From: Saccharicrinis fermentans DSM 9555 = JCM 21142
GTDB taxonomy: Bacteria; Bacteroidota; Bacteroidia; Bacteroidales; Marinilabiliaceae
Assembly (NCBI RefSeq): GCF_000517085.1
Contig: NZ_KI912107.1
Span: 4,151,980-4,215,979 of the forward strand
Direction: 5' to 3'
DNA: 64,000 nucleotides
Under the pieces are notes generated by a model that was given only the letters and a program-made list of their open reading frames with translations, had not been told where the DNA came from and ran no database searches. The translations under genes were made by a program, and so were the position numbers. Numbering within the stretch: the stretch's first letter is position 1; each line of letters starts with the position of its first letter. Positions 1-64,000 of this stretch are shown here, one piece after another.

Positions 1-243
1 TTTGAATTACCTATATTAATATATTTCTTGGCTAAAATCGGCATAGTATCTGCTGAAACATTAAAAAAATACAGACGTCACTCTATTGTTGTGAGTCTTT
101 TGCTAGCAGCCATTATAACTCCTCCTGATATGATTAGTCAGGTATTGGTATGCGTACCTTTGATATTTTTATACGAAGGCGGCATATTAATTGCTAAGAA
201 TGTTGAACGCAAAAGAACGAAAGAAGAAGCTGAGCGAAGTTAA
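1..243 (+). CDS. tatC: Sec-independent translocase TatC, C-terminal fragment
   Basis: This is the last 80 codons of an integral membrane protein whose 5' part lies outside the window; the frame is open from base 1. The residues FELPILIYFLAKIGIVS match the conserved FELP...LaklGiv stretch of TatC, and a last membrane segment (VLVCVPLIFLYEGGILIA) is followed by a charged tail rich in K, E and R. TatC is the membrane receptor for twin-arginine signal peptides in the Tat export complex. The gene ends 15 bases before lptB, so the two are probably co-transcribed. Identification rests on a short but characteristic stretch. An internal TTG at 28 should not be taken as the start. Confidence 0.87.
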   Translation, partial: FELPILIYFLAKIGIVSAETLKKYRRHSIVVSLLLAAIITPPDMISQVLVCVPLIFLYEGGILIAKNVERKRTKEEAERS

Positions 244-258
244 GAACTTAAAAATACA

Positions 259-1023
259 ATGATGGCAGAAGAAAATTTGGTATTACATACCGACAAGCTG
301 GTAAAAAGATATAAAAACAGAACCGTTGTTAAAGGTGTTTCTGTACGAGTAGAGCAAGGCGAAATTGTTGGATTATTAGGTCCTAACGGAGCAGGCAAGA
401 CCACCACCTTTTATATGACTGTTGGTCTGGTAACGCCCAACGAAGGTGACATATACCTGAACGACACAGTAATCACCAAGGAACCCGTTTACAAGAGGGC
501 ACAACGTGGCATCGGCTATTTGGCACAGGAAGCATCGGTATTTCGAAAGATGAGCATTGAAGACAACATCAAAGCAGTACTGGAGATGACCAAATTTTCG
601 AAACAATACCAAAAAGAACGATTAGAAGAATTATTAAACGAATTTGGTCTTGGACACATTCGCAAGAGTCTGGGCATTCAATTATCGGGTGGTGAGAGGC
701 GTCGGTGTGAGATCGCTCGAGCACTGGCCATCAACCCCAAGTTTATTTTGCTAGATGAACCATTTGCGGGCGTTGACCCTATCGCAGTTCAAGACATCCA
801 GGAAATTGTTGCCAAGCTAAAATACAAAAACATTGGCATTTTAATCACCGATCACAATGTACATGAAACACTTTCGATCACAGATAGAGCCTACTTACTT
901 TTTGAAGGCAATATATTAAAGGCTGGAACTGCCGAAGAATTAGCAGAAGATCCGGAGGTTCGCAGGCTATATCTGGGCAACGACTTTGAGTTAAAGCGCA
1001 GAACATTCAATGTAGGCAATTGA
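259..1023 (+). CDS. lptB: LPS export ABC transporter ATP-binding protein LptB
   Basis: This 254-residue cytoplasmic ATPase should power LptFG to extract lipopolysaccharide from the inner membrane and push it across the Lpt bridge. Visible motifs are Walker [10 protein letters not shown] near residue 41, the Q-loop region [16 protein letters not shown] typical of LptB rather than other ABC ATPases, the signature LSGGERRR, Walker [14 protein letters not shown] and the switch histidine in LITDHNV. Length fits the family. Two adjacent ATGs (259 and 262) are possible starts; there is no Shine-Dalgarno sequence, as usual in Bacteroidota. It follows tatC closely and is followed by an AT-rich gap carrying the tRNA-Leu promoter. 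Confidence 0.95.
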
Positions 1024-1067
1024 TTTTTAGACAAAAGGAAATTATTTTTATTTTTTTCATGTTTTTA

Positions 1068-1100
1068 TTTGCAAATTAGATTAAAAACGACTTATCTTTG
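1068..1100 (+). promoter_or_regulatory. Bacteroidota-type promoter of tRNA-Leu
   Basis: A -33 TTTG (1068-1071) and a -7 TAtcTTTG (1093-1100) are 21 bases apart, matching the Bacteroidota sigma-ABfr consensus TTTG-N19-21-TAnnTTTG. Transcription would start just before the tRNA at 1118. Confidence 0.75.
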
Positions 1101-1117
1101 CATCGCAAAAAAATAAC

Positions 1118-1202
1118 GCGGATGTGGCGTAATTGGTAGCCGCGCTAGACTTAGGATCTAGTGCCGAGAGGCGTGGGGGTTCGAGTCCCTTCATCCGCAC
1201 CA
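1118..1202 (+). tRNA. tRNA-Leu (anticodon UAG)
   Basis: An 85-base class II tRNA. The 7-bp acceptor stem GCGGATG/CATCCGC closes the molecule, the anticodon arm CTAGA-CTTAGGA-TCTAG shows anticodon TAG, a long variable arm (tgccgagaggcg) follows and the T arm carries GGTTCGAGTCC. The 3' CCA is encoded (1200-1202). The class II shape and the anticodon both give leucine, CUA codons. Confidence 0.97.
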
Positions 1203-1217
1203 ATTCAGAAAATACAG

Positions 1218-1264
1218 AAACCGTCTCACTTACGATGTAAATCGGTAGTAAGACGGTTTTTTTA
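1218..1264 (+). terminator. Rho-independent terminator after tRNA-Leu
   Basis: The inverted repeat AAACCGTCT (1218-1226) / AGACGGTTT (1251-1259) is followed directly by a T run. It sits 16 bases after the tRNA 3' end and isolates the tRNA transcript from tig. Confidence 0.8.
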
Positions 1265-1342
1265 AATTAAGAAAATTGATAACGACCTAACATTAGGTCA
1301 AACAGTAATCATACAAAAAGTTCACTAATAATAGTTTAGCTG

Positions 1343-2704
1343 ATGAACATCTCAAAAGAAAACATTGATGATTTAAATGCAGTACTAAAGCTTACTGTAG
1401 AGAAAGACGATTACGAGAGCCGCGTTGACGAGGTACTAAAAGATTATCGTAAAAAAGCCAACATGCCTGGTTTCCGCCCTGGAAAAGTTCCTTTTGGCAT
1501 GATTAAAAAGATGTACGGTAAACATGTGTTGGCCGAACAAGTGAACAAAATTGTTTCTGACGAAATTTCAAAATATCTATTTGAGAGCAAATTGAATATT
1601 TTGGGAGAACCACTTCCTAGTGAAACACAGGAAACCATTGATTTTGAAACACAAGAAAACTTTCAATTTAACTTTGATGTGGCCATCGCACCAGCATTCG
1701 AAATTAAATTATCCAAAAGAGAAAAGCTTCCATACTATACCATCGAGGTTACAGATGAGATGCTTGATCAGCAAGTAAAACAAGCGACCAGTCGTTTTGG
1801 CACATCCGAAAGTGCTGAAGAGGCCACTGAAGAGTCTATGATCAAGGGCGATTTAGTACAGTTAGATCAGGAAGCCAAGGTTTTAGAAGGTGGTATCACT
1901 GCAGAAGACACGGTGATTTCAGCTGTCTCCATAAAAGACGAAGAAACAAAAGCCAAATTAATTGGAGCCAAGGCAGGTGAAGTAATTATTATTTCGCCTA
2001 AAAAAGCCTTCGAAGATGCATCGCAAATTTCATATATGTTAAAGGTCTCTGCTGAAGAAGCCGAACAAATAGATGGTGATTTCCAATTTACAGTAAAAGA
2101 AATCACAAATTATGTGGAAGCTGAATTAAACCAGGAATTATTCGATCAAGTATTAGGCAAAGACGTAGCTACCAACGAAGAAGAATTTGTAGCTAAAATA
2201 AAAGAAGATCTTGAAAAAACTTTGGCCTTTGAAAGCGAGTACAAATTCTCTGTAGATGCCAAAGAAAAGTTGATGAAGAAAGTAAAAATAGATTTACCTG
2301 AAGCTTTTCTGAAACGTTGGATCTTAACAATCAATCACGACAAAGAAGAGATCACTCCTGAATCACTTGAAAAAGACATGCCTAAATATTTAGATGATTT
2401 AAGATGGCAGTTGATCAAGAATGAGATTCTGAAAGTGAACGAAATAAAAATAGAAGAAGCAGATGTATTGGAAGTGGCCAAAAAATCTGCAAAAATGCAG
2501 TTCATGCAATACGGCTTATCAAATATTCCGGAAGAGCACCTGGAGAATTATGCAAAAGACATCATGAACCAGGAAGAACAACGTAGAAATATGTCAGAGA
2601 CAGCTGCGCAAGATAAGGTTTTAGCCTTCATTAAAGAGTCGGTTAAAATTGAAGAGAAAACAGTAAACCGGGAAGAATTCAACAAGCTTTTCGAAAATAA
2701 CTAA
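1343..2704 (+). CDS. tig: Trigger factor (ribosome-associated chaperone)
   Basis: This 453-residue protein is the ribosome-bound chaperone that meets nascent chains at the exit tunnel. The N-terminal ribosome-binding domain (about 1-115) contains the signature region MPGFRPGKVP near residue 41. The middle region (about 150-260) corresponds to the FKBP-like domain but is weakly conserved, as in other Bacteroidota trigger factors, so prolyl isomerase activity cannot be assumed. The rest is the long helical, charged C-terminal substrate cradle. It is followed by clpP and clpX in the widespread order tig-clpP-clpX, which supports the call. A hairpin at 2776-2811 separates it from clpP. Confidence 0.95.
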   Translation: MNISKENIDDLNAVLKLTVEKDDYESRVDEVLKDYRKKANMPGFRPGKVPFGMIKKMYGKHVLAEQVNKIVSDEISKYLFESKLNILGEPLPSETQETIDFETQENFQFNFDVAIAPAFEIKLSKREKLPYYTIEVTDEMLDQQVKQATSRFGTSESAEEATEESMIKGDLVQLDQEAKVLEGGITAEDTVISAVSIKDEETKAKLIGAKAGEVIIISPKKAFEDASQISYMLKVSAEEAEQIDGDFQFTVKEITNYVEAELNQELFDQVLGKDVATNEEEFVAKIKEDLEKTLAFESEYKFSVDAKEKLMKKVKIDLPEAFLKRWILTINHDKEEITPESLEKDMPKYLDDLRWQLIKNEILKVNEIKIEEADVLEVAKKSAKMQFMQYGLSNIPEEHLENYAKDIMNQEEQRRNMSETAAQDKVLAFIKESVKIEEKTVNREEFNKLFENN

Positions 2705-2775
2705 AAAATAGGACGGACACAGCAAAGTCCTCCCCACAAAACGAAAGCCGTAGTATTCTGCTGATCAACAAAATA

Positions 2776-2811
2776 CAAAGCCTTAAATTGCAATATGCAT
2801 TTAAGGCTTTG
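2776..2811 (+). terminator. Hairpin terminator after tig
   Basis: The perfect 13-bp inverted repeat CAAAGCCTTAAAT / ATTTAAGGCTTTG has a 10-base loop. Only a weak T-rich tail follows (ttcattt), so termination may be partial and clpP could be read through. Confidence 0.6.
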
Positions 2812-2886
2812 TTCATTTGCAATAAGACATTATTTTTTTTTAATTTAGCTATCTAATATATTTTACAAAAAGAAAAAAATAATACC

Positions 2887-3564
2887 ATGATAGATCCAAA
2901 AGATTTTCAAAAATATGCCACCAAACACATTGGCATAAACAGTCTTGCATTAGACAAGTACACTTCTGTAAGCAGTGGCTATATTTCGCCCACCATCATT
3001 GAAGAGCGTCAGTTAAACGTTGCCTCAATGGATGTATTTTCAAGGTTAATGATGGACCGAATTATTTTTATGGGATTACCTGTAGATGATACTGTGGCCA
3101 ACATTATTCAAGCTCAGTTATTGTATCTTGAATCAGCCGATCCTCAAAAAGACATTTCAATTTATTTTAACTCCCCCGGGGGCTCAGTGTATGCAGGGTT
3201 AGGTATCTATGATACCATGCAATATATTTCGTCGGATGTAGCAACCATATGTACCGGCATGGCCGCTTCTATGGCCGCTGTTTTGTTAACAGCCGGCACA
3301 AAAGGGAAACGTTCAGCACTTACTCATTCGCGTGTTATGATACACCAACCCATGGGTGGCGCACAAGGACAAGCTTCAGATATAGAAATAACAGCCAGAG
3401 AGATTCAAAAACTCAAAAAAGAATTATACACCATTATTGCCGATCATTCCGGAAATACCTTCAAAAAGGTAGAGAAAGACTCCGATCGTGATTATTGGAT
3501 GACGGCCCAAGAAGCCAAAGAGTATGGAATGATCGACGAAGTGTTGACCAGAGATAAAAAGTAA
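2887..3564 (+). CDS. clpP: ATP-dependent Clp protease proteolytic subunit
   Basis: A 225-residue serine peptidase (family S14) that forms the tetradecameric chamber fed by ClpX. The catalytic triad is visible: Ser128 in GMAASMAA, His153 in MIHQPMGG and Asp202 in DRDYWMTAQEA. The N-terminal extension before the ERQLNVASMDVFSRLMMDR stretch is typical of Bacteroidota ClpP and may be processed. It lies 69 bases before clpX, consistent with joint transcription and with their joint function in cytoplasmic protein turnover. Confidence 0.97.
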   Translation: MIDPKDFQKYATKHIGINSLALDKYTSVSSGYISPTIIEERQLNVASMDVFSRLMMDRIIFMGLPVDDTVANIIQAQLLYLESADPQKDISIYFNSPGGSVYAGLGIYDTMQYISSDVATICTGMAASMAAVLLTAGTKGKRSALTHSRVMIHQPMGGAQGQASDIEITAREIQKLKKELYTIIADHSGNTFKKVEKDSDRDYWMTAQEAKEYGMIDEVLTRDKK

Positions 3565-3633
3565 GATAAAAAACAAGTAACAACCATGCGGCACACCATG
3601 CAGCATCATTGTTATATTTTCAAAGGGTAATTT

Positions 3634-4848
3634 ATGGATAAGTGTTCGTTTTGTGGAAGAGAGAGAAAGGATACTAACCTGCTGATAGCAGGGGTTTCTG
3701 GTCATATATGCGACAGCTGTATAGAACAGGCACATGGTATTTTGGAGGAAGAATTTAAGAAAAAAGGTGGTTTCAATGTGGACGAAATTACTCTGCTAAA
3801 GCCAACCGAGATTAAGAACTTCCTGGATCTATATATTATTGGTCAGGATGAGGCAAAAAAATATTTGTCAGTGGCGGTTTACAATCACTACAAAAGGTTG
3901 CAACAACGCAAGACCAAGGATGACATTGAGATTGAAAAATCCAACATTATACTGGTAGGAGAAACAGGTACTGGTAAAACTCTTTTGGCCCGTACAATTG
4001 CTCGGATGCTTCATGTTCCTTTTACAATTGTTGATGCAACTGTATTAACAGAGGCTGGTTATGTAGGTGAAGATATAGAAAGCATCTTAACACGCCTCTT
4101 ACAAGCGGCCGATTACAATGTGGAAGCTGCGGAAAAAGGCATCGTATTTATCGATGAAATAGATAAGATTGCCCGTAAAGGTGATAACCCAAGTATTACT
4201 CGTGATGTGTCAGGCGAAGGTGTGCAACAAGGTCTTTTGAAGCTATTGGAAGGTTCTATTGTCAATGTTCCACCACAAGGAGGACGTAAGCACCCGGAAC
4301 AAAAAATGATTCCCGTAGACACCAAAAATATCCTATTTGTATGCGGAGGAGCCTTTGACGGTATTGAACGTAAAATAGGACAGCGTTTAAATACAAAAGT
4401 AGTTGGCTATACGGCCAGCAAGGCAAAAGACAAAGTTGACCAAAAAAATCTGTTGCAATATGTGGCACCCCAGGATTTAAAATCATTTGGATTGATTCCT
4501 GAAATCATCGGCCGCTTGCCTGTATTAACATATTTGAACCCATTAGATCGCGATATCTTAAGAAGAATTCTGCAGGAGCCTAAGAACTCAATTATCAAAC
4601 AATATGAAAAGCTTTTTGGTATTGATGACATTACCTTGACTTTTACCGATGATGTATTGGATTATATTGTGGATAAGGCTGTGGAATTTAAGTTGGGAGC
4701 ACGTGGCTTACGTTCGATATGCGAAACCATTATGATGGACATGATGTTTGAAGCTCCTTCTAACAAAGAGAAAGAACTCGTAATTACCGTTGAGTATGCC
4801 AAAGCTAAAATTGACAAAGAAAGCCTGGCACGCCTGAAGGCTAGCTAA
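3634..4848 (+). CDS. clpX: ClpXP protease ATPase subunit ClpX
   Basis: A 404-residue AAA+ unfoldase that recognises tagged substrates and threads them into ClpP. The N-terminal zinc-binding domain has paired cysteines (CSFCGRERKD near residue 4 and HICDSC near residue 28). Walker A GETGTGKT lies near residue 110 and Walker B IVFIDEIDKIAR near residue 170; the pore-loop region GYVGEDIES and the C-terminal sensor 2 GARGLRSI are also present. Length is normal. It is the last gene of the tig-clpP-clpX block and is followed by a strong hairpin. Confidence 0.97.
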   Translation: MDKCSFCGRERKDTNLLIAGVSGHICDSCIEQAHGILEEEFKKKGGFNVDEITLLKPTEIKNFLDLYIIGQDEAKKYLSVAVYNHYKRLQQRKTKDDIEIEKSNIILVGETGTGKTLLARTIARMLHVPFTIVDATVLTEAGYVGEDIESILTRLLQAADYNVEAAEKGIVFIDEIDKIARKGDNPSITRDVSGEGVQQGLLKLLEGSIVNVPPQGGRKHPEQKMIPVDTKNILFVCGGAFDGIERKIGQRLNTKVVGYTASKAKDKVDQKNLLQYVAPQDLKSFGLIPEIIGRLPVLTYLNPLDRDILRRILQEPKNSIIKQYEKLFGIDDITLTFTDDVLDYIVDKAVEFKLGARGLRSICETIMMDMMFEAPSNKEKELVITVEYAKAKIDKESLARLKAS

Positions 4849-4868
4849 TAACAAACAAAATACAATAG

Positions 4869-4904
4869 AAGCCCCTCTACTATCTTTTTAGCAGAGGGGC
4901 TTTT
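4869..4904. terminator. Terminator between clpX and the fructan operon
   Basis: AGCCCCTCT / AGAGGGGCT pair around a short loop (about 4870-4901) and TTTT follows on the plus strand. The converging fructokinase transcript ends close by, so the hairpin could serve both strands. Confidence 0.75.
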
Positions 4905-4958
4905 AAGTTGGCAAGTTAAGAAGTTAAGGGTTTGATGATACATTAGAAAATCAGAACA

Positions 4959-5837
4959 CTAATCAAAGCAATATTTTATTTCTTCAGGCAATAGAGGTGT
5001 TGCCCCACTATTCGTACAAACAAAAGCTGAAACATCCACTGCTTTTTGATGCAAAACGGCTAAAGGCTGTTTATACAGCAATCCCATCACCATACTAGCA
5101 GTAAATGAATCACCAGCTCCAATAGTATCTGCCACCTTCACCCGGGGTGTAGCAATAAAAGAATTTGTATCTTTAGCTACCAACAAACTTCCTTCTGCCC
5201 CCTTTGTTAAAGCCAAAAGAGTTAAATCAAATTTTTCCACAAGCAATTGACACAGTTCTTCCTCTGTGCCATTCATTCCAAATAACTCTTTAAAAAGAAC
5301 GATTTCTTCTTCATTAATTTTAAAAACATCGGCAAACTCCAAAGACTTACTTATCAGCTCTTTGGAATAATACCCCTGTCGCAAATTGATATCAAACACC
5401 TTTAGGCACGATGCAGGAACCATCTCCAATGCTTTCCAAATAGCGATGCGCGACACATGGTTACGTTGGGCCAGAGAACCAAAACAAATAGCATCTGCTT
5501 TCTCCAAGTACACTTTGGCCACATCAGTCAGCTCTAGATGATCCCATGCGACATCTTCATAGATGGTATATTTAGGAATACCATTACTCAATTCAACACC
5601 AACTGTGCCCGTAGGCTTATCTGCTATATAAAGTCCATTAATCAGATTTTCACTTTCTATGATTCTGCTTATTTCATTTCCCATATCATCATTTCCAACG
5701 GCACTTACGGTCACTCCTTCTGCTCCTAATTGCATGGCATGATGCGCAAAATTAGCCGGAGCTCCACCCAAAACTTTTCCCACAGGCAATAAATCCCAAA
5801 GTATTTCGCCAATACCAATAACTATATGTTTCTTCAT
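4959..5837 (-). CDS. Fructokinase, PfkB/ribokinase family
   Basis: A 292-residue cytoplasmic sugar kinase. The N-terminal GEILWDLLP and GGAPANFAHH substrate-side motifs and the C-terminal DTIGAGDSFTASMVMGLLY signature, with the catalytic Asp in GAGD, place it in the PfkB family and specifically the fructokinase group. It would make fructose 6-phosphate from the fructose released by the GH32 enzymes. It is the last gene of the minus-strand fructan locus, 228 bases downstream of a sugar porter; that gap suggests it may also have its own promoter. An equivalent fructokinase (BT1757) belongs to the B. thetaiotaomicron fructan locus, which strengthens the substrate assignment. Confidence 0.88.
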   Translation of the reverse strand: MKKHIVIGIGEILWDLLPVGKVLGGAPANFAHHAMQLGAEGVTVSAVGNDDMGNEISRIIESENLINGLYIADKPTGTVGVELSNGIPKYTIYEDVAWDHLELTDVAKVYLEKADAICFGSLAQRNHVSRIAIWKALEMVPASCLKVFDINLRQGYYSKELISKSLEFADVFKINEEEIVLFKELFGMNGTEEELCQLLVEKFDLTLLALTKGAEGSLLVAKDTNSFIATPRVKVADTIGAGDSFTASMVMGLLYKQPLAVLHQKAVDVSAFVCTNSGATPLLPEEIKYCFD

Positions 5838-6065
5838 ATTTAATGTTTTTCTTTTTATTTTTAATGAATCAATCCTACACTCTCTTCATCATCTGACTGC
5901 ATGCCTAAGTTGCATCAAGACAAGACACATCTTTACAGGACTTCAACTTATCAAACAAATACGATGATTTTTCTGAGGGACTTTTCCTTTCTCCCTTAGA
6001 GAGTATCTTTACTACTTAAACCGGGAAGAGACATACACATTACCCTTTTGTTTGTATGCTACTCC

Positions 6066-7358
6066 TTATGTTTTGGGTATCTGAATCAGGGTAAACACAA
6101 AGGCGAATACACTCAACATCAAGAACAATCCAAAGGAAAAGCCACCACCCAAATTCTCTAACACAAATGGAAAAAACTGTACCACCAACAATGTGCAAGA
6201 CCAACAAATAAGGGTAGAAAAAAACATTGTTAACTCTCTTAACTTAGTCGGGTAAATATCAGATATGATCATCCACACCACGGATGCAAAAAACAAAGCA
6301 AAAAAGGCAACATAAACAAGCATCGCAACAAACACACCAATACCAGTACCTTCATCTACACAAAAGGCGCTGGTAACATAGCTTAAACTCGCCATCATAC
6401 CCCCTTCTCCCCAGAGTAATAATTGCCTACTACCTACCTTATCAATTAACCAAACACCCCCTAAGGAGCACACCAAATAGATTACCCCCAAGAAGATAGA
6501 TTGCAACAAGGCAGTATCACCTCCAACACCCACTTTGGCAAAAATAGTTGGTGCATAAAAAATCATAGCATGAATACCTGAAACCTGATGAAATACGGTC
6601 AACAATGATCCAACCACCATAAATCTGGTCATATTTCCTTTAAACAAACCGACGAAAGACGCATGTTCTCTTTCTATAGGCACAGAACAATACATTTTCT
6701 GAATGACACTTACTTTTCTCGCCTCTCCTGCGCCATGGATCGGCCTTTTCATTACCATCCCTTTCCCCACCTCCTTTACCTCTAAGCTTCGTATTGATGC
6801 AGATAAACCAATAACAGACAATAAGAAAAATGGGATAGCAAAAATCAAGGGACTATACAACATATATCTCCAAGCATCTTGCATATCAACCACTGCATAG
6901 TTAATAACATAGGCTATTAATATACCAATCACAATTCCTACATGGTGAATAGCACCAACGAAACTCCGAATAGAAGCAGGCATCAATTGATACAAATAAG
7001 TAGGCACAACAAACGAAACAGCGCCTAGAGCCATCCCACCGATTATACGAGCCGTTATTAAATGCCATATGGTTTGTGCGGCACCACTACCCAATGCCGA
7101 AACAGCAAAAAATATAGCAGCAAACAACAGTACGACCTCTTTACGCAAACTTTCACCCAGCCCCCACGCTATTAGTACACCAAGCAAGCATCCTACCATT
7201 ATAGAACTCACCACGAGGCCAAGTTCCATATTATCCAACACAAAAATATCTCTTACAAAAGACACTGCTCCCGACACTCCTGCCATGTTCATTCCCATGA
7301 GTAAACTTCCCAATAAAAAAATACCCACAAGCCGATATAGATTCCATTTGATTCTCAT
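6066..7358 (-). CDS. MFS sugar porter-like transporter with degenerate signature motifs
   Basis: A 430-residue protein of about 12 hydrophobic segments resembling the sugar porter branch of MFS. The second-half signature region (HQVSGIHAMIFYAPTIF, near residue 255) is the clearest match. The usual PESPRWL motif after segment 6 is absent (the position reads IGLSASIRSLEVKEV), and the first inter-segment R-x-G-R loop is degenerate (GESLRKE), so its activity or coupling may differ from classical porters. It lies 10 bases downstream of another MFS gene within the fructan locus, which suggests import of fructose or a short fructo-oligosaccharide. The substrate is inferred from context only. Confidence 0.75.
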   Translation of the reverse strand: MRIKWNLYRLVGIFLLGSLLMGMNMAGVSGAVSFVRDIFVLDNMELGLVVSSIMVGCLLGVLIAWGLGESLRKEVVLLFAAIFFAVSALGSGAAQTIWHLITARIIGGMALGAVSFVVPTYLYQLMPASIRSFVGAIHHVGIVIGILIAYVINYAVVDMQDAWRYMLYSPLIFAIPFFLLSVIGLSASIRSLEVKEVGKGMVMKRPIHGAGEARKVSVIQKMYCSVPIEREHASFVGLFKGNMTRFMVVGSLLTVFHQVSGIHAMIFYAPTIFAKVGVGGDTALLQSIFLGVIYLVCSLGGVWLIDKVGSRQLLLWGEGGMMASLSYVTSAFCVDEGTGIGVFVAMLVYVAFFALFFASVVWMIISDIYPTKLRELTMFFSTLICWSCTLLVVQFFPFVLENLGGGFSFGLFLMLSVFAFVFTLIQIPKT

Positions 7359-7368
7359 GCCTTCCTCA

Positions 7369-8526
7369 TTAATACTTCACCTTTCTTATGAAGGACAACA
7401 GATAAACAGCCCCACCAAGCATCACAACGATTGCCCCTATCTGCGAAGACATTGCATCTGACACCAGACCCATAAATAATGGAAAAATCGTACCTCCAAA
7501 TAATCCCATGATCATTAAACCCGATATTTCATTTTTCTTTTCAGGCTTATGAAACAGTGCCTGAGAAAACACAATCGAGAAAACATTTGAATTACCATAA
7601 CCAATCAGTCCCACACACATATAAATAAACCATTGGTTAAAGGCAAAAATAAGTCCCAAAATACCCATGGTAAGCATTACTACACTGATAATAAAAAACT
7701 TTTTAGCCGAAAATTTTACCAAAATAAAACTTCCAGTTAAAGCGCCTACCGTCCGAAACAAAAAGTAAACACTGGTTGCATACCCTGCCGCAGACAAGTC
7801 CATTCCCAAACGTTCTATTAAAACCTTAGGAGCGGTAACATTTGTTCCAACATCAATACCCACATGACATACAATACCAAGAAAAGAAAGGAAGACAAAA
7901 CCATTCCCCAGTAAAGAAAAACATTGGCCAAAGGTTGAAGGTTTACCAAGTACTTTTTCTTCCTCTATTTTAGTTAAGCTGAGCCATATGGCTGCCGCTA
8001 TTGCCACGATCATAAAAACAGGAAATAGAATTTTCCAGTCATCACATTGAAAAGCGGCCCATGCGGCAATGATTGGGGCAATAAAACTAGCAATTGCTTT
8101 CACAAACTGGCCAAAAGTCATGGTACTGGCTAAGCGATCGCCACGAATTAAATTAGACACCAATGGATTAATAGAAACCTGCATCAGGGCATTTCCAATA
8201 CCCAACAATGCAAAGGAAACCAACATCATAGTATAATTATAAGCAACCATAGGAATCAACAAGGATAAAGTGGTCACAAGCAGACTAATTACCAAGGTCT
8301 TTCTACGCCCTATTCGGTCCATCAACATCCCTGTGGGGACTGAAAAAATCAAAAACCAAAAGAAGACCATGGAAGGCAACAAGTTAGCCACGCTATCTGA
8401 CAGCTGAAAATCCGCCTTCACATAATTAGTAGCAATCCCCACCAAATCCACAAAACCCATCGCAAAAAATGCCAACATCACCGGAGCTAACATTGCATAA
8501 TTCAATTTATTATTCGTCATATCCAT
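7369..8526 (-). CDS. MFS transporter, probable fructose importer
   Basis: A 385-residue inner-membrane protein with about 12 hydrophobic segments. The canonical MFS loop after segment 2 is intact (GMLMDRIGRRKTL near residue 62), unlike in the neighbouring sugar porter. Overall it resembles the FucP/FHS-like sugar:H+ symporters that serve Bacteroidota sugar loci, but the subfamily cannot be fixed by eye. It lies 64 bases downstream of the GH32 gene and 10 bases upstream of the next transporter, in the same operon. BT1758 holds the equivalent place in the B. thetaiotaomicron fructan locus, so fructose uptake is the best guess. Confidence 0.75.
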   Translation of the reverse strand: MDMTNNKLNYAMLAPVMLAFFAMGFVDLVGIATNYVKADFQLSDSVANLLPSMVFFWFLIFSVPTGMLMDRIGRRKTLVISLLVTTLSLLIPMVAYNYTMMLVSFALLGIGNALMQVSINPLVSNLIRGDRLASTMTFGQFVKAIASFIAPIIAAWAAFQCDDWKILFPVFMIVAIAAAIWLSLTKIEEEKVLGKPSTFGQCFSLLGNGFVFLSFLGIVCHVGIDVGTNVTAPKVLIERLGMDLSAAGYATSVYFLFRTVGALTGSFILVKFSAKKFFIISVVMLTMGILGLIFAFNQWFIYMCVGLIGYGNSNVFSIVFSQALFHKPEKKNEISGLMIMGLFGGTIFPLFMGLVSDAMSSQIGAIVVMLGGAVYLLSFIRKVKY

Positions 8527-8590
8527 ATCTTAAATATTATTTTCCATTTTAAGGTGCAGCAAGCTTAAAAAGCGCATGCTAAACAGCCAT

Positions 8591-10183
8591 TTACCTTACC
8601 CAAGTCTTTCTGATAGGTATATAAGAAGCCTCCACAAGTTGTGCCCTATCATCCGACGACAATTCGATACAATTCCAGTTATCATTAGGAAAAACCAGAT
8701 TAGTCATTTGGAATTCACCATCATTTACAAATATTTCAAATCCATTTTCGTCCCAATACATTTCTACCTTAATTACTGTAGAATCCGCAAATGCGTAATT
8801 TCCTATGATAGGTTGAGCAAAGTCCTCACTAAAATCTCTTTTTCCAGCCTTTGTTCTATCGAACTCCACCTTACCATCGGGCACATGAAGTATCAATGAA
8901 GCCTCTTCATTATTTGCATTTTTCATAGTTAAACGGATAGTCTTACTATCCATAGCATTCATTTTCAACACACTCATCCATGCACCACCCCTTACTTTGG
9001 ATTCAAATATTTCAGTAGATTGCTGTGTTATATCTATGCCTGCGACTTGTTGAGCTTGCTCATGCTTTAAAACCGCCTCTATTTCTTCAACAGGTTCTGC
9101 AGCAATTAGATACATACTATCTTTATAGAGCAACTTTACGGTTCGGGGCATGGTCATTCCGCTACGCCATTTTTGCGTAGGTACAACAGTCGCATATTGC
9201 CAATTACTCATCCACCCCATAAAAATTCGTCTTCCATCTTCTTTGGGTATATCGCTCCAGGTAACACCTGCATAATTATCCTTACCCCAATCTAACCAAA
9301 CTGGATCGGAGGAGGGATTTTCATTGATAAATTCAGACCCATTGAAATCACCAATAAAGTACTGGGTGGCAGAGCCTCCATTGGGACCTCCCGGATTTAT
9401 ACTCACAAACAGCACCCATTTCTCTACGCCATCCGGTCCTTTCATCTTAAATAAATCGGGACACTCCCAAACACCACCATGTGCCCCCACACCGAAACCA
9501 AAATCGGACTCATGTACCCATGATTTTAAATTTGCAGATGAATAAAATGAAATATGATCCTTTACTGCTAAAGTCATGATCCATTTCTGGCCTTCCTCAT
9601 ACCAACAAACTTTCGGATCTCTAAAGTCTTGAATTCCTGGATTATTTAATACCGGATTTTCTTCGTACATTTTCCATGTACGTCCTTTATCGAGGCTATA
9701 CGCCATTCCTTGCGTTTGGAAATCTATCTTTCCAGCCTTTTGTCCCGGACTGAAATGATACGTAAAAACGGCGATCAGAGGAGGGTTTTCATGGTTTCCT
9801 AAACCAGAGGTATTTTTCCAATCCACCACTGCACTTCCTGAGAATATCCAACCAAGAGAGTCTGGATAAATAGCAATGGGAAGATGCTCCCAGTGGGTTA
9901 GATCAGTACTTATGGCATGCCCCCAGTGCATTGGTCCCCAAACCGTTGAATCAGGATAATATTGATAAAACAAATGATATTCACCATCATAAAAAACCAT
10001 ACCATTAGGATCATTCATCCACATCGAATCTGGGGTAAAGTGATATTGTGGACGATATGGCTCAGTGTAGTAAGCAGATACCTGTTGCGCACTATCCTGT
10101 TTATGTGTAGACACACAGCTAGTTACCATTGCACCTATAAAAGTTAACAAGGTAAATATTCGGATATAAAATTGATTATTCAT
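8591..10183 (-). CDS. GH32 fructan hydrolase lipoprotein (levanase/inulinase type)
   Basis: A 530-residue glycoside hydrolase family 32 enzyme with a lipoprotein signal (AMVTSC, Cys23), so it is probably anchored in an outer membrane leaflet. The five-bladed propeller carries all three catalytic motifs: WMNDPNG with nucleophile Asp58, FRDPK with the transition-state Asp, and VWECPD with the acid/base Glu. The C-terminal beta-sandwich starts around residue 390. GH32 enzymes cleave beta-fructosidic bonds in levan, inulin or sucrose; endo or exo action and 2,1 or 2,6 preference cannot be read from sequence. It is 27 bases downstream of a related but catalytically broken lipoprotein gene. Confidence 0.92.
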   Translation of the reverse strand: MNNQFYIRIFTLLTFIGAMVTSCVSTHKQDSAQQVSAYYTEPYRPQYHFTPDSMWMNDPNGMVFYDGEYHLFYQYYPDSTVWGPMHWGHAISTDLTHWEHLPIAIYPDSLGWIFSGSAVVDWKNTSGLGNHENPPLIAVFTYHFSPGQKAGKIDFQTQGMAYSLDKGRTWKMYEENPVLNNPGIQDFRDPKVCWYEEGQKWIMTLAVKDHISFYSSANLKSWVHESDFGFGVGAHGGVWECPDLFKMKGPDGVEKWVLFVSINPGGPNGGSATQYFIGDFNGSEFINENPSSDPVWLDWGKDNYAGVTWSDIPKEDGRRIFMGWMSNWQYATVVPTQKWRSGMTMPRTVKLLYKDSMYLIAAEPVEEIEAVLKHEQAQQVAGIDITQQSTEIFESKVRGGAWMSVLKMNAMDSKTIRLTMKNANNEEASLILHVPDGKVEFDRTKAGKRDFSEDFAQPIIGNYAFADSTVIKVEMYWDENGFEIFVNDGEFQMTNLVFPNDNWNCIELSSDDRAQLVEASYIPIRKTWVR

Positions 10184-10210
10184 TACAAATATTTTTAGTT
10201 ATTGTCATTC

Positions 10211-11662
10211 TTATAATTCGGTTAACTTACCGTTCATAAGTTTAATCTTTCCACCCTCAGAGAAAAACTGAATGCGATTAAATTTATAGGAAATTGGGAA
10301 TTGCTGGGTCATACATAAAAAACCATCTTCCACATATAACTCCACCGATGATTTTGTAATGATTAACTTGACATCCATTTTCGATCCATCGATGATGTAA
10401 GGTGAAAAATATAATTTATCACCGCTACTTTCCTGCCTATTATTTCCTCCAATAGAAATAAAGAAATACCGTTTCATATTTTGGTAACCAACAGTAAGCT
10501 CATCTCCTTTTTCGTTCGTTAATATGATTCCATAGGCCTCGGCAAAATCAAGGTATTTACGGTTATTGACCTCATAATTTAAATCCAGCATTACGGGTAA
10601 ACGAAAATGCCCATCAAAATCTTCTTTTTCGAAGATCTCCCTGCTATCCATCAAAATAGTTTTGCTATTTTTGGGAGGTACCACTAAAGACTTAGCAGCT
10701 AAATAGTAATTATTATATCTCTTCTTTAATACAATATTTCTAGGAGAAGTATAGACTGTTTCTCCATCTGTCATACATCCTATAAAAGCTGTGGTTTCAG
10801 CATGGGAATCATAAACATACGCACCAACACCTGCATAAGTATCGGTTCCGCCATCCAACCACAGCCCCTTTTTTTTAAAGGGCATAAATGTATACCCATC
10901 AAAGTCTCCCACAAAATAACGGGTTCCTTTTCGAGCATTGGGAGCTCCCTGGTCACCAGCAATAAATAAGACCCACTTCCTTTCTCCTGATTCTTCCACA
11001 TTCACAGGTAAAAATTCAATATGACTCCATTCTCCCATTTCTTCATATACATCACCAAACTCACCTAGATAAATCCAGTTAAGCAAATCCTCTGAGCCAT
11101 AAAATTGCACCTGATAACCAGCAACAATAAGCATAACCCATCGTTGAGATTCTTCATGCCAAACAACCTTTGGATCAACCACAGGGTAAAAGCCATGATT
11201 GATAACAAGCGGATTCTTAGAATAGTCATTCCAGCTTTTCCCTTCATCGGTACTATAAACAACAGAAACCTGCTGCCCCTTACCACTTTGATTATCAGCA
11301 TATATACCCACTAAAGGAGAATGCCCCTCACCTAATCCACTGGTATTGTTATAGTCAACCACAACAGATCCAGCGCCCATATGTTGAAGTGGGCCAGCAT
11401 TTATCAACCGTGGGAATTGCTTCCACTTTAACAAATCCGCACTTTTTGAATGGCCCCAACATGCCATTCCATCGGCATTTTCACATTGATAAAACAAATG
11501 ATACTCATTCTTATAATATAGCAACTCAGTTGCCAACCCCAATTGAAGGCTATCCCCTACCGAAAAGTGATCATCCCCACAATCATGCTCAGCCGTTTTA
11601 CGTGAAGAACACGCAACAGCCAGCCCCAAAAACACCAGAACTACATACTGAAACCATCTCAT
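10211..11662 (-). CDS. GH32-like lipoprotein without catalytic residues, probable fructan-binding protein
   Basis: A 483-residue lipoprotein (lipobox AVAC, Cys18) clearly homologous to the adjacent GH32: shared EYHLFYQ, NTSGLG, VDPKV.W and KWVLF landmarks allow alignment by eye. All active-site motifs are altered. NDPNG reads GLATE, so the nucleophile is Leu43; RDP reads VDP; WECPD reads WSHIE, so the acid/base Glu is Ser. It therefore cannot use the GH32 mechanism. The propeller and C-terminal sandwich remain intact over the full length, and the gene is in frame between susD and the active GH32, so it is not a pseudogene. It sits where SusE/F-like surface glycan-binding proteins usually lie, so binding fructan at the cell surface is the likely role (inference). 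Confidence 0.83.
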   Translation of the reverse strand: MRWFQYVVLVFLGLAVACSSRKTAEHDCGDDHFSVGDSLQLGLATELLYYKNEYHLFYQCENADGMACWGHSKSADLLKWKQFPRLINAGPLQHMGAGSVVVDYNNTSGLGEGHSPLVGIYADNQSGKGQQVSVVYSTDEGKSWNDYSKNPLVINHGFYPVVDPKVVWHEESQRWVMLIVAGYQVQFYGSEDLLNWIYLGEFGDVYEEMGEWSHIEFLPVNVEESGERKWVLFIAGDQGAPNARKGTRYFVGDFDGYTFMPFKKKGLWLDGGTDTYAGVGAYVYDSHAETTAFIGCMTDGETVYTSPRNIVLKKRYNNYYLAAKSLVVPPKNSKTILMDSREIFEKEDFDGHFRLPVMLDLNYEVNNRKYLDFAEAYGIILTNEKGDELTVGYQNMKRYFFISIGGNNRQESSGDKLYFSPYIIDGSKMDVKLIITKSSVELYVEDGFLCMTQQFPISYKFNRIQFFSEGGKIKLMNGKLTEL

Positions 11663-11745
11663 AAACCGTAATTTAATTATCCCTTAAAAAAATCATGGAG
11701 AGTTACATTAAATCTCTCCATGATAAACTACGCACTACTCAAATA

Positions 11746-13482
11746 TTAGTAACCTACATTTTGCTCATAAAGACCTTTAGTAAAATCAATTTCTCTTTGA
11801 GGAATTGGATAATACTCATCCCTTCCAGCTGTAAACTGAGCCTCCTTTAAGAAATCTCTTCTTGTTTTTTCTTTAGCCAGATAGGCATTCAATGTTGGTT
11901 CGGCGATACCCCATCTAACAAGATCGAAGAACCGGGGGCTTTCCAAGGCAAACTCCAATCTTCTCTCCCACTGCAGGGCTTTACGCGCATTCTCTTGGGT
12001 CCATGGTAGATTAACACCATCATAGGCACCAATCATATAATTAGATGGGGATGTACCATCCGCCAATTTAGTCCGAGCAGTACTATTGGCAGCTCTTTCT
12101 CTCACCTTATTAATCAAAGGCATAGCCTTATCATGCTCACCTAACTCAATATATGCCTCGGCTTGCATTAACAATACATCAGCATAACGGATGATATCGA
12201 TATTTTTTGACGTTCCAATAAAAGAGCCTTCCTTTTTATAGCAAGAACAGTCAGCAGCCTGTTGTTCTTTCATACTCTGAAAGAATCCATATACACCAGG
12301 ATCGCGCACCCAGCTGTTATTAAATATATAGGCTTCTTCATTTCGATATTTATATGGATGACCGTCAATACCAACGGAGTGATCAATACGAGGATCAACA
12401 GTAACCCCTGTTGGCGTAATATCGGCAGCACTTAACTCTACTTCATTAAAAGTATCAAACTTAGGAAGTCCATTAACATCCGTTGCAAAAGCGTTCACCA
12501 GATTTTGGCTAGGCGCATGAAATCCACAACATCCGAACTGAGTTGCGCCATGCGGATAATTCAATCCAGTAACAAAACTTAAACGTCCTACGGCGGTACC
12601 GTCACTGATGGAGAATTGAACAGCAAAAATAGATTCTGGACCATTATCAAAACCATCTAAGAAATTCTCTCCAAAATCCGGCTGAAGGCTGTACTTTCCA
12701 GAACCGATAACCTCTTGCGTTAAACGGACAACTTCTTGCAGTTTATCTGTATTGATATCAATAACCTGGTTCTGTTCATCCTGCTCATATGCCTGATATA
12801 GTCTCACCTTAGCCAAGTAAGCAGCTGCGGCATAATAATTTGCTCTACCCACCTGATCCTGGGTTTCAGGTAAGTTATCCACGCCATACTGGAAATCCTC
12901 GGCTATTTTATCCCATAGCTGATCATTGGTAAGTTCTCTATTAGAAATAGTAAGAATCTCTTCTTTGGTCAAGCCTTCCTTTATGTAGGGAATATATTTA
13001 AACATAACTTTCAACATAAAATAAGCATGTCCACGAATAAAACGGGCCTCACCAATTCTTACTTTTCGCAACTCATAGTCGTCATCACTCAATTGATTCA
13101 GCGCGACGAGAGCAGAGTTTGCTCTGGATATTACGGTATAAAAGTTCTCCCAGGTATAGGGATGCATCCAATTCTGATCAGCTTGTGTTAGGTTATATTG
13201 TTCATAAAAGTTTATATCGGCAACATCACCAACGCCACCCCCTCCTTTATAGGCATCATCAGAACGAACACTACCATATACCCACATACTGGTCATAGGG
13301 CCAATCATATCATCATTTCCCACAGCTGCATAAGCTGCAGTAACAAGTCCATCCGCACTTTCGGCTGTAGGTGCGCCTGCGGTAACAGCACCTTGAGGAT
13401 CTACCTCCAGAAAATCAGTACACGAAATAGCAGAAACAACTGCCAACATGCAACATGCAATATATATAAATTTGGATTTCAT
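11746..13482 (-). CDS. SusD/RagB-family outer membrane lipoprotein
   Basis: A 578-residue nutrient-binding lipoprotein that caps the SusC channel. I place the start at the ATG at 13482, which gives a clean lipoprotein signal ending VVSAISC (Cys21) and lies 19 bases after the susC stop; an earlier in-frame ATG at 13515 would overlap susC. SusD hallmarks are the TPR-like helical N-terminal half, with an ARFIRGHAYF stretch near residue 145 (SusD-like RxxRAxxYF), and the C-terminal RRLEFALESPRFFDLVRWG and YYPIPQREID motifs. It works with the upstream SusC and the two GH32-type proteins in fructan capture. Confidence 0.94.
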   Translation of the reverse strand: MKSKFIYIACCMLAVVSAISCTDFLEVDPQGAVTAGAPTAESADGLVTAAYAAVGNDDMIGPMTSMWVYGSVRSDDAYKGGGGVGDVADINFYEQYNLTQADQNWMHPYTWENFYTVISRANSALVALNQLSDDDYELRKVRIGEARFIRGHAYFMLKVMFKYIPYIKEGLTKEEILTISNRELTNDQLWDKIAEDFQYGVDNLPETQDQVGRANYYAAAAYLAKVRLYQAYEQDEQNQVIDINTDKLQEVVRLTQEVIGSGKYSLQPDFGENFLDGFDNGPESIFAVQFSISDGTAVGRLSFVTGLNYPHGATQFGCCGFHAPSQNLVNAFATDVNGLPKFDTFNEVELSAADITPTGVTVDPRIDHSVGIDGHPYKYRNEEAYIFNNSWVRDPGVYGFFQSMKEQQAADCSCYKKEGSFIGTSKNIDIIRYADVLLMQAEAYIELGEHDKAMPLINKVRERAANSTARTKLADGTSPSNYMIGAYDGVNLPWTQENARKALQWERRLEFALESPRFFDLVRWGIAEPTLNAYLAKEKTRRDFLKEAQFTAGRDEYYPIPQREIDFTKGLYEQNVGY

Positions 13483-13501
13483 AATTCTAGCTTTAATAAT
13501 T

Positions 13502-16500
13502 TTATAATGTAACATTTACGCCAAACGATATTGAACTTGGAATTGGAATGGTATTAACATCTAATCTTTCCGGATCAGGACCTTTGAATTCTTTTGAACT
13601 AATCCAAAAAAGGTTATCGGCCATACAGTAGACTCTCAGTTTTTCAAGTTTAATCTTATCTGTAAACGATTTATTAAAAGTATAACCCAGTTGTACATTT
13701 CTTAACTTGAAGTATGAAGCATTAATATTGTAATAATCAGAGACTCTGGTTTCATTATTATTATCTGACAAACTCAATGCGGGAATTGAGGAGTCCATAT
13801 TTTGTGGTGTCCATGCATCAAAGACGCCCGGCCCAACGTTATCTCTTCCTCTAACGAAATCATTAAAATAGACATAAGGATCATAGCCTGTTTTACCGGC
13901 AACACCAGAACCAAAGATTGAGCAATCGAAGTTTTTATATTCCACATCTATTTTTAAGCTATACTCTAATTTTGGCAAGGTAGTCCCCAAGAAATCCTGA
14001 TCAAGCGCATCAATTTTATTATCTCCATTTAAATCTTTATAACGAATACGCCCAATCCCTTTCCCTGGCTGGTCTGCATGCTCATCTACCTCCTGCTGAG
14101 TTTTGAAGATACCATCGGTTCTATACCCAAAGATTGACAATTGAGAATGACCGACAATAGATTTCTCAGCATTTCCAGGGTAGGCTGTTCTCACCTCTTC
14201 AGGAAGCTCAGTAATTTTATCTTTAAACTGGCTACCACTGAGCGTTACTGTATAAGAAAGATCATTTTCTTTAGCCTTATAATAGCTCAAAGCCAATTCC
14301 CATCCTTTATTTTCTTTTGTTGCACCATTGAGCCATTGCATCTGCCCTTCACCAACGGCGGAAGCCACCGGAGGCTGAATTAAAATATCGCTTGTAGTAC
14401 GGGTAAAATAATCAAAGGACCCCACAATTTTACTATCCCACAATCCAAAATCGAGTCCAAGGTTAAGCTCCTCTGTGGTTTCCCATTTTACACCGGCATT
14501 GGCGGCTTGCACAGAAACAAAACCAGAAGATAAATTTCCTGAATTAGAACCAGCAAGATCATAGGCAGAACCGATATTCCAGTATCGGTCAAAGAAATCA
14601 TCATGCCCAATACCAGACACTTGAAAAGCTGTAGATCCGTAACGAGGCTCAAACAGTCCCAGACTGGCAAAATCTCCAATATCCTGGTTACCTACTTTCC
14701 CCCAGCCGGCTCTCACTTTCAAGTTAGAAACCACATCTATGTCTTCCATAAATCGCTCCTCAGTAATTCTCCAGCCGAAGGTTGCTGCTGGAAAATAACC
14801 ATACCTATTATCCTCTCCAAACTTAGATGATCCATCACGACGGAGCGTAAAAGAAGCCAGGTATTTATCAAAGAAAGTATAATCAATTTTACCAAACTGA
14901 GAGAATAAGGTACTAGTGGTGGCATTTCCAAAACTATTTCCATTTGTAGTACCTGCATCCAACACAAAATAATCTTCCGTCTGCACTGAAAATCCTTCTT
15001 TATAAGCTGTTATCGCATTAAAATCATCTTTTACCGATTCAACGCCCAACAGAAACTTAAAGCTATGATAATTCACATCCAGTTTATAATTCAGCGTATT
15101 AGACCATGTAACGCTGGTAAAATCACTTTGCATCTGGGTCATATTATTAACCGCACGAGCAATAAAACCTTCTGTAAATGCCGGTTCAATATCTTTATCT
15201 TTAATCATTGAGAAATCAAGACCTACATTTGTTTTAAATTTCAGATCCTTCGCCAACTCTAATTCAGCAAATATATTTCCAAACAAATAAGAACGTTTGG
15301 TATTATCCCATCTATTAATATACTGCATATGTAGTGGGTTGTTACGGTCAGAATAACCAGAACCCAAGGGGCCTGCAAATTCCCCTGTATTAGTATACAC
15401 CGGGATAGTTGGCGCCAAGGTAACCGCCAGACCGGGAGTTGGTGCAGAACCTAAGTCAGGCGTTTCTAAAGTTTCATTGGAAGTCACAAAAGTAGTATTG
15501 ATACCCACCTTAACCTTCTCATCAAACATACTTGTATGCGCGTTTAAACGTGATGTAATACGGTCATAATCGGTATATTTCAAGATACCTGTATTTTTGA
15601 TATAACCAAGATTCAAAAGAACAGAGGACTTCTTATCTCCGCCTGAGATGGTAAGGTCATTGTTGATCACATACCCTGGCTCGTACATTACATCCTGCCA
15701 GTCTGTATCCCCTACCGGAACATTGGTATCTCCACCCACATAGGGCTGAACAGAAACACTATTTAAAACAGGGTTATTATAATCTCCATTCCAATCGAAA
15801 TTATAAATCTCACCATATCCACTGACTGGATCAACACCATCGTTAACAGACGCTTGCCACAAAGCGCGCCCTCTGTCTTCAGCATTTAACATATCAAAAC
15901 GTTGACGTTTTTCACTTTGAATAGACACATTGGAATTAAACTGCACTTTTACCCTCCCCTCATTATCCGATCCGTTTTTAGTTGTCACAATCACAACACC
16001 GTTAGAGGCACGGGATCCATAGATCGATGATGCAGATGCGTCCTTCAATACCTGAACTGAGACAATAGAGCCGGGACTGATACCTTGAAAAACTTCTGGT
16101 CGTTTAGTTGGAACGCCATCAATAATATATAAGGGGTTGTTATCCCCTAAGGTATTTACCCCTCGTATAAGGATACGGCTATTGGTACCTGATGGCGAAC
16201 CAGACTTTTCAATGTAAAGTCCAGGCACTCTACCCTGCAAAGCCTGCATCGGATTACCAGAGCTTAGACTTACATTTTCAATGGATTTCATTTTGACTAC
16301 CTCCACAGCACCTGTCAAGTCGGCCTTACGCATGGAAGAATAACCGGTCACTACTACTTGTTCGAGGTCTAATGTCTGATCTCTCAATGTAATATTTAAT
16401 GCAGTCATATTAGCACTTACATCTATCACCTGACTATTCATACCAATAAAAGAGAATGTCACCGTTGATCCAACCGGAGCTTTTAGTAAAAAATTTCCTT

Positions 16501-16699
16501 CTATATCGGTAATCGTCCCGGTGGTACTACCTGTAACAACGACAGTCACCCCTGGCAAAGGGTTTCCGGTTTGATCGACGACGGTACCCGTAACATTTAT
16601 TAATTCCTGCCCAAAAATTATCTGAGGAATTAACATTAGCATCATGAATGCTAAAATCAGCTTTCTACAATTTTTGCTAAAGACACTGTTTTTTTTCAT
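13502..16699 (-). CDS. SusC-type TonB-dependent outer membrane transporter
   Basis: A 1065-residue TonB-dependent receptor. After a signal peptide (to about residue 30, FGQ) come a carboxypeptidase-D-like regulatory domain (about 35-110, VTGTVVDQTGNPLPGVTV) and the DQTLDLEQVVVTGYSS box. The plug domain contains the SusC signature NPLYIIDGVP and the stretch ASASSIYGSRASNGVVIVTT; a 22-strand barrel should fill the rest. It imports oligosaccharides released at the surface, driven by TonB-ExbBD. It is the first gene of the minus-strand fructan operon, and the divergent sensor gene lies beyond a 425-base regulatory gap. Confidence 0.96.
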   Translation of the reverse strand: MKKNSVFSKNCRKLILAFMMLMLIPQIIFGQELINVTGTVVDQTGNPLPGVTVVVTGSTTGTITDIEGNFLLKAPVGSTVTFSFIGMNSQVIDVSANMTALNITLRDQTLDLEQVVVTGYSSMRKADLTGAVEVVKMKSIENVSLSSGNPMQALQGRVPGLYIEKSGSPSGTNSRILIRGVNTLGDNNPLYIIDGVPTKRPEVFQGISPGSIVSVQVLKDASASSIYGSRASNGVVIVTTKNGSDNEGRVKVQFNSNVSIQSEKRQRFDMLNAEDRGRALWQASVNDGVDPVSGYGEIYNFDWNGDYNNPVLNSVSVQPYVGGDTNVPVGDTDWQDVMYEPGYVINNDLTISGGDKKSSVLLNLGYIKNTGILKYTDYDRITSRLNAHTSMFDEKVKVGINTTFVTSNETLETPDLGSAPTPGLAVTLAPTIPVYTNTGEFAGPLGSGYSDRNNPLHMQYINRWDNTKRSYLFGNIFAELELAKDLKFKTNVGLDFSMIKDKDIEPAFTEGFIARAVNNMTQMQSDFTSVTWSNTLNYKLDVNYHSFKFLLGVESVKDDFNAITAYKEGFSVQTEDYFVLDAGTTNGNSFGNATTSTLFSQFGKIDYTFFDKYLASFTLRRDGSSKFGEDNRYGYFPAATFGWRITEERFMEDIDVVSNLKVRAGWGKVGNQDIGDFASLGLFEPRYGSTAFQVSGIGHDDFFDRYWNIGSAYDLAGSNSGNLSSGFVSVQAANAGVKWETTEELNLGLDFGLWDSKIVGSFDYFTRTTSDILIQPPVASAVGEGQMQWLNGATKENKGWELALSYYKAKENDLSYTVTLSGSQFKDKITELPEEVRTAYPGNAEKSIVGHSQLSIFGYRTDGIFKTQQEVDEHADQPGKGIGRIRYKDLNGDNKIDALDQDFLGTTLPKLEYSLKIDVEYKNFDCSIFGSGVAGKTGYDPYVYFNDFVRGRDNVGPGVFDAWTPQNMDSSIPALSLSDNNNETRVSDYYNINASYFKLRNVQLGYTFNKSFTDKIKLEKLRVYCMADNLFWISSKEFKGPDPERLDVNTIPIPSSISFGVNVTL

Positions 16700-16737
16700 A
16701 ATAAATAGATTTAGAATACTTACCTAGTAATGGGCGA

Positions 16738-16745
16738 TCAAGATA
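16738..16745 (-). promoter_or_regulatory. Possible -7 element of the susC promoter
   Basis: On the minus strand this reads TATCTTGA, one step from TAnnTTTG, about 40 bases upstream of the susC ATG. No good -33 partner is seen, which fits a promoter that needs an activator. The call is tentative. Confidence 0.35.
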
Positions 16746-16815
16746 TTCAATCACCACTTTTTAATAATCTTTAACACAAACTTAAGGTAGTGAACATCTA
16801 TGCGATATCACAGAA

Positions 16816-16903
16816 GTTACAAGGTATATCAATCAGGTTACATACCCTGATTTTACAGAGCGCATCTATCACTGACGTTACCGAGAGGTAACATAAGTGA
16901 TAG
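16816..16903. promoter_or_regulatory. Clustered dyads and GTTAC repeats in the susC/sensor gap, candidate operator
   Basis: Two inverted repeats lie together: AATCAGG-N8-CCTGATT (16831-16852) and a larger dyad CTATCACT-gac-GTTACC-gaga-GGTAAC-ata-AGTGATAG (16866-16903). GTTAC also recurs at 16816, 16837 and 16877, that is 21 and 40 bases apart, near integral helical turns. They lie about 120-205 bases upstream of susC and beside the divergent hybrid sensor that ends in an AraC-type DNA-binding domain, so they are the best candidates for its binding site. A structured RNA element cannot be excluded for the larger dyad. Confidence 0.5.
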
Positions 16904-17124
16904 GTAAAAAAACTGAGATCTTATGACATTTTTTAACAGCATCAACAAAAATTAAAAGAAAAGAATGATACGAATATTAGAACTTCCTATTCTCCCTAGA
17001 AGGTTTCTTTGCTTACTATTTAAACCCAGTCAATTAGTCAGTCAAGGATTTAATACAATTTACTTTGCTATATTCAAATTTCTTCCCCGATTTTCATTAT
17101 TTTGGACATCCAAACATATCCAAT

Positions 17125-19923
17125 ATGCGGACAATTATCATTTATATATTTCTTAGCGTATCATTACTCACCTTATCATCCTGCAGGAAGAGGCAAAAGG
17201 CAACTTTTCACATAGGATTCTCTCAATGTACAGATAAGGATTTATGGCGTCAAACAATGAATCAGGAGATGCGTGTAGAGGCTTCGTTATATTCGGATAT
17301 TAAGCTAACGATATTAAATGCTGACGGGATTAACAAGAAACAAAATATTCAAATTCAACAGTTAATAAATATGGGCGTAGATCTATTAATCATATCGCCC
17401 AATGAATCCGAGCCCATCACTAAGATTGCAGAAGAAGCATATAACAGAGGTATACCCACAATAATTATTGACAGAAAGATAAATTCTGATAATTACACAG
17501 CTTACATAGGTGCCAACAATTACGAGATAGGAAAAAACGTAGCCGAATATTTGGGCAACTTATTTTCGAACCAGCGCAAGAGCATCCTCGAAATCAGGGG
17601 TCTTGACAAATCCAGTCCAGGATGCGATCGCCACCAAGGATTTTTGAAAGGTCTAGAACGTCATCCTCACCTACAAATGAAAGCCAGTGAAGAAGGTCAA
17701 TGGTTACCTGAAATAGCAGGAGCGATAGCTATGACGAAGTTTAAGGAAGATTCATTCGACATTGTTTTTGCTCATAATGATGTAATGGCCTTAGGCGCAC
17801 GCAAGTTCGCACCCAAAGAACAGCTATCTCATCTATTTTTCGTGGGCGTAGACGCCCTTCCTTCACTCGGTATTAAGAAAGTCTACGAAGGAGAACTTCA
17901 GGCCTCATTTATATATCCTACCGGAGGTAACCTGGCCATAGATTTAGCCATCCAAATACTTCATCATAAACCATATATAAGAATCAACGAACTAGAAACA
18001 TCCGTTGTTGACGAAAGCAACGTAAAAGTAATACAACTACAACAAAAACAAGTATTAAACCAACAGTCTACCATCAACAAGCAAATTGGAAAAATTGAAG
18101 CCCAAAACCAAGAATACAATGACCAACGAACCTTACTCCATGTAACACTCATTAGTTTGTTTTTATTAGTGGTAGCTGCATTATGGTTGGCCTTCTACTT
18201 TGTTAGAATCAATAAAAAGAATCATGAATTAGCCATAAAAAATGCAGCTATTGAGCGTCAAAAGAAAGAATTAGAAAAGAAAAACGAACAGATACTCGAG
18301 ATGAGCAAAAAAGTAGAAGATGCTACCCAAGCTAAACTCACTTTTTTCACCAATATCAGTCACGAAATACGCACACCCCTATCGCTGATACAAGCACCGG
18401 TAAGGACAATGATGACACAAGCTCACAAACTAAACCTACCATCGTCTGTAAATAGCAGTTTAAATCTGATACAGCGTAATACTGATCGCTTGCTGCGTAT
18501 GGTAAACCAGTTAATGGATTTTAGAAAGGTAGAATTAGGCAAGGCAGACTTAAGCATCAGCAAGGTTAATATAATAGATGAATGCAAGCACATCTATCAA
18601 TCATTTATGCCCCTTGCCCAGCAAAAAAACATTGATTTTCACTTAGAAAAAGAAGAAACAAGATACGATGTTTGGATTGATGTGGACAAAATAGATAAAG
18701 TCCTTTTTAACCTACTATCAAATGCTTTTAAGTTTACCCCTAAAGACGGAGTCATTGTTATTCGCATAAAAACCAACCACGATAAATATGTATTAATAGA
18801 AATATCAGATAGCGGCCCTGGAATATCCCATAAAGAAAGCGGTAATATATTTGAGCCATTTTATCAACAAAGTGAACACCGATCTATGGGTACTGGCATC
18901 GGATTATCGCTATCAAAAGGTTTTATGAAATTACACCATGGTGCACTGGCATTAAGCAAAAGCGATTCACAAGGCAGTATATTTACCATTTCTATCCCCA
19001 AAGGGAAAGAACATTTTAGTACCAAACAAATAATCCAAATTCAACAGGAAATAAAGACAACACCCGAAACAAACAACTTATATCATAATAAAGAAAAGCC
19101 TCTACTCACTAATAATAGCCATAAAGAAAACACCGTACTAATTGTGGAAGACGATATTGAGCTAAGGGAATACCTAACGAACCTACTAGATGAATACTTT
19201 TTTGTTAAAAGCGCAGAGAATGGAAAGATAGCACTGGAAATGCTGCAAGAAGAACATCCTGACATTATTGTCACTGATTTAATGATGCCTGAGTTAAACG
19301 GTATTGAAATGACTAAAAAAATTAGATCCAATCTCGAAACCTGTCACCTTCCTTTAATCATGCTCACTGCTAAGAGTACACAAGACCAAAAGATTGAAGG
19401 AATAGAAACAGGTGCCGATGCCTATATAGAAAAACCTTTTACGACAACTTACTTATTAGTTCGAATCCGAAAACTTATTGAATCCAGAGCCATTCTTCGG
19501 GAATACCACAAAAATAATATGCTGAACCCTGAGATGATCAAACAATCTAATCAAAACCCCTTGGACAAAAAGTTTTTATCAAACCTAATTCTGATGGTTG
19601 AATCTAAGTACAGCGACGCAAATTTCAGTGTTGAAGAATGTGGTCGACAACTAGGACTCTCAAGAATCCACCTCTACCGTAAGGTAAAAGCATTAACAGA
19701 TTACACGCCCTCGGAATTCATCAATAAATACCGGTTAAGAAAAAGCAAAGACTTATTACTTAAACAACATTCCAATATAAACGCAGTAGCCTTTGAGGTA
19801 GGTTTTTCCTCAGCCGCTTATTTTACCAAAAAATTCAAAGAAGAGTATGGCATGACTCCTTCGCAATTCATAGAACAAAGAGGCTCTATGAGATCCATAA
19901 GCATGGAAACAAAACCAAGATAA
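17125..19923 (+). CDS. Hybrid two-component sensor/regulator with sugar-binding periplasmic domain
   Basis: A 932-residue one-protein signalling system. I choose the ATG at 17125 because it opens a lipoprotein-like signal (LLTLSSC); an upstream in-frame ATG at 17065 adds 20 atypical residues. Domains in order: LacI/RbsB-like periplasmic binding domain (about 30-310), membrane segment (about 337-360), coiled coil, HisKA with phospho-His413 in NISHEIRTPL, HATPase (NLLSNAFKF, GTGIGLSL), receiver with phospho-Asp718 in VTDLMMPE, and an AraC-type double HTH (about 830-925). This architecture, rather than the common propeller-Y_Y_Y sensor, matches BT1754, which binds fructose. It probably activates the divergent susC operon when free fructose appears in the periplasm. 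Confidence 0.93.
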   Translation: MRTIIIYIFLSVSLLTLSSCRKRQKATFHIGFSQCTDKDLWRQTMNQEMRVEASLYSDIKLTILNADGINKKQNIQIQQLINMGVDLLIISPNESEPITKIAEEAYNRGIPTIIIDRKINSDNYTAYIGANNYEIGKNVAEYLGNLFSNQRKSILEIRGLDKSSPGCDRHQGFLKGLERHPHLQMKASEEGQWLPEIAGAIAMTKFKEDSFDIVFAHNDVMALGARKFAPKEQLSHLFFVGVDALPSLGIKKVYEGELQASFIYPTGGNLAIDLAIQILHHKPYIRINELETSVVDESNVKVIQLQQKQVLNQQSTINKQIGKIEAQNQEYNDQRTLLHVTLISLFLLVVAALWLAFYFVRINKKNHELAIKNAAIERQKKELEKKNEQILEMSKKVEDATQAKLTFFTNISHEIRTPLSLIQAPVRTMMTQAHKLNLPSSVNSSLNLIQRNTDRLLRMVNQLMDFRKVELGKADLSISKVNIIDECKHIYQSFMPLAQQKNIDFHLEKEETRYDVWIDVDKIDKVLFNLLSNAFKFTPKDGVIVIRIKTNHDKYVLIEISDSGPGISHKESGNIFEPFYQQSEHRSMGTGIGLSLSKGFMKLHHGALALSKSDSQGSIFTISIPKGKEHFSTKQIIQIQQEIKTTPETNNLYHNKEKPLLTNNSHKENTVLIVEDDIELREYLTNLLDEYFFVKSAENGKIALEMLQEEHPDIIVTDLMMPELNGIEMTKKIRSNLETCHLPLIMLTAKSTQDQKIEGIETGADAYIEKPFTTTYLLVRIRKLIESRAILREYHKNNMLNPEMIKQSNQNPLDKKFLSNLILMVESKYSDANFSVEECGRQLGLSRIHLYRKVKALTDYTPSEFINKYRLRKSKDLLLKQHSNINAVAFEVGFSSAAYFTKKFKEEYGMTPSQFIEQRGSMRSISMETKPR

Positions 19924-19926
19924 ACA

Positions 19927-20748
19927 TTAATATACATAACGTGTGCCGGCATAGCCATATTCAATATCTCCCCTCAGACTAGCTGCCATGCGTGGAATAT
20001 TTTGTAAGCCTGAACAGTGATTAAACGCCGCCTTTTCAATATCAAATTTCCCGAGTTCCATGATGGTCCGTTTTACCTGTTGCTCTGAAGCTCTATTTAA
20101 ATGAGTACCTCCCACAACAAACTCCACTTTTTTAATTCCAGTATACTCAATGGCGGTACGAATCATATTTTCTACTCCATTATGAGCACAGCCAGTAAAA
20201 ACGGTCAGCTTATCATTATGCACAGCAGCCATAAACAATTCGTCCTTAAAGGTATCAGGCACCAAGGTATGATTTTGCTGTACAAATAAATAGGAATCAG
20301 TAAAGGTATGTCCAGCCTGCTTGGCAATATCGGTAAAGACGATTAATCCGGGAACAATCTCCTGTGTCTCATCCACAAACATGTAGCGTTCATTGAGTTG
20401 TTCAAACCTCTTACGAAGGGGAAAACCAATCTTACGATTATACCCCTGCGAAACACTCCAACGTTCGTCCAATGCCTCCTTCTTAAGGATAATTTTGGCT
20501 TTTTTATTGAAAATTAAAAAAGCCTCTAAACCTCCAGTATGATCATAATGTCCATGACTTAAAACCACATAGTCTACCTTGGTAAGATCCTTACCCAACA
20601 ACTTGGCATTTTGCATAAATGCATCACTTTTACCAGTATCAAAAAGAACAGTTGTCCCATTCCATTCTATTAACATAGAAAGACCATGTTCACTACGATA
20701 TACTAAATCGTTTTTCTCATTGTCCATCAGAATAGTTATTTCCATCAT
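19927..20748 (-). CDS. MBL-fold metallo-hydrolase
   Basis: A 273-residue cytoplasmic metallo-beta-lactamase-fold protein. The metal-binding motif SHGHYDHTGG (near residue 64), a later Cys-His in FTGCAHNG and a conserved VGGTHLNRAS stretch place it near the family annotated as dihydropterin-ribofuranosyl-aminobenzene-phosphate synthase-like, whose true substrates are mostly unknown. Two consecutive ATGs (20748, 20745) are possible starts. It converges on the hybrid sensor with only 3 bases between the stop codons and no terminator between them. Nothing ties it to fructan use. Confidence 0.85.
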   Translation of the reverse strand: MMEITILMDNEKNDLVYRSEHGLSMLIEWNGTTVLFDTGKSDAFMQNAKLLGKDLTKVDYVVLSHGHYDHTGGLEAFLIFNKKAKIILKKEALDERWSVSQGYNRKIGFPLRKRFEQLNERYMFVDETQEIVPGLIVFTDIAKQAGHTFTDSYLFVQQNHTLVPDTFKDELFMAAVHNDKLTVFTGCAHNGVENMIRTAIEYTGIKKVEFVVGGTHLNRASEQQVKRTIMELGKFDIEKAAFNHCSGLQNIPRMAASLRGDIEYGYAGTRYVY

Positions 20749-21147
20749 ATAGTATATTAAAAAAACGCATTACACCACTGCTCTTTAAACAAGAGACTCG
20801 TTTATGAATCTTTCGCCCATTACTAAGATCAACCAAGTGTAGCAATTTCAAATGAAGAATTGTGCTGTAAATATATTCCTAATATCTCAGAATAATATAG
20901 AATAACATAAAAATACCAAGCGTAAATGGAATTCAATTTTTCGCACATAAAGCCATCAAAGATGGATAACTAAAAATAATCTAAAATTAAATCATTGAAC
21001 CATACTAAGCCATCCTTGCTATGGTATTTTATTTAAAACCTAGTACCACACTGCCATGCGAGATCATCCAGCAAATTTCAGGAGCAGAAATTAGGCTTAT
21101 ATTTTGAATCACAATTTAAAATATTACAAAATAAATAGATACAATTG
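20749..21147. other. AT-rich intergenic stretch between MBL hydrolase and cold-shock gene
   Basis: About 400 bases with stop codons in all frames and no tRNA-like fold or convincing hairpin. It holds the upstream regions of two divergent genes. I see no gene in it. Confidence 0.6.
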
Positions 21148-21177
21148 TTGGGATTGTCATATTTTACGTTACCTTTG
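21148..21177 (+). promoter_or_regulatory. Promoter of the cold-shock gene
   Basis: The -7 element TAccTTTG (21170-21177) is preceded after 19 bases by TTG (21148-21150). The predicted transcript start near 21184 leaves a short, AT-rich 5' leader of about 20 bases before the ATG at 21205. Confidence 0.65.
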
Positions 21178-21204
21178 ATGAATATATTTTTTTTAATTAT
21201 AGTA

Positions 21205-21396
21205 ATGAATAAAGGAACAGTAAAATTTTTCAATGAATCTAAAGGATTTGGATTCATCAAAGAGGACGAAACAAACCAAGAGTATTTCGTACACGTATCA
21301 GGTTTAATCGACGAAATTCGTGAAGACGATGCCGTTGAATTCGAACTTAAAGAAGGCCGTAAAGGTATGAACGCAGTGAACGTTAGAGTATTATAA
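21205..21396 (+). CDS. Cold-shock domain protein
   Basis: A 63-residue single-domain OB-fold RNA chaperone. The start ATG at 21205 gives MNKGTVKFFNESKGFGFI, with RNP1-like KGFGFI and RNP2-like YFVHVS; longer in-frame starts upstream give unrelated residues that overlap the promoter. It binds single-stranded RNA and relieves structure, typically in cold or stationary phase. It is flanked by its own promoter and terminator and so is monocistronic. It reads EYFVHVS where many Csp proteins have DVFVHFS. Confidence 0.95.
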   Translation: MNKGTVKFFNESKGFGFIKEDETNQEYFVHVSGLIDEIREDDAVEFELKEGRKGMNAVNVRVL

Positions 21397-21457
21397 TATA
21401 TTTATACCACTTTAATGAGGAAATTAGAGTAGTATTTACTGCTTAAAGAATTAAATT

Positions 21458-21488
21458 AAGCCGGGATGATTTTCATTCCGGCTTTTTT
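21458..21488 (+). terminator. Terminator of the cold-shock gene
   Basis: AAGCCGG (21458-21464) pairs with CCGGCTT (21478-21484), extended by ATGA/TCAT, and six Ts follow. It lies 62 bases after the cold-shock stop codon. Confidence 0.85.
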
Positions 21489-21717
21489 GCGTCCATACGG
21501 AAGCAACACTTTCCATTTCACAATCAGCTTATTTTGTTTACCTGGCTGTAATCCCCCTAGTGATCTTTCTTTTGCAAATCGACTTCCTGAAAAATTCCAT
21601 AAAGAAAATATTATTTCTGAAGACGACTATAACGTTTGGGGTACAAACATACTGAAAGGAAAGGATGGGAAATACCATGCCATTTATTCGAGATGGCCAA
21701 AATCCAGAGGCATCTAG
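21466..21717 (+). pseudogene. 5' remnant of a secreted glycoside hydrolase (GH43-like)
   Basis: The open frame encodes a possible lipobox (FCLPGC), then DYNVWGTNILKGKDGKYHAI and YSRWPK, which recalls the first propeller blade of GH43/GH32-clan sugar hydrolases (W.....KG.DGKYH.fYSRWPK). It stops at TAG right after SRGI, where such an enzyme should continue for several hundred residues, and its 5' end runs into the cold-shock terminator. I read it as a decayed gene fragment, not a functional protein. The exact family is uncertain because only about 60 residues remain. Confidence 0.5.
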
Positions 21718-21767
21718 GGAGGGTAACGCCCAGCGAGATTGCCCAAGTTATATTTTCAACAAACTAG

Positions 21768-23207
21768 TTAGTATTTTTCATCCTTAACAAGCTTGCCATT
21801 TACTTCTTTCACAAGCCTTATTAGCTTTTCATTTTCATCATAATATGTATCTACATCTTCATCAAAGGATCTATCATCATTATAAAGGTGTACACTCATT
21901 TCTTTTAATTTACCACTTTCATAAAACGCTTTGCTTACATACTCTTCCAACTTTCTATCTTCCAAATAGTTATTTGTAAATAGACTTTTAATTTCCCCGT
22001 TAGGATAATATTCGATTGTTTTAATCGGGAGCCTGAATTCATATTTAACTTTGCTAAACTTTTCCATCTCGATAGATCCATCATTAAAGTAAAATGTTTG
22101 TTTGAACGCTTTTGTTTCGTGTCTTAGTTTTCCATCAGGATAATATGAAACGGAAATATTGTCCTTAATATTACCCCCAAAATTATAATCATACTTAGCG
22201 TGCCTTTTAAGATCTCCATTAATGTAAAACTCTTTATATTCCTTTGACACATCAATCACATAAACATTTTTCTCCGCAAGCTTTCCATTCCAGTAATACA
22301 CAAACTCCTCTAGTTCTTGTCCTTCATTATTATATAAGGTTTTTGCAATCATATTTCCAGACATATCATACAATTTCCACTCACCCCTTTCATCAAGTCT
22401 AGATGAAATATACTGCTCATTTAAATCTGAAACATCAACATTACCCAACCAATAGTATTTCTGTTTTGGCTTTTTATCTACTTTATCCGAATACCCTTCG
22501 GAGTATTCAAAATAATCATCACTTAATTCATAAATTTTTACCGGATTTTGAGGCTTCCCATTAACAAACATGATTTCTCTTTCTACTACATTGTGCAATT
22601 CTTCTTCATCTGTAAAATAGGTTTTCCATTGTCCCACAGGCACACCCATTTCATATTGTCCTGTAATTTGAATTTTACCATCATCATACTCTATATACTC
22701 TCCATGCTTAACATCTTCATAATAATGAATAACTTCATCTAATTGTGAGTTTCTAAATATTTTACTAGCTCCATGAAGCATACCATTACTGAAACTCTCC
22801 ATTTGAAACAAATTACCATTATTAAAATAAATTTCTTTTAGACCATGTTTTACACCATTTTGATAGCTTACTGATTCATATATGTTTCCAGACTTATAGT
22901 AAGTTCTATGAACACCAGTAGGTTTGCCATTTATGTAATCTCCTGTTGAATAGACTGTGCCATCTTCCCAATAAAGGGTAGATGTACCATCTATCTTATC
23001 ATTCGCAAAATTTGCACTTTTAACTAAACTACCATCCGCTCTATAAGCTTTCCATACCCCTGTTTTATTACCTAATGCATCTTTTTCCCCACTGACTCTT
23101 TTATAAGAATAATCAGGACTATCACAAAAAGGTACATTTTGTGCCTGAGTACAGACTGTATTTGCTAAATACACTAATATTGAAAATAAAAATATTGTTG
23201 TTTTCAT
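21768..23207 (-). CDS. Secreted MORN-repeat protein
   Basis: A 479-residue protein with a Sec signal peptide (cleavage near TQAQ, about residue 23) and repeated MORN_2 units across its length, each with the pattern G.W..Y...G.L......y.nGk..G....Y...G.i. Such repeats form extended beta structures; in Bacteroidota they are usually labelled YwqK-type antitoxin family, which should not be read as a real toxin-antitoxin function. The gene is 28 bases downstream of a larger protein with the same repeat type, so the pair is probably co-transcribed and surface or periplasmic. Function unknown. Confidence 0.75.
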   Translation of the reverse strand: MKTTIFLFSILVYLANTVCTQAQNVPFCDSPDYSYKRVSGEKDALGNKTGVWKAYRADGSLVKSANFANDKIDGTSTLYWEDGTVYSTGDYINGKPTGVHRTYYKSGNIYESVSYQNGVKHGLKEIYFNNGNLFQMESFSNGMLHGASKIFRNSQLDEVIHYYEDVKHGEYIEYDDGKIQITGQYEMGVPVGQWKTYFTDEEELHNVVEREIMFVNGKPQNPVKIYELSDDYFEYSEGYSDKVDKKPKQKYYWLGNVDVSDLNEQYISSRLDERGEWKLYDMSGNMIAKTLYNNEGQELEEFVYYWNGKLAEKNVYVIDVSKEYKEFYINGDLKRHAKYDYNFGGNIKDNISVSYYPDGKLRHETKAFKQTFYFNDGSIEMEKFSKVKYEFRLPIKTIEYYPNGEIKSLFTNNYLEDRKLEEYVSKAFYESGKLKEMSVHLYNDDRSFDEDVDTYYDENEKLIRLVKEVNGKLVKDEKY

Positions 23208-23235
23208 AAGAATATGAGGTTTATTAATTCTGTAA

Positions 23236-26200
23236 TTAGTTGTTATCGTAATTTCTAATTTTTAAGTACTTACCCTGATGGTCAAACACTTTCCATTGAC
23301 CTACCTTGTTATTATTTATGCATTCTCCTTCCTCTTTTAGCGTACCATCCTCGCGATATAATTGAACATGACCTTGAAACTTACTATTTATGTATTCTCC
23401 TCTGGATTTAATATTACCGTTGGGATAATAAAATGTTATATACTCTTCAGGCAATCCTTCATTATAATCCTGAGTGGCAAAGCGAACATGGTTACGATAG
23501 GTTGTTGTTGTTCCATGCTTAATTCCATCAACATTATGGCTAAACTTCTTATGGAATTCATCATTGTAGTATACATAACTGAAATACTCCCCCTCAATTC
23601 CGCCATAATAATAATTCTTTGATATTTTTAATCTCCCTTTATCGTCGTACTCATCATATTTACCGTGCAACTCATTTCTCCTATAATTGATGCGCGTTTT
23701 TACCGTTCCATTATCATGATATTCTTCCCACTCTCCATATTTTTTATTGTTAACTAACAGTCCTAATGCCTTAACAGAACCATCTTCATGATAATATTTT
23801 ATCCTGCCTTCATTTTCAATGCTTGTCAAAGCATAATCAAACTGGCTTAGTTCCTTCATAATACCTAAAAGAGTGTTTATTGTACCTTTATTAGAAACCT
23901 CCTGGAACTTTTCTCTTCCCACCTCAAATTTTTTAAGGCTTAAATAGTAAGTATTCATTAGCTCAAACGAGTAATAACTGCTATATAGATGACTAAGTTC
24001 TTTGTACTGTTTTAAATTACTAAATGGTACCTCACCATAGATTCTATAACTTTCGTAAAGATTAAGTGCATTACTATTACTACTACTATTATTCAACTTA
24101 TAATAGTATAAATCGGCAAACCCACCTCTGTTAATTTTCTGCTGAGCATAGGTATAATCGTTAAGCTTAATAGGGTTCAAATATCCGCTTCTTTCAGAAT
24201 GAAATAGTATTTTTAAACCCAAATGGTAAGAGCTAGAAGATGCTTTGGCTCCAAATTCATTTAATTTATTTTGTAGTTCTGGATCTATACTAATATCCTT
24301 GTCATAGTGTAAACTGTAGGTACCAATTTCTATTTTGGGACTCCAGTTGCTTCGATCACTTTCTTGTCGATACCCTATTTGTTTCAATAAAAGCCCATCC
24401 CTATAATTGGTATAAAGGGCTATTTTTTTACTATTACTACTATTATTGGGAATTAATAAATCTTCGCCTGATTCTCCTCCAATATAAACATCAGCATTTT
24501 CCTTGCTAGGCCTGAATTTTTGTGTTCCAAACGAATAGTATTCTACTGATTTATCGTGGTCTTCTCGCCTTGTAGTCCAAAGCGTAGGTTCCACTAAAAT
24601 ATCTAACTTTTCTTTTTCAGGAAATGAAAAGATAAGGTATTTATTATCTTTCAAAAGATACAAGACTCTGATTTCATTGGGGTTTGAAGATTTTAATTCA
24701 TCATTAAAAAACACATAAGGTATTGGCTCGTATTTACTTCCCTTAAAATAATCTAAGTCATTTTTAAGTGTTTCCGCATAGTGATTAATAAAATCAGGCT
24801 TGGCCAACTGTTTCCTTCGCCAATTCAACTGCATTGCTTTTTCTAAAGGAGGAATAGATGCTTTTGCGTCGTACGCAAAGGCTAAACCTTCCATATCGGT
24901 TTTAGAAAATTTAATTTTATCTGGAATAATATACTTCGGATCATTAATTCTTTGTAAATGATCGTTAAAATCCGAGTTGTTTAGCCAACCACTTTGTGGA
25001 AGCGCTGTTTCATTGGCCCAAATGATACGTCGCTTAATGTCTGATGTATTAGTGACAACATTATACGCAATAAGAGAACGAACCATATATTTATGGGGTG
25101 CATAGGTAACATCAGCCTCGGTTTCCACCATCTCTTCCGACACATCGATATTTAAAACCTCTCCCTTAAACCATACTTTATTTATTTTTAACTGCGCATA
25201 TCCACGCACATCTTCCCTACTGCCTGTAACAGGCCTACCCTCAACCATAGAAGCAATTTGATCAAGGTGTGGATCGTATCTACCTCTAAAATTACGAGGA
25301 TAAATATAGTTATCGTAGCCATAAATAATCGCCCGAATACGCATTTTCATTTGTTCCACATTGGAAGATAAGGGATAGTTAGCATCTATTTCCTGCATTA
25401 AATCAGTACGAAACTTGGAGTTGGCTTTAGAAATCCTAGCAATCTTAGCGTTTAGCTCATCCTTATACGCTTTTTTCCTGACCCGTTCACTTGCCCTTTC
25501 GGCCTCTTTACGGTTAGCTCTATTTTCAAAGAGAGAATACACAGAGGAACCCAGAGCATTTAAAGAGGATTCCATTTCTTTATAATGCAGTTCTCTGTTT
25601 ATATCGTCTTGCACCATTCGGTAGGCCGCATCTTGATCTATCCCAGAATAGACATAATTGTAATAGTTTGTTTTCTTTAAAGCATCATGCATGGCCTTTT
25701 CTGCCTCATAATCTCTTTCATCATCATCACTTTCGTCATTATCATGCCCACCATTATCATCTTCATTTGTTACATCCTCACGAATTTCATTCTCTTTATT
25801 ATTTTGATTCTTACTGACACTAGAAGATGTTGATGTTTTACTGGAAGAAGTGGAAGTCTCTGCCATTTTTTCTTCCTCTTTTATTTGGTTTATAAACTCT
25901 GAAAGTTCTTCAAAATATGTTTTTTTTAATTCGCAATGCGTTATAGTTATCCTCAAATTATTTAAATCTGAAGATGTTTTAAGACCTAAAGTATTTGTAA
26001 TTTCCTTGACTTCTTCTTTCGATAAGTAATAATAATCCATCGCCCCTTTTCTTACACCACTTATTGTAAACGAAATATACACACCCAAATCTCCACTAAT
26101 GGTTGTATTATTAAATTTTGCTGTAGCTGCAACGTCAAATTGTCCATTAGTGATAACTATAGGCATTCCTTCTACACCTCGACCATAACTGTGCAATTTA

Positions 26201-26433
26201 CCCTTATAAACGAGGCCTTCAATTTGATAGGATGAAATACTACATTGCATTCTAATATCACCCAAACCAGGCGCATCCGCACGAAAGCTAACATCTGCCT
26301 TATAGCTATACTCTCCACCATTCGCATCGCCTTTCCCATTATAAATTGTATAAAAATCTTCCAAATATTTGCTTTGACCTTGCACCTCTAGACAAAACAC
26401 AACAAAAAAACTAACCAATAATATTTTTCGCAT
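23236..26433 (-). CDS. Large secreted protein with C-terminal MORN repeats
   Basis: A 1065-residue protein with a signal peptide (EVQGQ, about residue 20). The N-terminal third is unrecognised beta-rich sequence. A low-complexity linker of Ser/Thr then Asp/Glu (about residues 190-245) follows, then a coiled, highly charged stretch, a large unassigned middle domain, and from about residue 890 tandem MORN_2 units (YHEDGSVKALG, YHDNGTVKTR, YYPNGNIKSRGEY, YREDGTLKEEGE). It precedes the shorter MORN protein by 28 bases. The pair could be a scaffold or adhesin, but no catalytic motif is seen. Confidence 0.65.
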   Translation of the reverse strand: MRKILLVSFFVVFCLEVQGQSKYLEDFYTIYNGKGDANGGEYSYKADVSFRADAPGLGDIRMQCSISSYQIEGLVYKGKLHSYGRGVEGMPIVITNGQFDVAATAKFNNTTISGDLGVYISFTISGVRKGAMDYYYLSKEEVKEITNTLGLKTSSDLNNLRITITHCELKKTYFEELSEFINQIKEEEKMAETSTSSSKTSTSSSVSKNQNNKENEIREDVTNEDDNGGHDNDESDDDERDYEAEKAMHDALKKTNYYNYVYSGIDQDAAYRMVQDDINRELHYKEMESSLNALGSSVYSLFENRANRKEAERASERVRKKAYKDELNAKIARISKANSKFRTDLMQEIDANYPLSSNVEQMKMRIRAIIYGYDNYIYPRNFRGRYDPHLDQIASMVEGRPVTGSREDVRGYAQLKINKVWFKGEVLNIDVSEEMVETEADVTYAPHKYMVRSLIAYNVVTNTSDIKRRIIWANETALPQSGWLNNSDFNDHLQRINDPKYIIPDKIKFSKTDMEGLAFAYDAKASIPPLEKAMQLNWRRKQLAKPDFINHYAETLKNDLDYFKGSKYEPIPYVFFNDELKSSNPNEIRVLYLLKDNKYLIFSFPEKEKLDILVEPTLWTTRREDHDKSVEYYSFGTQKFRPSKENADVYIGGESGEDLLIPNNSSNSKKIALYTNYRDGLLLKQIGYRQESDRSNWSPKIEIGTYSLHYDKDISIDPELQNKLNEFGAKASSSSYHLGLKILFHSERSGYLNPIKLNDYTYAQQKINRGGFADLYYYKLNNSSSNSNALNLYESYRIYGEVPFSNLKQYKELSHLYSSYYSFELMNTYYLSLKKFEVGREKFQEVSNKGTINTLLGIMKELSQFDYALTSIENEGRIKYYHEDGSVKALGLLVNNKKYGEWEEYHDNGTVKTRINYRRNELHGKYDEYDDKGRLKISKNYYYGGIEGEYFSYVYYNDEFHKKFSHNVDGIKHGTTTTYRNHVRFATQDYNEGLPEEYITFYYPNGNIKSRGEYINSKFQGHVQLYREDGTLKEEGECINNNKVGQWKVFDHQGKYLKIRNYDNN

Positions 26434-26700
26434 ATAGTAATGTGATTAACTACCCAAAGAAGTAGCATCGTGAATAAAAAGTTATGCCAGTTTATACAAC
26501 ATATTGATATAAAACAATAACGATTACCGTACTAAACTTTGTAATACGAAAAATGTTTAGGTCTTTATGAGAAAGAATGACCAAATATTCAGATTATTCA
26601 ACCAATGGTTATAATTACCCCATGAATTAAAAGCAATTTGAAATTCAAAATAGATCTTCCATACATTGGATTTAACAAATAACTTATCCTGTCTGAAAAA
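26434..26700. other. Intergenic stretch between MORN operon and the HTH-membrane protein gene
   Basis: About 270 AT-rich bases that hold the upstream region of the MORN pair and the 3' flank of the next minus-strand gene. No gene, clear promoter box or strong terminator is visible. Confidence 0.5.
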
Positions 26701-27948
26701 TTAATTTTTATTGCAAAACTGCTTTTCAAAGATGGGCGAATAACCCTTATCTTGTAATATAAAATAATCCACATAACCGCTCCCATGAAACTTTAATGTT
26801 ACCCCCATCAGCTCACCAATAGAAGTATTATACGCTTCATGGAAAATGGTAGTGGAGTTGATCTTAATATCAACTTGCTTATTATTATTGATAATTTCAA
26901 TTTCGTTCCAGTTCTTGATATCCAACGAAAAGTTACTTAAGTCGGCATAAATCCCTTGTATTGTTTTCTCACTTAAAGTAACATTTCCGTATTGACTACA
27001 TCCCTCGTTAGCCAGTTTAATTTTAATGGATCCATTTCTTCCAACAACATGGATGTAAGCAGAATAACAACGAACAGCCGGCCAATAGCTTATATTTTTT
27101 AGTCGTGTTTTTAACTGAAAAGCATCTCCATTTTTTCCTGTTTGCCTAAAGTTATCCAAACGTAACACAATGATTCGAGTCGTATCCATACCAATATTTG
27201 CTAAAATCTTTCGTGTAGGATGAAATTCTTCAGCATTTGTTGCATATTCCAATGGTATGGGAAAATACCTTTCATTGTGGTTTTGCTGATAATAGTGGGC
27301 CAATGTTTGCCAGTCATCAGTTCCGATAAAAAGCTTAAGAGTATCAGATAATACCTGTTTCCTGGTACATATGGTTATATTAAAAATCCCGGGATATTTA
27401 TAATAATGAGAAATCAATTTCTTTTCCGCCACAAGATGCTTTAATGGATATCCATCGCCAAAGGAAATAAAAAGAGAGTCTTCTGTATCTGGAATTTCAT
27501 AATGAAAGATAGCCGTTGCCGGATTAGCCCCATCCACTTTTTGCAATTCCAACTTTACAGGTATCAATTTCTCAGAAGAAGAGGCAAATATTCCGTAAAA
27601 CCATAAAATCCCTACGATCAAAACAAATACCGCAAGCAATAAGAAATAGGTATTTTTTAAGAAAAGAAAAATCGTCTTTTCATCATCAGCATGAACATCG
27701 GCATACTTTCCCATCGCTTCTAACGTAGATTCCTGGGGATAATAGGTGTCAGGCGTCTTGTTCTTTCCAAATATTCTTTTTAAAGTGCTGGCACTGATTA
27801 AAATATTACTGGCTAACTTAATTTCAAAACTTAAATCTTTAAAATCAACATTTCTCCAGTGGCTAGGTTTACCCTTCCCAAACTTGTTAATAACTCCATT
27901 TTTTATGTAGTTAAGACGTCTCTTATATTGTCTAGTCACCAAAACCAT
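26701..27948 (-). CDS. HTH-like, membrane-anchored protein with PKD- and lectin-like outer region
   Basis: A 415-residue protein if started at the ATG at 27948; the frame continues upstream to 28035 through a repeated leader module described separately. Residues 1-75 resemble a cytoplasmic HTH-like domain common in Bacteroidota (NYIKNGVINKFGKG, SASTLKRIFG, YPQESTLEAMGKYA). A membrane segment follows (about 97-120). The extracytoplasmic part has a PKD-like strand pattern (SFGDGYPL...SHYYKYPGIFNITI) and then a jelly-roll/LamG-like region to the end. The layout suggests a transmembrane sensor or anti-sigma-like protein, but no known partner sits beside it. It diverges from the FAD oxidoreductase gene. 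Confidence 0.6.
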   Translation of the reverse strand: MVLVTRQYKRRLNYIKNGVINKFGKGKPSHWRNVDFKDLSFEIKLASNILISASTLKRIFGKNKTPDTYYPQESTLEAMGKYADVHADDEKTIFLFLKNTYFLLLAVFVLIVGILWFYGIFASSSEKLIPVKLELQKVDGANPATAIFHYEIPDTEDSLFISFGDGYPLKHLVAEKKLISHYYKYPGIFNITICTRKQVLSDTLKLFIGTDDWQTLAHYYQQNHNERYFPIPLEYATNAEEFHPTRKILANIGMDTTRIIVLRLDNFRQTGKNGDAFQLKTRLKNISYWPAVRCYSAYIHVVGRNGSIKIKLANEGCSQYGNVTLSEKTIQGIYADLSNFSLDIKNWNEIEIINNNKQVDIKINSTTIFHEAYNTSIGELMGVTLKFHGSGYVDYFILQDKGYSPIFEKQFCNKN

Positions 27949-28035
27949 AATTTTTAAGCTTCTTTCAATCAGAACACTAAGTTGTCCATTGTTCTGTTTC
28001 ACTCTGAACAAGCGAAGATGGCAATTTTTGCGCAC
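27949..28035 (-). repeat. Leader-peptide-like repeat, copy A
   Basis: On the minus strand, ATG at 28035 opens 29 codons reading RLFRVKQNNGQ and IERSLKI and running in frame into the ATG at 27948 of the next gene. The first ~35 bases of its core (aacaatggacaa and sequence 5' of it) are nearly identical to copy B at 53512-53601, whereas the downstream protein is unrelated. It is listed as a repeat because the same module precedes other genes in the window. Confidence 0.7.
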
Positions 28036-28118
28036 ATTTTAATAAGTTTGGAAAGATATTAACAGCAGAAAAGAGTATTCAACAACAGCACCAAGGTTCA
28101 GAAAAAATACAATATTCA

Positions 28119-28190
28119 ATATGAAACGAGCCATAAGAACAGATTCGCACATAGGGCAATGATTAATGTCGGCGAGTTCCATATGGCCTA
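28119..28190 (+). repeat. Degenerate tandem copy of the leader module (D')
   Basis: About 70 bases starting with GAAACGAG and ending with GAGTTCCATATGgcc, repeated about 90 bases further on (28213-28280). The frame after the shared GGCGAGTTCCATATG soon stops, and no gene follows apart from an ATGTGA at 28209, so this copy is probably decayed. Confidence 0.6.
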
Positions 28191-28210
28191 TGAAAGATAA
28201 ATTTAGACAT

Positions 28211-28304
28211 GTGAAACGAGTCATGAGAGTGATCTCTCACACAGGTGAATGATTATCACGGTGAGTTCCATATGACCATTAAGAAACAAATTATAAACAT
28301 ATGA
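28211..28304 (+). repeat. Leader-peptide-like repeat, copy D, coupled to the FAD oxidoreductase
   Basis: The last part (28248-28304) reads NDYHGEFHMTIKKQIINI and then TGA. This stop overlaps the ATG of the next gene (ATGA at 28301-28304), a classic translational-coupling arrangement. Residue pattern and spacing match copies A and C (G-[QE]-[LF]-x-x-x-I-[EK]-[RK]). Confidence 0.55.
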
Positions 28305-30070
28305 AAACACTATCATTTATTCTTATTATTTGTATCCAATCACTATACATGACAGGTATAGCACAAGATGTATTCATTGAAGCCGAAAGTTTTAATGATA
28401 AGGGAGGATGGGTTATTGACCCCCAATTTGTAGAACAAATGGGCTCACCCTATCTAATGGCTCATGGCATGGGTGTTCCAGTTGCAAATGCCATTACCCA
28501 TGTAAATTTTAAGGAAAAAGGGAAATATCATGTCTGGGCCAGAACCAAGAATTGGGCTCCGGGAAATTGGGAGGCCCCTGGACAATTTAAAATGACAGTT
28601 AATGGCATAACATTAAAAAGAACACTAGGCATTACCGCTGGATGGACATGGGAATATGCAGGTAAAGTCACCATAAAATCAACCAACGTTGAAATTCAAT
28701 TATCAGACCTTACTGGATTTAATGGCAGATGCGATGCTATTTATTTCAGTCAATCTAAAAAGATGCCACTGGAGGCAGAGACAAATCTGACTTCGTGGAG
28801 AAAAACGAAATTAGGAGAAAGTACTATTCCAGAACAACAAAAGAATTACGATTTAGTCATAACAGGAGGTGGGCTTGCCGGGTGTGCTGCTGCAATTTCG
28901 GCTGCAGAACAAGGACTAAAGGTGGCTTTAATTCATGATAGACCCGTTTTAGGAGGTAATGCCAGTGAAGAAGTTCGTGTGCATAGCTTAGGCATTTACG
29001 GCAAATATGAACGAATATTAAAAATGATTGACACCAAACACTATCCAAACGGATCGTTTAAAGCAAAATACGACCAAGAGAAACGAGATAAAAACATGAA
29101 GCGTTTTAAAAACATAGACCTCTTTTTAAATTGGAGGGCCTACGATGCTCGGTCAGAAAACGACCATATTACACATGTGGATGCCAGGCATACTGCCACC
29201 GGAGAACGTATACGTTTTAAAGCACCCCACTTTCTCGATTCTACGGGAGATGGATGGATTGGTTTTTGGGCAGGAGCAGATTTTTCATACGGCAGGGAAA
29301 GTTCAAAAACCTACGGAGAAGAATGGGAAAAAGAAGGTGAATTATGGAGCCCCGAAGAAGGTGATAATTTAGTAATGGGAGCATCCGTTCTCTGGCAAAA
29401 CGAAAAGACAAACGAAGAACATTTATTTCCTTCATTACCATGGGCGGCCGATATCGCTAAAGATCATCATGCCATTGCCGGAGAATGGTATTGGGAATTT
29501 TCAAGAAATGACCTTCATCAAATTCATGATGCTGAAGAAATTAGAGATCATATGTTACGAGCTATTTATGGATCCTTTGCCAATGCAAAAAAAATGGAAA
29601 AAAATAAGAACTATAAATTACAATGGGTTTCTTATTTAGTAGGAAAGAGAGAATCCAGACGGTTAATGGGCGATTATATATATACCTTTAATGATGTGAA
29701 AAACCATACAAAATTTGAAGATGCGGTCGTAGAAGAAAAAAGAGCAGTGGACGTTCATTACCAAAGAATTTTAAAAGACAGCAAAAATCCTGATTTTTTG
29801 TCAGAAGCCCTTTTTTACAAAACCGAAAAGTATTATATCCCCTATAGATGTCTGTATTCAAGAAATATAAAAAACCTATTTCTGGCCGGCCGAAATTTTA
29901 GTTGTTCCCACATTGGCTTAGGAGGGCCGAGAGTTATGCTTACAACCGGGCAAATGGGTGCTGCCGTGGGACTTGCTGCCTCGATATGTAAAAAACACCA
30001 TGCAACTCCCAGAGAGGTATATACAAAATATCTCCAGGAGTACCTTGAGCTAATTGAAAAACAGCAATAG
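28301..30070 (+). CDS. Secreted FAD-dependent oxidoreductase with N-terminal lectin-like domain
   Basis: A 589-residue exported flavoprotein. After a signal peptide (TGIAQ, residue 22) comes a carbohydrate-binding-like beta domain (about 23-165: EAESFNDKGGWVIDPQF, then a W-rich core). The FAD-binding Rossmann region is LVITGGGLAGCAAAISAAEQ (near residue 187), followed by GGNASEEVR and a C-terminal FLAGRNFSCSHIGLGGPRVM typical of the FAD_oxidored family. Related proteins occur in polysaccharide loci of Bacteroidota and Planctomycetota, often mislabelled xanthan lyase; the substrate is unknown. Its stop overlaps the start of the next gene. Confidence 0.8.
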   Translation: MKTLSFILIICIQSLYMTGIAQDVFIEAESFNDKGGWVIDPQFVEQMGSPYLMAHGMGVPVANAITHVNFKEKGKYHVWARTKNWAPGNWEAPGQFKMTVNGITLKRTLGITAGWTWEYAGKVTIKSTNVEIQLSDLTGFNGRCDAIYFSQSKKMPLEAETNLTSWRKTKLGESTIPEQQKNYDLVITGGGLAGCAAAISAAEQGLKVALIHDRPVLGGNASEEVRVHSLGIYGKYERILKMIDTKHYPNGSFKAKYDQEKRDKNMKRFKNIDLFLNWRAYDARSENDHITHVDARHTATGERIRFKAPHFLDSTGDGWIGFWAGADFSYGRESSKTYGEEWEKEGELWSPEEGDNLVMGASVLWQNEKTNEEHLFPSLPWAADIAKDHHAIAGEWYWEFSRNDLHQIHDAEEIRDHMLRAIYGSFANAKKMEKNKNYKLQWVSYLVGKRESRRLMGDYIYTFNDVKNHTKFEDAVVEEKRAVDVHYQRILKDSKNPDFLSEALFYKTEKYYIPYRCLYSRNIKNLFLAGRNFSCSHIGLGGPRVMLTTGQMGAAVGLAASICKKHHATPREVYTKYLQEYLELIEKQQ

Positions 30071-31167
30071 TGCATAAATACATAGCCATATTATTTACTA
30101 TCAGCGCTATCAGCGGGTTTCAAAATCAAAAAGATCCTGCTTATAACCCGCTGTTTTTTACCATGGACCGCGCGTTTGAAAATATTCGTAAAGATGAGTT
30201 AGCTTTTGTATTTACAGTCAAAACCATAGATACAACAGAGACAAAATACAAGGTGCGTTTACTATCCAATAAAGAAGGGGAACCCCTACTGTATTTTGCG
30301 GACATAAAAACTTCAGTGTGCGCAGATGGAATGTGCAAACTTACTCATATCAAAGTATACTGGAATTTACTCGGTAATTACGTAGGCTATGACATAGATC
30401 CCAAGTTGCCACTAACAAAGTGGCAACACAACCATTTCAATACGGAAGACTATGCAAAACTTCATCAATTACTATTGGATGATAATTCTATTCTCAAAAG
30501 ACGAAAAATGTCTGATTTATTAGATGAAACAACAGCTCCATCTTCTGCTACAGACTCTAATGAAATTGATGCCATTTCCGGAGCCACAAAAAAAGAAATA
30601 GAAAAATCAATCGTTAAAGGAGCCTTGTATTCATGCTATACAATATGGCACATCATTCACGGAGAAGTCAAAGAAAAAATAAAAAAACACCTGGAATACA
30701 TAAATTCAGATCAACTTATGTCATATTTTTTATATGCGCCCTATGCCGATTACCAGATGTATGCTTTAAAACGATTAGATCAAGTGGAATTTAGTGAACA
30801 CTCCAAGCAAATTATAAACATATTTAAAACAACCAATGGCTTAACCCAAGCTTACATTCTAAAAAAAATACCCAGGGATGCTTTATCCGAACAAGAAACA
30901 ACAGCTCATTTTTACAATGAATTTCTCCAAGTGGATATCAATACGAGGACTCTATTAATCGACCAATTAAAATCAGCAAACTCAGATGCTGTAGAAATAC
31001 TATCGAAATACCTAGATCATATGACCAGGAATCAACTGAAACTCTATTTTCGATATTTAGATTCTCACCCTGAACTAATCACTAAAACTTGCATGTCTAA
31101 CTTAAAAAAAGCAAATAAGAATACTGAATTTACCTATCGCTTTTTAATAGAGGACTTTTTCAAGTAA
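30070..31167 (+). CDS. Exported protein with FMN-attachment-like motif, partner of the FAD oxidoreductase
   Basis: A 365-residue protein starting at GTG 30070, whose first base is the last base of the preceding TAG stop. It begins with a short signal-like segment. At about residue 176 it carries DAISGATKKEIEKSIVKGA, which resembles the D-x-x-[ST]-G-A-T motif whose Thr is covalently linked to FMN by ApbE in FMN-binding domains. CADGMCK (near residue 80) could form a disulfide or bind a cofactor. The C-terminal third is helical and HEAT-like. Overlap with the FAD oxidoreductase suggests that the two proteins form an electron-transfer pair outside the cytoplasm. That role is inferred. Confidence 0.6.
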   Translation: MHKYIAILFTISAISGFQNQKDPAYNPLFFTMDRAFENIRKDELAFVFTVKTIDTTETKYKVRLLSNKEGEPLLYFADIKTSVCADGMCKLTHIKVYWNLLGNYVGYDIDPKLPLTKWQHNHFNTEDYAKLHQLLLDDNSILKRRKMSDLLDETTAPSSATDSNEIDAISGATKKEIEKSIVKGALYSCYTIWHIIHGEVKEKIKKHLEYINSDQLMSYFLYAPYADYQMYALKRLDQVEFSEHSKQIINIFKTTNGLTQAYILKKIPRDALSEQETTAHFYNEFLQVDINTRTLLIDQLKSANSDAVEILSKYLDHMTRNQLKLYFRYLDSHPELITKTCMSNLKKANKNTEFTYRFLIEDFFK

Positions 31168-31673
31168 AACCTAAAGCAGCAGAACCATTCACTTATCGTC
31201 ATAAACTTCGTAAAGACGGGGTATCAAAATATTCCGATAAGATTTCGATGTTCAAGGTTGGTGGTGCTGAACGTTATCATTTAGCGAAAAGAATTATTTC
31301 TAAAATCATTAGGCAGATGAATAGTAGAAGTTGCGTAATACTCTTCCATATAGTCCTCACACAAGTAGGTACAATGAACAAAGCTTGGAATCAGATACAA
31401 ATAACCTTTACGCAGCTTTATTTTGTGTTCCCCCATAAATATATAGCCTTCCCCATCTGTTATAAGGTATAGCCTGGTAAAAGAACTAATAATATTTTTG
31501 TAATCCCACTCCTTATTAAGTCAACAATGTGTAACATGAGATAAATTAAATAAGATATTTTTTTAGCAATTCAGAATTATTCATACGGCACTATATTCCT
31601 ATGTTGTGCAACATATAGTATTAATACCGAATCAATATTACTTCCATCATTAGTCGTATATATACTATTTACG
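31168..31673. other. Non-coding or decayed stretch before the GH3 remnant
   Basis: About 500 bases with no supported gene. A 74-codon frame (31248-31472) has no recognisable features. The stretch looks like the degraded flank of the glycosidase relic that follows. Confidence 0.5.
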
Positions 31674-32203
31674 TTGGGCTTTGTACCATATTATATTCCA
31701 CAGACCAACAACCTGGTTGCACTAAGAGCTAATTATCACGGAGATGCTTCGAATCCCGTTACCGTACTTGAGGGCATTAAAAAGAAGCTTGGTCCGGAAA
31801 CCGAGATAACCTACGCACAAGCTTGTCCTATCGCGGTTAGAGAAAACAGAGCTATTGAACCACGTTTCTTGTACCACATCGACCATAAGGGGAAAAAGCA
31901 TCCCGGTTTACTGGGACGTTTCTATAACAACAAAGATTTAACAGGTGATGCAAAATATACCCGTGTCGACCCTATAATAGAATTTCTTTGGTGGCAACAA
32001 TCACCCAATAGCGTATTGATTAAGAAAGATTTACTTCCAAAGGAACATTAGATTTAAAAGGTGGTCACGCATATGATATCAAAGTTGAATATTATAATGT
32101 TTTAAGAAATGCGGCCATAACGGTTCGTTGGGAGGTTCCTAAGAGCAATGAGGTATTGAATGTGGAAATTGCAAAAACAATATCCGATGTTAAAAAATCC
32201 TAA
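31674..32203 (+). pseudogene. Remnant of a GH3 beta-glycosidase with inserted PA14 domain
   Basis: The first frame (31674-32051) reads NPVTVLEGIKKKLGPETEIT, then YAQACPIA and PGLLGRFYNNKDLTG with YTRVD, a pattern of GH3 enzymes around the start of their PA14 insert. A stop at 32049 and a frame change lead to DLKGGHAYDIKVEYYNVLRN and VRWEVPKS up to TAA at 32203, the other end of a PA14 domain. Catalytic domains on both sides and the middle of PA14 are missing, so this is a deletion-scarred pseudogene. Confidence 0.7.
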
Positions 32204-32253
32204 TTTTGCTCACCACTCCACAACATTAACGTAAAGATATTCACATATAACAC

Positions 32254-33885
32254 TTATATTTCTGCAATAAAATTACTCAGGCTTGCTCCCCGAGGCAGTC
32301 CCATTTTTTTTCTTAATCGATGTCGGGTAATGTGGACACTTTCTACGGTAACCTGGAGTAATTGGGACATATCTTTACTAGAAAATCTTAACTTAATAAG
32401 CGCACAGTACTTTCGTTCTGTCGGGGTTAATTTGGGGAATCTTTCTCCCAACTTGGTATAAAAATCGGCATTAACTGCAATGAAACGCAAGTAAAACTCA
32501 TCCCACATTTTCTGATTATTTCCGGAGATACTTCTTTTGATGTGATTGGTAACTTTGGGGTCGGGAATATGGGTTTGTATATATTGATACAGCTCATTAA
32601 CAACGCGATCTTTATCAATAAGCTGCAAGGTATAGGCCGTAAGCTCTTTGTTCTTCACATCTAGTATTTCTTTGGCCCTCGCCTTTTCGTGCAAACTCTT
32701 TAATGCGGTTTCTCTTTTCTCATGCAAATACTTCTTCTTCTGAAGGTTATATATCAATATAAAAACAATAACAGAGAGTATAAGTAACAACAAAGAAAGA
32801 AATATTTTAAGTTGCAGGTTGCTTTGACTTTTTTTGACCAAAAGTAACTCATTGGACTTGAGTTGTTGATTTTTAAGCTCGATGGCTTCGTTGTATTTGT
32901 TCCGCATTTGAAACAACTGATTACTGATACCTTTAACATTAAACAGGCTGTCGTTTATACTTTTTGATGCTCGTAAATACGTATAGGCTTTAGAATAATT
33001 ATGTTCCTCATGGTATAGCCTAGATAAACAATCTAAAATACCGGATCTTAGGTCAACATGTGTATTAATGCGTTCCATTGTTTGCAAACATTTTAAATAG
33101 TTATCAATGGCGGCATTATTCTGACGTTGCAGCTCTTTTAGCTCGGCCAGATATGCATAGGCAAAAACAAGATAATGATCATCCCCAGCGCTAAATTGAG
33201 CTATGGCTTCATTCATCAATGACTCAGCATTGGCATAATCACCTAAAATCATTTTTATATACCCCAGCTCAACCATGATAAAACCATTGTTTTGTTTGCC
33301 TTTATTGATTGATTGATCCACAATTTTACATGAGTCTAAATAGCTGATAGCCCTCTCAAAGTTAGAGGTTTTACGATAATGGAGAGCAATACTAAAGTAA
33401 CTGGACAAAAGCGCACCCGCATGAAGCTTTCCTTCTTGTATTAAATCCTTACTTAATTTCAAGGTGCTCAACTTATGTGCTAATGCTTCCTGGCTCTTTT
33501 CAAAAATACTGTACAACATACCTAGCCTATCGTGTATCAAATATAGCTGCAGCTTATTGTCAGTAGATTCTACCAAGGACATTGCTTCCCATAAGTAATC
33601 GAAGGACAGACTGTAACTTTCCTTGGCTTTTTCAAGATCAGACAATGCTACCAAAACTCTATTAACACTTGTCGTATCCAATTTCTGTATATAATGAGAC
33701 TTGCATTCCTTAAAAAGCATACGTGCCGAATCAGGATCAGATGCCACTAAAAGATTGGCCTTATTGTAAAGCTTGTTTATAACCCATAAGCTATCATCTT
33801 GTATAACTAAACTACGTTGTGCATAGGCATATTGCCCCAAAAAACACAACAACAAAAGTTCCAAATACCGCACTACCACTCTCAT
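32254..33885 (-). CDS. TPR-membrane-LuxR-type regulator
   Basis: A 543-residue protein with an N-terminal signal sequence (YAYAQ, near residue 22), then some seven TPR-like helical repeats (about 30-330), a membrane segment (IFLSLLLLILSVIVFILIY, about 370-390), a coiled coil (about 395-440) and a C-terminal LuxR/GerE-like HTH (FPKLTPTERKYCALIKLRFS...VHITRHRLRKKMGLP). This is a membrane-tethered one-component regulator type common in Bacteroidota; the TPR part faces the periplasm. It diverges from the three-gene secreted cluster at 34.1-37.5 kb, which it may control, but no operator is recognised. Confidence 0.8.
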   Translation of the reverse strand: MRVVVRYLELLLLCFLGQYAYAQRSLVIQDDSLWVINKLYNKANLLVASDPDSARMLFKECKSHYIQKLDTTSVNRVLVALSDLEKAKESYSLSFDYLWEAMSLVESTDNKLQLYLIHDRLGMLYSIFEKSQEALAHKLSTLKLSKDLIQEGKLHAGALLSSYFSIALHYRKTSNFERAISYLDSCKIVDQSINKGKQNNGFIMVELGYIKMILGDYANAESLMNEAIAQFSAGDDHYLVFAYAYLAELKELQRQNNAAIDNYLKCLQTMERINTHVDLRSGILDCLSRLYHEEHNYSKAYTYLRASKSINDSLFNVKGISNQLFQMRNKYNEAIELKNQQLKSNELLLVKKSQSNLQLKIFLSLLLLILSVIVFILIYNLQKKKYLHEKRETALKSLHEKARAKEILDVKNKELTAYTLQLIDKDRVVNELYQYIQTHIPDPKVTNHIKRSISGNNQKMWDEFYLRFIAVNADFYTKLGERFPKLTPTERKYCALIKLRFSSKDMSQLLQVTVESVHITRHRLRKKMGLPRGASLSNFIAEI

Positions 33886-34102
33886 AAATAGCTATTTACA
33901 AATCATTCAATCCATTATAAAAGAATCCTTCCTAAAGATATCATTATTTGTAGACTGTAAAGGTTAATACAGTTCAAAAATTCAAATTGTTAAGTTTTTG
34001 CTAAGGTGATATCCTTTTTAATAAAAGCAAATATGCTCAATTTTACCGAAGCAAGTTATAAGATCAAAGAATCATTTTATTGAATATCATAAATAGACGA
34101 CC

Positions 34103-35053
34103 ATGAATAGGAATCGCATTAATTTAGATAAGTCACAGACCTATATTTTTTCTTCACAAAGCATGATGATGATTTTTTTGTATATGTTTACAATGATGAT
34201 GTCATTTGTATTTTGTTCAGAAGCCTTACATGCTCAGTCAGCATGGGGGTATAATAACAACCGGGTGGCGGTAAGTTTTGATGGAAACAGTGAGCCTGAT
34301 GACCAATACAAATGGCCCACAGGCGATCCGGATGATTGGGGTGCATTGGTTGCCTCATGTGCCATTATGGCGAAACTTCAACTTCAAGATCAACTGGTAC
34401 ATTGCTCTTATAATAATTTCATAGACGCACCGGGAGGACCTGATGATGAAAACCAGTTAAAAATAAGTGCCGATGGCTGTATTGAGCGTTGGGGATTTAA
34501 CAGAAAGGTATTTTTTGATGTCACCACTCAACTAGAAGCAGCAAGATCACACCTTGCTGCCGAAATGGGTAAATCAACAGCAGAAGACCCCTTATATTTT
34601 ATCCATGCAGGACTTTCTGAATTTTTGTACCAGGTTGTAAAATTGGTTATAGACAATGGCAATATGGAGGCATTGAACCACGTATATCTTATATCCCATA
34701 GTAAATTTAATGAAAACGAAAAAAGACGTGCTTATCATCATACCTGGAGCGATGTACAAAAGCTATGTGGCCATCGCATCCATTATAAAAAGATTCAAGA
34801 CCAAAACGACAAGACAAATCCCCATCATCTCTGGCATTCCATGAATAATTTTTCTGTTTGGTATTGGATGAGGGATCACAAAGATCCGAATATAAGATGG
34901 ATGTATACCCGATTACAAGCGCATAGCGGTGGACATGCCGACATTTCAGATTGCGGTATGTTTTACTATTTACTCGTTGGAGATGACAACGGAAGTCCTG
35001 AAAAATTTAAAACTTTCATTGGTGACGGCATACCCAATAAAAATGCGTTTTAA
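34103..35053 (+). CDS. Secreted nucleoside-hydrolase-like protein, paralogue 1
   Basis: A 316-residue exported protein; the Met-rich hydrophobic segment MMMIFLYMFTMMMSFVFC and ALHAQ form the signal. A start at 34163 (Met21) would give a more usual signal length than 34103. The mature part opens with VSFDGNSEPDD...GDPDDWGALVA, recalling the metal-binding D-x-D-P-x-x-DD-x-x-A of nucleoside hydrolases. It also shares with the protein at 36630-37496 an HS-x-[FW]-NE motif (SHSKFNE) and a C-terminal D-x-SDC (DISDCGMFYY). The real substrate is unknown; related folds act on sugar derivatives as well as nucleosides. It heads a three-gene cluster. Confidence 0.65.
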   Translation: MNRNRINLDKSQTYIFSSQSMMMIFLYMFTMMMSFVFCSEALHAQSAWGYNNNRVAVSFDGNSEPDDQYKWPTGDPDDWGALVASCAIMAKLQLQDQLVHCSYNNFIDAPGGPDDENQLKISADGCIERWGFNRKVFFDVTTQLEAARSHLAAEMGKSTAEDPLYFIHAGLSEFLYQVVKLVIDNGNMEALNHVYLISHSKFNENEKRRAYHHTWSDVQKLCGHRIHYKKIQDQNDKTNPHHLWHSMNNFSVWYWMRDHKDPNIRWMYTRLQAHSGGHADISDCGMFYYLLVGDDNGSPEKFKTFIGDGIPNKNAF

Positions 35054-35186
35054 AAAAAATAACCATAAGAAACTGCCATAACCAGCATAAATAATGAGAC
35101 ACAGTTGAATGATTAAAACTTACACAGTTTCGTGAAGTTTCAATCATTTTTAATCATATTAAATTTAGCTTTTAAAATATTTGATT

Positions 35187-36503
35187 ATGAAGTATAAGAA
35201 ATTTAGCAGCTATTTTTTCAATGGTCTATTACTATTTTTAGTTCCACTTGGGTTATTTTCCCAATGCAAAAACGAAGATACTAAATGGATAGATAAAGAA
35301 GAAAGCGAGAATTATGTAGCCAGACACGAATGCTCTTTTGTACAAATTGGAACAAAATTCATTCTGTTCGGAGGAAGAGAATCTGCTCAGAAATTAGATG
35401 TATATGATTATACGTCTAATACCTGGAATACAGGCACAAGTGCCCCTAAGGAGTTTAATCATTTTCAGGCAACTGCCTACGAAGGCTTTGTCTGGGTAGT
35501 TGCAGCTTATAAAACAAATAGTTTTCCAAGCGAAGTACCAGAGGAAAATATCTGGCTCTACTATCCACCCAACAACTGCTGGATACAAGGCCCCGAGATA
35601 CCAAAGGAAAGAAGACGTGGAGGTGCAGGACTGGTTGTTTATAAAGATAAGTTTTATGTATTGGGGGGCAATACAAATGGACATGATGGAGGTTATGTAG
35701 ATTGGTTTGATGAATATGATCCCACAGCCAATACATGGACTGTTTTAGAAAGCGCTTCACAGGCCCGTGATCATTTTCATGCCGCAGTCATTGGAAATAC
35801 ACTCTATGCTGCCGGAGGAAGACAGTCTGGTGGTAAAGGTGGCGTATTTTCGCCCTTACCCGCCCTTGTTGACATTTACAATTTCAACACAAAATCATGG
35901 TCGGTGCTAGACGAACCCTTGCCTACACCCAGAGCCGCTCCCGGCATTATTGTCTACAACAATGAATTGCTAGTAATGGGAGGCGAAGGAGAAGTGTCAG
36001 GCCCTGCTTTTAAACGAGTAGAAGCCTATAACCCATCCACCAAAAAATGGTCACGTAAAGCAGACATGAATTATGCAAGACATGGCACACAAGCTATTCT
36101 TTCTGGGAAAGGCGTTTACATTGCCGCCGGATCACCTGTACGAGGTGGCGGCAGACAAAGAAATATGGAGGTCTATGGTGAAGACAAGCCAGAAGGACAT
36201 GCACTGAGGCCATCAAAACTGAAGGCTCCATCTGAGCTTACAATTCCCGTGGGCTCCACCAAGTCCATCTTACTTAAAAACACCCAAGGTAATACCGGAA
36301 TCTTTATCTCCCAGGCTCAACTGATGGGTACGGATAATGAGCAATTCAAAACAGACATAGATATCAACAACCGTTTAATTAAAAAAGGGAATGACATAGC
36401 ACTAAAAATCAAACACATTGGCCAATTGACAGAACAAGAAGCTACTTTAAAAATCATATACAACGGAAACCAGGAAATGATGATTCACTTGAAAAGTAAG
36501 TGA
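35187..36503 (+). CDS. Secreted kelch-repeat beta-propeller protein
   Basis: A 438-residue protein started at ATG 35187, with a signal peptide that may be lipidated (GLFSQC). About six kelch units span residues 45-330, with typical GG and W landmarks such as FILFGGRESAQKLDVYD, YVLGGNTNG, YAAGGRQSGG and LVMGGEGEVSG. A C-terminal beta domain (about 335-438) resembles a secreted Ig-like/choice-of-anchor module. Kelch propellers can be enzymes such as sialate mutarotase or binding platforms. Flanking by two paralogous hydrolase-like genes suggests action on the same substrate. Function unknown. Confidence 0.75.
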   Translation: MKYKKFSSYFFNGLLLFLVPLGLFSQCKNEDTKWIDKEESENYVARHECSFVQIGTKFILFGGRESAQKLDVYDYTSNTWNTGTSAPKEFNHFQATAYEGFVWVVAAYKTNSFPSEVPEENIWLYYPPNNCWIQGPEIPKERRRGGAGLVVYKDKFYVLGGNTNGHDGGYVDWFDEYDPTANTWTVLESASQARDHFHAAVIGNTLYAAGGRQSGGKGGVFSPLPALVDIYNFNTKSWSVLDEPLPTPRAAPGIIVYNNELLVMGGEGEVSGPAFKRVEAYNPSTKKWSRKADMNYARHGTQAILSGKGVYIAAGSPVRGGGRQRNMEVYGEDKPEGHALRPSKLKAPSELTIPVGSTKSILLKNTQGNTGIFISQAQLMGTDNEQFKTDIDINNRLIKKGNDIALKIKHIGQLTEQEATLKIIYNGNQEMMIHLKSK

Positions 36504-36629
36504 TTAAAAATTTAGAAATAATAAGCAATATCCAATAAATCATTGGCATGGATCAAACATTATTTTTAAATTTATACATTACTTTGTGCTCCAGTTTATT
36601 AAAAAATATACCCATTAAAAAGAAATCGT

Positions 36630-37496
36630 ATGGAAATAAAAAAAATGATTATTGTAGCAATCATTCTCAATGTTGCAGTAGTAAGCAGCTTTGCGCGCCC
36701 CATCTTTGATAAAAAAAAGGACATTTTAATTGCACAATTTGATAGCAAACCAGATCCTGATGATATTCATGCCCAGGCCGCCTTGGGATCCATGCTACTG
36801 CATAAAGATCTAAAAGGAGTAAAATATTACGCTGTAGCAGGTGCGGTTGGCACACAAGGAGGAAAATATATTGATTCAAAAGAGTTGTTCAATATGATCT
36901 TTGGCAATAAATGGACAGATGCACATGCCAATTGGGCATTATCAGTACAAAAAATAACAAATCAGGTAATTCCCATTCTCCAAAAAGGAGGAAAAGTCTG
37001 GGTTCAAGAGGCAGGACAATCTAACATTACAGCAGACTGGGTTCAGGAAGTGTTAAAAACAGTAGCGGCCCAAGTGGTAAAATCAAATGTTTTGGTCGTT
37101 CAGCACAGTAACTGGAATGAAGACAAAACCGACTCCACCGACTTGGCTTATGTAAAAGATAAAACCTCCTATTTTTCATTGGATGATGGAAATGCGCCTA
37201 CCAATGCAGAATGGGGAGATCGTGGTCCATATCCCACACCAGAGTACCGAAATAAGGACAGCAAATGGATGGAGCTGGCAAAATCATCTGTCAACAAAAA
37301 AGCCAGTAAATTATGGGCAACAGCTGAAGACATTATTGCAAACAAATTTCCTGAAGGCTTTCCGGAAGAATGGTCTTACATCCATTACAATGGAGTTGAT
37401 TATTCAGACTGTGTTGAAAACTGGTGGATTTTTAATATAGGTGAACAGGCAAATGACCATACCAAGTTTTGGAACAGGTATGTCATGCAAAAGTAG
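36630..37496 (+). CDS. Secreted nucleoside-hydrolase-like protein, paralogue 2
   Basis: A 288-residue exported protein with a signal ending near SSFARP (residue 23). It opens with IAQFDSKPDPDDIHAQAALG, a good match to the Asp cluster of the nucleoside-hydrolase fold, and contains VQHSNWNE and a C-terminal DYSDCVENWW. The same three landmarks occur in the protein at 34103-35053, so the two are paralogues despite low overall identity. Secretion argues against a nucleoside salvage role. It closes the kelch-centred cluster. Confidence 0.65.
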   Translation: MEIKKMIIVAIILNVAVVSSFARPIFDKKKDILIAQFDSKPDPDDIHAQAALGSMLLHKDLKGVKYYAVAGAVGTQGGKYIDSKELFNMIFGNKWTDAHANWALSVQKITNQVIPILQKGGKVWVQEAGQSNITADWVQEVLKTVAAQVVKSNVLVVQHSNWNEDKTDSTDLAYVKDKTSYFSLDDGNAPTNAEWGDRGPYPTPEYRNKDSKWMELAKSSVNKKASKLWATAEDIIANKFPEGFPEEWSYIHYNGVDYSDCVENWWIFNIGEQANDHTKFWNRYVMQK

Positions 37497-37575
37497 AAAT
37501 GCATTGGGATATCATCTCCACTTCTGCATAACTGTTTCCCGTTTATATGGTAAAAAATAGGTGAAAAAGAGAAGA

Positions 37576-38520
37576 CTAAAATGGCAAATGCTGCAAATCA
37601 ACGTTACCTCCACTTAAAACAACACCTACTTTTTTACCTTTAAAAGCCTCTTTATTGTCCAGAATAACGGCCAAAGAAACAGCACTGGAAGGCTCAACAA
37701 TGATCTTCATGCGCTCCCATATCAGTCGCATGGCTTCAATGGTGGTACTATCTGGAGTGGTGATGATATCATCTACATTTTTTATGATTAATTCATAGTT
37801 AAGTTTCCCCAGTGCGGTTAACAGGCCGTCGGCAATGGTATTGGGATGAAGAGATGGCATACGCTGTTTCTTTTGAAAAGATTGAGCAGCATCGTCAGCT
37901 CCTTGGGGTTCTGCCCCAATCACCTCCATCTCAGGATTTATATATTTAGCAGTAATAGAAGTACCCGCCAACAGCCCACCACCTCCAACAGGTGTCACAA
38001 TAGCATCCAAATCATCTTGCTGTTGTATTAACTCCAAGGCACAGGTACCTTGTCCGGCAATCACCTCTTTTTGGTCATAAGGATGAATCATTTGCGCACC
38101 TGTCTGTTCCAATATTTTTTGCAATGTTTCTTCCCGTGCCTGCAATGTGGGTTCACAAAAAGTAATCAAACCGCCATAACTAACAACTGCTTTCTTTTTA
38201 ATTTCGGGGGCATTTTGTGGCATCACAATATGTGCTTGTGTCTGTCGCAGTTGGGCAGCCAGTGCCAAGGCGGCGGCATGATTGCCTGAAGAATGGGTAG
38301 CAACTCCACTGGCTAGCTCTTCAGCATTTAACGCAAATACGGCATTGCATGCTCCTCTGAATTTAAAAGCCCCCACTTTCTGAAAATTCTCACACTTGAA
38401 AAATATCTCGGCTCCCGTTATCTTATCAATAGCACGACTGGTTAAAACAGGTGTGATATGGGTTTGGGCTTCAATACGCAGGTATGCGTCTTCAATATCT
38501 GAAAAAGTAGGTAAATTCAT
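37576..38520 (-). CDS. PLP-dependent threonine/serine dehydratase or serine racemase
   Basis: A 314-residue fold-type II PLP enzyme. The Schiff-base lysine lies in GAFKFRGACN (Lys53), the substrate loop in SSGNHAAALA and the phosphate-binding glycine loop in VGGGGLLAGT; the C-terminal SGGN contacts the pyridine ring. There is no C-terminal ACT regulatory domain, and the length matches catabolic threonine dehydratases and serine racemases, which cannot be separated by eye. It converts threonine to 2-oxobutyrate or serine to pyruvate or D-serine. It is downstream of the pyrophosphatase gene but behind a terminator, so it is probably transcribed separately. Confidence 0.85.
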   Translation of the reverse strand: MNLPTFSDIEDAYLRIEAQTHITPVLTSRAIDKITGAEIFFKCENFQKVGAFKFRGACNAVFALNAEELASGVATHSSGNHAAALALAAQLRQTQAHIVMPQNAPEIKKKAVVSYGGLITFCEPTLQAREETLQKILEQTGAQMIHPYDQKEVIAGQGTCALELIQQQDDLDAIVTPVGGGGLLAGTSITAKYINPEMEVIGAEPQGADDAAQSFQKKQRMPSLHPNTIADGLLTALGKLNYELIIKNVDDIITTPDSTTIEAMRLIWERMKIIVEPSSAVSLAVILDNKEAFKGKKVGVVLSGGNVDLQHLPF

Positions 38521-38659
38521 GTTGAATCATCTAATTATTATAATAGAAGTTGCAAGATACAATTCCTAGGGTATTAAATGCAAACTGACACCCACAGTAT
38601 TTAAAACTTCACCATGAGAATTAGACGTACAACCGACCTAAAACTTATTGAAATAAAAC

Positions 38660-38722
38660 ATATCACATAAAAAAAATAAAAGAAACCTCCCACAAACTTC
38701 TTTGCATGGTTTGCAGGAGGTT
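38660..38722 (-). terminator. Rho-independent terminator after hppA
   Basis: On the minus strand, AACCTCCTGCAAAC pairs with GTTTGTGGGAGGTT (one mismatch) and a T-rich tail (tttcttttatttttttt) follows. It lies about 120 bases after the hppA stop codon. Confidence 0.8.
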
Positions 38723-38843
38723 CTATAAGCGAGAATAATAAAGACGGTGATACAATCAATGGCTAAATAGTCTTTGCAAGAAAACTCCAAACACTGCGTT
38801 ATTTTCATTTTTGGAACAATCAGCAAAGCACTCGTAGGTCGGA

Positions 38844-41129
38844 TTAAAAGAGGGCAAAAGCAACCGTTAATCCGCTCATTACTACACTTACCATGGTCAT
38901 CAACTTAATTAAGATATTCAACGACGGACCCGAAGTATCTTTAAATGGGTCACCTACAGTATCACCCACAACACCAGCCTTGTGAGCATCACTACCTTTT
39001 CCACCATAATTTCCTTTCTCAATAAACTTTTTCGCATTATCCCAAGCCCCACCCGCATTATTCAGAAATATAGCTAAGGTAAAGCCGGTGGTCAAGCCTC
39101 CCATTAAAAGTCCAATGACACCTGCAACACCAAATACTAATCCCACTGCAATAGGAACAATAATAGCCAATAAAGATGGCAATAGCATTTCTTGCTGAGC
39201 CCCTTTGGTGGAGATAGCCACGCACTTGGCATAATCAGGCGTGCCTGTACCCTCAAGAATACCAGGTATTTCTTTAAACTGACGGCGAACCTCATCAACC
39301 ATTGAACCAGCAGCACGCCCCACCGCTTTCATGGTCATAGCACAAAAAACGAAAGCCATCATAGCTCCAATAAACAAACCTGCTAATAATAAAGGGTTAA
39401 ATAACGACAAGTCGTAAAAAGAGGAGAAGTCTTTCAATGTGGCCTCTGAAATAACCACAGCTTTAATGCCCTCACCTACCTGAGTCGACGAGTCCAGCAC
39501 AAATTGAATGGAGTTTTGAACAACGGTATCTCCTTCGTTAAGGCCTCGTTTAAGCCATATTTTAATTTCTTCCATATAAGCAGCCATCAATGCCATTGCG
39601 GTTAAAGCGGCCGATCCAATGGCAAAACCTTTACCAGTAGCGGCCGTGGTATTACCCAGCATATCAAGCGCATCCGTTCTCTCACGCACTTCTTTCGGAA
39701 GGTTAGACATTTCTGCATTACCCCCGGCATTATCAGCAATGGGTCCAAATGCATCGGTAGCCAATGTGATACCCAAAGTAGATAACATACCCACGGCTGC
39801 AAATCCAATACCGTAAACCCCTTCGGCAAAGTTATCAAAGCCTCCGGCAAAGCCAAAGGAAGCAATAATACCGCCTACAATTGTAACCACTGGAATCCAT
39901 GTGGAATACATACCTACTGCCACACCATCAATAATAGTGGTGGCAGGCCCCTGTTGTGCTTGCCTAGCTATGCCCTGTGTGGGCTTATATCCATCTGAGG
40001 TATAATATTCTGTTGCCTGACCAATGATTACCCCAGCCACCAGGCCAGATACCACCGCACCAAAAATACCCCAAGTGATCCAATCCAATGCAGCCATTCC
40101 TGCGATAGCTGCCAATATTAAAACAGAACTACCTCCCGTTCCAATGAGTAAAGAATTTAAAAGACTTTTAGCATTGGCATCTTCTTTTGTTTGAACCATA
40201 AAGATACCCACAATGGAGAGTACAATACCAATAGCGGCCACCAACATGGGAGCAATCACTTTTCCTGACATGTCAGCACCAGTATTATTCACGGTCAGGG
40301 CGGCACCCAAGGCAGCTGTAGCTAGTATAGAACCACAATATGATTCATACAGGTCGGCTCCCATTCCGGCCACATCACCCACGTTATCACCCACGTTATC
40401 AGCAATGGTGGCTGGATTCCGCGGGTCATCCTCTGGAATGCCAGCTTCCACCTTACCCACCAAGTCGGCCCCCACATCGGCTGCTTTGGTATAAATACCA
40501 CCTCCCACACGGGCAAAAAGAGCCTGTGTAGAAGCTCCCATACCAAAGGTTAACATAGTGGCAGTTACTTCTAATAATTTTTGAGATTCATCCATCCCTT
40601 GATGAACCAAATCAAGACCTAAAAATTGAAAACCATTGGCCATATGCTCAGTCGTGTACACAAATTTTGTTAATATCACATACCATAGCGAAATATCTAA
40701 CAAACCAAAACCTACCACTACCAGTCCCATCACTGCGCCACTTCTAAAAGCCACCTTAAGTCCCTTGTTCAGCGATTCCGAAGCTCCCTGTGCAGTACGT
40801 GCAGAAGCAAATGTGGCAGTCTTCATTCCTAAAAATCCACAGAGTCCCGAGAAAAAGCCTCCGGTCAAAAAAGCGATGGGTACAAAAGGATTTTGAACAC
40901 CCATGTAAGCAAGGACAGTCAATATTACCAACAATACAAGAAAAACAATTCCAACAACTTTATATTGCCGCGATAAGTAAGCCATTGCACCATCTCTTAC
41001 ATATTGAGCAATTTCTTTCATCTTGTCTGTCCCTTCTGAACTTTTCATCATAGTTCTAAAAAAGAACCAGGCAAACACCAGTGCCACCACTGAGGCGACA
41101 GGTACGATCCAAAATAATTGTGTAATCAT
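38844..41129 (-). CDS. hppA: Membrane-bound ion-pumping pyrophosphatase, K+-dependent type
   Basis: A 761-residue membrane pyrophosphatase with about 16 hydrophobic segments that couples PPi hydrolysis to H+ and/or Na+ export. I start it at ATG 41129 (MITQLFWIVPV); the frame extends upstream without sense. Active-site motifs DVGADLVGK, EDDPRNPATIADNVGDNVGD and the C-terminal KAGVVGDTVGDPFKDTSGPS are intact. The segment GNTTAATGKGFA has Ala rather than Lys at the position that decides K+ dependence, so this is the K+-requiring class. Characterised Bacteroides enzymes of this class can pump both Na+ and H+; the ion here cannot be fixed by eye. Confidence 0.95.
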   Translation of the reverse strand: MITQLFWIVPVASVVALVFAWFFFRTMMKSSEGTDKMKEIAQYVRDGAMAYLSRQYKVVGIVFLVLLVILTVLAYMGVQNPFVPIAFLTGGFFSGLCGFLGMKTATFASARTAQGASESLNKGLKVAFRSGAVMGLVVVGFGLLDISLWYVILTKFVYTTEHMANGFQFLGLDLVHQGMDESQKLLEVTATMLTFGMGASTQALFARVGGGIYTKAADVGADLVGKVEAGIPEDDPRNPATIADNVGDNVGDVAGMGADLYESYCGSILATAALGAALTVNNTGADMSGKVIAPMLVAAIGIVLSIVGIFMVQTKEDANAKSLLNSLLIGTGGSSVLILAAIAGMAALDWITWGIFGAVVSGLVAGVIIGQATEYYTSDGYKPTQGIARQAQQGPATTIIDGVAVGMYSTWIPVVTIVGGIIASFGFAGGFDNFAEGVYGIGFAAVGMLSTLGITLATDAFGPIADNAGGNAEMSNLPKEVRERTDALDMLGNTTAATGKGFAIGSAALTAMALMAAYMEEIKIWLKRGLNEGDTVVQNSIQFVLDSSTQVGEGIKAVVISEATLKDFSSFYDLSLFNPLLLAGLFIGAMMAFVFCAMTMKAVGRAAGSMVDEVRRQFKEIPGILEGTGTPDYAKCVAISTKGAQQEMLLPSLLAIIVPIAVGLVFGVAGVIGLLMGGLTTGFTLAIFLNNAGGAWDNAKKFIEKGNYGGKGSDAHKAGVVGDTVGDPFKDTSGPSLNILIKLMTMVSVVMSGLTVAFALF

Positions 41130-41250
41130 AATAATAGTAGATTTAATTTGTGTTTGATTTATATGAGTAGAAAATTTTATAATCAAAAATAAAATCAACA
41201 AAAATCAAAACGAAAGCTCCCATTAGAGCCTTTCAGCTAAATTCCTGGAT

Positions 41251-41285
41251 AAACACCTAAGGAATTAAGGGATTTTCAGGTGTTT
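41251..41285. other. Hairpin in the divergent hppA/antiporter gap
   Basis: AAACACCT (41251-41258) and AGGTGTTT (41278-41285) form a perfect 8-bp stem. Because the flanking genes diverge it is not an ordinary terminator; it could be a leader structure of hppA or an operator. The rest of the 315-base gap shows no gene. Confidence 0.45.
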
Positions 41286-41409
41286 GCTTTTCCAATGCTC
41301 AATATAATAAAAATTAAAGCTCGTTATTCTGATATTTGGCATTTTAATGTAGATTGAATAAAGATAGGAAATGATATATAAGGAAGGAAACCTTAAAATT
41401 ATAAAAGAG

Positions 41410-41417
41410 TATCTTTG
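41410..41417 (+). promoter_or_regulatory. -7 promoter element of the antiporter gene
   Basis: TAtcTTTG 28 bases before the start codon at 41445 matches the Bacteroidota -7 consensus. No clear -33 box lies at the right distance. Confidence 0.5.
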
Positions 41418-41444
41418 CCATGAAAAACTTTTAATCTATTACGA

Positions 41445-42641
41445 ATGGGCATTTACGAATTATTTTTTCATACTTGGTATGGAGGTCTGGTATTGATGGT
41501 CATTTCATCTATCATCATGGCTAAAGCGTGTGATGTATTTGAGGCATCATCTGATTATTTAGGAAGAAACCTCAGCGAGGGTGTTAAAGGAGCAACGATC
41601 AATGCCATCGGTTCTTCTATGCCAGAACTACTTACAACGGTATTTTTTTTGGCTTTGGCCAGTCGTCAGCATCTAGGGCGCGATTTAGCTGCCAGTGTTG
41701 GTGGCAATACGGGTTCGGCCATTTTTAATAGTATTGTCATTCCCATGCTAGTGATATGGATTGTAATTGCTACAATTGCCGGAGTAAAAGGAATTAAAAT
41801 TGCCAAAAAAGTGGTTTTACGGGATGGCCTTTTTTTGATCGCCGCTGAACTAATTTTACTGGTCCTTTTATCAAGTGATTACATCACCCAATGGCATGGA
41901 TGGGTATTTACCATGTTCTATCTGGTGTATTTGTCTTACACCTTGTTATCCATGAAAAAGGATCTTCATAAAAAGGAGATAATTCATTTTAAAGCCGAAA
42001 ATTGGTACACCCATTTTCAGCTAAAGCACAACAAGGGAAGAACAGGTCGCAGTTGGCTGTTACTGTTGGGCTCTACAGCTATCATAGCGCTTACCTGTGC
42101 CGGCTTGGTGGAAAGCTGTATCGGAATGGCCGACGCCATGAAAATAAATCCGTTATTTATTGCACTGGTATTGGTTGCGGCTGCCAGCAGTGTTCCGGAC
42201 ACCATCATCTCCATTAAAGATGGCAAAAAGGGAAATTACGACGATGCGCTCTCTAATGTACTGGGATCTAACATCTTTGATATAACCATTAGCATGGGTC
42301 TGCCTTTGGCTATTTACCTTTTGGTTACTGGGCAAAGGATTGACTTTAGAGCTGCAGGCCCAACTTTAATTGATATTCGTATCATGTTGGTTGTGGTAAC
42401 CATCATTACCATGGCTGTATTTTATTTTTCTAAAGAACTTAAAAAGAGACATGTGTTATATTTGCTTATCTTATACTTGATATTTATACTATACGCTATA
42501 GGTGCTGCATCCTATGGTGCGGGAGGTGACGATATGCTAGCCCAATGGGCAGGAGCGTTTATCGATTTCCTGAATAAGAAAGGTGGCATAAGTGATAGCC
42601 TGCAAAAAGTGGCCAATGGCATTACCTCCGGATGGAGGTGA
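41445..42641 (+). CDS. Sodium/calcium exchanger-family antiporter
   Basis: A 398-residue inner-membrane protein of the Ca2+/cation antiporter superfamily. The two inverted alpha repeats are visible: alpha-1 GSSMPELLTT (near residue 58) with GGNTGSAIFNSI, and alpha-2 ASSVPDTIISI...NVLGSNIFDITISMGLP (near residue 247). Ten or so hydrophobic segments surround a cytoplasmic loop (about 170-200). It should exchange Na+ or H+ for Ca2+ or a related cation. It is followed by a 240-base gap and dnaG. Confidence 0.88.
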   Translation: MGIYELFFHTWYGGLVLMVISSIIMAKACDVFEASSDYLGRNLSEGVKGATINAIGSSMPELLTTVFFLALASRQHLGRDLAASVGGNTGSAIFNSIVIPMLVIWIVIATIAGVKGIKIAKKVVLRDGLFLIAAELILLVLLSSDYITQWHGWVFTMFYLVYLSYTLLSMKKDLHKKEIIHFKAENWYTHFQLKHNKGRTGRSWLLLLGSTAIIALTCAGLVESCIGMADAMKINPLFIALVLVAAASSVPDTIISIKDGKKGNYDDALSNVLGSNIFDITISMGLPLAIYLLVTGQRIDFRAAGPTLIDIRIMLVVVTIITMAVFYFSKELKKRHVLYLLILYLIFILYAIGAASYGAGGDDMLAQWAGAFIDFLNKKGGISDSLQKVANGITSGWR

Positions 42642-42882
42642 TGATTTCATCATAGGTGCTGGTACAGAGTGCTTATCTCCCTATCTTTAAACAACAAAAA
42701 AATTACTTTTGCACCCATTGGACAGGCCTGACAAGGGATGTAAATAAAACTTCCGGATGCTTCACTGCCTCAACTCAATTAAACCGCGATGCAATGTTTA
42801 TAACTAAGGCGACATACAGCAACACTTTGTCCAATCAATTTTTATCTTTGTGTTTCTCATTTTTTAGAAGGGTAACATTTCA

Positions 42883-44841
42883 ATGATCGATCAAAATACA
42901 GTTGATAGAATAGTAGAGACTTCGCAGGCGAACATAGTAGATGTGGTATCTGAATTTGTGACACTGCGAAAAAGAGGGATTAATTACCTGGGAAACTGTC
43001 CGTTTCACAATGAGAAGACTCCTTCTTTTACGGTATCACCCCACAAAGGTATTTATAAATGCTTCGGCTGCGGAAAGGGCGGAAATGCAGTAAACTTTGT
43101 GATGGATGTGGAGCAGATTTCTTTCATCGACGCCATCAAGCAGTTGGGTAAGAAATTCCATATTCACATAGAGGAAGTGGAGCTGAGTCCGGAACAGCAG
43201 CAGGTAAAAAATGACCGGGAGAGTATGATGGCTGTATCCGGCTTTGCACAAAAATTTTTCACGAACCAGTTGCTCAAGTCTGACGAAGGGCGCTCGGTAG
43301 GACTGTCTTACCTTCGCAGTCGTGGTTTTCGGGATGATATTATACAAAAATTCGAACTGGGTTATTCGCCCGAAGCCAAGACTGCCTTAACCGACGAGGC
43401 ACTTAAGAACAGCTATAAACTTGAGTTCCTGGAAAAAGCAGGTCTCACCATTGTGCGAGACAATTATAAAGCCGATCGCTTTAGAGGCAGAGTAATTTTT
43501 CCCATACACAGTATTTCGGGCAAGCCAACAGCATTTGGCGGACGTGTTCTAAAGACCGATAAAAAAACTGCCAAATACCTCAACTCACCGGAATCCGAGA
43601 TTTATCATAAAAGTAGAATTCTCTATGGTATTTTTCATGCAAAAACTGAAATCACCAAAAAAGACCGATGTTTTTTGGTGGAGGGTTATACAGATGTAAT
43701 CTCGTTTCACCAGGCAGGGATCACCAATGTGGTGGCATCGTCAGGGACTGCATTAACAGTGGATCAGATAAGACTGATAGCCCGCTTTACACCCAATATC
43801 ACAATTATTTATGATGGTGATCCAGCGGGAATCAAAGCCTCGCTACGAGGAATTGACCTTGTTTTAGAGCAGGGAATGAATGTAAAAGTGCTCTTGCTTC
43901 CCGAGGGTGAGGATCCTGATTCTTTTTCCAAGAGTCGCAGTGCTGAAGAGCTACAAGCCTATATTACCAAACACGAGGGTGACTTTATCAAGTTTAAAAC
44001 AGGTCTTCTTTTAAAGGATGCCGAAAACGACCCGGTAAAACGTGCCGGTCTATTGCAAGATATTGTAAAAACCATTTCTGTAATCCCCGATGCCATCGTA
44101 CGGGGCGAATATGTGAAGGAATGCAGTGCATTAATGAACGTTACAGAACAGGTACTCTATAATGAGATAGCTAAGCTCACAAAAAAAAGCAGAGAAGAAA
44201 AGTATAGAGGTAATACGCCCAGTATTCAGGTGCCTCAAGTGCCGAGTTCTCCAACAGCTAGTCCGGCTTTCACTACACTGAATCTCTTTGAGGAGGAAGA
44301 GAAAGAACTAATCCGTTTTATGATAAAATACGGTGATATTCAAATGGTGGAGGTGGAAGAGGGAAAAGAAGAAGAGGAAGAGGAAATTACTGTGGGAGAT
44401 TATATCCTGGAACAACTGAGAGAAGATGAGTTGGAATGTGAAAACCCCCTGTATAATAAAATACTGAAGCTATACGAAGAAAATAAGAAAAAAAAGGGTT
44501 TTCAGGCTGTTAAGTTTTTTGTAAGTCATATGGAACAGGATGTAAGTAGGTTGGCTACCGATTTGTTGAGCAAGGAGTATCCGCTAAGCAAGATTCATCA
44601 ACGGTTTGGGGCTGGTGATCTGGATGAGGCTAGTATCCTAGATAGGTTGGTTCCTAAAGTAGTCAACGAACTGAAATTGAAGAAAGTTAAAGCATTGATA
44701 GATAAGTATAGGAACGAACTGAAATTAGCAGAACAAAAGGAGGATGGAGAAAAAATGATAGAAATTATGCAAACCATGGTCCGTTTGCAACAGTTACAAT
44801 CACTATTATCTAAAGAATTGGGGGATAGAACGATTGTATAA
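42883..44841 (+). CDS. dnaG: DNA primase
   Basis: A 652-residue replicative primase. The N-terminal zinc ribbon shows CPFHNEKTPSFTVSPHKG and then CFGCGKGG. The RNA-polymerase core with TOPRIM domain has FLVEGYTDVISFHQAG (acidic Glu), SSGTALT and IIYDGDPAGIKA (DxD-like metal site). The C-terminal helicase-binding region (from about 470) is highly charged, with an acidic Glu run near residue 490. RNA primers made by it start Okazaki fragments together with DnaB. A -7 element TAtcTTTG lies at 42843-42850, about 30 bases upstream of the start. Confidence 0.96.
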   Translation: MIDQNTVDRIVETSQANIVDVVSEFVTLRKRGINYLGNCPFHNEKTPSFTVSPHKGIYKCFGCGKGGNAVNFVMDVEQISFIDAIKQLGKKFHIHIEEVELSPEQQQVKNDRESMMAVSGFAQKFFTNQLLKSDEGRSVGLSYLRSRGFRDDIIQKFELGYSPEAKTALTDEALKNSYKLEFLEKAGLTIVRDNYKADRFRGRVIFPIHSISGKPTAFGGRVLKTDKKTAKYLNSPESEIYHKSRILYGIFHAKTEITKKDRCFLVEGYTDVISFHQAGITNVVASSGTALTVDQIRLIARFTPNITIIYDGDPAGIKASLRGIDLVLEQGMNVKVLLLPEGEDPDSFSKSRSAEELQAYITKHEGDFIKFKTGLLLKDAENDPVKRAGLLQDIVKTISVIPDAIVRGEYVKECSALMNVTEQVLYNEIAKLTKKSREEKYRGNTPSIQVPQVPSSPTASPAFTTLNLFEEEEKELIRFMIKYGDIQMVEVEEGKEEEEEEITVGDYILEQLREDELECENPLYNKILKLYEENKKKKGFQAVKFFVSHMEQDVSRLATDLLSKEYPLSKIHQRFGAGDLDEASILDRLVPKVVNELKLKKVKALIDKYRNELKLAEQKEDGEKMIEIMQTMVRLQQLQSLLSKELGDRTIV

Positions 44842-44936
44842 ATTACGTGAAAGAGAAGTTTAAACCAATAAAAATAGGGATCCCGGTTTGCCAAAGATAG
44901 GCGTTCCCTTGTTTCAAAATATTTTATCAAATAAGC

Positions 44937-45440
44937 ATGAAAACCGTAGAACATTTAGACAAAGAAAGAATAGAAGCCATCATCAAAAAATGTGATGTTT
45001 GCTTTGTAGGTGTGGTAGATGGCGATATGCCTTATGTGCTACCTATGAATTTTGGCTATAGGGACAATGTAATTTATCTACACTCCGCACCAGGGGGACG
45101 AATCATCAATATCTTAGAGAAAAATAAGAATATTTGCATTACTTTTAGTACTGATCATGAATTGGCGTTCCAACATCCTGAGGTAGCCTGTAGTTATCGC
45201 ATGAAATCAAAAAGTGTGGTGGCCTGGGGTAAAGTGCAATTTCAAGAAGATTTTGAAAAGAAAGAGGAGGCCTTGAATATCATGATGGAGCAGTATTCTG
45301 AAAAGAAATTCAAGTATTCTGGCCCCGCTATTCGGAACGTTAAAATTTGGGAGGTACCTATTGATCACGTAACTTGTAAGGAATTTGGTGCTCCACATGA
45401 AAAGTACCAAGGTGATGGTACGGTGCGTAGAAGCTTTTAA
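44937..45440 (+). CDS. Pyridoxamine 5'-phosphate oxidase-related flavin-binding protein
   Basis: A 167-residue split-barrel protein of the Pyridox_ox_2/NimA-like group, with landmarks VGVVDGDMPYVLPMNFGY, IYLHSAPGGRIINILEKN and YRMKSKSVVAWGKV. Members bind FMN or heme and reduce small molecules; in some Bacteroides, relatives (Nim) inactivate nitroimidazoles, but that activity cannot be claimed from the sequence. It begins about 95 bases after dnaG on the same strand and may be read from the same transcript. Confidence 0.8.
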   Translation: MKTVEHLDKERIEAIIKKCDVCFVGVVDGDMPYVLPMNFGYRDNVIYLHSAPGGRIINILEKNKNICITFSTDHELAFQHPEVACSYRMKSKSVVAWGKVQFQEDFEKKEEALNIMMEQYSEKKFKYSGPAIRNVKIWEVPIDHVTCKEFGAPHEKYQGDGTVRRSF

Positions 45441-45521
45441 GCTGCGTGTCAATGCCTGCAAAAGGCATACTGAATATATGATGGTCTGTTAATTTTAATC
45501 TCTTATCTAAGATTAAAGCAT

Positions 45522-46310
45522 ATGGTTTTAAATTACATTTGGATAGCTTTCTTTTTAATTGCCTTTGTGGTTGCATTGATCAGATTGGTCTTTTGGGGAG
45601 ACATGGAAGTATTCCCCAACCTGGTGAATGCCGTTAACGGAGCTGCTAAATCAGGATTTGAAATCTCATTGGGGCTAACAGGGGTCCTCTCCTTATGGCT
45701 GGGCTTAATGAAGATAGGAGAAAAGGGCGGAATGGTTCAGGTAATTAGTCGACTAATTGCTCCACTCTTTAACCGCCTGTTTCCTACCCTACCCAAAGGT
45801 CACCCGGCCTTTGGAACCATGATCATGAATCTATCCGCCAATATGCTAGGACTGGATAATGCGGCAACACCCATGGGATTAAAAGCCATGGAGCAATTAC
45901 AAAAGGAAAACCACGACAAAGAATCGGCCAGCAATGCTCAGATCATGTTTTTGGTTTTGAATACTTCCGGCTTAACCTTAATTCCCATCAGCATTATGGT
46001 GTACAGAGCCCAATATGACGCTCTAAATCCTGCCGATGTTTTTCTTCCCATACTTTTGGCTACCTTTTTTTCTACCCTGGCAGGACTTCTGGCCGTATCT
46101 TATGTTCAAAAAATACGTTTGGCCGATCCCGTTGTTATGGCTTACCTGGGGGGTATGACCCTCTTGGTTCTAGGAACCATTTATGGTGTTTCCTTATTGG
46201 ACAAAGAACAAGTGAAGGTAATATCCAATGTGGGAAGTAACGTTATTCTTTTTACCATCATGATATTATTTGTAGCCATGGCTACCTACAAAAAAAGTAA
46301 ATGTGTATGA
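45522..46310 (+). CDS. spmA: SpmA-like nucleoside-recognition membrane protein (N-terminal half of a split gene)
   Basis: A 262-residue membrane protein with about 7 segments and the nucleoside-recognition (Gate) pattern: SLGLTGVLSLWLGLMKIGE, then ANMLGLDNAATPMGLKAM and FLVLNTSGLTLIPIS. In Bacteroidota it is usually the first half of a roughly 410-residue SpmA-SpmB fusion. Here it ends with KKSKCV at TGA just after a run of seven A (46290-46296). Removing one A would continue the frame as KKVNVYDAFVEG into the next gene, so the split is probably a single-base frameshift, programmed frameshift or sequencing error. Transport substrate unknown. Confidence 0.85.
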   Translation: MVLNYIWIAFFLIAFVVALIRLVFWGDMEVFPNLVNAVNGAAKSGFEISLGLTGVLSLWLGLMKIGEKGGMVQVISRLIAPLFNRLFPTLPKGHPAFGTMIMNLSANMLGLDNAATPMGLKAMEQLQKENHDKESASNAQIMFLVLNTSGLTLIPISIMVYRAQYDALNPADVFLPILLATFFSTLAGLLAVSYVQKIRLADPVVMAYLGGMTLLVLGTIYGVSLLDKEQVKVISNVGSNVILFTIMILFVAMATYKKSKCV

Positions 46311-46755
46311 TGCCTTTGTGGAGGGTGCCAAGGAAGGATTTCAAATTGCCATCAGAATCATACCTTTTTTAATTGCTATCCTAGTGGCTGTAAGTGTTTT
46401 CAGAGAGGTAGGAGCCATGGATTACATCACTGACCTAATCAAAATATGCTGCCAATGGTTGGGATTGGATACCCGCTTTGTGGACGCCTTACCAACCGCC
46501 TTCATGAAACCCTTGAGCGGAAGTGGTGCTCGCGGAATGATGGTAGAAACATTCAATACTTTTGGCGTGGACTCTTTTGCAGCTAAAATAGCCTCCACGG
46601 TACAGGGAGCTACCGATACAACATTTTATATTATTGCTGTTTATTTTGGCTCAGTCGGTATCAAGAACACACGCCACGCCATAGGATGTGGCTTAATTGC
46701 CGATTTTGCAGGAATTATTGCAGCCATTGTGATTGGTTATATTTTCTTTGGTTAA
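46303..46755 (+). CDS. spmB: SpmB-like nucleoside-recognition membrane protein (C-terminal half)
   Basis: A 150-residue membrane protein overlapping the previous frame by 8 bases, with GTG 46303 as the only plausible own start. Landmarks are VEGAKEGFQIAIRIIPFLIA, LPTAFMKPLSGSGARGMMVE and VQGATDTTFYIIAVYFGS, the SpmB signature. If translated as a separate protein it needs coupling to the stop of the upstream gene; if the A-run is really six bases long, it is the second half of one protein. The GSGARG and TDTTFY motifs suggest that the fold is under constraint. Confidence 0.83.
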   Translation: MYDAFVEGAKEGFQIAIRIIPFLIAILVAVSVFREVGAMDYITDLIKICCQWLGLDTRFVDALPTAFMKPLSGSGARGMMVETFNTFGVDSFAAKIASTVQGATDTTFYIIAVYFGSVGIKNTRHAIGCGLIADFAGIIAAIVIGYIFFG

Positions 46756-46869
46756 ACCCAGAAAATGCATGGAAAAATCTATTACGAAGTTAACGTATCG
46801 TCCGGCTAAAAAATATTCACTACCACCCGTAATACATGGTGCAAAAGTAATACCTTCTTGAGTGACTTT

Positions 46870-48816
46870 TTATTCCTCCTCCAGAATCAATACTACTTTA
46901 TTAAAATCGGCAGCGGCATTAACCACCTTCTTAAAGCCCTCAAAAGAATCTTCATCCACAAAAATATGCTTGTAATATTCTTCAATTACAATTTTATATG
47001 TTTGATGGCTATAGGTGTAATTAGACTCAAAGCCAAATATTTTTTCACCATCTTTTTTTTCAAACACATTCAATTTACCTGCCTCGGGATTAACGATCTT
47101 AAATCCGACAGGTACATGTAGGTTAATTTCTCGATAGTACATACGGTTAAAATCATTCTCCGCTTTGGAATGCCGGTCTTCCTCAAAATACATCTCAACT
47201 TGTGACCCTATGGCTTCACCTATATTTAATAACAGTTTCGAACCCGCTCGTTCTAGAAATGAGGTGCTACTGTAATCAGAATGTACCAGAAACTCGGCAT
47301 CTTTCAAATGCGCTAGCTCACTAGAGTCTCTTACAAATAACTTATGAAAGGTAGGATTAGAGCCCTGTGTCGCGGTCATTTGCTTGAGTGTGTTTTGCTG
47401 CTGTTCTTCATCCATCATCCTATAAAAATGAATAAAAAACCCACCACTCAAACCCTTAAGTCCTCGTTCTGTCATCATACGAACCTGGTCATTATCCACA
47501 TCCACCCTCATGTCAATAAGCATATTATCGTAGTTATGATCATATGGAGTAGCCGGGATATACTTTATTTCACCCATAGCCGTTTCAGAGTCTCCCACTT
47601 GCACAGGAACAATAAAAAGTGCGTCGGTAGCTGTCAGTTTACCATTGACCTCACCTAGGCGATAACCGGCATTGGATGGATCAATATATTGATTCAATTT
47701 AGGGAGGTAAATTAAATATTGATCAAGGTAGTTCCATGACTGAAAACTTCCGTCAAACTTAACGTTGTCGCGCTCTGAGGTCAACACTAATTGGTGTTCA
47801 ATTCCCAATCTCTTGAATATATTAGCATATACCTTTACAATCCCGCGGCTGCCAGTCACCTTATTCTCGAGCACAAAATCTAAATCGGAGAATGCATCCA
47901 CATTAAATGTCTCCACATAAATTTGTTTTTTTAAAAATGCCTCTACATATCTTACCTTTTCTTCGTCAGTGTTTCCTTCAACTTGCAACAAATCCATCCA
48001 TTTATCAATGGACTTAGACTTAGCGGTCATGTAGGTAGATCTATACACACCCTTTGCTGCATCGTCCCAGGTAAGCTTTTGTGCTGTATCGTGCGAATAA
48101 TTATAATCTAACCTATATTCTATGCGCTGCCTTCGTGGATTGACATAAGAAAATTTCTCACTTTTAATGGCCGGGATCAGGGTACCTTCACATACGTAAC
48201 GACTACGCTCGCCATCCAGTTGCGAGACTGTTCCATTACAAAAGCCATTGTACCCCCTAATATCGTAAACCAAAGTGTTGGGACATATAATTTCGAAAGA
48301 AGCCCTTTTTAAAGGAAAGTCAAACTGAAAAAAATGGCGACCAAAATTACGGGCATACATTTTCCGAACCACGTAATACTCCACTTCGTCACCTACCTCA
48401 ATACCATCGATGGCAAATATTTTATAACTATTACCACTTTCAACATCCGTCATTTCTCTAATATTGTCCTTATCAAATTCTATGGCCTGACCATTGGCTT
48501 TGATTGTCCGAGCCTTCACATCTACTACAGCCATAACATCGTCTAAGGCAACAGATATCTTATTAAATCTATCGATGGCTTCATCGTTGTTCAAACGAAA
48601 TTTTTTATGGGTGGTATGATTCATCAATAAGCCCTCCTCCGCAGTATAGAAGTACTCGTACTTTTCTTGGTGAAAAATACCCAATACATTTTCACCTTTG
48701 CTTTCTTCATTAATAGAAGAATATTCTGGCTCAATTGACCACACAATGCTATCGCTATCTTGTGCACTCAGCTCCATCGTGAGTGCGAATAATACCAGTA
48801 ATATTATATTTTGCAT
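46870..48816 (-). CDS. DUF3857 protein with transglutaminase-like fold lacking the catalytic Cys
   Basis: A 648-residue exported protein started at ATG 48816 (signal LLVLFALTMELSAQ); the frame continues upstream into a leader repeat. The N-terminal DUF3857 beta domain (about 25-240) is followed by a transglutaminase-like region. Where active homologues have GDCK, this protein reads TGSRGIVKVYANIF, and the His region reads DQYLIYLPKLNQYIDPS. Neither catalytic Cys nor His is therefore in place. It is probably a structural partner of the upstream homologue. It is the second gene of a two-gene operon. Confidence 0.72.
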   Translation of the reverse strand: MQNIILLVLFALTMELSAQDSDSIVWSIEPEYSSINEESKGENVLGIFHQEKYEYFYTAEEGLLMNHTTHKKFRLNNDEAIDRFNKISVALDDVMAVVDVKARTIKANGQAIEFDKDNIREMTDVESGNSYKIFAIDGIEVGDEVEYYVVRKMYARNFGRHFFQFDFPLKRASFEIICPNTLVYDIRGYNGFCNGTVSQLDGERSRYVCEGTLIPAIKSEKFSYVNPRRQRIEYRLDYNYSHDTAQKLTWDDAAKGVYRSTYMTAKSKSIDKWMDLLQVEGNTDEEKVRYVEAFLKKQIYVETFNVDAFSDLDFVLENKVTGSRGIVKVYANIFKRLGIEHQLVLTSERDNVKFDGSFQSWNYLDQYLIYLPKLNQYIDPSNAGYRLGEVNGKLTATDALFIVPVQVGDSETAMGEIKYIPATPYDHNYDNMLIDMRVDVDNDQVRMMTERGLKGLSGGFFIHFYRMMDEEQQQNTLKQMTATQGSNPTFHKLFVRDSSELAHLKDAEFLVHSDYSSTSFLERAGSKLLLNIGEAIGSQVEMYFEEDRHSKAENDFNRMYYREINLHVPVGFKIVNPEAGKLNVFEKKDGEKIFGFESNYTYSHQTYKIVIEEYYKHIFVDEDSFEGFKKVVNAAADFNKVVLILEEE

Positions 48817-48884
48817 CTGTATAAATTTTCTTTCAATGGCCATAAGCAACTGACCATATGAATCATTTTTGCGTATAAAAAAAA
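48817..48884 (-). repeat. Leader-peptide-like repeat, copy C
   Basis: Between the two DUF3857 genes on the minus strand, the frame reads IRKNDSYGQLLMAIERKFIQ and runs straight into the ATG at 48816. The pattern R-K-N...G-Q-L-x-x-x-I-E-R and the 39-base distance from the Gly codon to the ATG are the same as in copy A, although the genes are unrelated. Confidence 0.55.
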
Positions 48885-50813
48885 CTACTCTCGGGTTAAA
48901 ACCAGTGTATTTCGATAGCTTTTGCTTAATAATTTTATCATCTGATTCCAATCTTCAATCTTATTTTCCAGCAAGATGAGAAACTCAAACTTAAGTTCCT
49001 TTTCCAGAATCACAGATTTTTCATTTAAGGTGTACCGAATGCTAAATTGAAAATCTTTATTCGAAAAACTGCTCGCTGGGGGAACATAAGTAACTTCATA
49101 TCCTTCTGGTATTTCCAATTCAACCACATATCTTTTGGTACAATAAAAATCATTTTCCAATGGCGTAAAGGTACTACTTGTTGTATCGATAGTCATCTGA
49201 CCATAGGATTTATCTAAATTTAAGTTCAAATATAATTCATTACCAATAGACTTATAATAATCACTGATCTCAAAATTAAATTGTAAACTGGCAGGACGAT
49301 TGTATTCAAACAAATTACCTACTTGGTTATCGGTCACCACAAATTTATTATTACCCATGGCAAAATAATGCGACAAGAACCGATTATAACTGGCTGGCTT
49401 TACCCCATTAAACGCATGTGCCAATTCCAATTTATTAAATCCGGAATACTGGATATTATCATGGCCTAGTACTTTGCCATCTCTCAGCTGAATCTTAACA
49501 GAATCAATGGTCACACTATAAGCGGCTGGAGAGATTGGTATTTTGAAGATCTTATACGTATCCTCGCTGATACCAACCATGGCATCCTTGCCTTGAATAT
49601 GATAAGGACTTACCCCATAATCAAGGTATTCAAAGGTACCATCCAACCAGACAACAGAATCATGAACTATTTGCGTGGCTATCATATGATTATCAACCAA
49701 GGGAAGTGGTAGTTCTTCATACCCATAGGGCTTGTGCCGAGTGCCTACCCATGTATAATAAGTGGGAATATTGGCTAAATCCATCATGGTTTTAATTAGA
49801 CACGACATGCCTTTACAGTCGCCAAACCTTTTAGCAAGGACTTCTTTGGCAGAGGTAGGAACAAAACCAGAATACCCCTCTTCGTAAGCTATATACTTGA
49901 TATTTTTATGAACCCAATAATAAATAGCCCGCGCTCTTTCACGTTCATCTACCAAGCCATCCGTGATTTTATCAACCATGACTTTTAACGAATCCACCCC
50001 AACAGTATCTACCTGACTGATAAAATCATGATAGAAGGAATATAATTGACCCAGGGTACCAAAGTATGGTTCACCATTCATACGCTCCACATAAAAAGTC
50101 ACGTGCGGACTAAAGTAACTGGGCGAATAAAAACCATCCGAATAATAAGGATAGGGTGGCACATCCTCTACCGTCCATTCATAATAATTGTACTTACCCT
50201 TTTTATAGGTCTTAAACTGAGGCTGTATTTTATCAAAATTAAAATTTTTAAAACCCAGATCAATGTTTTTATGAGCCTTTACCGTAATTTTGCCTTTAAC
50301 GATGGGAATAAACGACTGTAAATACGACTGATCCAACAACTTAGGGTTGTGATAACGAATGGTGTAATTCAAATGAGTAACAGCTCCTTTTTGAAGCGCC
50401 GGATAGGTGAACTGTAAAAGTTTAGAATCATCGTAAAAGATACCTCCATCGGTGTTGTGCCTCTCTTGAAATTGCTTCACAGCTACCTGCTCAAAGCCAT
50501 TGCCCTTTGGAACCATGGTGTAAGCCTCTTTCTCTTGAATCGTAGTAAAACTACCTAAAAATATATAATCTTTTGCCAGACCTTTGTAAAAATCATTGAG
50601 TATCACAAGTTCTTTTACATTTTGCTGCGTGATTACAAGCGAATCATCTACCCAATCCATCAAATAGGTAGTGTGCATATTTGAAATTACGGCATTGTAT
50701 TTTTTATATTGGGCACTCAGCTTAGCTATATCAGGAAACGCTACGGCAAAACTATCTATGAGAAACAAACTCATGAAGCCCAATAAGATATATTTTAATT
50801 TTAAACGCATCAT
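48885..50813 (-). CDS. DUF3857/transglutaminase-like exported protein
   Basis: A 642-residue exported protein (signal segment about 8-25, SFAVAFP). The N-terminal DUF3857 domain (about 40-270) is followed by a transglutaminase core with the full triad visible: Cys in KRFGDCKGMSCLIK (about residue 337), His in DNHMIATQ and Asp in WLDGTFEY. A C-terminal beta domain (DUF2569/3858-like, uncertain) follows. Such proteins are widespread in Bacteroidota periplasm or on the surface; the substrate is unknown. Two ATGs (50813, 50810) compete. It lies 68 bases upstream of the Cys-less homologue, with copy C of the leader repeat between them. Confidence 0.82.
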   Translation of the reverse strand: MMRLKLKYILLGFMSLFLIDSFAVAFPDIAKLSAQYKKYNAVISNMHTTYLMDWVDDSLVITQQNVKELVILNDFYKGLAKDYIFLGSFTTIQEKEAYTMVPKGNGFEQVAVKQFQERHNTDGGIFYDDSKLLQFTYPALQKGAVTHLNYTIRYHNPKLLDQSYLQSFIPIVKGKITVKAHKNIDLGFKNFNFDKIQPQFKTYKKGKYNYYEWTVEDVPPYPYYSDGFYSPSYFSPHVTFYVERMNGEPYFGTLGQLYSFYHDFISQVDTVGVDSLKVMVDKITDGLVDERERARAIYYWVHKNIKYIAYEEGYSGFVPTSAKEVLAKRFGDCKGMSCLIKTMMDLANIPTYYTWVGTRHKPYGYEELPLPLVDNHMIATQIVHDSVVWLDGTFEYLDYGVSPYHIQGKDAMVGISEDTYKIFKIPISPAAYSVTIDSVKIQLRDGKVLGHDNIQYSGFNKLELAHAFNGVKPASYNRFLSHYFAMGNNKFVVTDNQVGNLFEYNRPASLQFNFEISDYYKSIGNELYLNLNLDKSYGQMTIDTTSSTFTPLENDFYCTKRYVVELEIPEGYEVTYVPPASSFSNKDFQFSIRYTLNEKSVILEKELKFEFLILLENKIEDWNQMIKLLSKSYRNTLVLTRE

Positions 50814-50941
50814 GTGTCAAATATAAAAAAACAAAAGCAGCAGAAATAATTTCAATTAAACGTTTACTATAACACCACTCAACACTTAAAATATTATCTA
50901 GTCCTGGCAAGACAGAAAAAACAGTAGTTTTCTTACAGCCA

Positions 50942-53425
50942 CTATCTATAAACCAACCATGAAGTGGCTGTACAATCTGTATCAGTTTTAAAACGTATCC
51001 ACCTGGCTTGAAATGCATCTGGAAAAGTATAATTAAACTCTTCACCTGCTTTCACTGTCACTTCCTTATAATCCATCCAAGGTCCATGTCCTACTGGCTC
51101 TACTTGAATTGTAAAAGTCACATCATCATTGGAATTGTGACTTAATGTTAATTCCTTTTTGTCATAAAAGGCAATTAAGTAAGGATCTGAAACTTCACCC
51201 GTTTTTACAGCTGTATTTTTCCAGGGACCTCCCTTACCTACAGGCTTTCCCATTTCCCATAAATCGTCAATAGCACCGACCCAAAGGGCTGCTTTGCCGT
51301 CTTCAGATCGAACTATGTGATCTCCTTCATTGACTTTAGGATGAAGACCTGTCATCACCAACATTCCACGGTACGATGCGTAATCATGAATACGAAAATT
51401 ATGAGATGAAATAGGTCTTATCTTGGCAAAGCCATCCGCATTTTCAGCTGGCAGCTCATAAAACGTACCGGAACAGCTAAAAAGATCTCGTTCGGTGGCA
51501 ACCTCGCGGCAAATTCTCAATTGTGCCTTGTTGGTTAATGCTTCATACCCCTCATTTCCCAATGGCAAACGCCATCTGCGATCTTTATCGTCAACAATTA
51601 AAACCGATGACTCCTGGATATCAATCACATTTTCGGGTATTGCAAACTTTTCTTTGATAAAAGCCTTGGTTTTAGTATCCTCTTTCTTCACAAGATGAAA
51701 AGCATCATCCAATTCGTAGTATCCCGATTCTTTTTCAACACCATTTTCAAAAGTCTTAGCCCAAACACCAAGGGCGCGTCTATTATCACCTAAACCATAT
51801 AACAAGCCACTCAATACGTTGGTTTCATTGACATTTGCTAAACCAGTAAACATGGGACTAGCTTTCGTTTGTCTTTCATCGATATCACTATAATTAAAGC
51901 TAAGCGTTGCCAAGGTTTTAGATGTAGAACGTACACGAATCCACTCTCCCTTTTCTTGTGAAGTAAATTCAACACTTGCCGATGCTCCTGCTTTTAGGGC
52001 TATAGTCTTTAGTTCTTCCCAATGCTGATTCCCCATCTTATCTACTTCAAAAACGAACTTAGTATCCAAGTCGCCTCCATTCAAAACCCAAGCCATTCGT
52101 TTGGGCCATCCAGAAAAAAGCATAGGTTCCGACGTTTCATGGGCAGCTACTTCATCATTCAACCACACTGAACCAGATGCCGTATTAGGTCCAAGGTGGT
52201 CAGGTTTATCAATGGAGGTAAACCATAAGTTTGAGTTGGACTGTCCGGGTCCTTCAATATCTCCTTTCTGCTTTCTTTTATTGAGAAATTCCTTTTGGGC
52301 AGAATCATCACAGCCAAAAACCAATTGATCATTCCATCGGGTAAAATCACCAATTACCTTTAAATAAGAAGACCTTGGACGAATTCCTGCAGAATTTTCA
52401 GCAGTAAAGTTTCCTGGAAATTTCCAAAACATACCATGCATGGTCATTAAAAAATCAGATTTTTCTGTCGTACCAATATTTCTGATGCGCGGCCACTCAG
52501 TATTCCAACCATGCGCACCATCATAACTATGACTGGCTTTGGGCAAACGATAGAAATCCCATCCCGTTGTAGCATTCCTGACACCTAAAATAATGGACTT
52601 AGAATCCCAACCCGTTGCCCAGATAGGATCGCTTTCTGGATTCTCGTTTCCATAAATCCCTCCAGGCCCTGTAACTTCAACAAACTGATTACGGCGTGCC
52701 ACCTTCCAGTCTTTACCATCCCACTCTGCTAAAACTCCAGCTTCTGTATCAAAATCGGTTTTCGCTTTCTTACCGGCCTCTCCATTATTGGAAAATACCA
52801 TCACTCCTTGACCAGAATATAATCCCTTACCATGCGCCCCGGGTAAATTAGCAAGTCTTTGCTTAGCACTAAGCTTAGGTCTAGAGGCAATCTTTCCTTT
52901 CTCATTATTTCTGTCTTTATACAATTCATTATGTTTTAGCGTGTGCACATCCACTTCATAAAATCCCTCTTCCATGGTACCATAGTATATCATATGTTGG
53001 GGATTAGTAAGGTGACGGGCATTCCCCGTATGACGACCTGGCATATCTGTATAAGGAATCGCGCGAACATTTCTATCGGCATCGATTGCATAAGGCCCTA
53101 TAAAAAGCTGCTGACTTTCTTTATGAATCATACGGTTAGCAGGAGTTCCTCCAATGCTTTCTTTTCTCTCAATCTGTTTCAAGTCGGGCGTAATTTCAAA
53201 TAGCATATCATCTGTACGAACAGGATAATGAGGGGCATATGTTATCACCCATAGACGATCGGCCCAGGATACAATAGCACCCGTTCCACACTCCCCCTGA
53301 CTATTATACATGGCCAAATGCGGGTAGATACCACTAACTTGGCGAGGAGATTCCATCTCCGAATGTTTAGATTGACAAGAAATAAGAATGGCAACAAGGA
53401 CTAACAAAAACAGTGACTTTTTCAT
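50942..53425 (-). CDS. Large lipoprotein of unknown function, probable beta-propeller
   Basis: An 827-residue lipoprotein started at ATG 53425 (lipobox AILISC, Cys17). The body has repeated strands with W/Y-G-G patterns (GECGTGAIVSWADRLWVIT, YGTMEEGFYEVDV, FWKFPGNF, LVFGCDDSAQ), suggesting a propeller, and its last third carries two beta-sandwich-like regions (WEELKTIALKAGASASVEF and WMDYKEVTVKAGEEFNYTF). No catalytic motif is recognised. Conserved WLVYR and WIRFKTDTDCTATSW near the end may form a binding face. It resembles uncharacterised proteins of polysaccharide-degrading Bacteroidota, but that is an impression. It stands alone on the minus strand. Confidence 0.6.
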   Translation of the reverse strand: MKKSLFLLVLVAILISCQSKHSEMESPRQVSGIYPHLAMYNSQGECGTGAIVSWADRLWVITYAPHYPVRTDDMLFEITPDLKQIERKESIGGTPANRMIHKESQQLFIGPYAIDADRNVRAIPYTDMPGRHTGNARHLTNPQHMIYYGTMEEGFYEVDVHTLKHNELYKDRNNEKGKIASRPKLSAKQRLANLPGAHGKGLYSGQGVMVFSNNGEAGKKAKTDFDTEAGVLAEWDGKDWKVARRNQFVEVTGPGGIYGNENPESDPIWATGWDSKSIILGVRNATTGWDFYRLPKASHSYDGAHGWNTEWPRIRNIGTTEKSDFLMTMHGMFWKFPGNFTAENSAGIRPRSSYLKVIGDFTRWNDQLVFGCDDSAQKEFLNKRKQKGDIEGPGQSNSNLWFTSIDKPDHLGPNTASGSVWLNDEVAAHETSEPMLFSGWPKRMAWVLNGGDLDTKFVFEVDKMGNQHWEELKTIALKAGASASVEFTSQEKGEWIRVRSTSKTLATLSFNYSDIDERQTKASPMFTGLANVNETNVLSGLLYGLGDNRRALGVWAKTFENGVEKESGYYELDDAFHLVKKEDTKTKAFIKEKFAIPENVIDIQESSVLIVDDKDRRWRLPLGNEGYEALTNKAQLRICREVATERDLFSCSGTFYELPAENADGFAKIRPISSHNFRIHDYASYRGMLVMTGLHPKVNEGDHIVRSEDGKAALWVGAIDDLWEMGKPVGKGGPWKNTAVKTGEVSDPYLIAFYDKKELTLSHNSNDDVTFTIQVEPVGHGPWMDYKEVTVKAGEEFNYTFPDAFQARWIRFKTDTDCTATSWLVYR

Positions 53426-53511
53426 GTGTATATACATATTTTGATTTACTTTTAAACGACAAAACTCTATTAATTTTTAATATTTTTTCCAAACCTATTA
53501 AAATACGCACA

Positions 53512-53601
53512 AAAAGACGCCATCATCGCTTGTTCAGAGTGAAACAGAACAATGGACAAGTTAACACACAGATTGAAAGGGCTTTGAAAATCAAGGTTTA
53601 A
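53512..53601 (+). repeat. Leader-peptide-like repeat, copy B (orphan)
   Basis: The plus-strand frame reads RRHHRLFRVKQNNGQ and IERALKIKV and then TAA, immediately followed by ATG (TAAATG) opening only a 5-codon frame (MTKTY). The first half is nearly base-identical to copy A, and in the second half the codons of I-E-R-x-L-K-I differ mostly at third positions. The gene that should follow seems to have been lost next to the IS66 fragment. Confidence 0.65.
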
Positions 53602-53793
53602 ATGACTAAAACATATTAACTACATAAGAAATGGAGCTATTTACATGCTTGAGAAGGATAAACTTAGTGACTGACGAAATCTTGATTTTAACCGAAAAAC
53701 CTGCGTGATGATTTTGAACTAATTGCCATATAACCCAAAATATAAATTGCGCCAACAATAAAAGCAATCGAAGTTAGGGATTTGTATTAATGT
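53602..53793. other. Unassigned stretch upstream of the IS66 fragment
   Basis: About 190 bases with stops in every frame. I recognise nothing in it. It probably marks where a leader-repeat gene was deleted. Confidence 0.4.
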
Positions 53794-54009
53794 TCGGGAA
53801 TGGCTTACGGATGTATTTTCTAAGATTGCGTTATACAACAGCAATTATGATTTAGACTTGGCTGATCTTTTGCCGCACAATTGGAAAAAGTCTAATAGTT
53901 GTCAGAATATTCCAAAAAACACCCACTAATTTCGATTAATTCCAAAAGATTCCAGTAAAACTTAGAGAATTCCAACGCTCCAATCGACATCCGGATTGGA
54001 GCGTTTTTT
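53794..54009 (+). mobile_element. IS66-family 3' end fragment (left copy of a direct repeat)
   Basis: About 215 bases almost identical to 57138-57353: the last ~40 codons of an IS66 TnpC (EWLTDVFSKIALYNSN..., LPHNWKKSNS), a common tail and a hairpin (CGCTCCAATC / GATTGGAGCG) with a T run. There is no transposase of its own. Confidence 0.8.
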
Positions 54010-54251
54010 TTACTTTTGCCATATTTTTTAAAGCCCCTCATAAACAAGCTTCGCTAGTTTCCTAAAACACTAGTGCCTAAATTGTAGCTTTGGGATGATC
54101 TGAGATGTAAAATAGCATCTACAGCTATAAAAATAGACCTCCTTAACTTAGCTTCTAACTATGCTAAAACTCTAAACACAGTATACAAAGGCTATCACCC
54201 AAACAAAAATCACTCTTAAAATACATGGGTAGTGAGAATCCGGCTTGTAGT
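54010..54251. other. Unassigned stretch after the IS66 fragment
   Basis: About 240 AT-rich bases with no gene, RNA or clear signal visible. They form the 3' flank of the minus-strand membrane protein. Confidence 0.4.
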
Positions 54252-55421
54252 TCAACCTAGAATAATCGCTGGGTCTTGCAGACTGCTCATATTCCTATTT
54301 ATTGGCAATAATATTTTATAATCAAATGTCAAAGACAATAATAAAAAGGGCAATACCATATTAAAATAGCTAATATCAAAATTTGAGTCAAATAGAGTTG
54401 CCTTAAACCCACTATAATAAATTGACGTAAAGAATGCTATTGATACAGGTAGTAATAGAAAAATAACTGTCAAATATAGGATTGATTTTATGTTTTTTGC
54501 TCGAAAAGAATATATCATTGGCGTTATAATTAAAATAAGGCTCAATAAGATAGGTAATTGTCTGTTTTGAAGTTCAAAAGGATTATGTTTACAAAAGTGT
54601 TCAAAACTGCTAACTTTGTTAAAGCAGATATAAGAAAATAATATAACGGTAGCCAAAGATACTGCTATAAAAATCATCTTTTTTTGGACGGAAAATCTGT
54701 AAAAATGCTTAAAAAATAATATTGAGATTGGAATAACAGCAGTAATTCTAGTCATTACCAAAGATGTCAATAAAAATGATTCAAATAGTGGGTTATTTTT
54801 TATGTTTCTAAAAATTCTATCTTGCATAAAAACAACAACAGCTAAAATTATAATAAAATTAGACATCAAATCACTTTTAACATATATTTCCCAAAGGTAT
54901 GAGGGTGAAAATATTAAAAGTAATAAACATAATAGTCTTTCCTTATAGGTGCTAAATACTTTCGATATAATATAAATAAATAATAAAAATGCAAAGGATT
55001 GCAAAAATCCAATATTACCTAAAAAATAGAATGGAATTCCAATGAGAAGAAGGGTAGGCAAATTTGAAGTCCTTCCATTTAAATGGTCTACTGCAGAATA
55101 AGGGTACTCCCCATTTAAAAGAGCTTTTATACCAACTTCCATTGCAGACCATCTGTCTACCATAAGCGAATTACCATCTACATTAATGTTTATATAAATT
55201 GTAAAAACAAAGAAGAATATAGAAGTAATATTAAACAAATATTTATAATAATTCTTTAAATCTAACCGAATGTATACAATACTAATTATTGATATCAATA
55301 ATGTATAAATAAAGGCTACTACGTAGCCATTAAAAGCATCTATTCTGCTAGCATATTTAACTACAAAAAGAGTATTTATAAAAATAAAAATTAAATATGT
55401 AAATGATAATCTTTGTTTCAT
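54252..55421 (-). CDS. Polytopic membrane protein, GT-C glycosyltransferase-like
   Basis: A 389-residue protein, mostly hydrophobic, with about 10-11 membrane segments; I start it at ATG 55421 (MKQRLSFTYLIF). A loop after segments 2-3 (VDRWSAMEVGIKALLNGEYPY, then TSNLPTLLLIGIPFYFLG) resembles the D-x-W...NGEYPY region of GT-C polyprenyl-sugar mannosyltransferase-like proteins. No full catalytic set is evident. It is more AT-rich than its neighbours, lies between two IS66 end fragments and has no sugar-metabolism neighbour, so it looks like a piece of a surface-polysaccharide cluster carried in or left behind by rearrangement. Confidence 0.55.
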   Translation of the reverse strand: MKQRLSFTYLIFIFINTLFVVKYASRIDAFNGYVVAFIYTLLISIISIVYIRLDLKNYYKYLFNITSIFFFVFTIYININVDGNSLMVDRWSAMEVGIKALLNGEYPYSAVDHLNGRTSNLPTLLLIGIPFYFLGNIGFLQSFAFLLFIYIISKVFSTYKERLLCLLLLIFSPSYLWEIYVKSDLMSNFIIILAVVVFMQDRIFRNIKNNPLFESFLLTSLVMTRITAVIPISILFFKHFYRFSVQKKMIFIAVSLATVILFSYICFNKVSSFEHFCKHNPFELQNRQLPILLSLILIITPMIYSFRAKNIKSILYLTVIFLLLPVSIAFFTSIYYSGFKATLFDSNFDISYFNMVLPFLLLSLTFDYKILLPINRNMSSLQDPAIILG

Positions 55422-55738
55422 ATTATAGCGTAGTGTAGAGCCTGATAGGCTACTCATATTATTTGTTCAAAAGTAATAATAATTAGTAGACTATCAGCGC
55501 CCCTCCATCCCGCACGTGCAATGTCGTTAAGTTAAGGTCATATCCCTTTATATATAAACCTTTACGTCTTCACCTGATGATGTATCAGGTCTTTTAAATG
55601 ATCTTCCGGGTCTTCTTATTTCTAATCTTTTTGAGAGTATCTCAATTAATTTAGTTATAAAAACCTTTGCATAAAAATCCTGTTTTATGGTCCTTTATGG
55701 ATCACCCCATAATTTTGGGTTTTCATAAATTGTTATGT

Positions 55739-55746
55739 TAGATTTG
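55739..55746 (+). promoter_or_regulatory. -7 element before the ISAon1 remnant
   Basis: TAgaTTTG lies three bases before the first possible codon of the transposase fragment. It could be the element's own promoter, but the very short leader makes this uncertain. Confidence 0.3.
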
Positions 55747-55748
55747 CA

Positions 55749-56159
55749 TTGAATAATATAACAAAAAAGATTGCCGTGCACGACATCAATACTCAATTAT
55801 TAGAACTGATATTACCCGAAGGGATTCTAGACCATTTTGTGATAACTGACCTACATCAAGAGTCCAGTGGTCAGCAAGCCTATACTAAGAAACTGACTAT
55901 ATATCTGGAGGAGAAAAAAGAAATTCCGGAAGAATACTCAGACAAAGAATATAAGGCAAGTGGTTTTATGCCGCCCAAGTTAATAAAAGACTGTCCCATA
56001 CGTCGTAATTTGGTTACGCTGAGTGTCAAGTGTCGAAGATGGGATGTTTTATTAGATGGTCGATATCAAAAAAGGAGTAGAAATTGGGAGAGTGTAGCAA
56101 AGGGCACACGGTTAGATCCGGAGTATGCCTCTTTTTTAAAAGGTATTGGTGGACTGTAA
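55749..56159 (+). mobile_element. ISAon1-family transposase, N-terminal region
   Basis: A 136-codon frame starting at TTG 55749, with ILPEGILDHFVITDLHQESS, then YLEEKKEIPEEY, CPIRRNLVTLSVKCRRW and WESVAKGTRLDPEYASFLK. This is the usual N-terminal region protein of ISAon1-type elements, in which the two halves of the transposase are read in different frames. The second half follows with a 14-base overlap but is truncated, so the element is inactive. Confidence 0.75.
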
Positions 56160-56367
56160 TGCAATTAGCACAGAAAGTTTAAAGATTTTCTTTGGTATCA
56201 ACGCAAGTACATTTCAACAACAATACAAGCATAAACTTAGTGACTACAGCACATGGGACCAAAAGGAACATGCCGAAGATTATTTAATATTTCCCGATAA
56301 CATGGGGCGTTTTTTATCGATAGACGGTAAATCTTCGGTCTTTCACATATTGCGACCTTCATACTAG
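56146..56367 (+). mobile_element. ISAon1-family transposase, truncated second half
   Basis: A 73-codon frame: INASTFQQQYKHKLSDYSTW, then DQKEHAEDYLIFPDN and GRFLSID, where the DDE catalytic domain should begin. The sequence then turns into SSVFHILRPSY and stops, and IS66-derived sequence starts 11 bases later. The catalytic domain is gone, replaced by the IS66 relic. Confidence 0.7.
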
Positions 56368-56377
56368 AGCTGTTTCT

Positions 56378-56679
56378 TTGATGCAAAAAATGAGGATGAC
56401 ATTAACAACATTTAAGCGTTTGTATAAGGATTACCAGGAATCAGGTTTGAACATAAAAGATTTCTGTACCAACCAAGATCTGGCTCCTTCAACTTTTTAT
56501 TACTGGCGAAACAAATTGGAAGAGGCATTAGCACATGAGCCGGATAGCTTTGTTCCACTAGAATTTGACAGTAATCCGTTAGCGACGAATAACCAAACGA
56601 GTCAATCTCTCATAAGAGTAAGCCTACTTTAAATAATAATGCTCCCACCATTGAATTCGTATTTCCCAATGGCACCAAG
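56378..56679 (+). mobile_element. IS66 TnpA-like protein, frameshifted
   Basis: The 84-codon frame 56378-56632 (MTLTTFKRLYKDYQESGLNI, then STFYYWRNKLEEA) is the HTH part of the IS66 TnpA-like accessory protein. It ends early at 56632, but in another frame the sequence continues as NNNAPTIEFVFPNGTKMLLR, the normal TnpA C-terminus. A single indel in the segment before 56632 is the simplest cause. Confidence 0.7.
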
Positions 56680-57273
56680 ATGCTATTAAGGGATAATATA
56701 AACACGCAAGTATTAAAAACAATTGTTCTAAAATCTGATTATATTCAGGTTGACGAAAGTACCATTCCTGTTATTAGCAACGAAAAGCACAAAGCACAAA
56801 AGGCTTATCTGTGGATGGTTCGATCAGTAATGAATAACTTGGTTTTCTTTCACTACGACAAAGGCTCCCGAGCACAAAAAGTGATACTTCCTTTATTAAA
56901 GGATTTTCAGGGAGCTATTCAAACCGATGGATATCAGGCATATTCAATCTATGAGCAAAAGAAAGGTGTTTTGCTTCTGGGTTGTTGGGCTCATGCGCGC
57001 AGGAAATTCTCCGAAAGTCTAAAAGAAGACAAAACGGGGGCTGAATACGCATTGTTTTGTGGCAACCATGATGCCGCAGAAAATGCAGCAATTATGTACT
57101 CACTACTGGGATGCTGCAAAGCCAGTGATGTAAATCCTCGCGAATGGCTTACGGATGTATTTTCTAAGATTGCGTTATACAACAGCAATTATGATTTAGA
57201 CTTGGCTGATCTTTTGCCGCACAATTGGAAAAAGTCTAATAGTTGTCAGAATATTCCAAAAAACACCCACTAA
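56680..57273 (+). pseudogene. IS66 TnpA-TnpC fusion left by internal deletion
   Basis: A 197-codon frame whose first ~20 residues (LLRDNINTQVLKTIVLKSDY) are the TnpA tail and whose rest is the TnpC DDE domain (IQVDESTIPVISNEKHKAQK, AYLWMVRS, GAIQTDGYQAYS, GCWAHARRKFSE). TnpB and the N-terminal half of TnpC have been deleted. A second deletion joins ...TGAEYALF to the TnpC C-terminus CGNHDAAENAAIMYSLLG. The element cannot transpose by itself. Confidence 0.75.
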
Positions 57274-57353
57274 TTTCGATTAATTCCAAAAGATTCCAGT
57301 AAAACTTAGAGAATTCCAAGGCTCCAATCGACATCCCGATTGGAGCATTTTTT
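57138..57353 (+). repeat. IS66 3' end, right copy of the 215-base direct repeat
   Basis: Almost identical to 53794-54009. It includes the TnpC end, the shared tail and the hairpin GCTCCAATCG / CGATTGGAGC (57321-57346) with a T run, which may act as a terminator. Confidence 0.85.
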
Positions 57354-57382
57354 TACTTTGCAATATGTAGCAGACCGCATAT

Positions 57383-57715
57383 TTACACTCTAGCTGCCGA
57401 ATTCTTTATTTTTTTCTCTCCCAATTGAATTATTTTTGTCGTATTTTTCTTTTCTGAAACTTTTGAAATAGGCTCAAAGCTAATTTGAGGAACCTTACCG
57501 ATAGCCAAAGAAAGTTCTACTAATTTTGAAAGTTTATAATCGAAATCTCCATTTAATATTTGTGACACATAGCCTTTTGATACTCCTAATTGTTTGGCAA
57601 AAGCACTCTGGGTCATATTGTTTTCTTCGAGATATGATGTTAATTGTCTGAATAATTCATTTTGAATTTTAGTAACATTATATCCTTTGCTTCTGATTAG
57701 TTTTTCCCGTTTCAT
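57383..57715 (-). CDS. HigA-like antitoxin, XRE-family HTH
   Basis: A 110-residue DNA-binding protein. The helix-turn-helix is MTQSAFAKQLGVSKGYVSQILNG (about 34-56 region; only the LGVSKGYVSQIL part is conserved), followed by a helical dimerisation region and a Lys-rich tail. It overlaps the upstream toxin gene by four bases (57712-57715), the toxin-first order typical of HigBA. It should neutralise the toxin and repress the operon. The pair follows the IS66 relic and is part of the acquired island. Confidence 0.78.
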   Translation of the reverse strand: MKREKLIRSKGYNVTKIQNELFRQLTSYLEENNMTQSAFAKQLGVSKGYVSQILNGDFDYKLSKLVELSLAIGKVPQISFEPISKVSEKKNTTKIIQLGEKKIKNSAARV

Positions 57716-58104
57716 TTCTCCAAAGTTTTTACGTATTCACTTTTGATACTGCGGAATTTTTTAATATCCTTTTTTTGATTGTTCTTGTAACCACCCATTA
57801 TGATTATTTTGCCATTGGAAGCTTTAATGGGGTACACCCTTAGGTGTTTTGATTTAAATTCATATTCTTTGACCGTATCCTTTTTGCTAATGCTTATGTC
57901 TCTGAATTTTGTTTTGGGTAGTAATTTATTGTTTGCTACATCTTCAATTAAGCTATATATTGAATTGAGTTCTTCTTCGTATTGACCCCGTTTTTCAATT
58001 TCATCTTCAAAATTATCAAACAAACACTCATCATCTATTTGTATCTTATAGATATCTTGTTTTCCATCTATTTCTTCTATAGGGTTTAACGTAAATTTAG
58101 TCAT
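57712..58104 (-). CDS. HigB-like (RelE-fold) toxin candidate
   Basis: A 130-residue basic protein upstream of, and overlapping, an XRE antitoxin gene. Landmarks are FRDISISKKDTVKEYEFKSK, HLRVYPIKASNGKIIIMGGY and the terminal FRSIKSEYVKTLEK, which fit the strands of the RelE/HigB mRNA-interferase fold (L-R-v-y...i..l.gy.Kk). The catalytic residues cannot be confirmed by eye. Upstream, 58105-58140 is AT-rich and may carry the operator. The assignment rests on gene order, size and this motif. Confidence 0.6.
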   Translation of the reverse strand: MTKFTLNPIEEIDGKQDIYKIQIDDECLFDNFEDEIEKRGQYEEELNSIYSLIEDVANNKLLPKTKFRDISISKKDTVKEYEFKSKHLRVYPIKASNGKIIIMGGYKNNQKKDIKKFRSIKSEYVKTLEK

Positions 58105-58493
58105 AATGTTTAGTTAGAGCTAAACTTTTTTGTAAAAAAAGGGATTATTTATATAACTGCCAAATATATTTCATGTAGATTAAGCATTATTACACCTACT
58201 ATACTATATCGCTTACATTAACCTCTGTTTTCAAGATTGTACGATTCAACCATTTTTCTATCTCACTATAGTATTTCTAGATCTTCTGTGTTTAAAAAGG
58301 GGACATCGGTATCTACATATAAATATGATTGTGGAGCACTAAAGTTTTTAATGAATTTATATGGATCAACAAGGGTTTGTACTTATTTGTGTGTATTTGG
58401 GGTTTGGCGATTCCATGGGTGCGGATAAGCTATAGACCCACGTCCTTTTATACACAAACCAAAAATTAGCTTTCCCACTTTTATGCATCAAAA
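58105..58493. other. Unassigned stretch between the TA pair and the tRNA
   Basis: About 390 bases with a 63-codon frame (58237-58428) that has no recognisable motif. I see no RNA fold or repeat in it. The first 40 bases upstream of the toxin start may hold the TA promoter. Confidence 0.4.
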
Positions 58494-58533
58494 TAAAAAA
58501 AGCAGTTACAAATTAATGTAACTGCTTTTTTTT
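58494..58533 (-). terminator. Terminator of tRNA(CAU)
   Basis: AGCAGTTAC (58501-58509) pairs with GTAACTGCT (58518-58526), flanked by long A and T runs on both sides. It lies just 3' of the minus-strand tRNA. Confidence 0.85.
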
Positions 58534-58536
58534 CGG

Positions 58537-58610
58537 TGGGCCCACCTGGGCTCGAACCAGGGACCACCTGATTATGAGTCAGGTGCTCTAACCAACTGAG
58601 CTATAGGCCC
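58537..58610 (-). tRNA. tRNA with anticodon CAU (elongator Met or Ile2)
   Basis: A 74-base cloverleaf on the minus strand: acceptor GGGCCTA/TGGGCCC, D arm GCTCAGTTGGTTAGAGC, anticodon arm CCTGA-CTCATAA-TCAGG with anticodon CAT and T arm GGTTCGAGCCC, discriminator A. CCA is not encoded, unlike in the tRNA-Leu at 1118. With anticodon CAU it may be methionine or, if the C is converted to lysidine, isoleucine (AUA); the sequence by itself does not decide. Confidence 0.93.
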
Positions 58611-58697
58611 GGCATTGTTATACGAAAAGCATTTCGTATATTGCGGATGCAAAAATAGTAAGTTATATCAATTTATCAAATACATTTTTAATATTTT

Positions 58698-59345
58698 ATG
58701 ACAAATTTAAAAAATAAAAAAAATATCATCTTCGATTTAGGCAATGTAGTAGTCGATATCCACCTGAATACCACCATAGAACGATTTAAAGAACTCGGTT
58801 TTAAGCAGCATGGAAATTTTTTAGGCAAATACAAACAAGACGGTATTTTTCACGATTACGAAGTAGGAAAGATCACAACAATGGACTTTGTGAAAGGAAT
58901 CAAAGAACAGATGAATGCAAGTGTAAGTGATAATGATGTGATAGAGGCATGGAATGCCATTATCGGAGATTACAAAGAGGAACGCATCAACACCATCTTA
59001 AAGCTAAGAGAAACACACCATGTTTACCTACTAAGTAATACCAACGAATTTCATATCAAAGCATGTGCCGATCGGGTACCTATCGTAGGTTCCCTAGATA
59101 AGCTTTTTGACAAGCTATACTACAGTTATGAGATGAACATGAGCAAGCCCAATCGGGATATTTTTGAGGCGGTACTGAGTGGTGCTAATATAAAAGCAGA
59201 AGAGACTCTTTTTCTAGATGATGGCCCCGCCAACGTTGAGATGGCAAGAAGCCTAGGTATTGAATCTTGGTTGGTAGAATATCCCAATCAATGGGTATCA
59301 CGCATGGACAAGCTAATTCTTGAACAATTATCAGTAAGTCAGTAA
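58698..59345 (+). CDS. HAD-superfamily phosphatase, subfamily IA
   Basis: A 215-residue cytoplasmic hydrolase. Motif I IIFDLGNVVVDI holds the nucleophile Asp (D13) but has Asn where most phosphatases have a second acid Asp, as in YihX-type sugar phosphatases. Motif II is LLSNTN, motif III KPNRDIFE and motif IV FLDDGPANVEMA. The cap is the helical type. A sugar phosphate or other small phosphoester is likely; specificity unknown. It stands alone, convergent with the SPOR lipoprotein gene. Confidence 0.85.
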   Translation: MTNLKNKKNIIFDLGNVVVDIHLNTTIERFKELGFKQHGNFLGKYKQDGIFHDYEVGKITTMDFVKGIKEQMNASVSDNDVIEAWNAIIGDYKEERINTILKLRETHHVYLLSNTNEFHIKACADRVPIVGSLDKLFDKLYYSYEMNMSKPNRDIFEAVLSGANIKAEETLFLDDGPANVEMARSLGIESWLVEYPNQWVSRMDKLILEQLSVSQ

Positions 59346-59360
59346 GCACTGACTACTGAT
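59330..59360. other. Hairpin at the end of the HAD gene
   Basis: ATCAGTAAGTCAGT and ACTGACTACTGAT pair over about 13 bp around AAGC and include the stop codon. There is no T run, so it may be a processing or stabilising structure rather than a true terminator for the convergent genes. Confidence 0.45.
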
Positions 59361-59377
59361 AACATAACCACAAATAT

Positions 59378-59800
59378 TTACTTCTTTATAAGTAGCCAAA
59401 CATCTTCGTGATCTGGCTGCTTTTTCTCATTTCTCAATTCACGGTAAGCCAACTCCCTATCGGAAAACCCCTTATAAGAGACCTTGTAGAAATCTTTATT
59501 TAAACCTCTGTCTCTAACAATTACCTCAGAATCAAATCCCTCTTCTACCAGTTTATCTTTAAAGGAAATAGCATTGGCTTCCTTCACAAAGCTGGCTGCT
59601 ATTAAAAAATATTTATTTGCTGGTTTTTCCACCACAATCGGCTCTGGTTCCGGCACCGGTATAATAGTATCTTTCTTTTCCTCCACCGGTTTAATCACTT
59701 CGCGTTGCACTACCTTTTTAGGCTCTTCTTTCTTTTTACCGCAGCTAAAAAAAGCAACAGTAAAAATCATCAGTATTAGTGTTAGTTTGTTTGTCATCAT
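59378..59800 (-). CDS. SPOR-domain lipoprotein
   Basis: A 140-residue lipoprotein (lipobox AFFSC, Cys20) with a Lys/Glu/Pro-rich linker (about 22-62) and a C-terminal SPOR domain (about 63-140: YFLIAASFVKEANAISFKDK and FYKVSYKGFSDRELAYREL). SPOR domains bind denuded peptidoglycan glycan strands, often at the division septum. The linker may reach from the outer membrane to the cell wall. It is convergent with the HAD gene. Confidence 0.88.
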   Translation of the reverse strand: MMTNKLTLILMIFTVAFFSCGKKKEEPKKVVQREVIKPVEEKKDTIIPVPEPEPIVVEKPANKYFLIAASFVKEANAISFKDKLVEEGFDSEVIVRDRGLNKDFYKVSYKGFSDRELAYRELRNEKKQPDHEDVWLLIKK

Positions 59801-59949
59801 GTGTTCATTTAAGACTTCTAAAATAGAAAATAAATTCAGATAAGGCTAATTTACTGCTTTTTTAAAGCAGACACAAGAAAGAAGCCGTCGTAAAAACATT
59901 TTTCAGCGTCCACCAACATTACAAACACACATTATTCTCGCTCACGTCA

Positions 59950-60651
59950 TTACTCAACAAACTTATAACCAACACCTTTTATAGTTTTAATATGATTCTG
60001 GCCAATTTTTTCCCTCACTTTTCGAATGTGAACATCAATGGTTCTGTCCCCTACGATAATACTATCACCCCAAACAGAGTGATATATCTCATCGCGCGTA
60101 AACACCTTATCAGGTTTAGAAGCCAAGAGCATCAATAACTCAAATTCTTTTTTGGGTAATACCAGCTCATCACCTTTATTAATAATGATATATTTCTCAC
60201 GATCGATCACCAGCTCTCCTATGCGTATCACATCCGACTTCTCTTCCTGAGCCGTCTTCGTTTCCGGATTGTACCTCTTCAGCAGCGCCTTAACCCTGGA
60301 TATCAACACCTTTGGCTTAATCGGCTTGGAGATATAATCATCAGCCCCGGCATCAAAACCTGCAATTTGAGAATAATCTTCGCCCCTTGCAGTCAAAAAT
60401 GCCACAATCGTGTTCTTCAATAGAGGTATTCTTTTAATTTCTTCACATGTTTCTATACCATCCATCTCAGGCATCATCACATCGAGAATAATCAGTTGAG
60501 GAAGTTCTTTCTTCGCCATCTCTATGGCCTCACTTCCATTTTGAGAAGTAAGAACCTGAAAACCTTCCTTTTTTAAGTTGTAACTGACAAACTCTAAAAT
60601 ATCTGGTTCGTCATCTACTAATAAGATCTTGAAATTATCTGCTTCTATCAT
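59950..60651 (-). CDS. PhoB-type response regulator
   Basis: A 233-residue OmpR-family regulator. The receiver domain shows the acidic pocket LLVDDEPDILEF, the phospho-Asp in LIILDVMMPEMDGIE (about Asp55) and the Lys in YISKPIKPKVL. The C-terminal winged helix carries VFTRDEIYHSVWG and VDVHIRKVREKIG-like sequence followed by IKTIKGVGYKF. It lies 126 bases downstream of its sensor kinase on the minus strand; opposite is a phosphate transporter, so control of phosphate starvation genes is the most likely role. The gap between kinase and regulator holds no recognised box. Confidence 0.87.
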   Translation of the reverse strand: MIEADNFKILLVDDEPDILEFVSYNLKKEGFQVLTSQNGSEAIEMAKKELPQLIILDVMMPEMDGIETCEEIKRIPLLKNTIVAFLTARGEDYSQIAGFDAGADDYISKPIKPKVLISRVKALLKRYNPETKTAQEEKSDVIRIGELVIDREKYIIINKGDELVLPKKEFELLMLLASKPDKVFTRDEIYHSVWGDSIIVGDRTIDVHIRKVREKIGQNHIKTIKGVGYKFVE

Positions 60652-60777
60652 TTCTAAGGCGTTTGAATTCGGCCGGTAAGGTACGTAAATGATTTAATTT
60701 TACACTTTGGCATTGTTAAGTGACCGTAAATATATTGTTATATAATTTAAACATCAAGCACTCTATTAAATAAAAGT

Positions 60778-61815
60778 CTAATTTTTAGACTTATCCAATG
60801 TGATGGTAAAGCTAGTTCCATTTCCATAAGTACTGGTAACGTTAATGGTTTGATTATGTGCTTCTATGAGGTGTTTTACGATAGCCAATCCCAATCCGGT
60901 ACCGCCCTGTTCTCGAGATCTACTTTTATCGACCCTATAAAAACGTTCAAAGATACGCGGCAGATCAGAATCCTTAATTCCTATTCCATCATCCTTAACC
61001 TCGATTAAATAACGCTTATCCATATCGTAAAAGTTAATACTTGTTTTACCGCCACGCTTACCATAATTGATGGAGTTAACAACCAAGTTACTGAATACTT
61101 GAAACAGGCGTTGCTTATCGCCCACAACCATCAACTGCTTTTCGCCCGATTTATTTAGCTTTAGTTCTATTTTCTTCTGCGTAGCCCGTATCTCCTGGAG
61201 GTCGAACACATCTTCAATCAGCTGAAACAGATTAAAATCCTCCATTTTTATTTCCAATTCACCGGCTTCCAGTTTAGAAATAGATTCTAGATCCTCGATG
61301 ATGGAGATCATTCGATCTATACTTTTCTCTGTCCGATTAAGATATAACATATTTATATCCTTATCCTCAATTCCTCCATCCAATAAAGTTAATATATAAC
61401 CCTGAATATTAAATATCGGAGTTTTCAGTTCATGCGATACATTGCCTAAAAATTCTTTCCGATACTTCTCCATCTGCCGGAGCTGTTGTATTTCTTTTGT
61501 TTTACCTTGCATCCAATTGGCTACCTGACGATTCACCTCTGTAAAAGGATCTTTATTATTATCAGGTATAATACTTAATGCAGAAGGCTTAAAATGATGT
61601 ATGGTCTTATAAATTGGCTTTACCTTAGATTTAATAAAACTATTGATAAAATATCCGGCATAAAAAACATAAATAAATAGCAAAGCCGGAATAGATATGA
61701 TTAATGACACAATGATATTGGACGAAAAATAATTAACCAGAAAGAAAGATATGGTAAGAAAAAAATAGATAGATGATGAAAGGGCAATTAACTTTTTAGA
61801 CGTAATATTCTTCAT
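60778..61815 (-). CDS. PhoR-type sensor histidine kinase
   Basis: A 345-residue membrane kinase with two N-terminal membrane segments (about 9-30 and 33-55), a short linker, HisKA with phospho-His in EFLGNVSHELKTPIFNIQGY, and an HATPase domain (N box FSNLVVNSINYGKRG, G1 KDDGIGIKDSDLP, G2 GGTGLGLAIVKHL). It has no large periplasmic sensor and no clear PAS domain, as in several phosphate sensors that listen to the Pst/Pit machinery. It is the first gene of the kinase-regulator pair and diverges from the Pit transporter with a 252-base gap. Confidence 0.87.
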   Translation of the reverse strand: MKNITSKKLIALSSSIYFFLTISFFLVNYFSSNIIVSLIISIPALLFIYVFYAGYFINSFIKSKVKPIYKTIHHFKPSALSIIPDNNKDPFTEVNRQVANWMQGKTKEIQQLRQMEKYRKEFLGNVSHELKTPIFNIQGYILTLLDGGIEDKDINMLYLNRTEKSIDRMISIIEDLESISKLEAGELEIKMEDFNLFQLIEDVFDLQEIRATQKKIELKLNKSGEKQLMVVGDKQRLFQVFSNLVVNSINYGKRGGKTSINFYDMDKRYLIEVKDDGIGIKDSDLPRIFERFYRVDKSRSREQGGTGLGLAIVKHLIEAHNQTINVTSTYGNGTSFTITLDKSKN

Positions 61816-61941
61816 ATGATTTAATTAATTTTCAAATGCCATACGGAACTCCCATGAAAATAAAAATGTTTGACAATAAAAAGATATAACAATTAATTGG
61901 CAAATGTAACACGAAATAACCAACTATTACATGGATGCAAA

Positions 61942-61979
61942 GTGAATTTTATGTGAATTAAAAACCATGCAATGTGATT
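61942..61979. promoter_or_regulatory. Pho-box-like direct repeats
   Basis: GTGAATT occurs at 61942-61948 and 61953-61959, 11 bases apart, and GTGATT follows at 61974-61979 (21 bases on). Repeats spaced by 11 bases are the hallmark of PhoB binding. They lie upstream of the Pit promoter and between it and phoR. Confidence 0.5.
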
Positions 61980-61994
61980 AAATCATTAAAGCTT

Positions 61995-62046
61995 TATCAT
62001 TTTGAAAAAATGATAGTAACTTTGTTGGTTTACACCATTATATTTG
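61995..62046 (+). promoter_or_regulatory. Promoter region of the Pit transporter with a dyad
   Basis: Two -7 elements are possible: TAacTTTG (62017-62024) and TAtaTTTG (62039-62046), the latter 22 bases before the start codon and the better placed. A perfect 9-bp inverted repeat TATCATTTT / AAAATGATA (61995-62003, 62007-62015) lies just upstream. No -33 box has ideal spacing, consistent with activation. Confidence 0.5.
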
Positions 62047-62067
62047 CACCTAATATTTAATAGATAG

Positions 62068-64000
62068 ATGGAGTACCTATACCTTATAATTGTGATCTTG
62101 TTGTTACTGGGCGTTGTAGATCTGGTAGTCGGGGTTTCTAATGATGCCGTTAACTTCTTAAACGCAGCAATGGGTTCAAAAGTAGCCAAGAGGCATTATG
62201 TGTATTTGGTAGCAGGAGCCGGCTTACTCATTGGCGCGGGATTTTCAGGAGGAATGATGGAAGTAGCGCGCAAAGGAGTCTTTTACCCCGAACACTTTTA
62301 TTTAAATCAGCTACTCATGGTTTTTGTAGCGGTGATGATAGCCGATATATTATTGGTGGATTTATTTAACACCTTTGGTTTTCCCACATCTACTACCATC
62401 GCAATTGTATTCGAAATGCTGGGTGCTGCTTTGGCGATGGGGCTTTTAATCATCGGAGGAGATAATCCTGACAAGCTGATCATTGACGACCTTATAAATA
62501 CCCAACGCATATTTACCATCTTAGGAGGCATCGTCATATCCATCTTTTTGGCATTCATCACAGGTGCCATTGTTCAGTTTGTTACACGCGTAATATTTAC
62601 ATTCCAATATAAAAACCAATTTAAATTTTTATTTTCCGTTGCCGGTGCCGTTTCTCTGACCGCCATTGTTTTTTTATTGGCAAAACAAGATATTGCCTTT
62701 GCCAATCTTCTTTCTGGCGCCATGGATACATTTGTTCATGAGCATTTAGCTACCGTCTTAGCGATATTCTTTGCACTATCGTTATCCTTGTTTACAGTTC
62801 TTGCCTACGTTTTTAATGCGGACATACCCCGCATTGTTGTTTTCTGCGGAACATTTGCCCTCGCACTTTCTTTTGCAGCCAATGACCTAGTCAATTTCAT
62901 TGGAGTTCCTTTATCAGCGCTTGAAGGCATCCATATTTTTTCCGCTGAGGGGAGTGGTGATGCCAGCCATTTCTTAATGAATATTTGGGGTGATGGAATA
63001 TTGGCCAACACCTCTTGGCAAAAAGGTACGTATCGTTTTATTTATCTCGCTGCCGGTCTCATCATGGCCATCGCACTCTTCTACTCACGAAAAGCACGCA
63101 CGGTAACCAATACTGAATTATATTTGGGCAAACAGGAATCCGGACAAGAATCTTTTGAACCATCGCATCTATCAAAGCTTCTGGTTAGGATATTTTTAAC
63201 GCTATATACATACATACGCAATAAAATGCCCGAAAAAATCACTTCCTTTTTTTCACAGAGATATGAGCGCGATGCCGCACCAGCAATGACCGACGGCACC
63301 ACAACACCAGCTTTCTTTGACACTGTAAGGGCCAGCGTAAACCTGGTAGTAGCCAGTATTCTAATAGCCATTGGCACCTACCTTAGATTTCCGCTATCTA
63401 CCACCTTTGTGGTTTTCATGGTAGCCATGGGTACATCATTGGCCGATCAAGCTTGGGGACGCGAAAGTGCAGTATATAGGATATCCGGTGTGCTCTCTGT
63501 TTTGGGGGGATGGTTTATTACTGCCAGCGCTGGTTTTGTAGGAGCATTTGTGCTTACTGTATTTATCTGGTGGGGAGAGTTATATGCGGTTATACTACTC
63601 ACATTAATCATTCCCTATGTGTTGTACAAAACCAATGGCATACATAAAAAAGCACGCCTACAGCGCACTGAATTAAAAAGCGAAAGAAAGCAACAAATAG
63701 CCGATAACAAAGAAAATATGGCAGGCCTCGGAAGAGAACGAATTCGAAAACACATCCTAGAGACCTCAAAAATTTACATCTTAATCATACAAGGCTTTGT
63801 AGATGAGAATGTAAAACAGCTTAAAGAAACCTGCGAGAAGTCTAAATATCTGGAAAAAGTATCGAAAAACATCAAAGAAGATTTGTTTGAGACCTTCTCA
63901 AAGATGGATGCCGGGGCTTTTAATTCAAGCCACTATTTTATTCAGGCCATAGACTATCTGGGCGAGCTATCCAGCACCTTGAAACAAATTGCAGTTCCTA
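62068..64000 (+). CDS. Pit-family inorganic phosphate transporter with PhoU-like C-terminus (partial)
   Basis: Started at ATG 62068 and open for 644 codons to the window end, so it is truncated by the window. The PHO4 duplicated motif is present: VVGVSNDAVNFLNAAMG (about residues 20-36) and FAANDLVNFIGVPLSA (about 270), with FPTSTT (about 109) and FPLSTTFV (about 440) as the paired re-entrant regions. Around 10-12 membrane segments end near residue 520. The remaining part (IRKHILETSKIYILIIQG and onward) is soluble and helical and resembles a PhoU-like domain, as in fused Pit-PhoU proteins of Bacteroidota. It is divergent from PhoR/PhoB and probably controlled by it. Confidence 0.9.
   Translation, partial: MEYLYLIIVILLLLGVVDLVVGVSNDAVNFLNAAMGSKVAKRHYVYLVAGAGLLIGAGFSGGMMEVARKGVFYPEHFYLNQLLMVFVAVMIADILLVDLFNTFGFPTSTTIAIVFEMLGAALAMGLLIIGGDNPDKLIIDDLINTQRIFTILGGIVISIFLAFITGAIVQFVTRVIFTFQYKNQFKFLFSVAGAVSLTAIVFLLAKQDIAFANLLSGAMDTFVHEHLATVLAIFFALSLSLFTVLAYVFNADIPRIVVFCGTFALALSFAANDLVNFIGVPLSALEGIHIFSAEGSGDASHFLMNIWGDGILANTSWQKGTYRFIYLAAGLIMAIALFYSRKARTVTNTELYLGKQESGQESFEPSHLSKLLVRIFLTLYTYIRNKMPEKITSFFSQRYERDAAPAMTDGTTTPAFFDTVRASVNLVVASILIAIGTYLRFPLSTTFVVFMVAMGTSLADQAWGRESAVYRISGVLSVLGGWFITASAGFVGAFVLTVFIWWGELYAVILLTLIIPYVLYKTNGIHKKARLQRTELKSERKQQIADNKENMAGLGRERIRKHILETSKIYILIIQGFVDENVKQLKETCEKSKYLEKVSKNIKEDLFETFSKMDAGAFNSSHYFIQAIDYLGELSSTLKQIAVP

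Follow-up and report, generated by a model that had tools for sequence, protein, structure and literature searches.

Four short coding-like stretches, each lying directly in front of an ATG, recur in a 64,000-nucleotide stretch of contig NZ_KI912107.1 of Saccharicrinis fermentans DSM 9555 (the window hereafter), and this locus raises the question of whether they belong together and what they do. The original prediction regarded them as four copies (A to D) of one leader module with a shared peptide. All four were present as described, with the Gly codon of the pattern at 27987 (A, minus strand), 53554 (B, plus), 48855 (C, minus) and 28260 (D, plus), and with 39, 48, 39 and 41 bases, respectively, from that codon to the next ATG. 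However, they did not form a single four-copy peptide module, as A and B are homologous DNA, C is unlinked and D belongs to a separate repeated element. The reading that we favour, with a probability of roughly 0.6, is that D is a mobile structured 5' leader RNA acting as a start-codon switch, that A and B are an operator of phased TTCA half-sites, with B at a dead gene copy, and that C arose by chance.

D lies in a tandem of two units in front of an oxidoreductase gene, where the following features were assigned using, among others, R2, a covariance model built from D units of the S. fermentans genome.

28118–28207, plus strand: upstream tandem D unit, more divergent (R2 77 bits at G000:C3:4180097-4180189; also in the model alignment).
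28208–28300, plus strand: gene-proximal D unit, which holds copy D and ends at the ATG at 28301 (R2 112.9 bits; R2 was built partly from this unit).
28208–28222, plus strand: 5' arm of the pairing P1 (CATGTGAAACGAGTC), a look-alike of the start region (P1 pair counts, also across families).
28266–28274, plus strand: internal UUCCAUAUG, which may pair with the 5' arm or the start region (pairing counts, folds).
28298–28306, plus strand: start region of the FAD oxidoreductase gene (CATATGAAA); its partner by base covariation is 28266–28274.
28301–30070, plus strand: FAD-dependent oxidoreductase gene behind the leader (PF12831, E 4.7e-64; signal-like N-terminus by eye).

The D element is a repeat that stacks in tandem, meets start codons at its 3' junction and shows base covariation. 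The two window units are direct repeats with 72–76% identity at a spacing of 89–90. A DNA search located the ~90-nt repeat at 40 places in the S. fermentans genome at E < 1e-20, and many of these copies were 94–98% identical over 84–108 nt. R2 found the element in 44 of 71 genomes and 16 of 21 genera of the same bacterial family, with 1 to at least 60 units per carrier genome (0 to at least 60 in the family overall), and in 8 of 392 genomes drawn from the phylum (S. fermentans and 7 others); all of these are lower bounds, since R2 did not report a unit at locus L060 that was visible by eye and that scored 26 bits (E 0.023) in a smaller search. Counts per genome were capped at 60 scored candidates, or at 10 in the phylum draw. 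The L060 unit (L060:7719-7831, minus strand, Algoriphagus terrigena) is divergent and apparently tandem, the first scoring 26 bits, and lies upstream of a regulator gene of the kind described below. Other types of unit were also seen (L145:545-644, minus; L148:1438-1537; L150:1586-1685, minus; L152:1443-1542; and L208), in which a longer inverted repeat takes the place of the apical part, with CACACAG-/CACGCAG-like and AUGAUNA motifs retained. The D unit had no match in phages and plasmids, and one exact 26-mer from it had none in viral contigs.

The 3' end of D consistently met the start of a gene. All 30 of the places fetched from the S. fermentans genome ended in CATATGAAA, such that the end of D meets ATGAAA, and in 26 of them the junction ATG opened an ORF of 80 aa or more; the encoded proteins look unrelated. 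Among 110 units from 90 loci, many of which are copies within one genome and thus not independent events, 17 were followed by another unit matching the pattern and 93 were terminal. A total of 76 of these 93 met an ORF of 80 aa or longer (60 aa or longer if truncated by the end of the locus), 74 of them at the junction itself (offset 33–39) and two 12–17 nt further on, and 67 of the 76 ORFs opened with ATGAAA. Of the terminal units scored as having no gene, at least four (L145, L186 and two in L208) precede another unit type missed by the pattern, and one, in L138, is followed by the second window unit. At 60 of 84 junctions, the ATGAAA supplied the earliest in-frame ATG of an ORF of 80 aa or more, compared to 6 of 97 ATGAAA sites in the window; dropping the requirement for a first ATG gave 68 of 84 and 24 of 97, respectively. 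Loci from the phylum draw behaved similarly, with 12 of 16 fetched lying before an ORF of 80 aa or more (11 directly and one 10 nt further on); neighbours there included a DnaN-like protein directly and a FabH-like protein 10 nt on (both named by eye).

Within the unit, an internal segment (UUCCAUNUG) has two possible partners, either the start region of the gene (CANAUGAAA) or its 5' CANAUG look-alike. We compared pairing to both in 66 of the 110 units, having dropped duplicates and units lacking the ATG..GAG pattern or a clear start. In 60 of 66 units the internal base formed a Watson-Crick pair with the base preceding the start codon, and in 3 more a wobble pair (shuffle mean 30.2, maximum 45 in 5000 shuffles); with the 5' arm it formed a Watson-Crick pair in 36 of 66 units, plus 10 wobble pairs (shuffle mean 25.7, observed count reached by 7 of 5000). 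The internal base therefore tracks the 3' junction more than the 5' junction, so the former looks like part of the element and the latter like something inherited from the target, as expected from insertion between two copies of ATGAAA. In alignment A6, which was not fitted to structure and comprised 46 sequences chosen by eye for spread from 68 references and the window unit, 97.8% of cells in the start-region helix were paired; the variable pair was intact throughout (46 of 46), 20 changes being two-sided, and the covariation of this helix comes mainly from that one base pair. Sliding the partners by +2 gave 0.114 vs. 0.130, values that are close because CANAUG is near-palindromic.

On the opposite side of the proposed switch, the inner 5' arm of P1 (AAACGAGCC) pairs with GGCGAGUU, forming tandem G.A/A.G pairs in most of the sequences compared. 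This set of pairs changes as a whole in two other genomes, to AAUGCCC/GGGCAUU and AACGCC/GGCGUU (Watson-Crick), and L060 and L249 each show one additional P1 pair. Pairing is lost at the three outermost P1 positions in 10, 5 and 15 of 46 sequences, respectively. Single-sequence folds of 16 sequences (of which L175 was taken at the wrong place) gave either state or a mixture of the two, the two window units folded no better than shuffles (z −0.84 and −0.76), and RNAalifold predicted zero pairs on alignment A4. A further hairpin, P2 (UGAGA/UCUCA), found weak support, conflicted with an extended hairpin in the folds and was discarded. Overall, the pairing counts and the covariation support alternative pairings, one of which would hide the start codon, between which the leader may switch.

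In the mechanism that we propose, the ~90-nt unit would sit between two ATGAAA copies, the first left upstream and the second supplying the start and second codon of the gene. In the transcript, UUCCAUNUG could pair with the start region CANAUGAAA, by which the start would be hidden, or with the 5' segment CANAUGAAAC, by which P1 would be completed and the start freed; exchange between the two would then switch translation of the downstream gene. A translational leader had been among the functions originally suggested, which is a fair guess for D by way of this start-codon pairing rather than a conserved peptide.

Several observations bear on how D spread. Near-identical units precede unrelated genes, units stack in tandem at ATGAAA, and ATGAAA is found on both sides of them. 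A directly divergent regulator/oxidoreductase pair was present in six relatives (L018, L019, L021, L022, L029 and L033), and all six lacked a D unit between these genes, both by model and by eye (a 15.5-bit R2 match in L021, E 2.6, lies elsewhere in the locus). The gap measured 163–242 bp in five of the six and 409 bp in L029, compared to 351 bp in the window, in what is an empty-site comparison between genera, not strains. The near-identity of units, their range of copy number, the tandem stacking and the six empty gaps are good evidence of dispersal, and we infer that D moves by insertion at ATGAAA. The suggestion of a mobile 5' element before unrelated genes is thus borne out for D, with its 40 genomic places, and not for a family of four.

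The same features could be read as those of purely selfish DNA, the inverted repeats of which would be hairpins for a single-strand (IS200/REPIN-like) transposase, with a guide UUCCAT pairing to the target ATGAAA and start codons being a harmless place for insertion. This view draws on the ATGAAA on both sides, the tandem stacking and the near-identical copies, and also on the closer match of the internal base to the 3' than to the 5' junction base (60 vs. 36 of 66), as if the 3' end were the element's own. However, a clearly linked transposase was not found among the six Y1 loci of the S. fermentans genome: of its 6 IS200-like (Y1) transposase matches, 2 of the 6 fetched loci held a D unit at E < 0.01 (54 and 30.2 bits, one of them weak), and not as a flanking pair. 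The tandem G.A pairs of P1 were moreover kept or replaced in pairs across families, which suggests RNA, and insertion at harmless places should also strike intergenic ATGAAA, yet 76 of 93 terminal units were at ORF starts. We therefore consider a purely selfish element unlikely.

A mode of action based on an upstream ORF (MKRAMR..SHTG.), through translational coupling or stalling of ribosomes, is less probable still. This ORF begins with MKRAMR in 37 of 66 units and stops at a conserved ATGA in 38. In 27 units, however, the stop lies elsewhere, and in 1 the ORF continues as far as the gene; the spacing up to the conserved ATGAYTA departs from the main frame in 12 of 53, and other families read different peptides at the same place (by eye). 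As the stop is not where conservation would put it in 28 of 66 units, the peptide is unlikely to be conserved.

Returning to the start-codon switch, we tentatively suggest, as a possibility that we would hold at somewhat below even odds, that D represents an undescribed class of mobile RNA leader in Bacteroidota that inserts precisely at ATGAAA starts, rebuilds the start codon at its 3' end and puts unrelated genes, some of them apparently essential, under one switch, creating a translation-level regulon in which tandem stacking would provide graded control. If true, a short repeat present in up to dozens of copies per genome rewires the translation of unrelated genes at their start codons, and D would be a way for a mobile element to spread a regulon without breaking genes. 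Bacteroidota largely lack Shine-Dalgarno pairing, and thus the determinants of initiation strength remain a question, for which D leaders would be a ready-made natural series of test cases in this phylum.

Copies A and B are accounted for by different features.

27977–28018, minus strand: copy A, half-site element (TTGTTCA ... AACA ... TGGACAAC) and proposed operator (profile built without A; phasing in the gene family).
26701–27949, minus strand: regulator gene (family alignment; weak Pfam matches).
53523–53564, plus strand: copy B, element as in A (31.7 bits with the profile and 44.6 bits with the model R1; B is within both training sets).
53590–53691, plus strand: frameshifted remnant of a second regulator gene (DNA homology to the gene behind A).

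A and B share 79% identity over 140 bp of DNA, and this homology extends past the leader for ~100 bases into the gene, to about 53691. Relative to the gene behind A, B carries an 11-bp gap just after its ATG, and reading stops at MTKTY-stop. As judged from these alignments, B is a frameshifted remnant (dead copy) of a second gene like that behind A. A DNA profile made from 12 sites (A left out, B included) scored 29.8 at A and 31.7 at B, whereas 20 Markov-generated sequences of 64 kb reached 15.7 at most; C and D were absent from its best 15 matches in the window.

The gene behind A was without a Pfam family at E ≤ 0.001, and its N-terminal HTH-like domain and TM/hydrophobic stretch were labelled by eye. 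Weak Pfam matches (E ≤ 1) were obtained to PKD_4 in 19 of 41 members of the gene family and to 3keto-disac_hyd in 11 of 41, and a sequence search against solved HTH structures was uninformative, with designed TIM barrels as best matches and no stretch passing alone. Members were drawn from the S. fermentans genome, which has two further intact ones (L013, L015), from 8 of the 71 family genomes, from named species (50 loci) and from the phylum draw, in which 11 of 392 genomes carried a member at E ≤ 1e-40. Together with 26701–27949, loci L017 to L065 represent an unnamed Bacteroidota family of HTH-TM-PKD-lectin-like proteins. At 25 of 51 loci, a match to the SusC-like receptor (13502), the FAD oxidoreductase (28301) or the 831-aa protein (50942) of the window lies upstream on the opposite strand. 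The 831-aa protein (50942–53437, minus strand) matched neither a Pfam family at E ≤ 0.001 nor, above cut-off, any NCBIfam family, and relatives of it (35–71% identical) are near the regulator gene in many loci. The window also holds a polysaccharide-use locus (8591–19923) with two GH32 enzymes, SusC/SusD and a hybrid two-component regulator, as well as two large proteins of 1065 and 479 aa (21768–26433, minus strand) matched only by MORN_2 repeats.

Upstream of these regulator genes, TTCA half-sites were spaced by whole helical turns. Within 300 bp upstream of 62 family genes, TTCA-TTCA spacings of 11, 22 and 33 bp occurred in 16, 9 and 7 regions, compared to 1.4, 0.8 and 1.2 from shuffles, and the 11-bp spacing was found in 16 of 62 regulator upstreams vs. 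4 of 297 upstreams of neighbouring ORFs; some of the loci are close relatives (four are Runella), and the counts are thus not independent. Three- and four-fold arrays were visible, for example, in Algoriphagus, Jiulongibacter and Runella loci, and 12 of 24 matches to three-site arrays in 47 loci fell in the upstream stretch, with patterns chosen after the arrays had been seen. These spacings correspond to one, two and three helical turns, as would suit a DNA operator contacted on a single helix face by an oligomer. From this sequence evidence, A and B are likely an operator of helically phased TTCA half-sites before the gene for a transmembrane regulator, to which the regulator itself may bind; its role is most likely autoregulation or control of divergent genes. 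The phased array would then be the likely operator of an unnamed regulator family often found beside polysaccharide-use genes, the regulon of which becomes testable.

In searches for further sites, R1 gave 7 matches at E < 1e-8 in 5 of the 71 family genomes, six just upstream of regulator-family genes and one being pseudogene B. Each of these had been used in training or is identical to such a site (that in G070 equals L019), so this result only shows that other strong copies did not turn up; further matches were weaker (E 3.7e-4 to 0.0092). A simple pattern applied genome-wide gave 24 matches vs. 25 in the reversed control, and the A/B profile had no match at p < 0.1 in 12 regulator relatives from the phylum draw, though some of these show TTCA repeats.

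That the A/B element is instead an RNA stem-loop (attenuator) is highly improbable. The arms TTGTTCA/TGAACAA are 86.9% paired, compared to at most 44% when slid, but the covariation of this dyad in the A clade was not above that of shuffles or column composition, a consensus RNA fold was not found for the alignment, and the direct-repeat arrays at 11-bp steps in relatives do not form the stem (by eye). The RNA stem was thus rejected for want of covariation.

The synonymous changes between A and B had been taken as a sign that the peptide itself is selected. Among 10 altered codons, however, 3 changes were synonymous, 6 were non-synonymous and 1 was a stop, and the 16 differences in the 75-base ungapped module fell 3/6/7 on codon positions 1/2/3, which is without bias and gives no sign of peptide selection. 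The half-sites are separated by 16 bp in A and B and by 17 bp in eight relatives, which precludes conservation of a single reading frame across the two, and with 26 sites lined up the DNA motif recurred before many family genes while the reading frame did not. It is hardly credible, then, that copy A is translated into a leader peptide under selection, or that it extends the regulator at the N-terminus: its frame is open from the GTG at 28035 into the gene, and that of B until just before its ATG, but the A frame is interrupted by stops in a Labilibacter relative (locus L007/L033), in L017, a Prolixibacteraceae relative, the stretch is read in a different frame (by eye), half-site spacing varies between relatives and codon-position bias is absent. 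On the basis of the stops, the differing spacing, the profile and the codon counts, we rejected a peptide family of four.

The remaining stretch has the following position.

48816–48951, minus strand: copy C, an upstream extension of the DUF3857 ORF that overlaps the preceding gene at its end (a link to A, B or D was not found).

Copy C was neither among the best matches of the A/B profile nor found by R2, and is probably a chance resemblance.

We also asked how far these elements correspond to known ones. Rfam 15 matched only two tRNAs in the window and nothing in 27850–28400 at E ≤ 1; on six unit-bearing loci it gave a tRNA and a sub-threshold BASRCI27, neither at a unit. The BASRCI27 match (L169:408-524) scored 33 bits vs. 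59.8 and lies away from the D unit. Concept and sequence-string searches of open-licence PMC papers, seen as titles and excerpts, returned no recognised description of the D unit or the TTCA array; the papers listed as holding a 12–14-base string from the D unit are eukaryotic or viral by title, and excerpts of PMC9723704 held nothing resembling either element. As far as these literature and Rfam searches go, the D repeat is undescribed.

In translational riboswitches and other start-masking 5' leaders, alternative pairing can hide the start codon. D resembles them in its predicted alternative pairings, one of which could do so. It differs in that a genome may carry dozens of nearly identical units, each preceding an unrelated gene, in its tandem stacking and in having no evident ligand logic.

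A closer parallel in position is provided by the TAACTGA direct repeats (MacGregor, PMC4679880), which, according to excerpts of that paper, are dispersed a few nt before the start codons of unrelated genes, some of them in Bacteroidetes, with a suggested post-transcriptional action. However, those are 7-nt direct repeats, whereas D is a ~90-nt unit with paired arms that ends at the ATG and has a last base that covaries with the interior; TAACTGA was not seen by eye in the D units listed. REP/REPIN sequences with RAYT transposases, described in excerpts of PMC8049555, PMC3733652 and PMC6006769 as short, high-copy, hairpin repeats of bacterial chromosomes, likewise resemble D in being short, high-copy and hairpin-bearing. 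They differ in size, a REP unit being a palindrome of 20–40 bp (PMC3733652) compared to R2 matches of mostly 89–95 nt, and D is further distinguished by its position at start codons and by having no clearly linked transposase. For MITEs, defined as non-coding DNA flanked by a direct duplication of the target, the relevant observations are the ATGAAA on both sides of D units and the six relatives, from other genera, that lack a unit at one orthologous gene pair.

For the TTCA array, the nearest known systems are the SusR-like/HTCS operators of Bacteroides, in which, as given in excerpts of PMC3878776, repeated half-sites lie on one helix face near polysaccharide-use genes and the HTCS direct repeats average 21 bp apart. 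The array shares with them the repeated half-sites on one helix face, and departs from them in its 11-bp steps (with three or four units in some loci), in the other architecture of its regulator and in the location of the site before the regulator's own gene.
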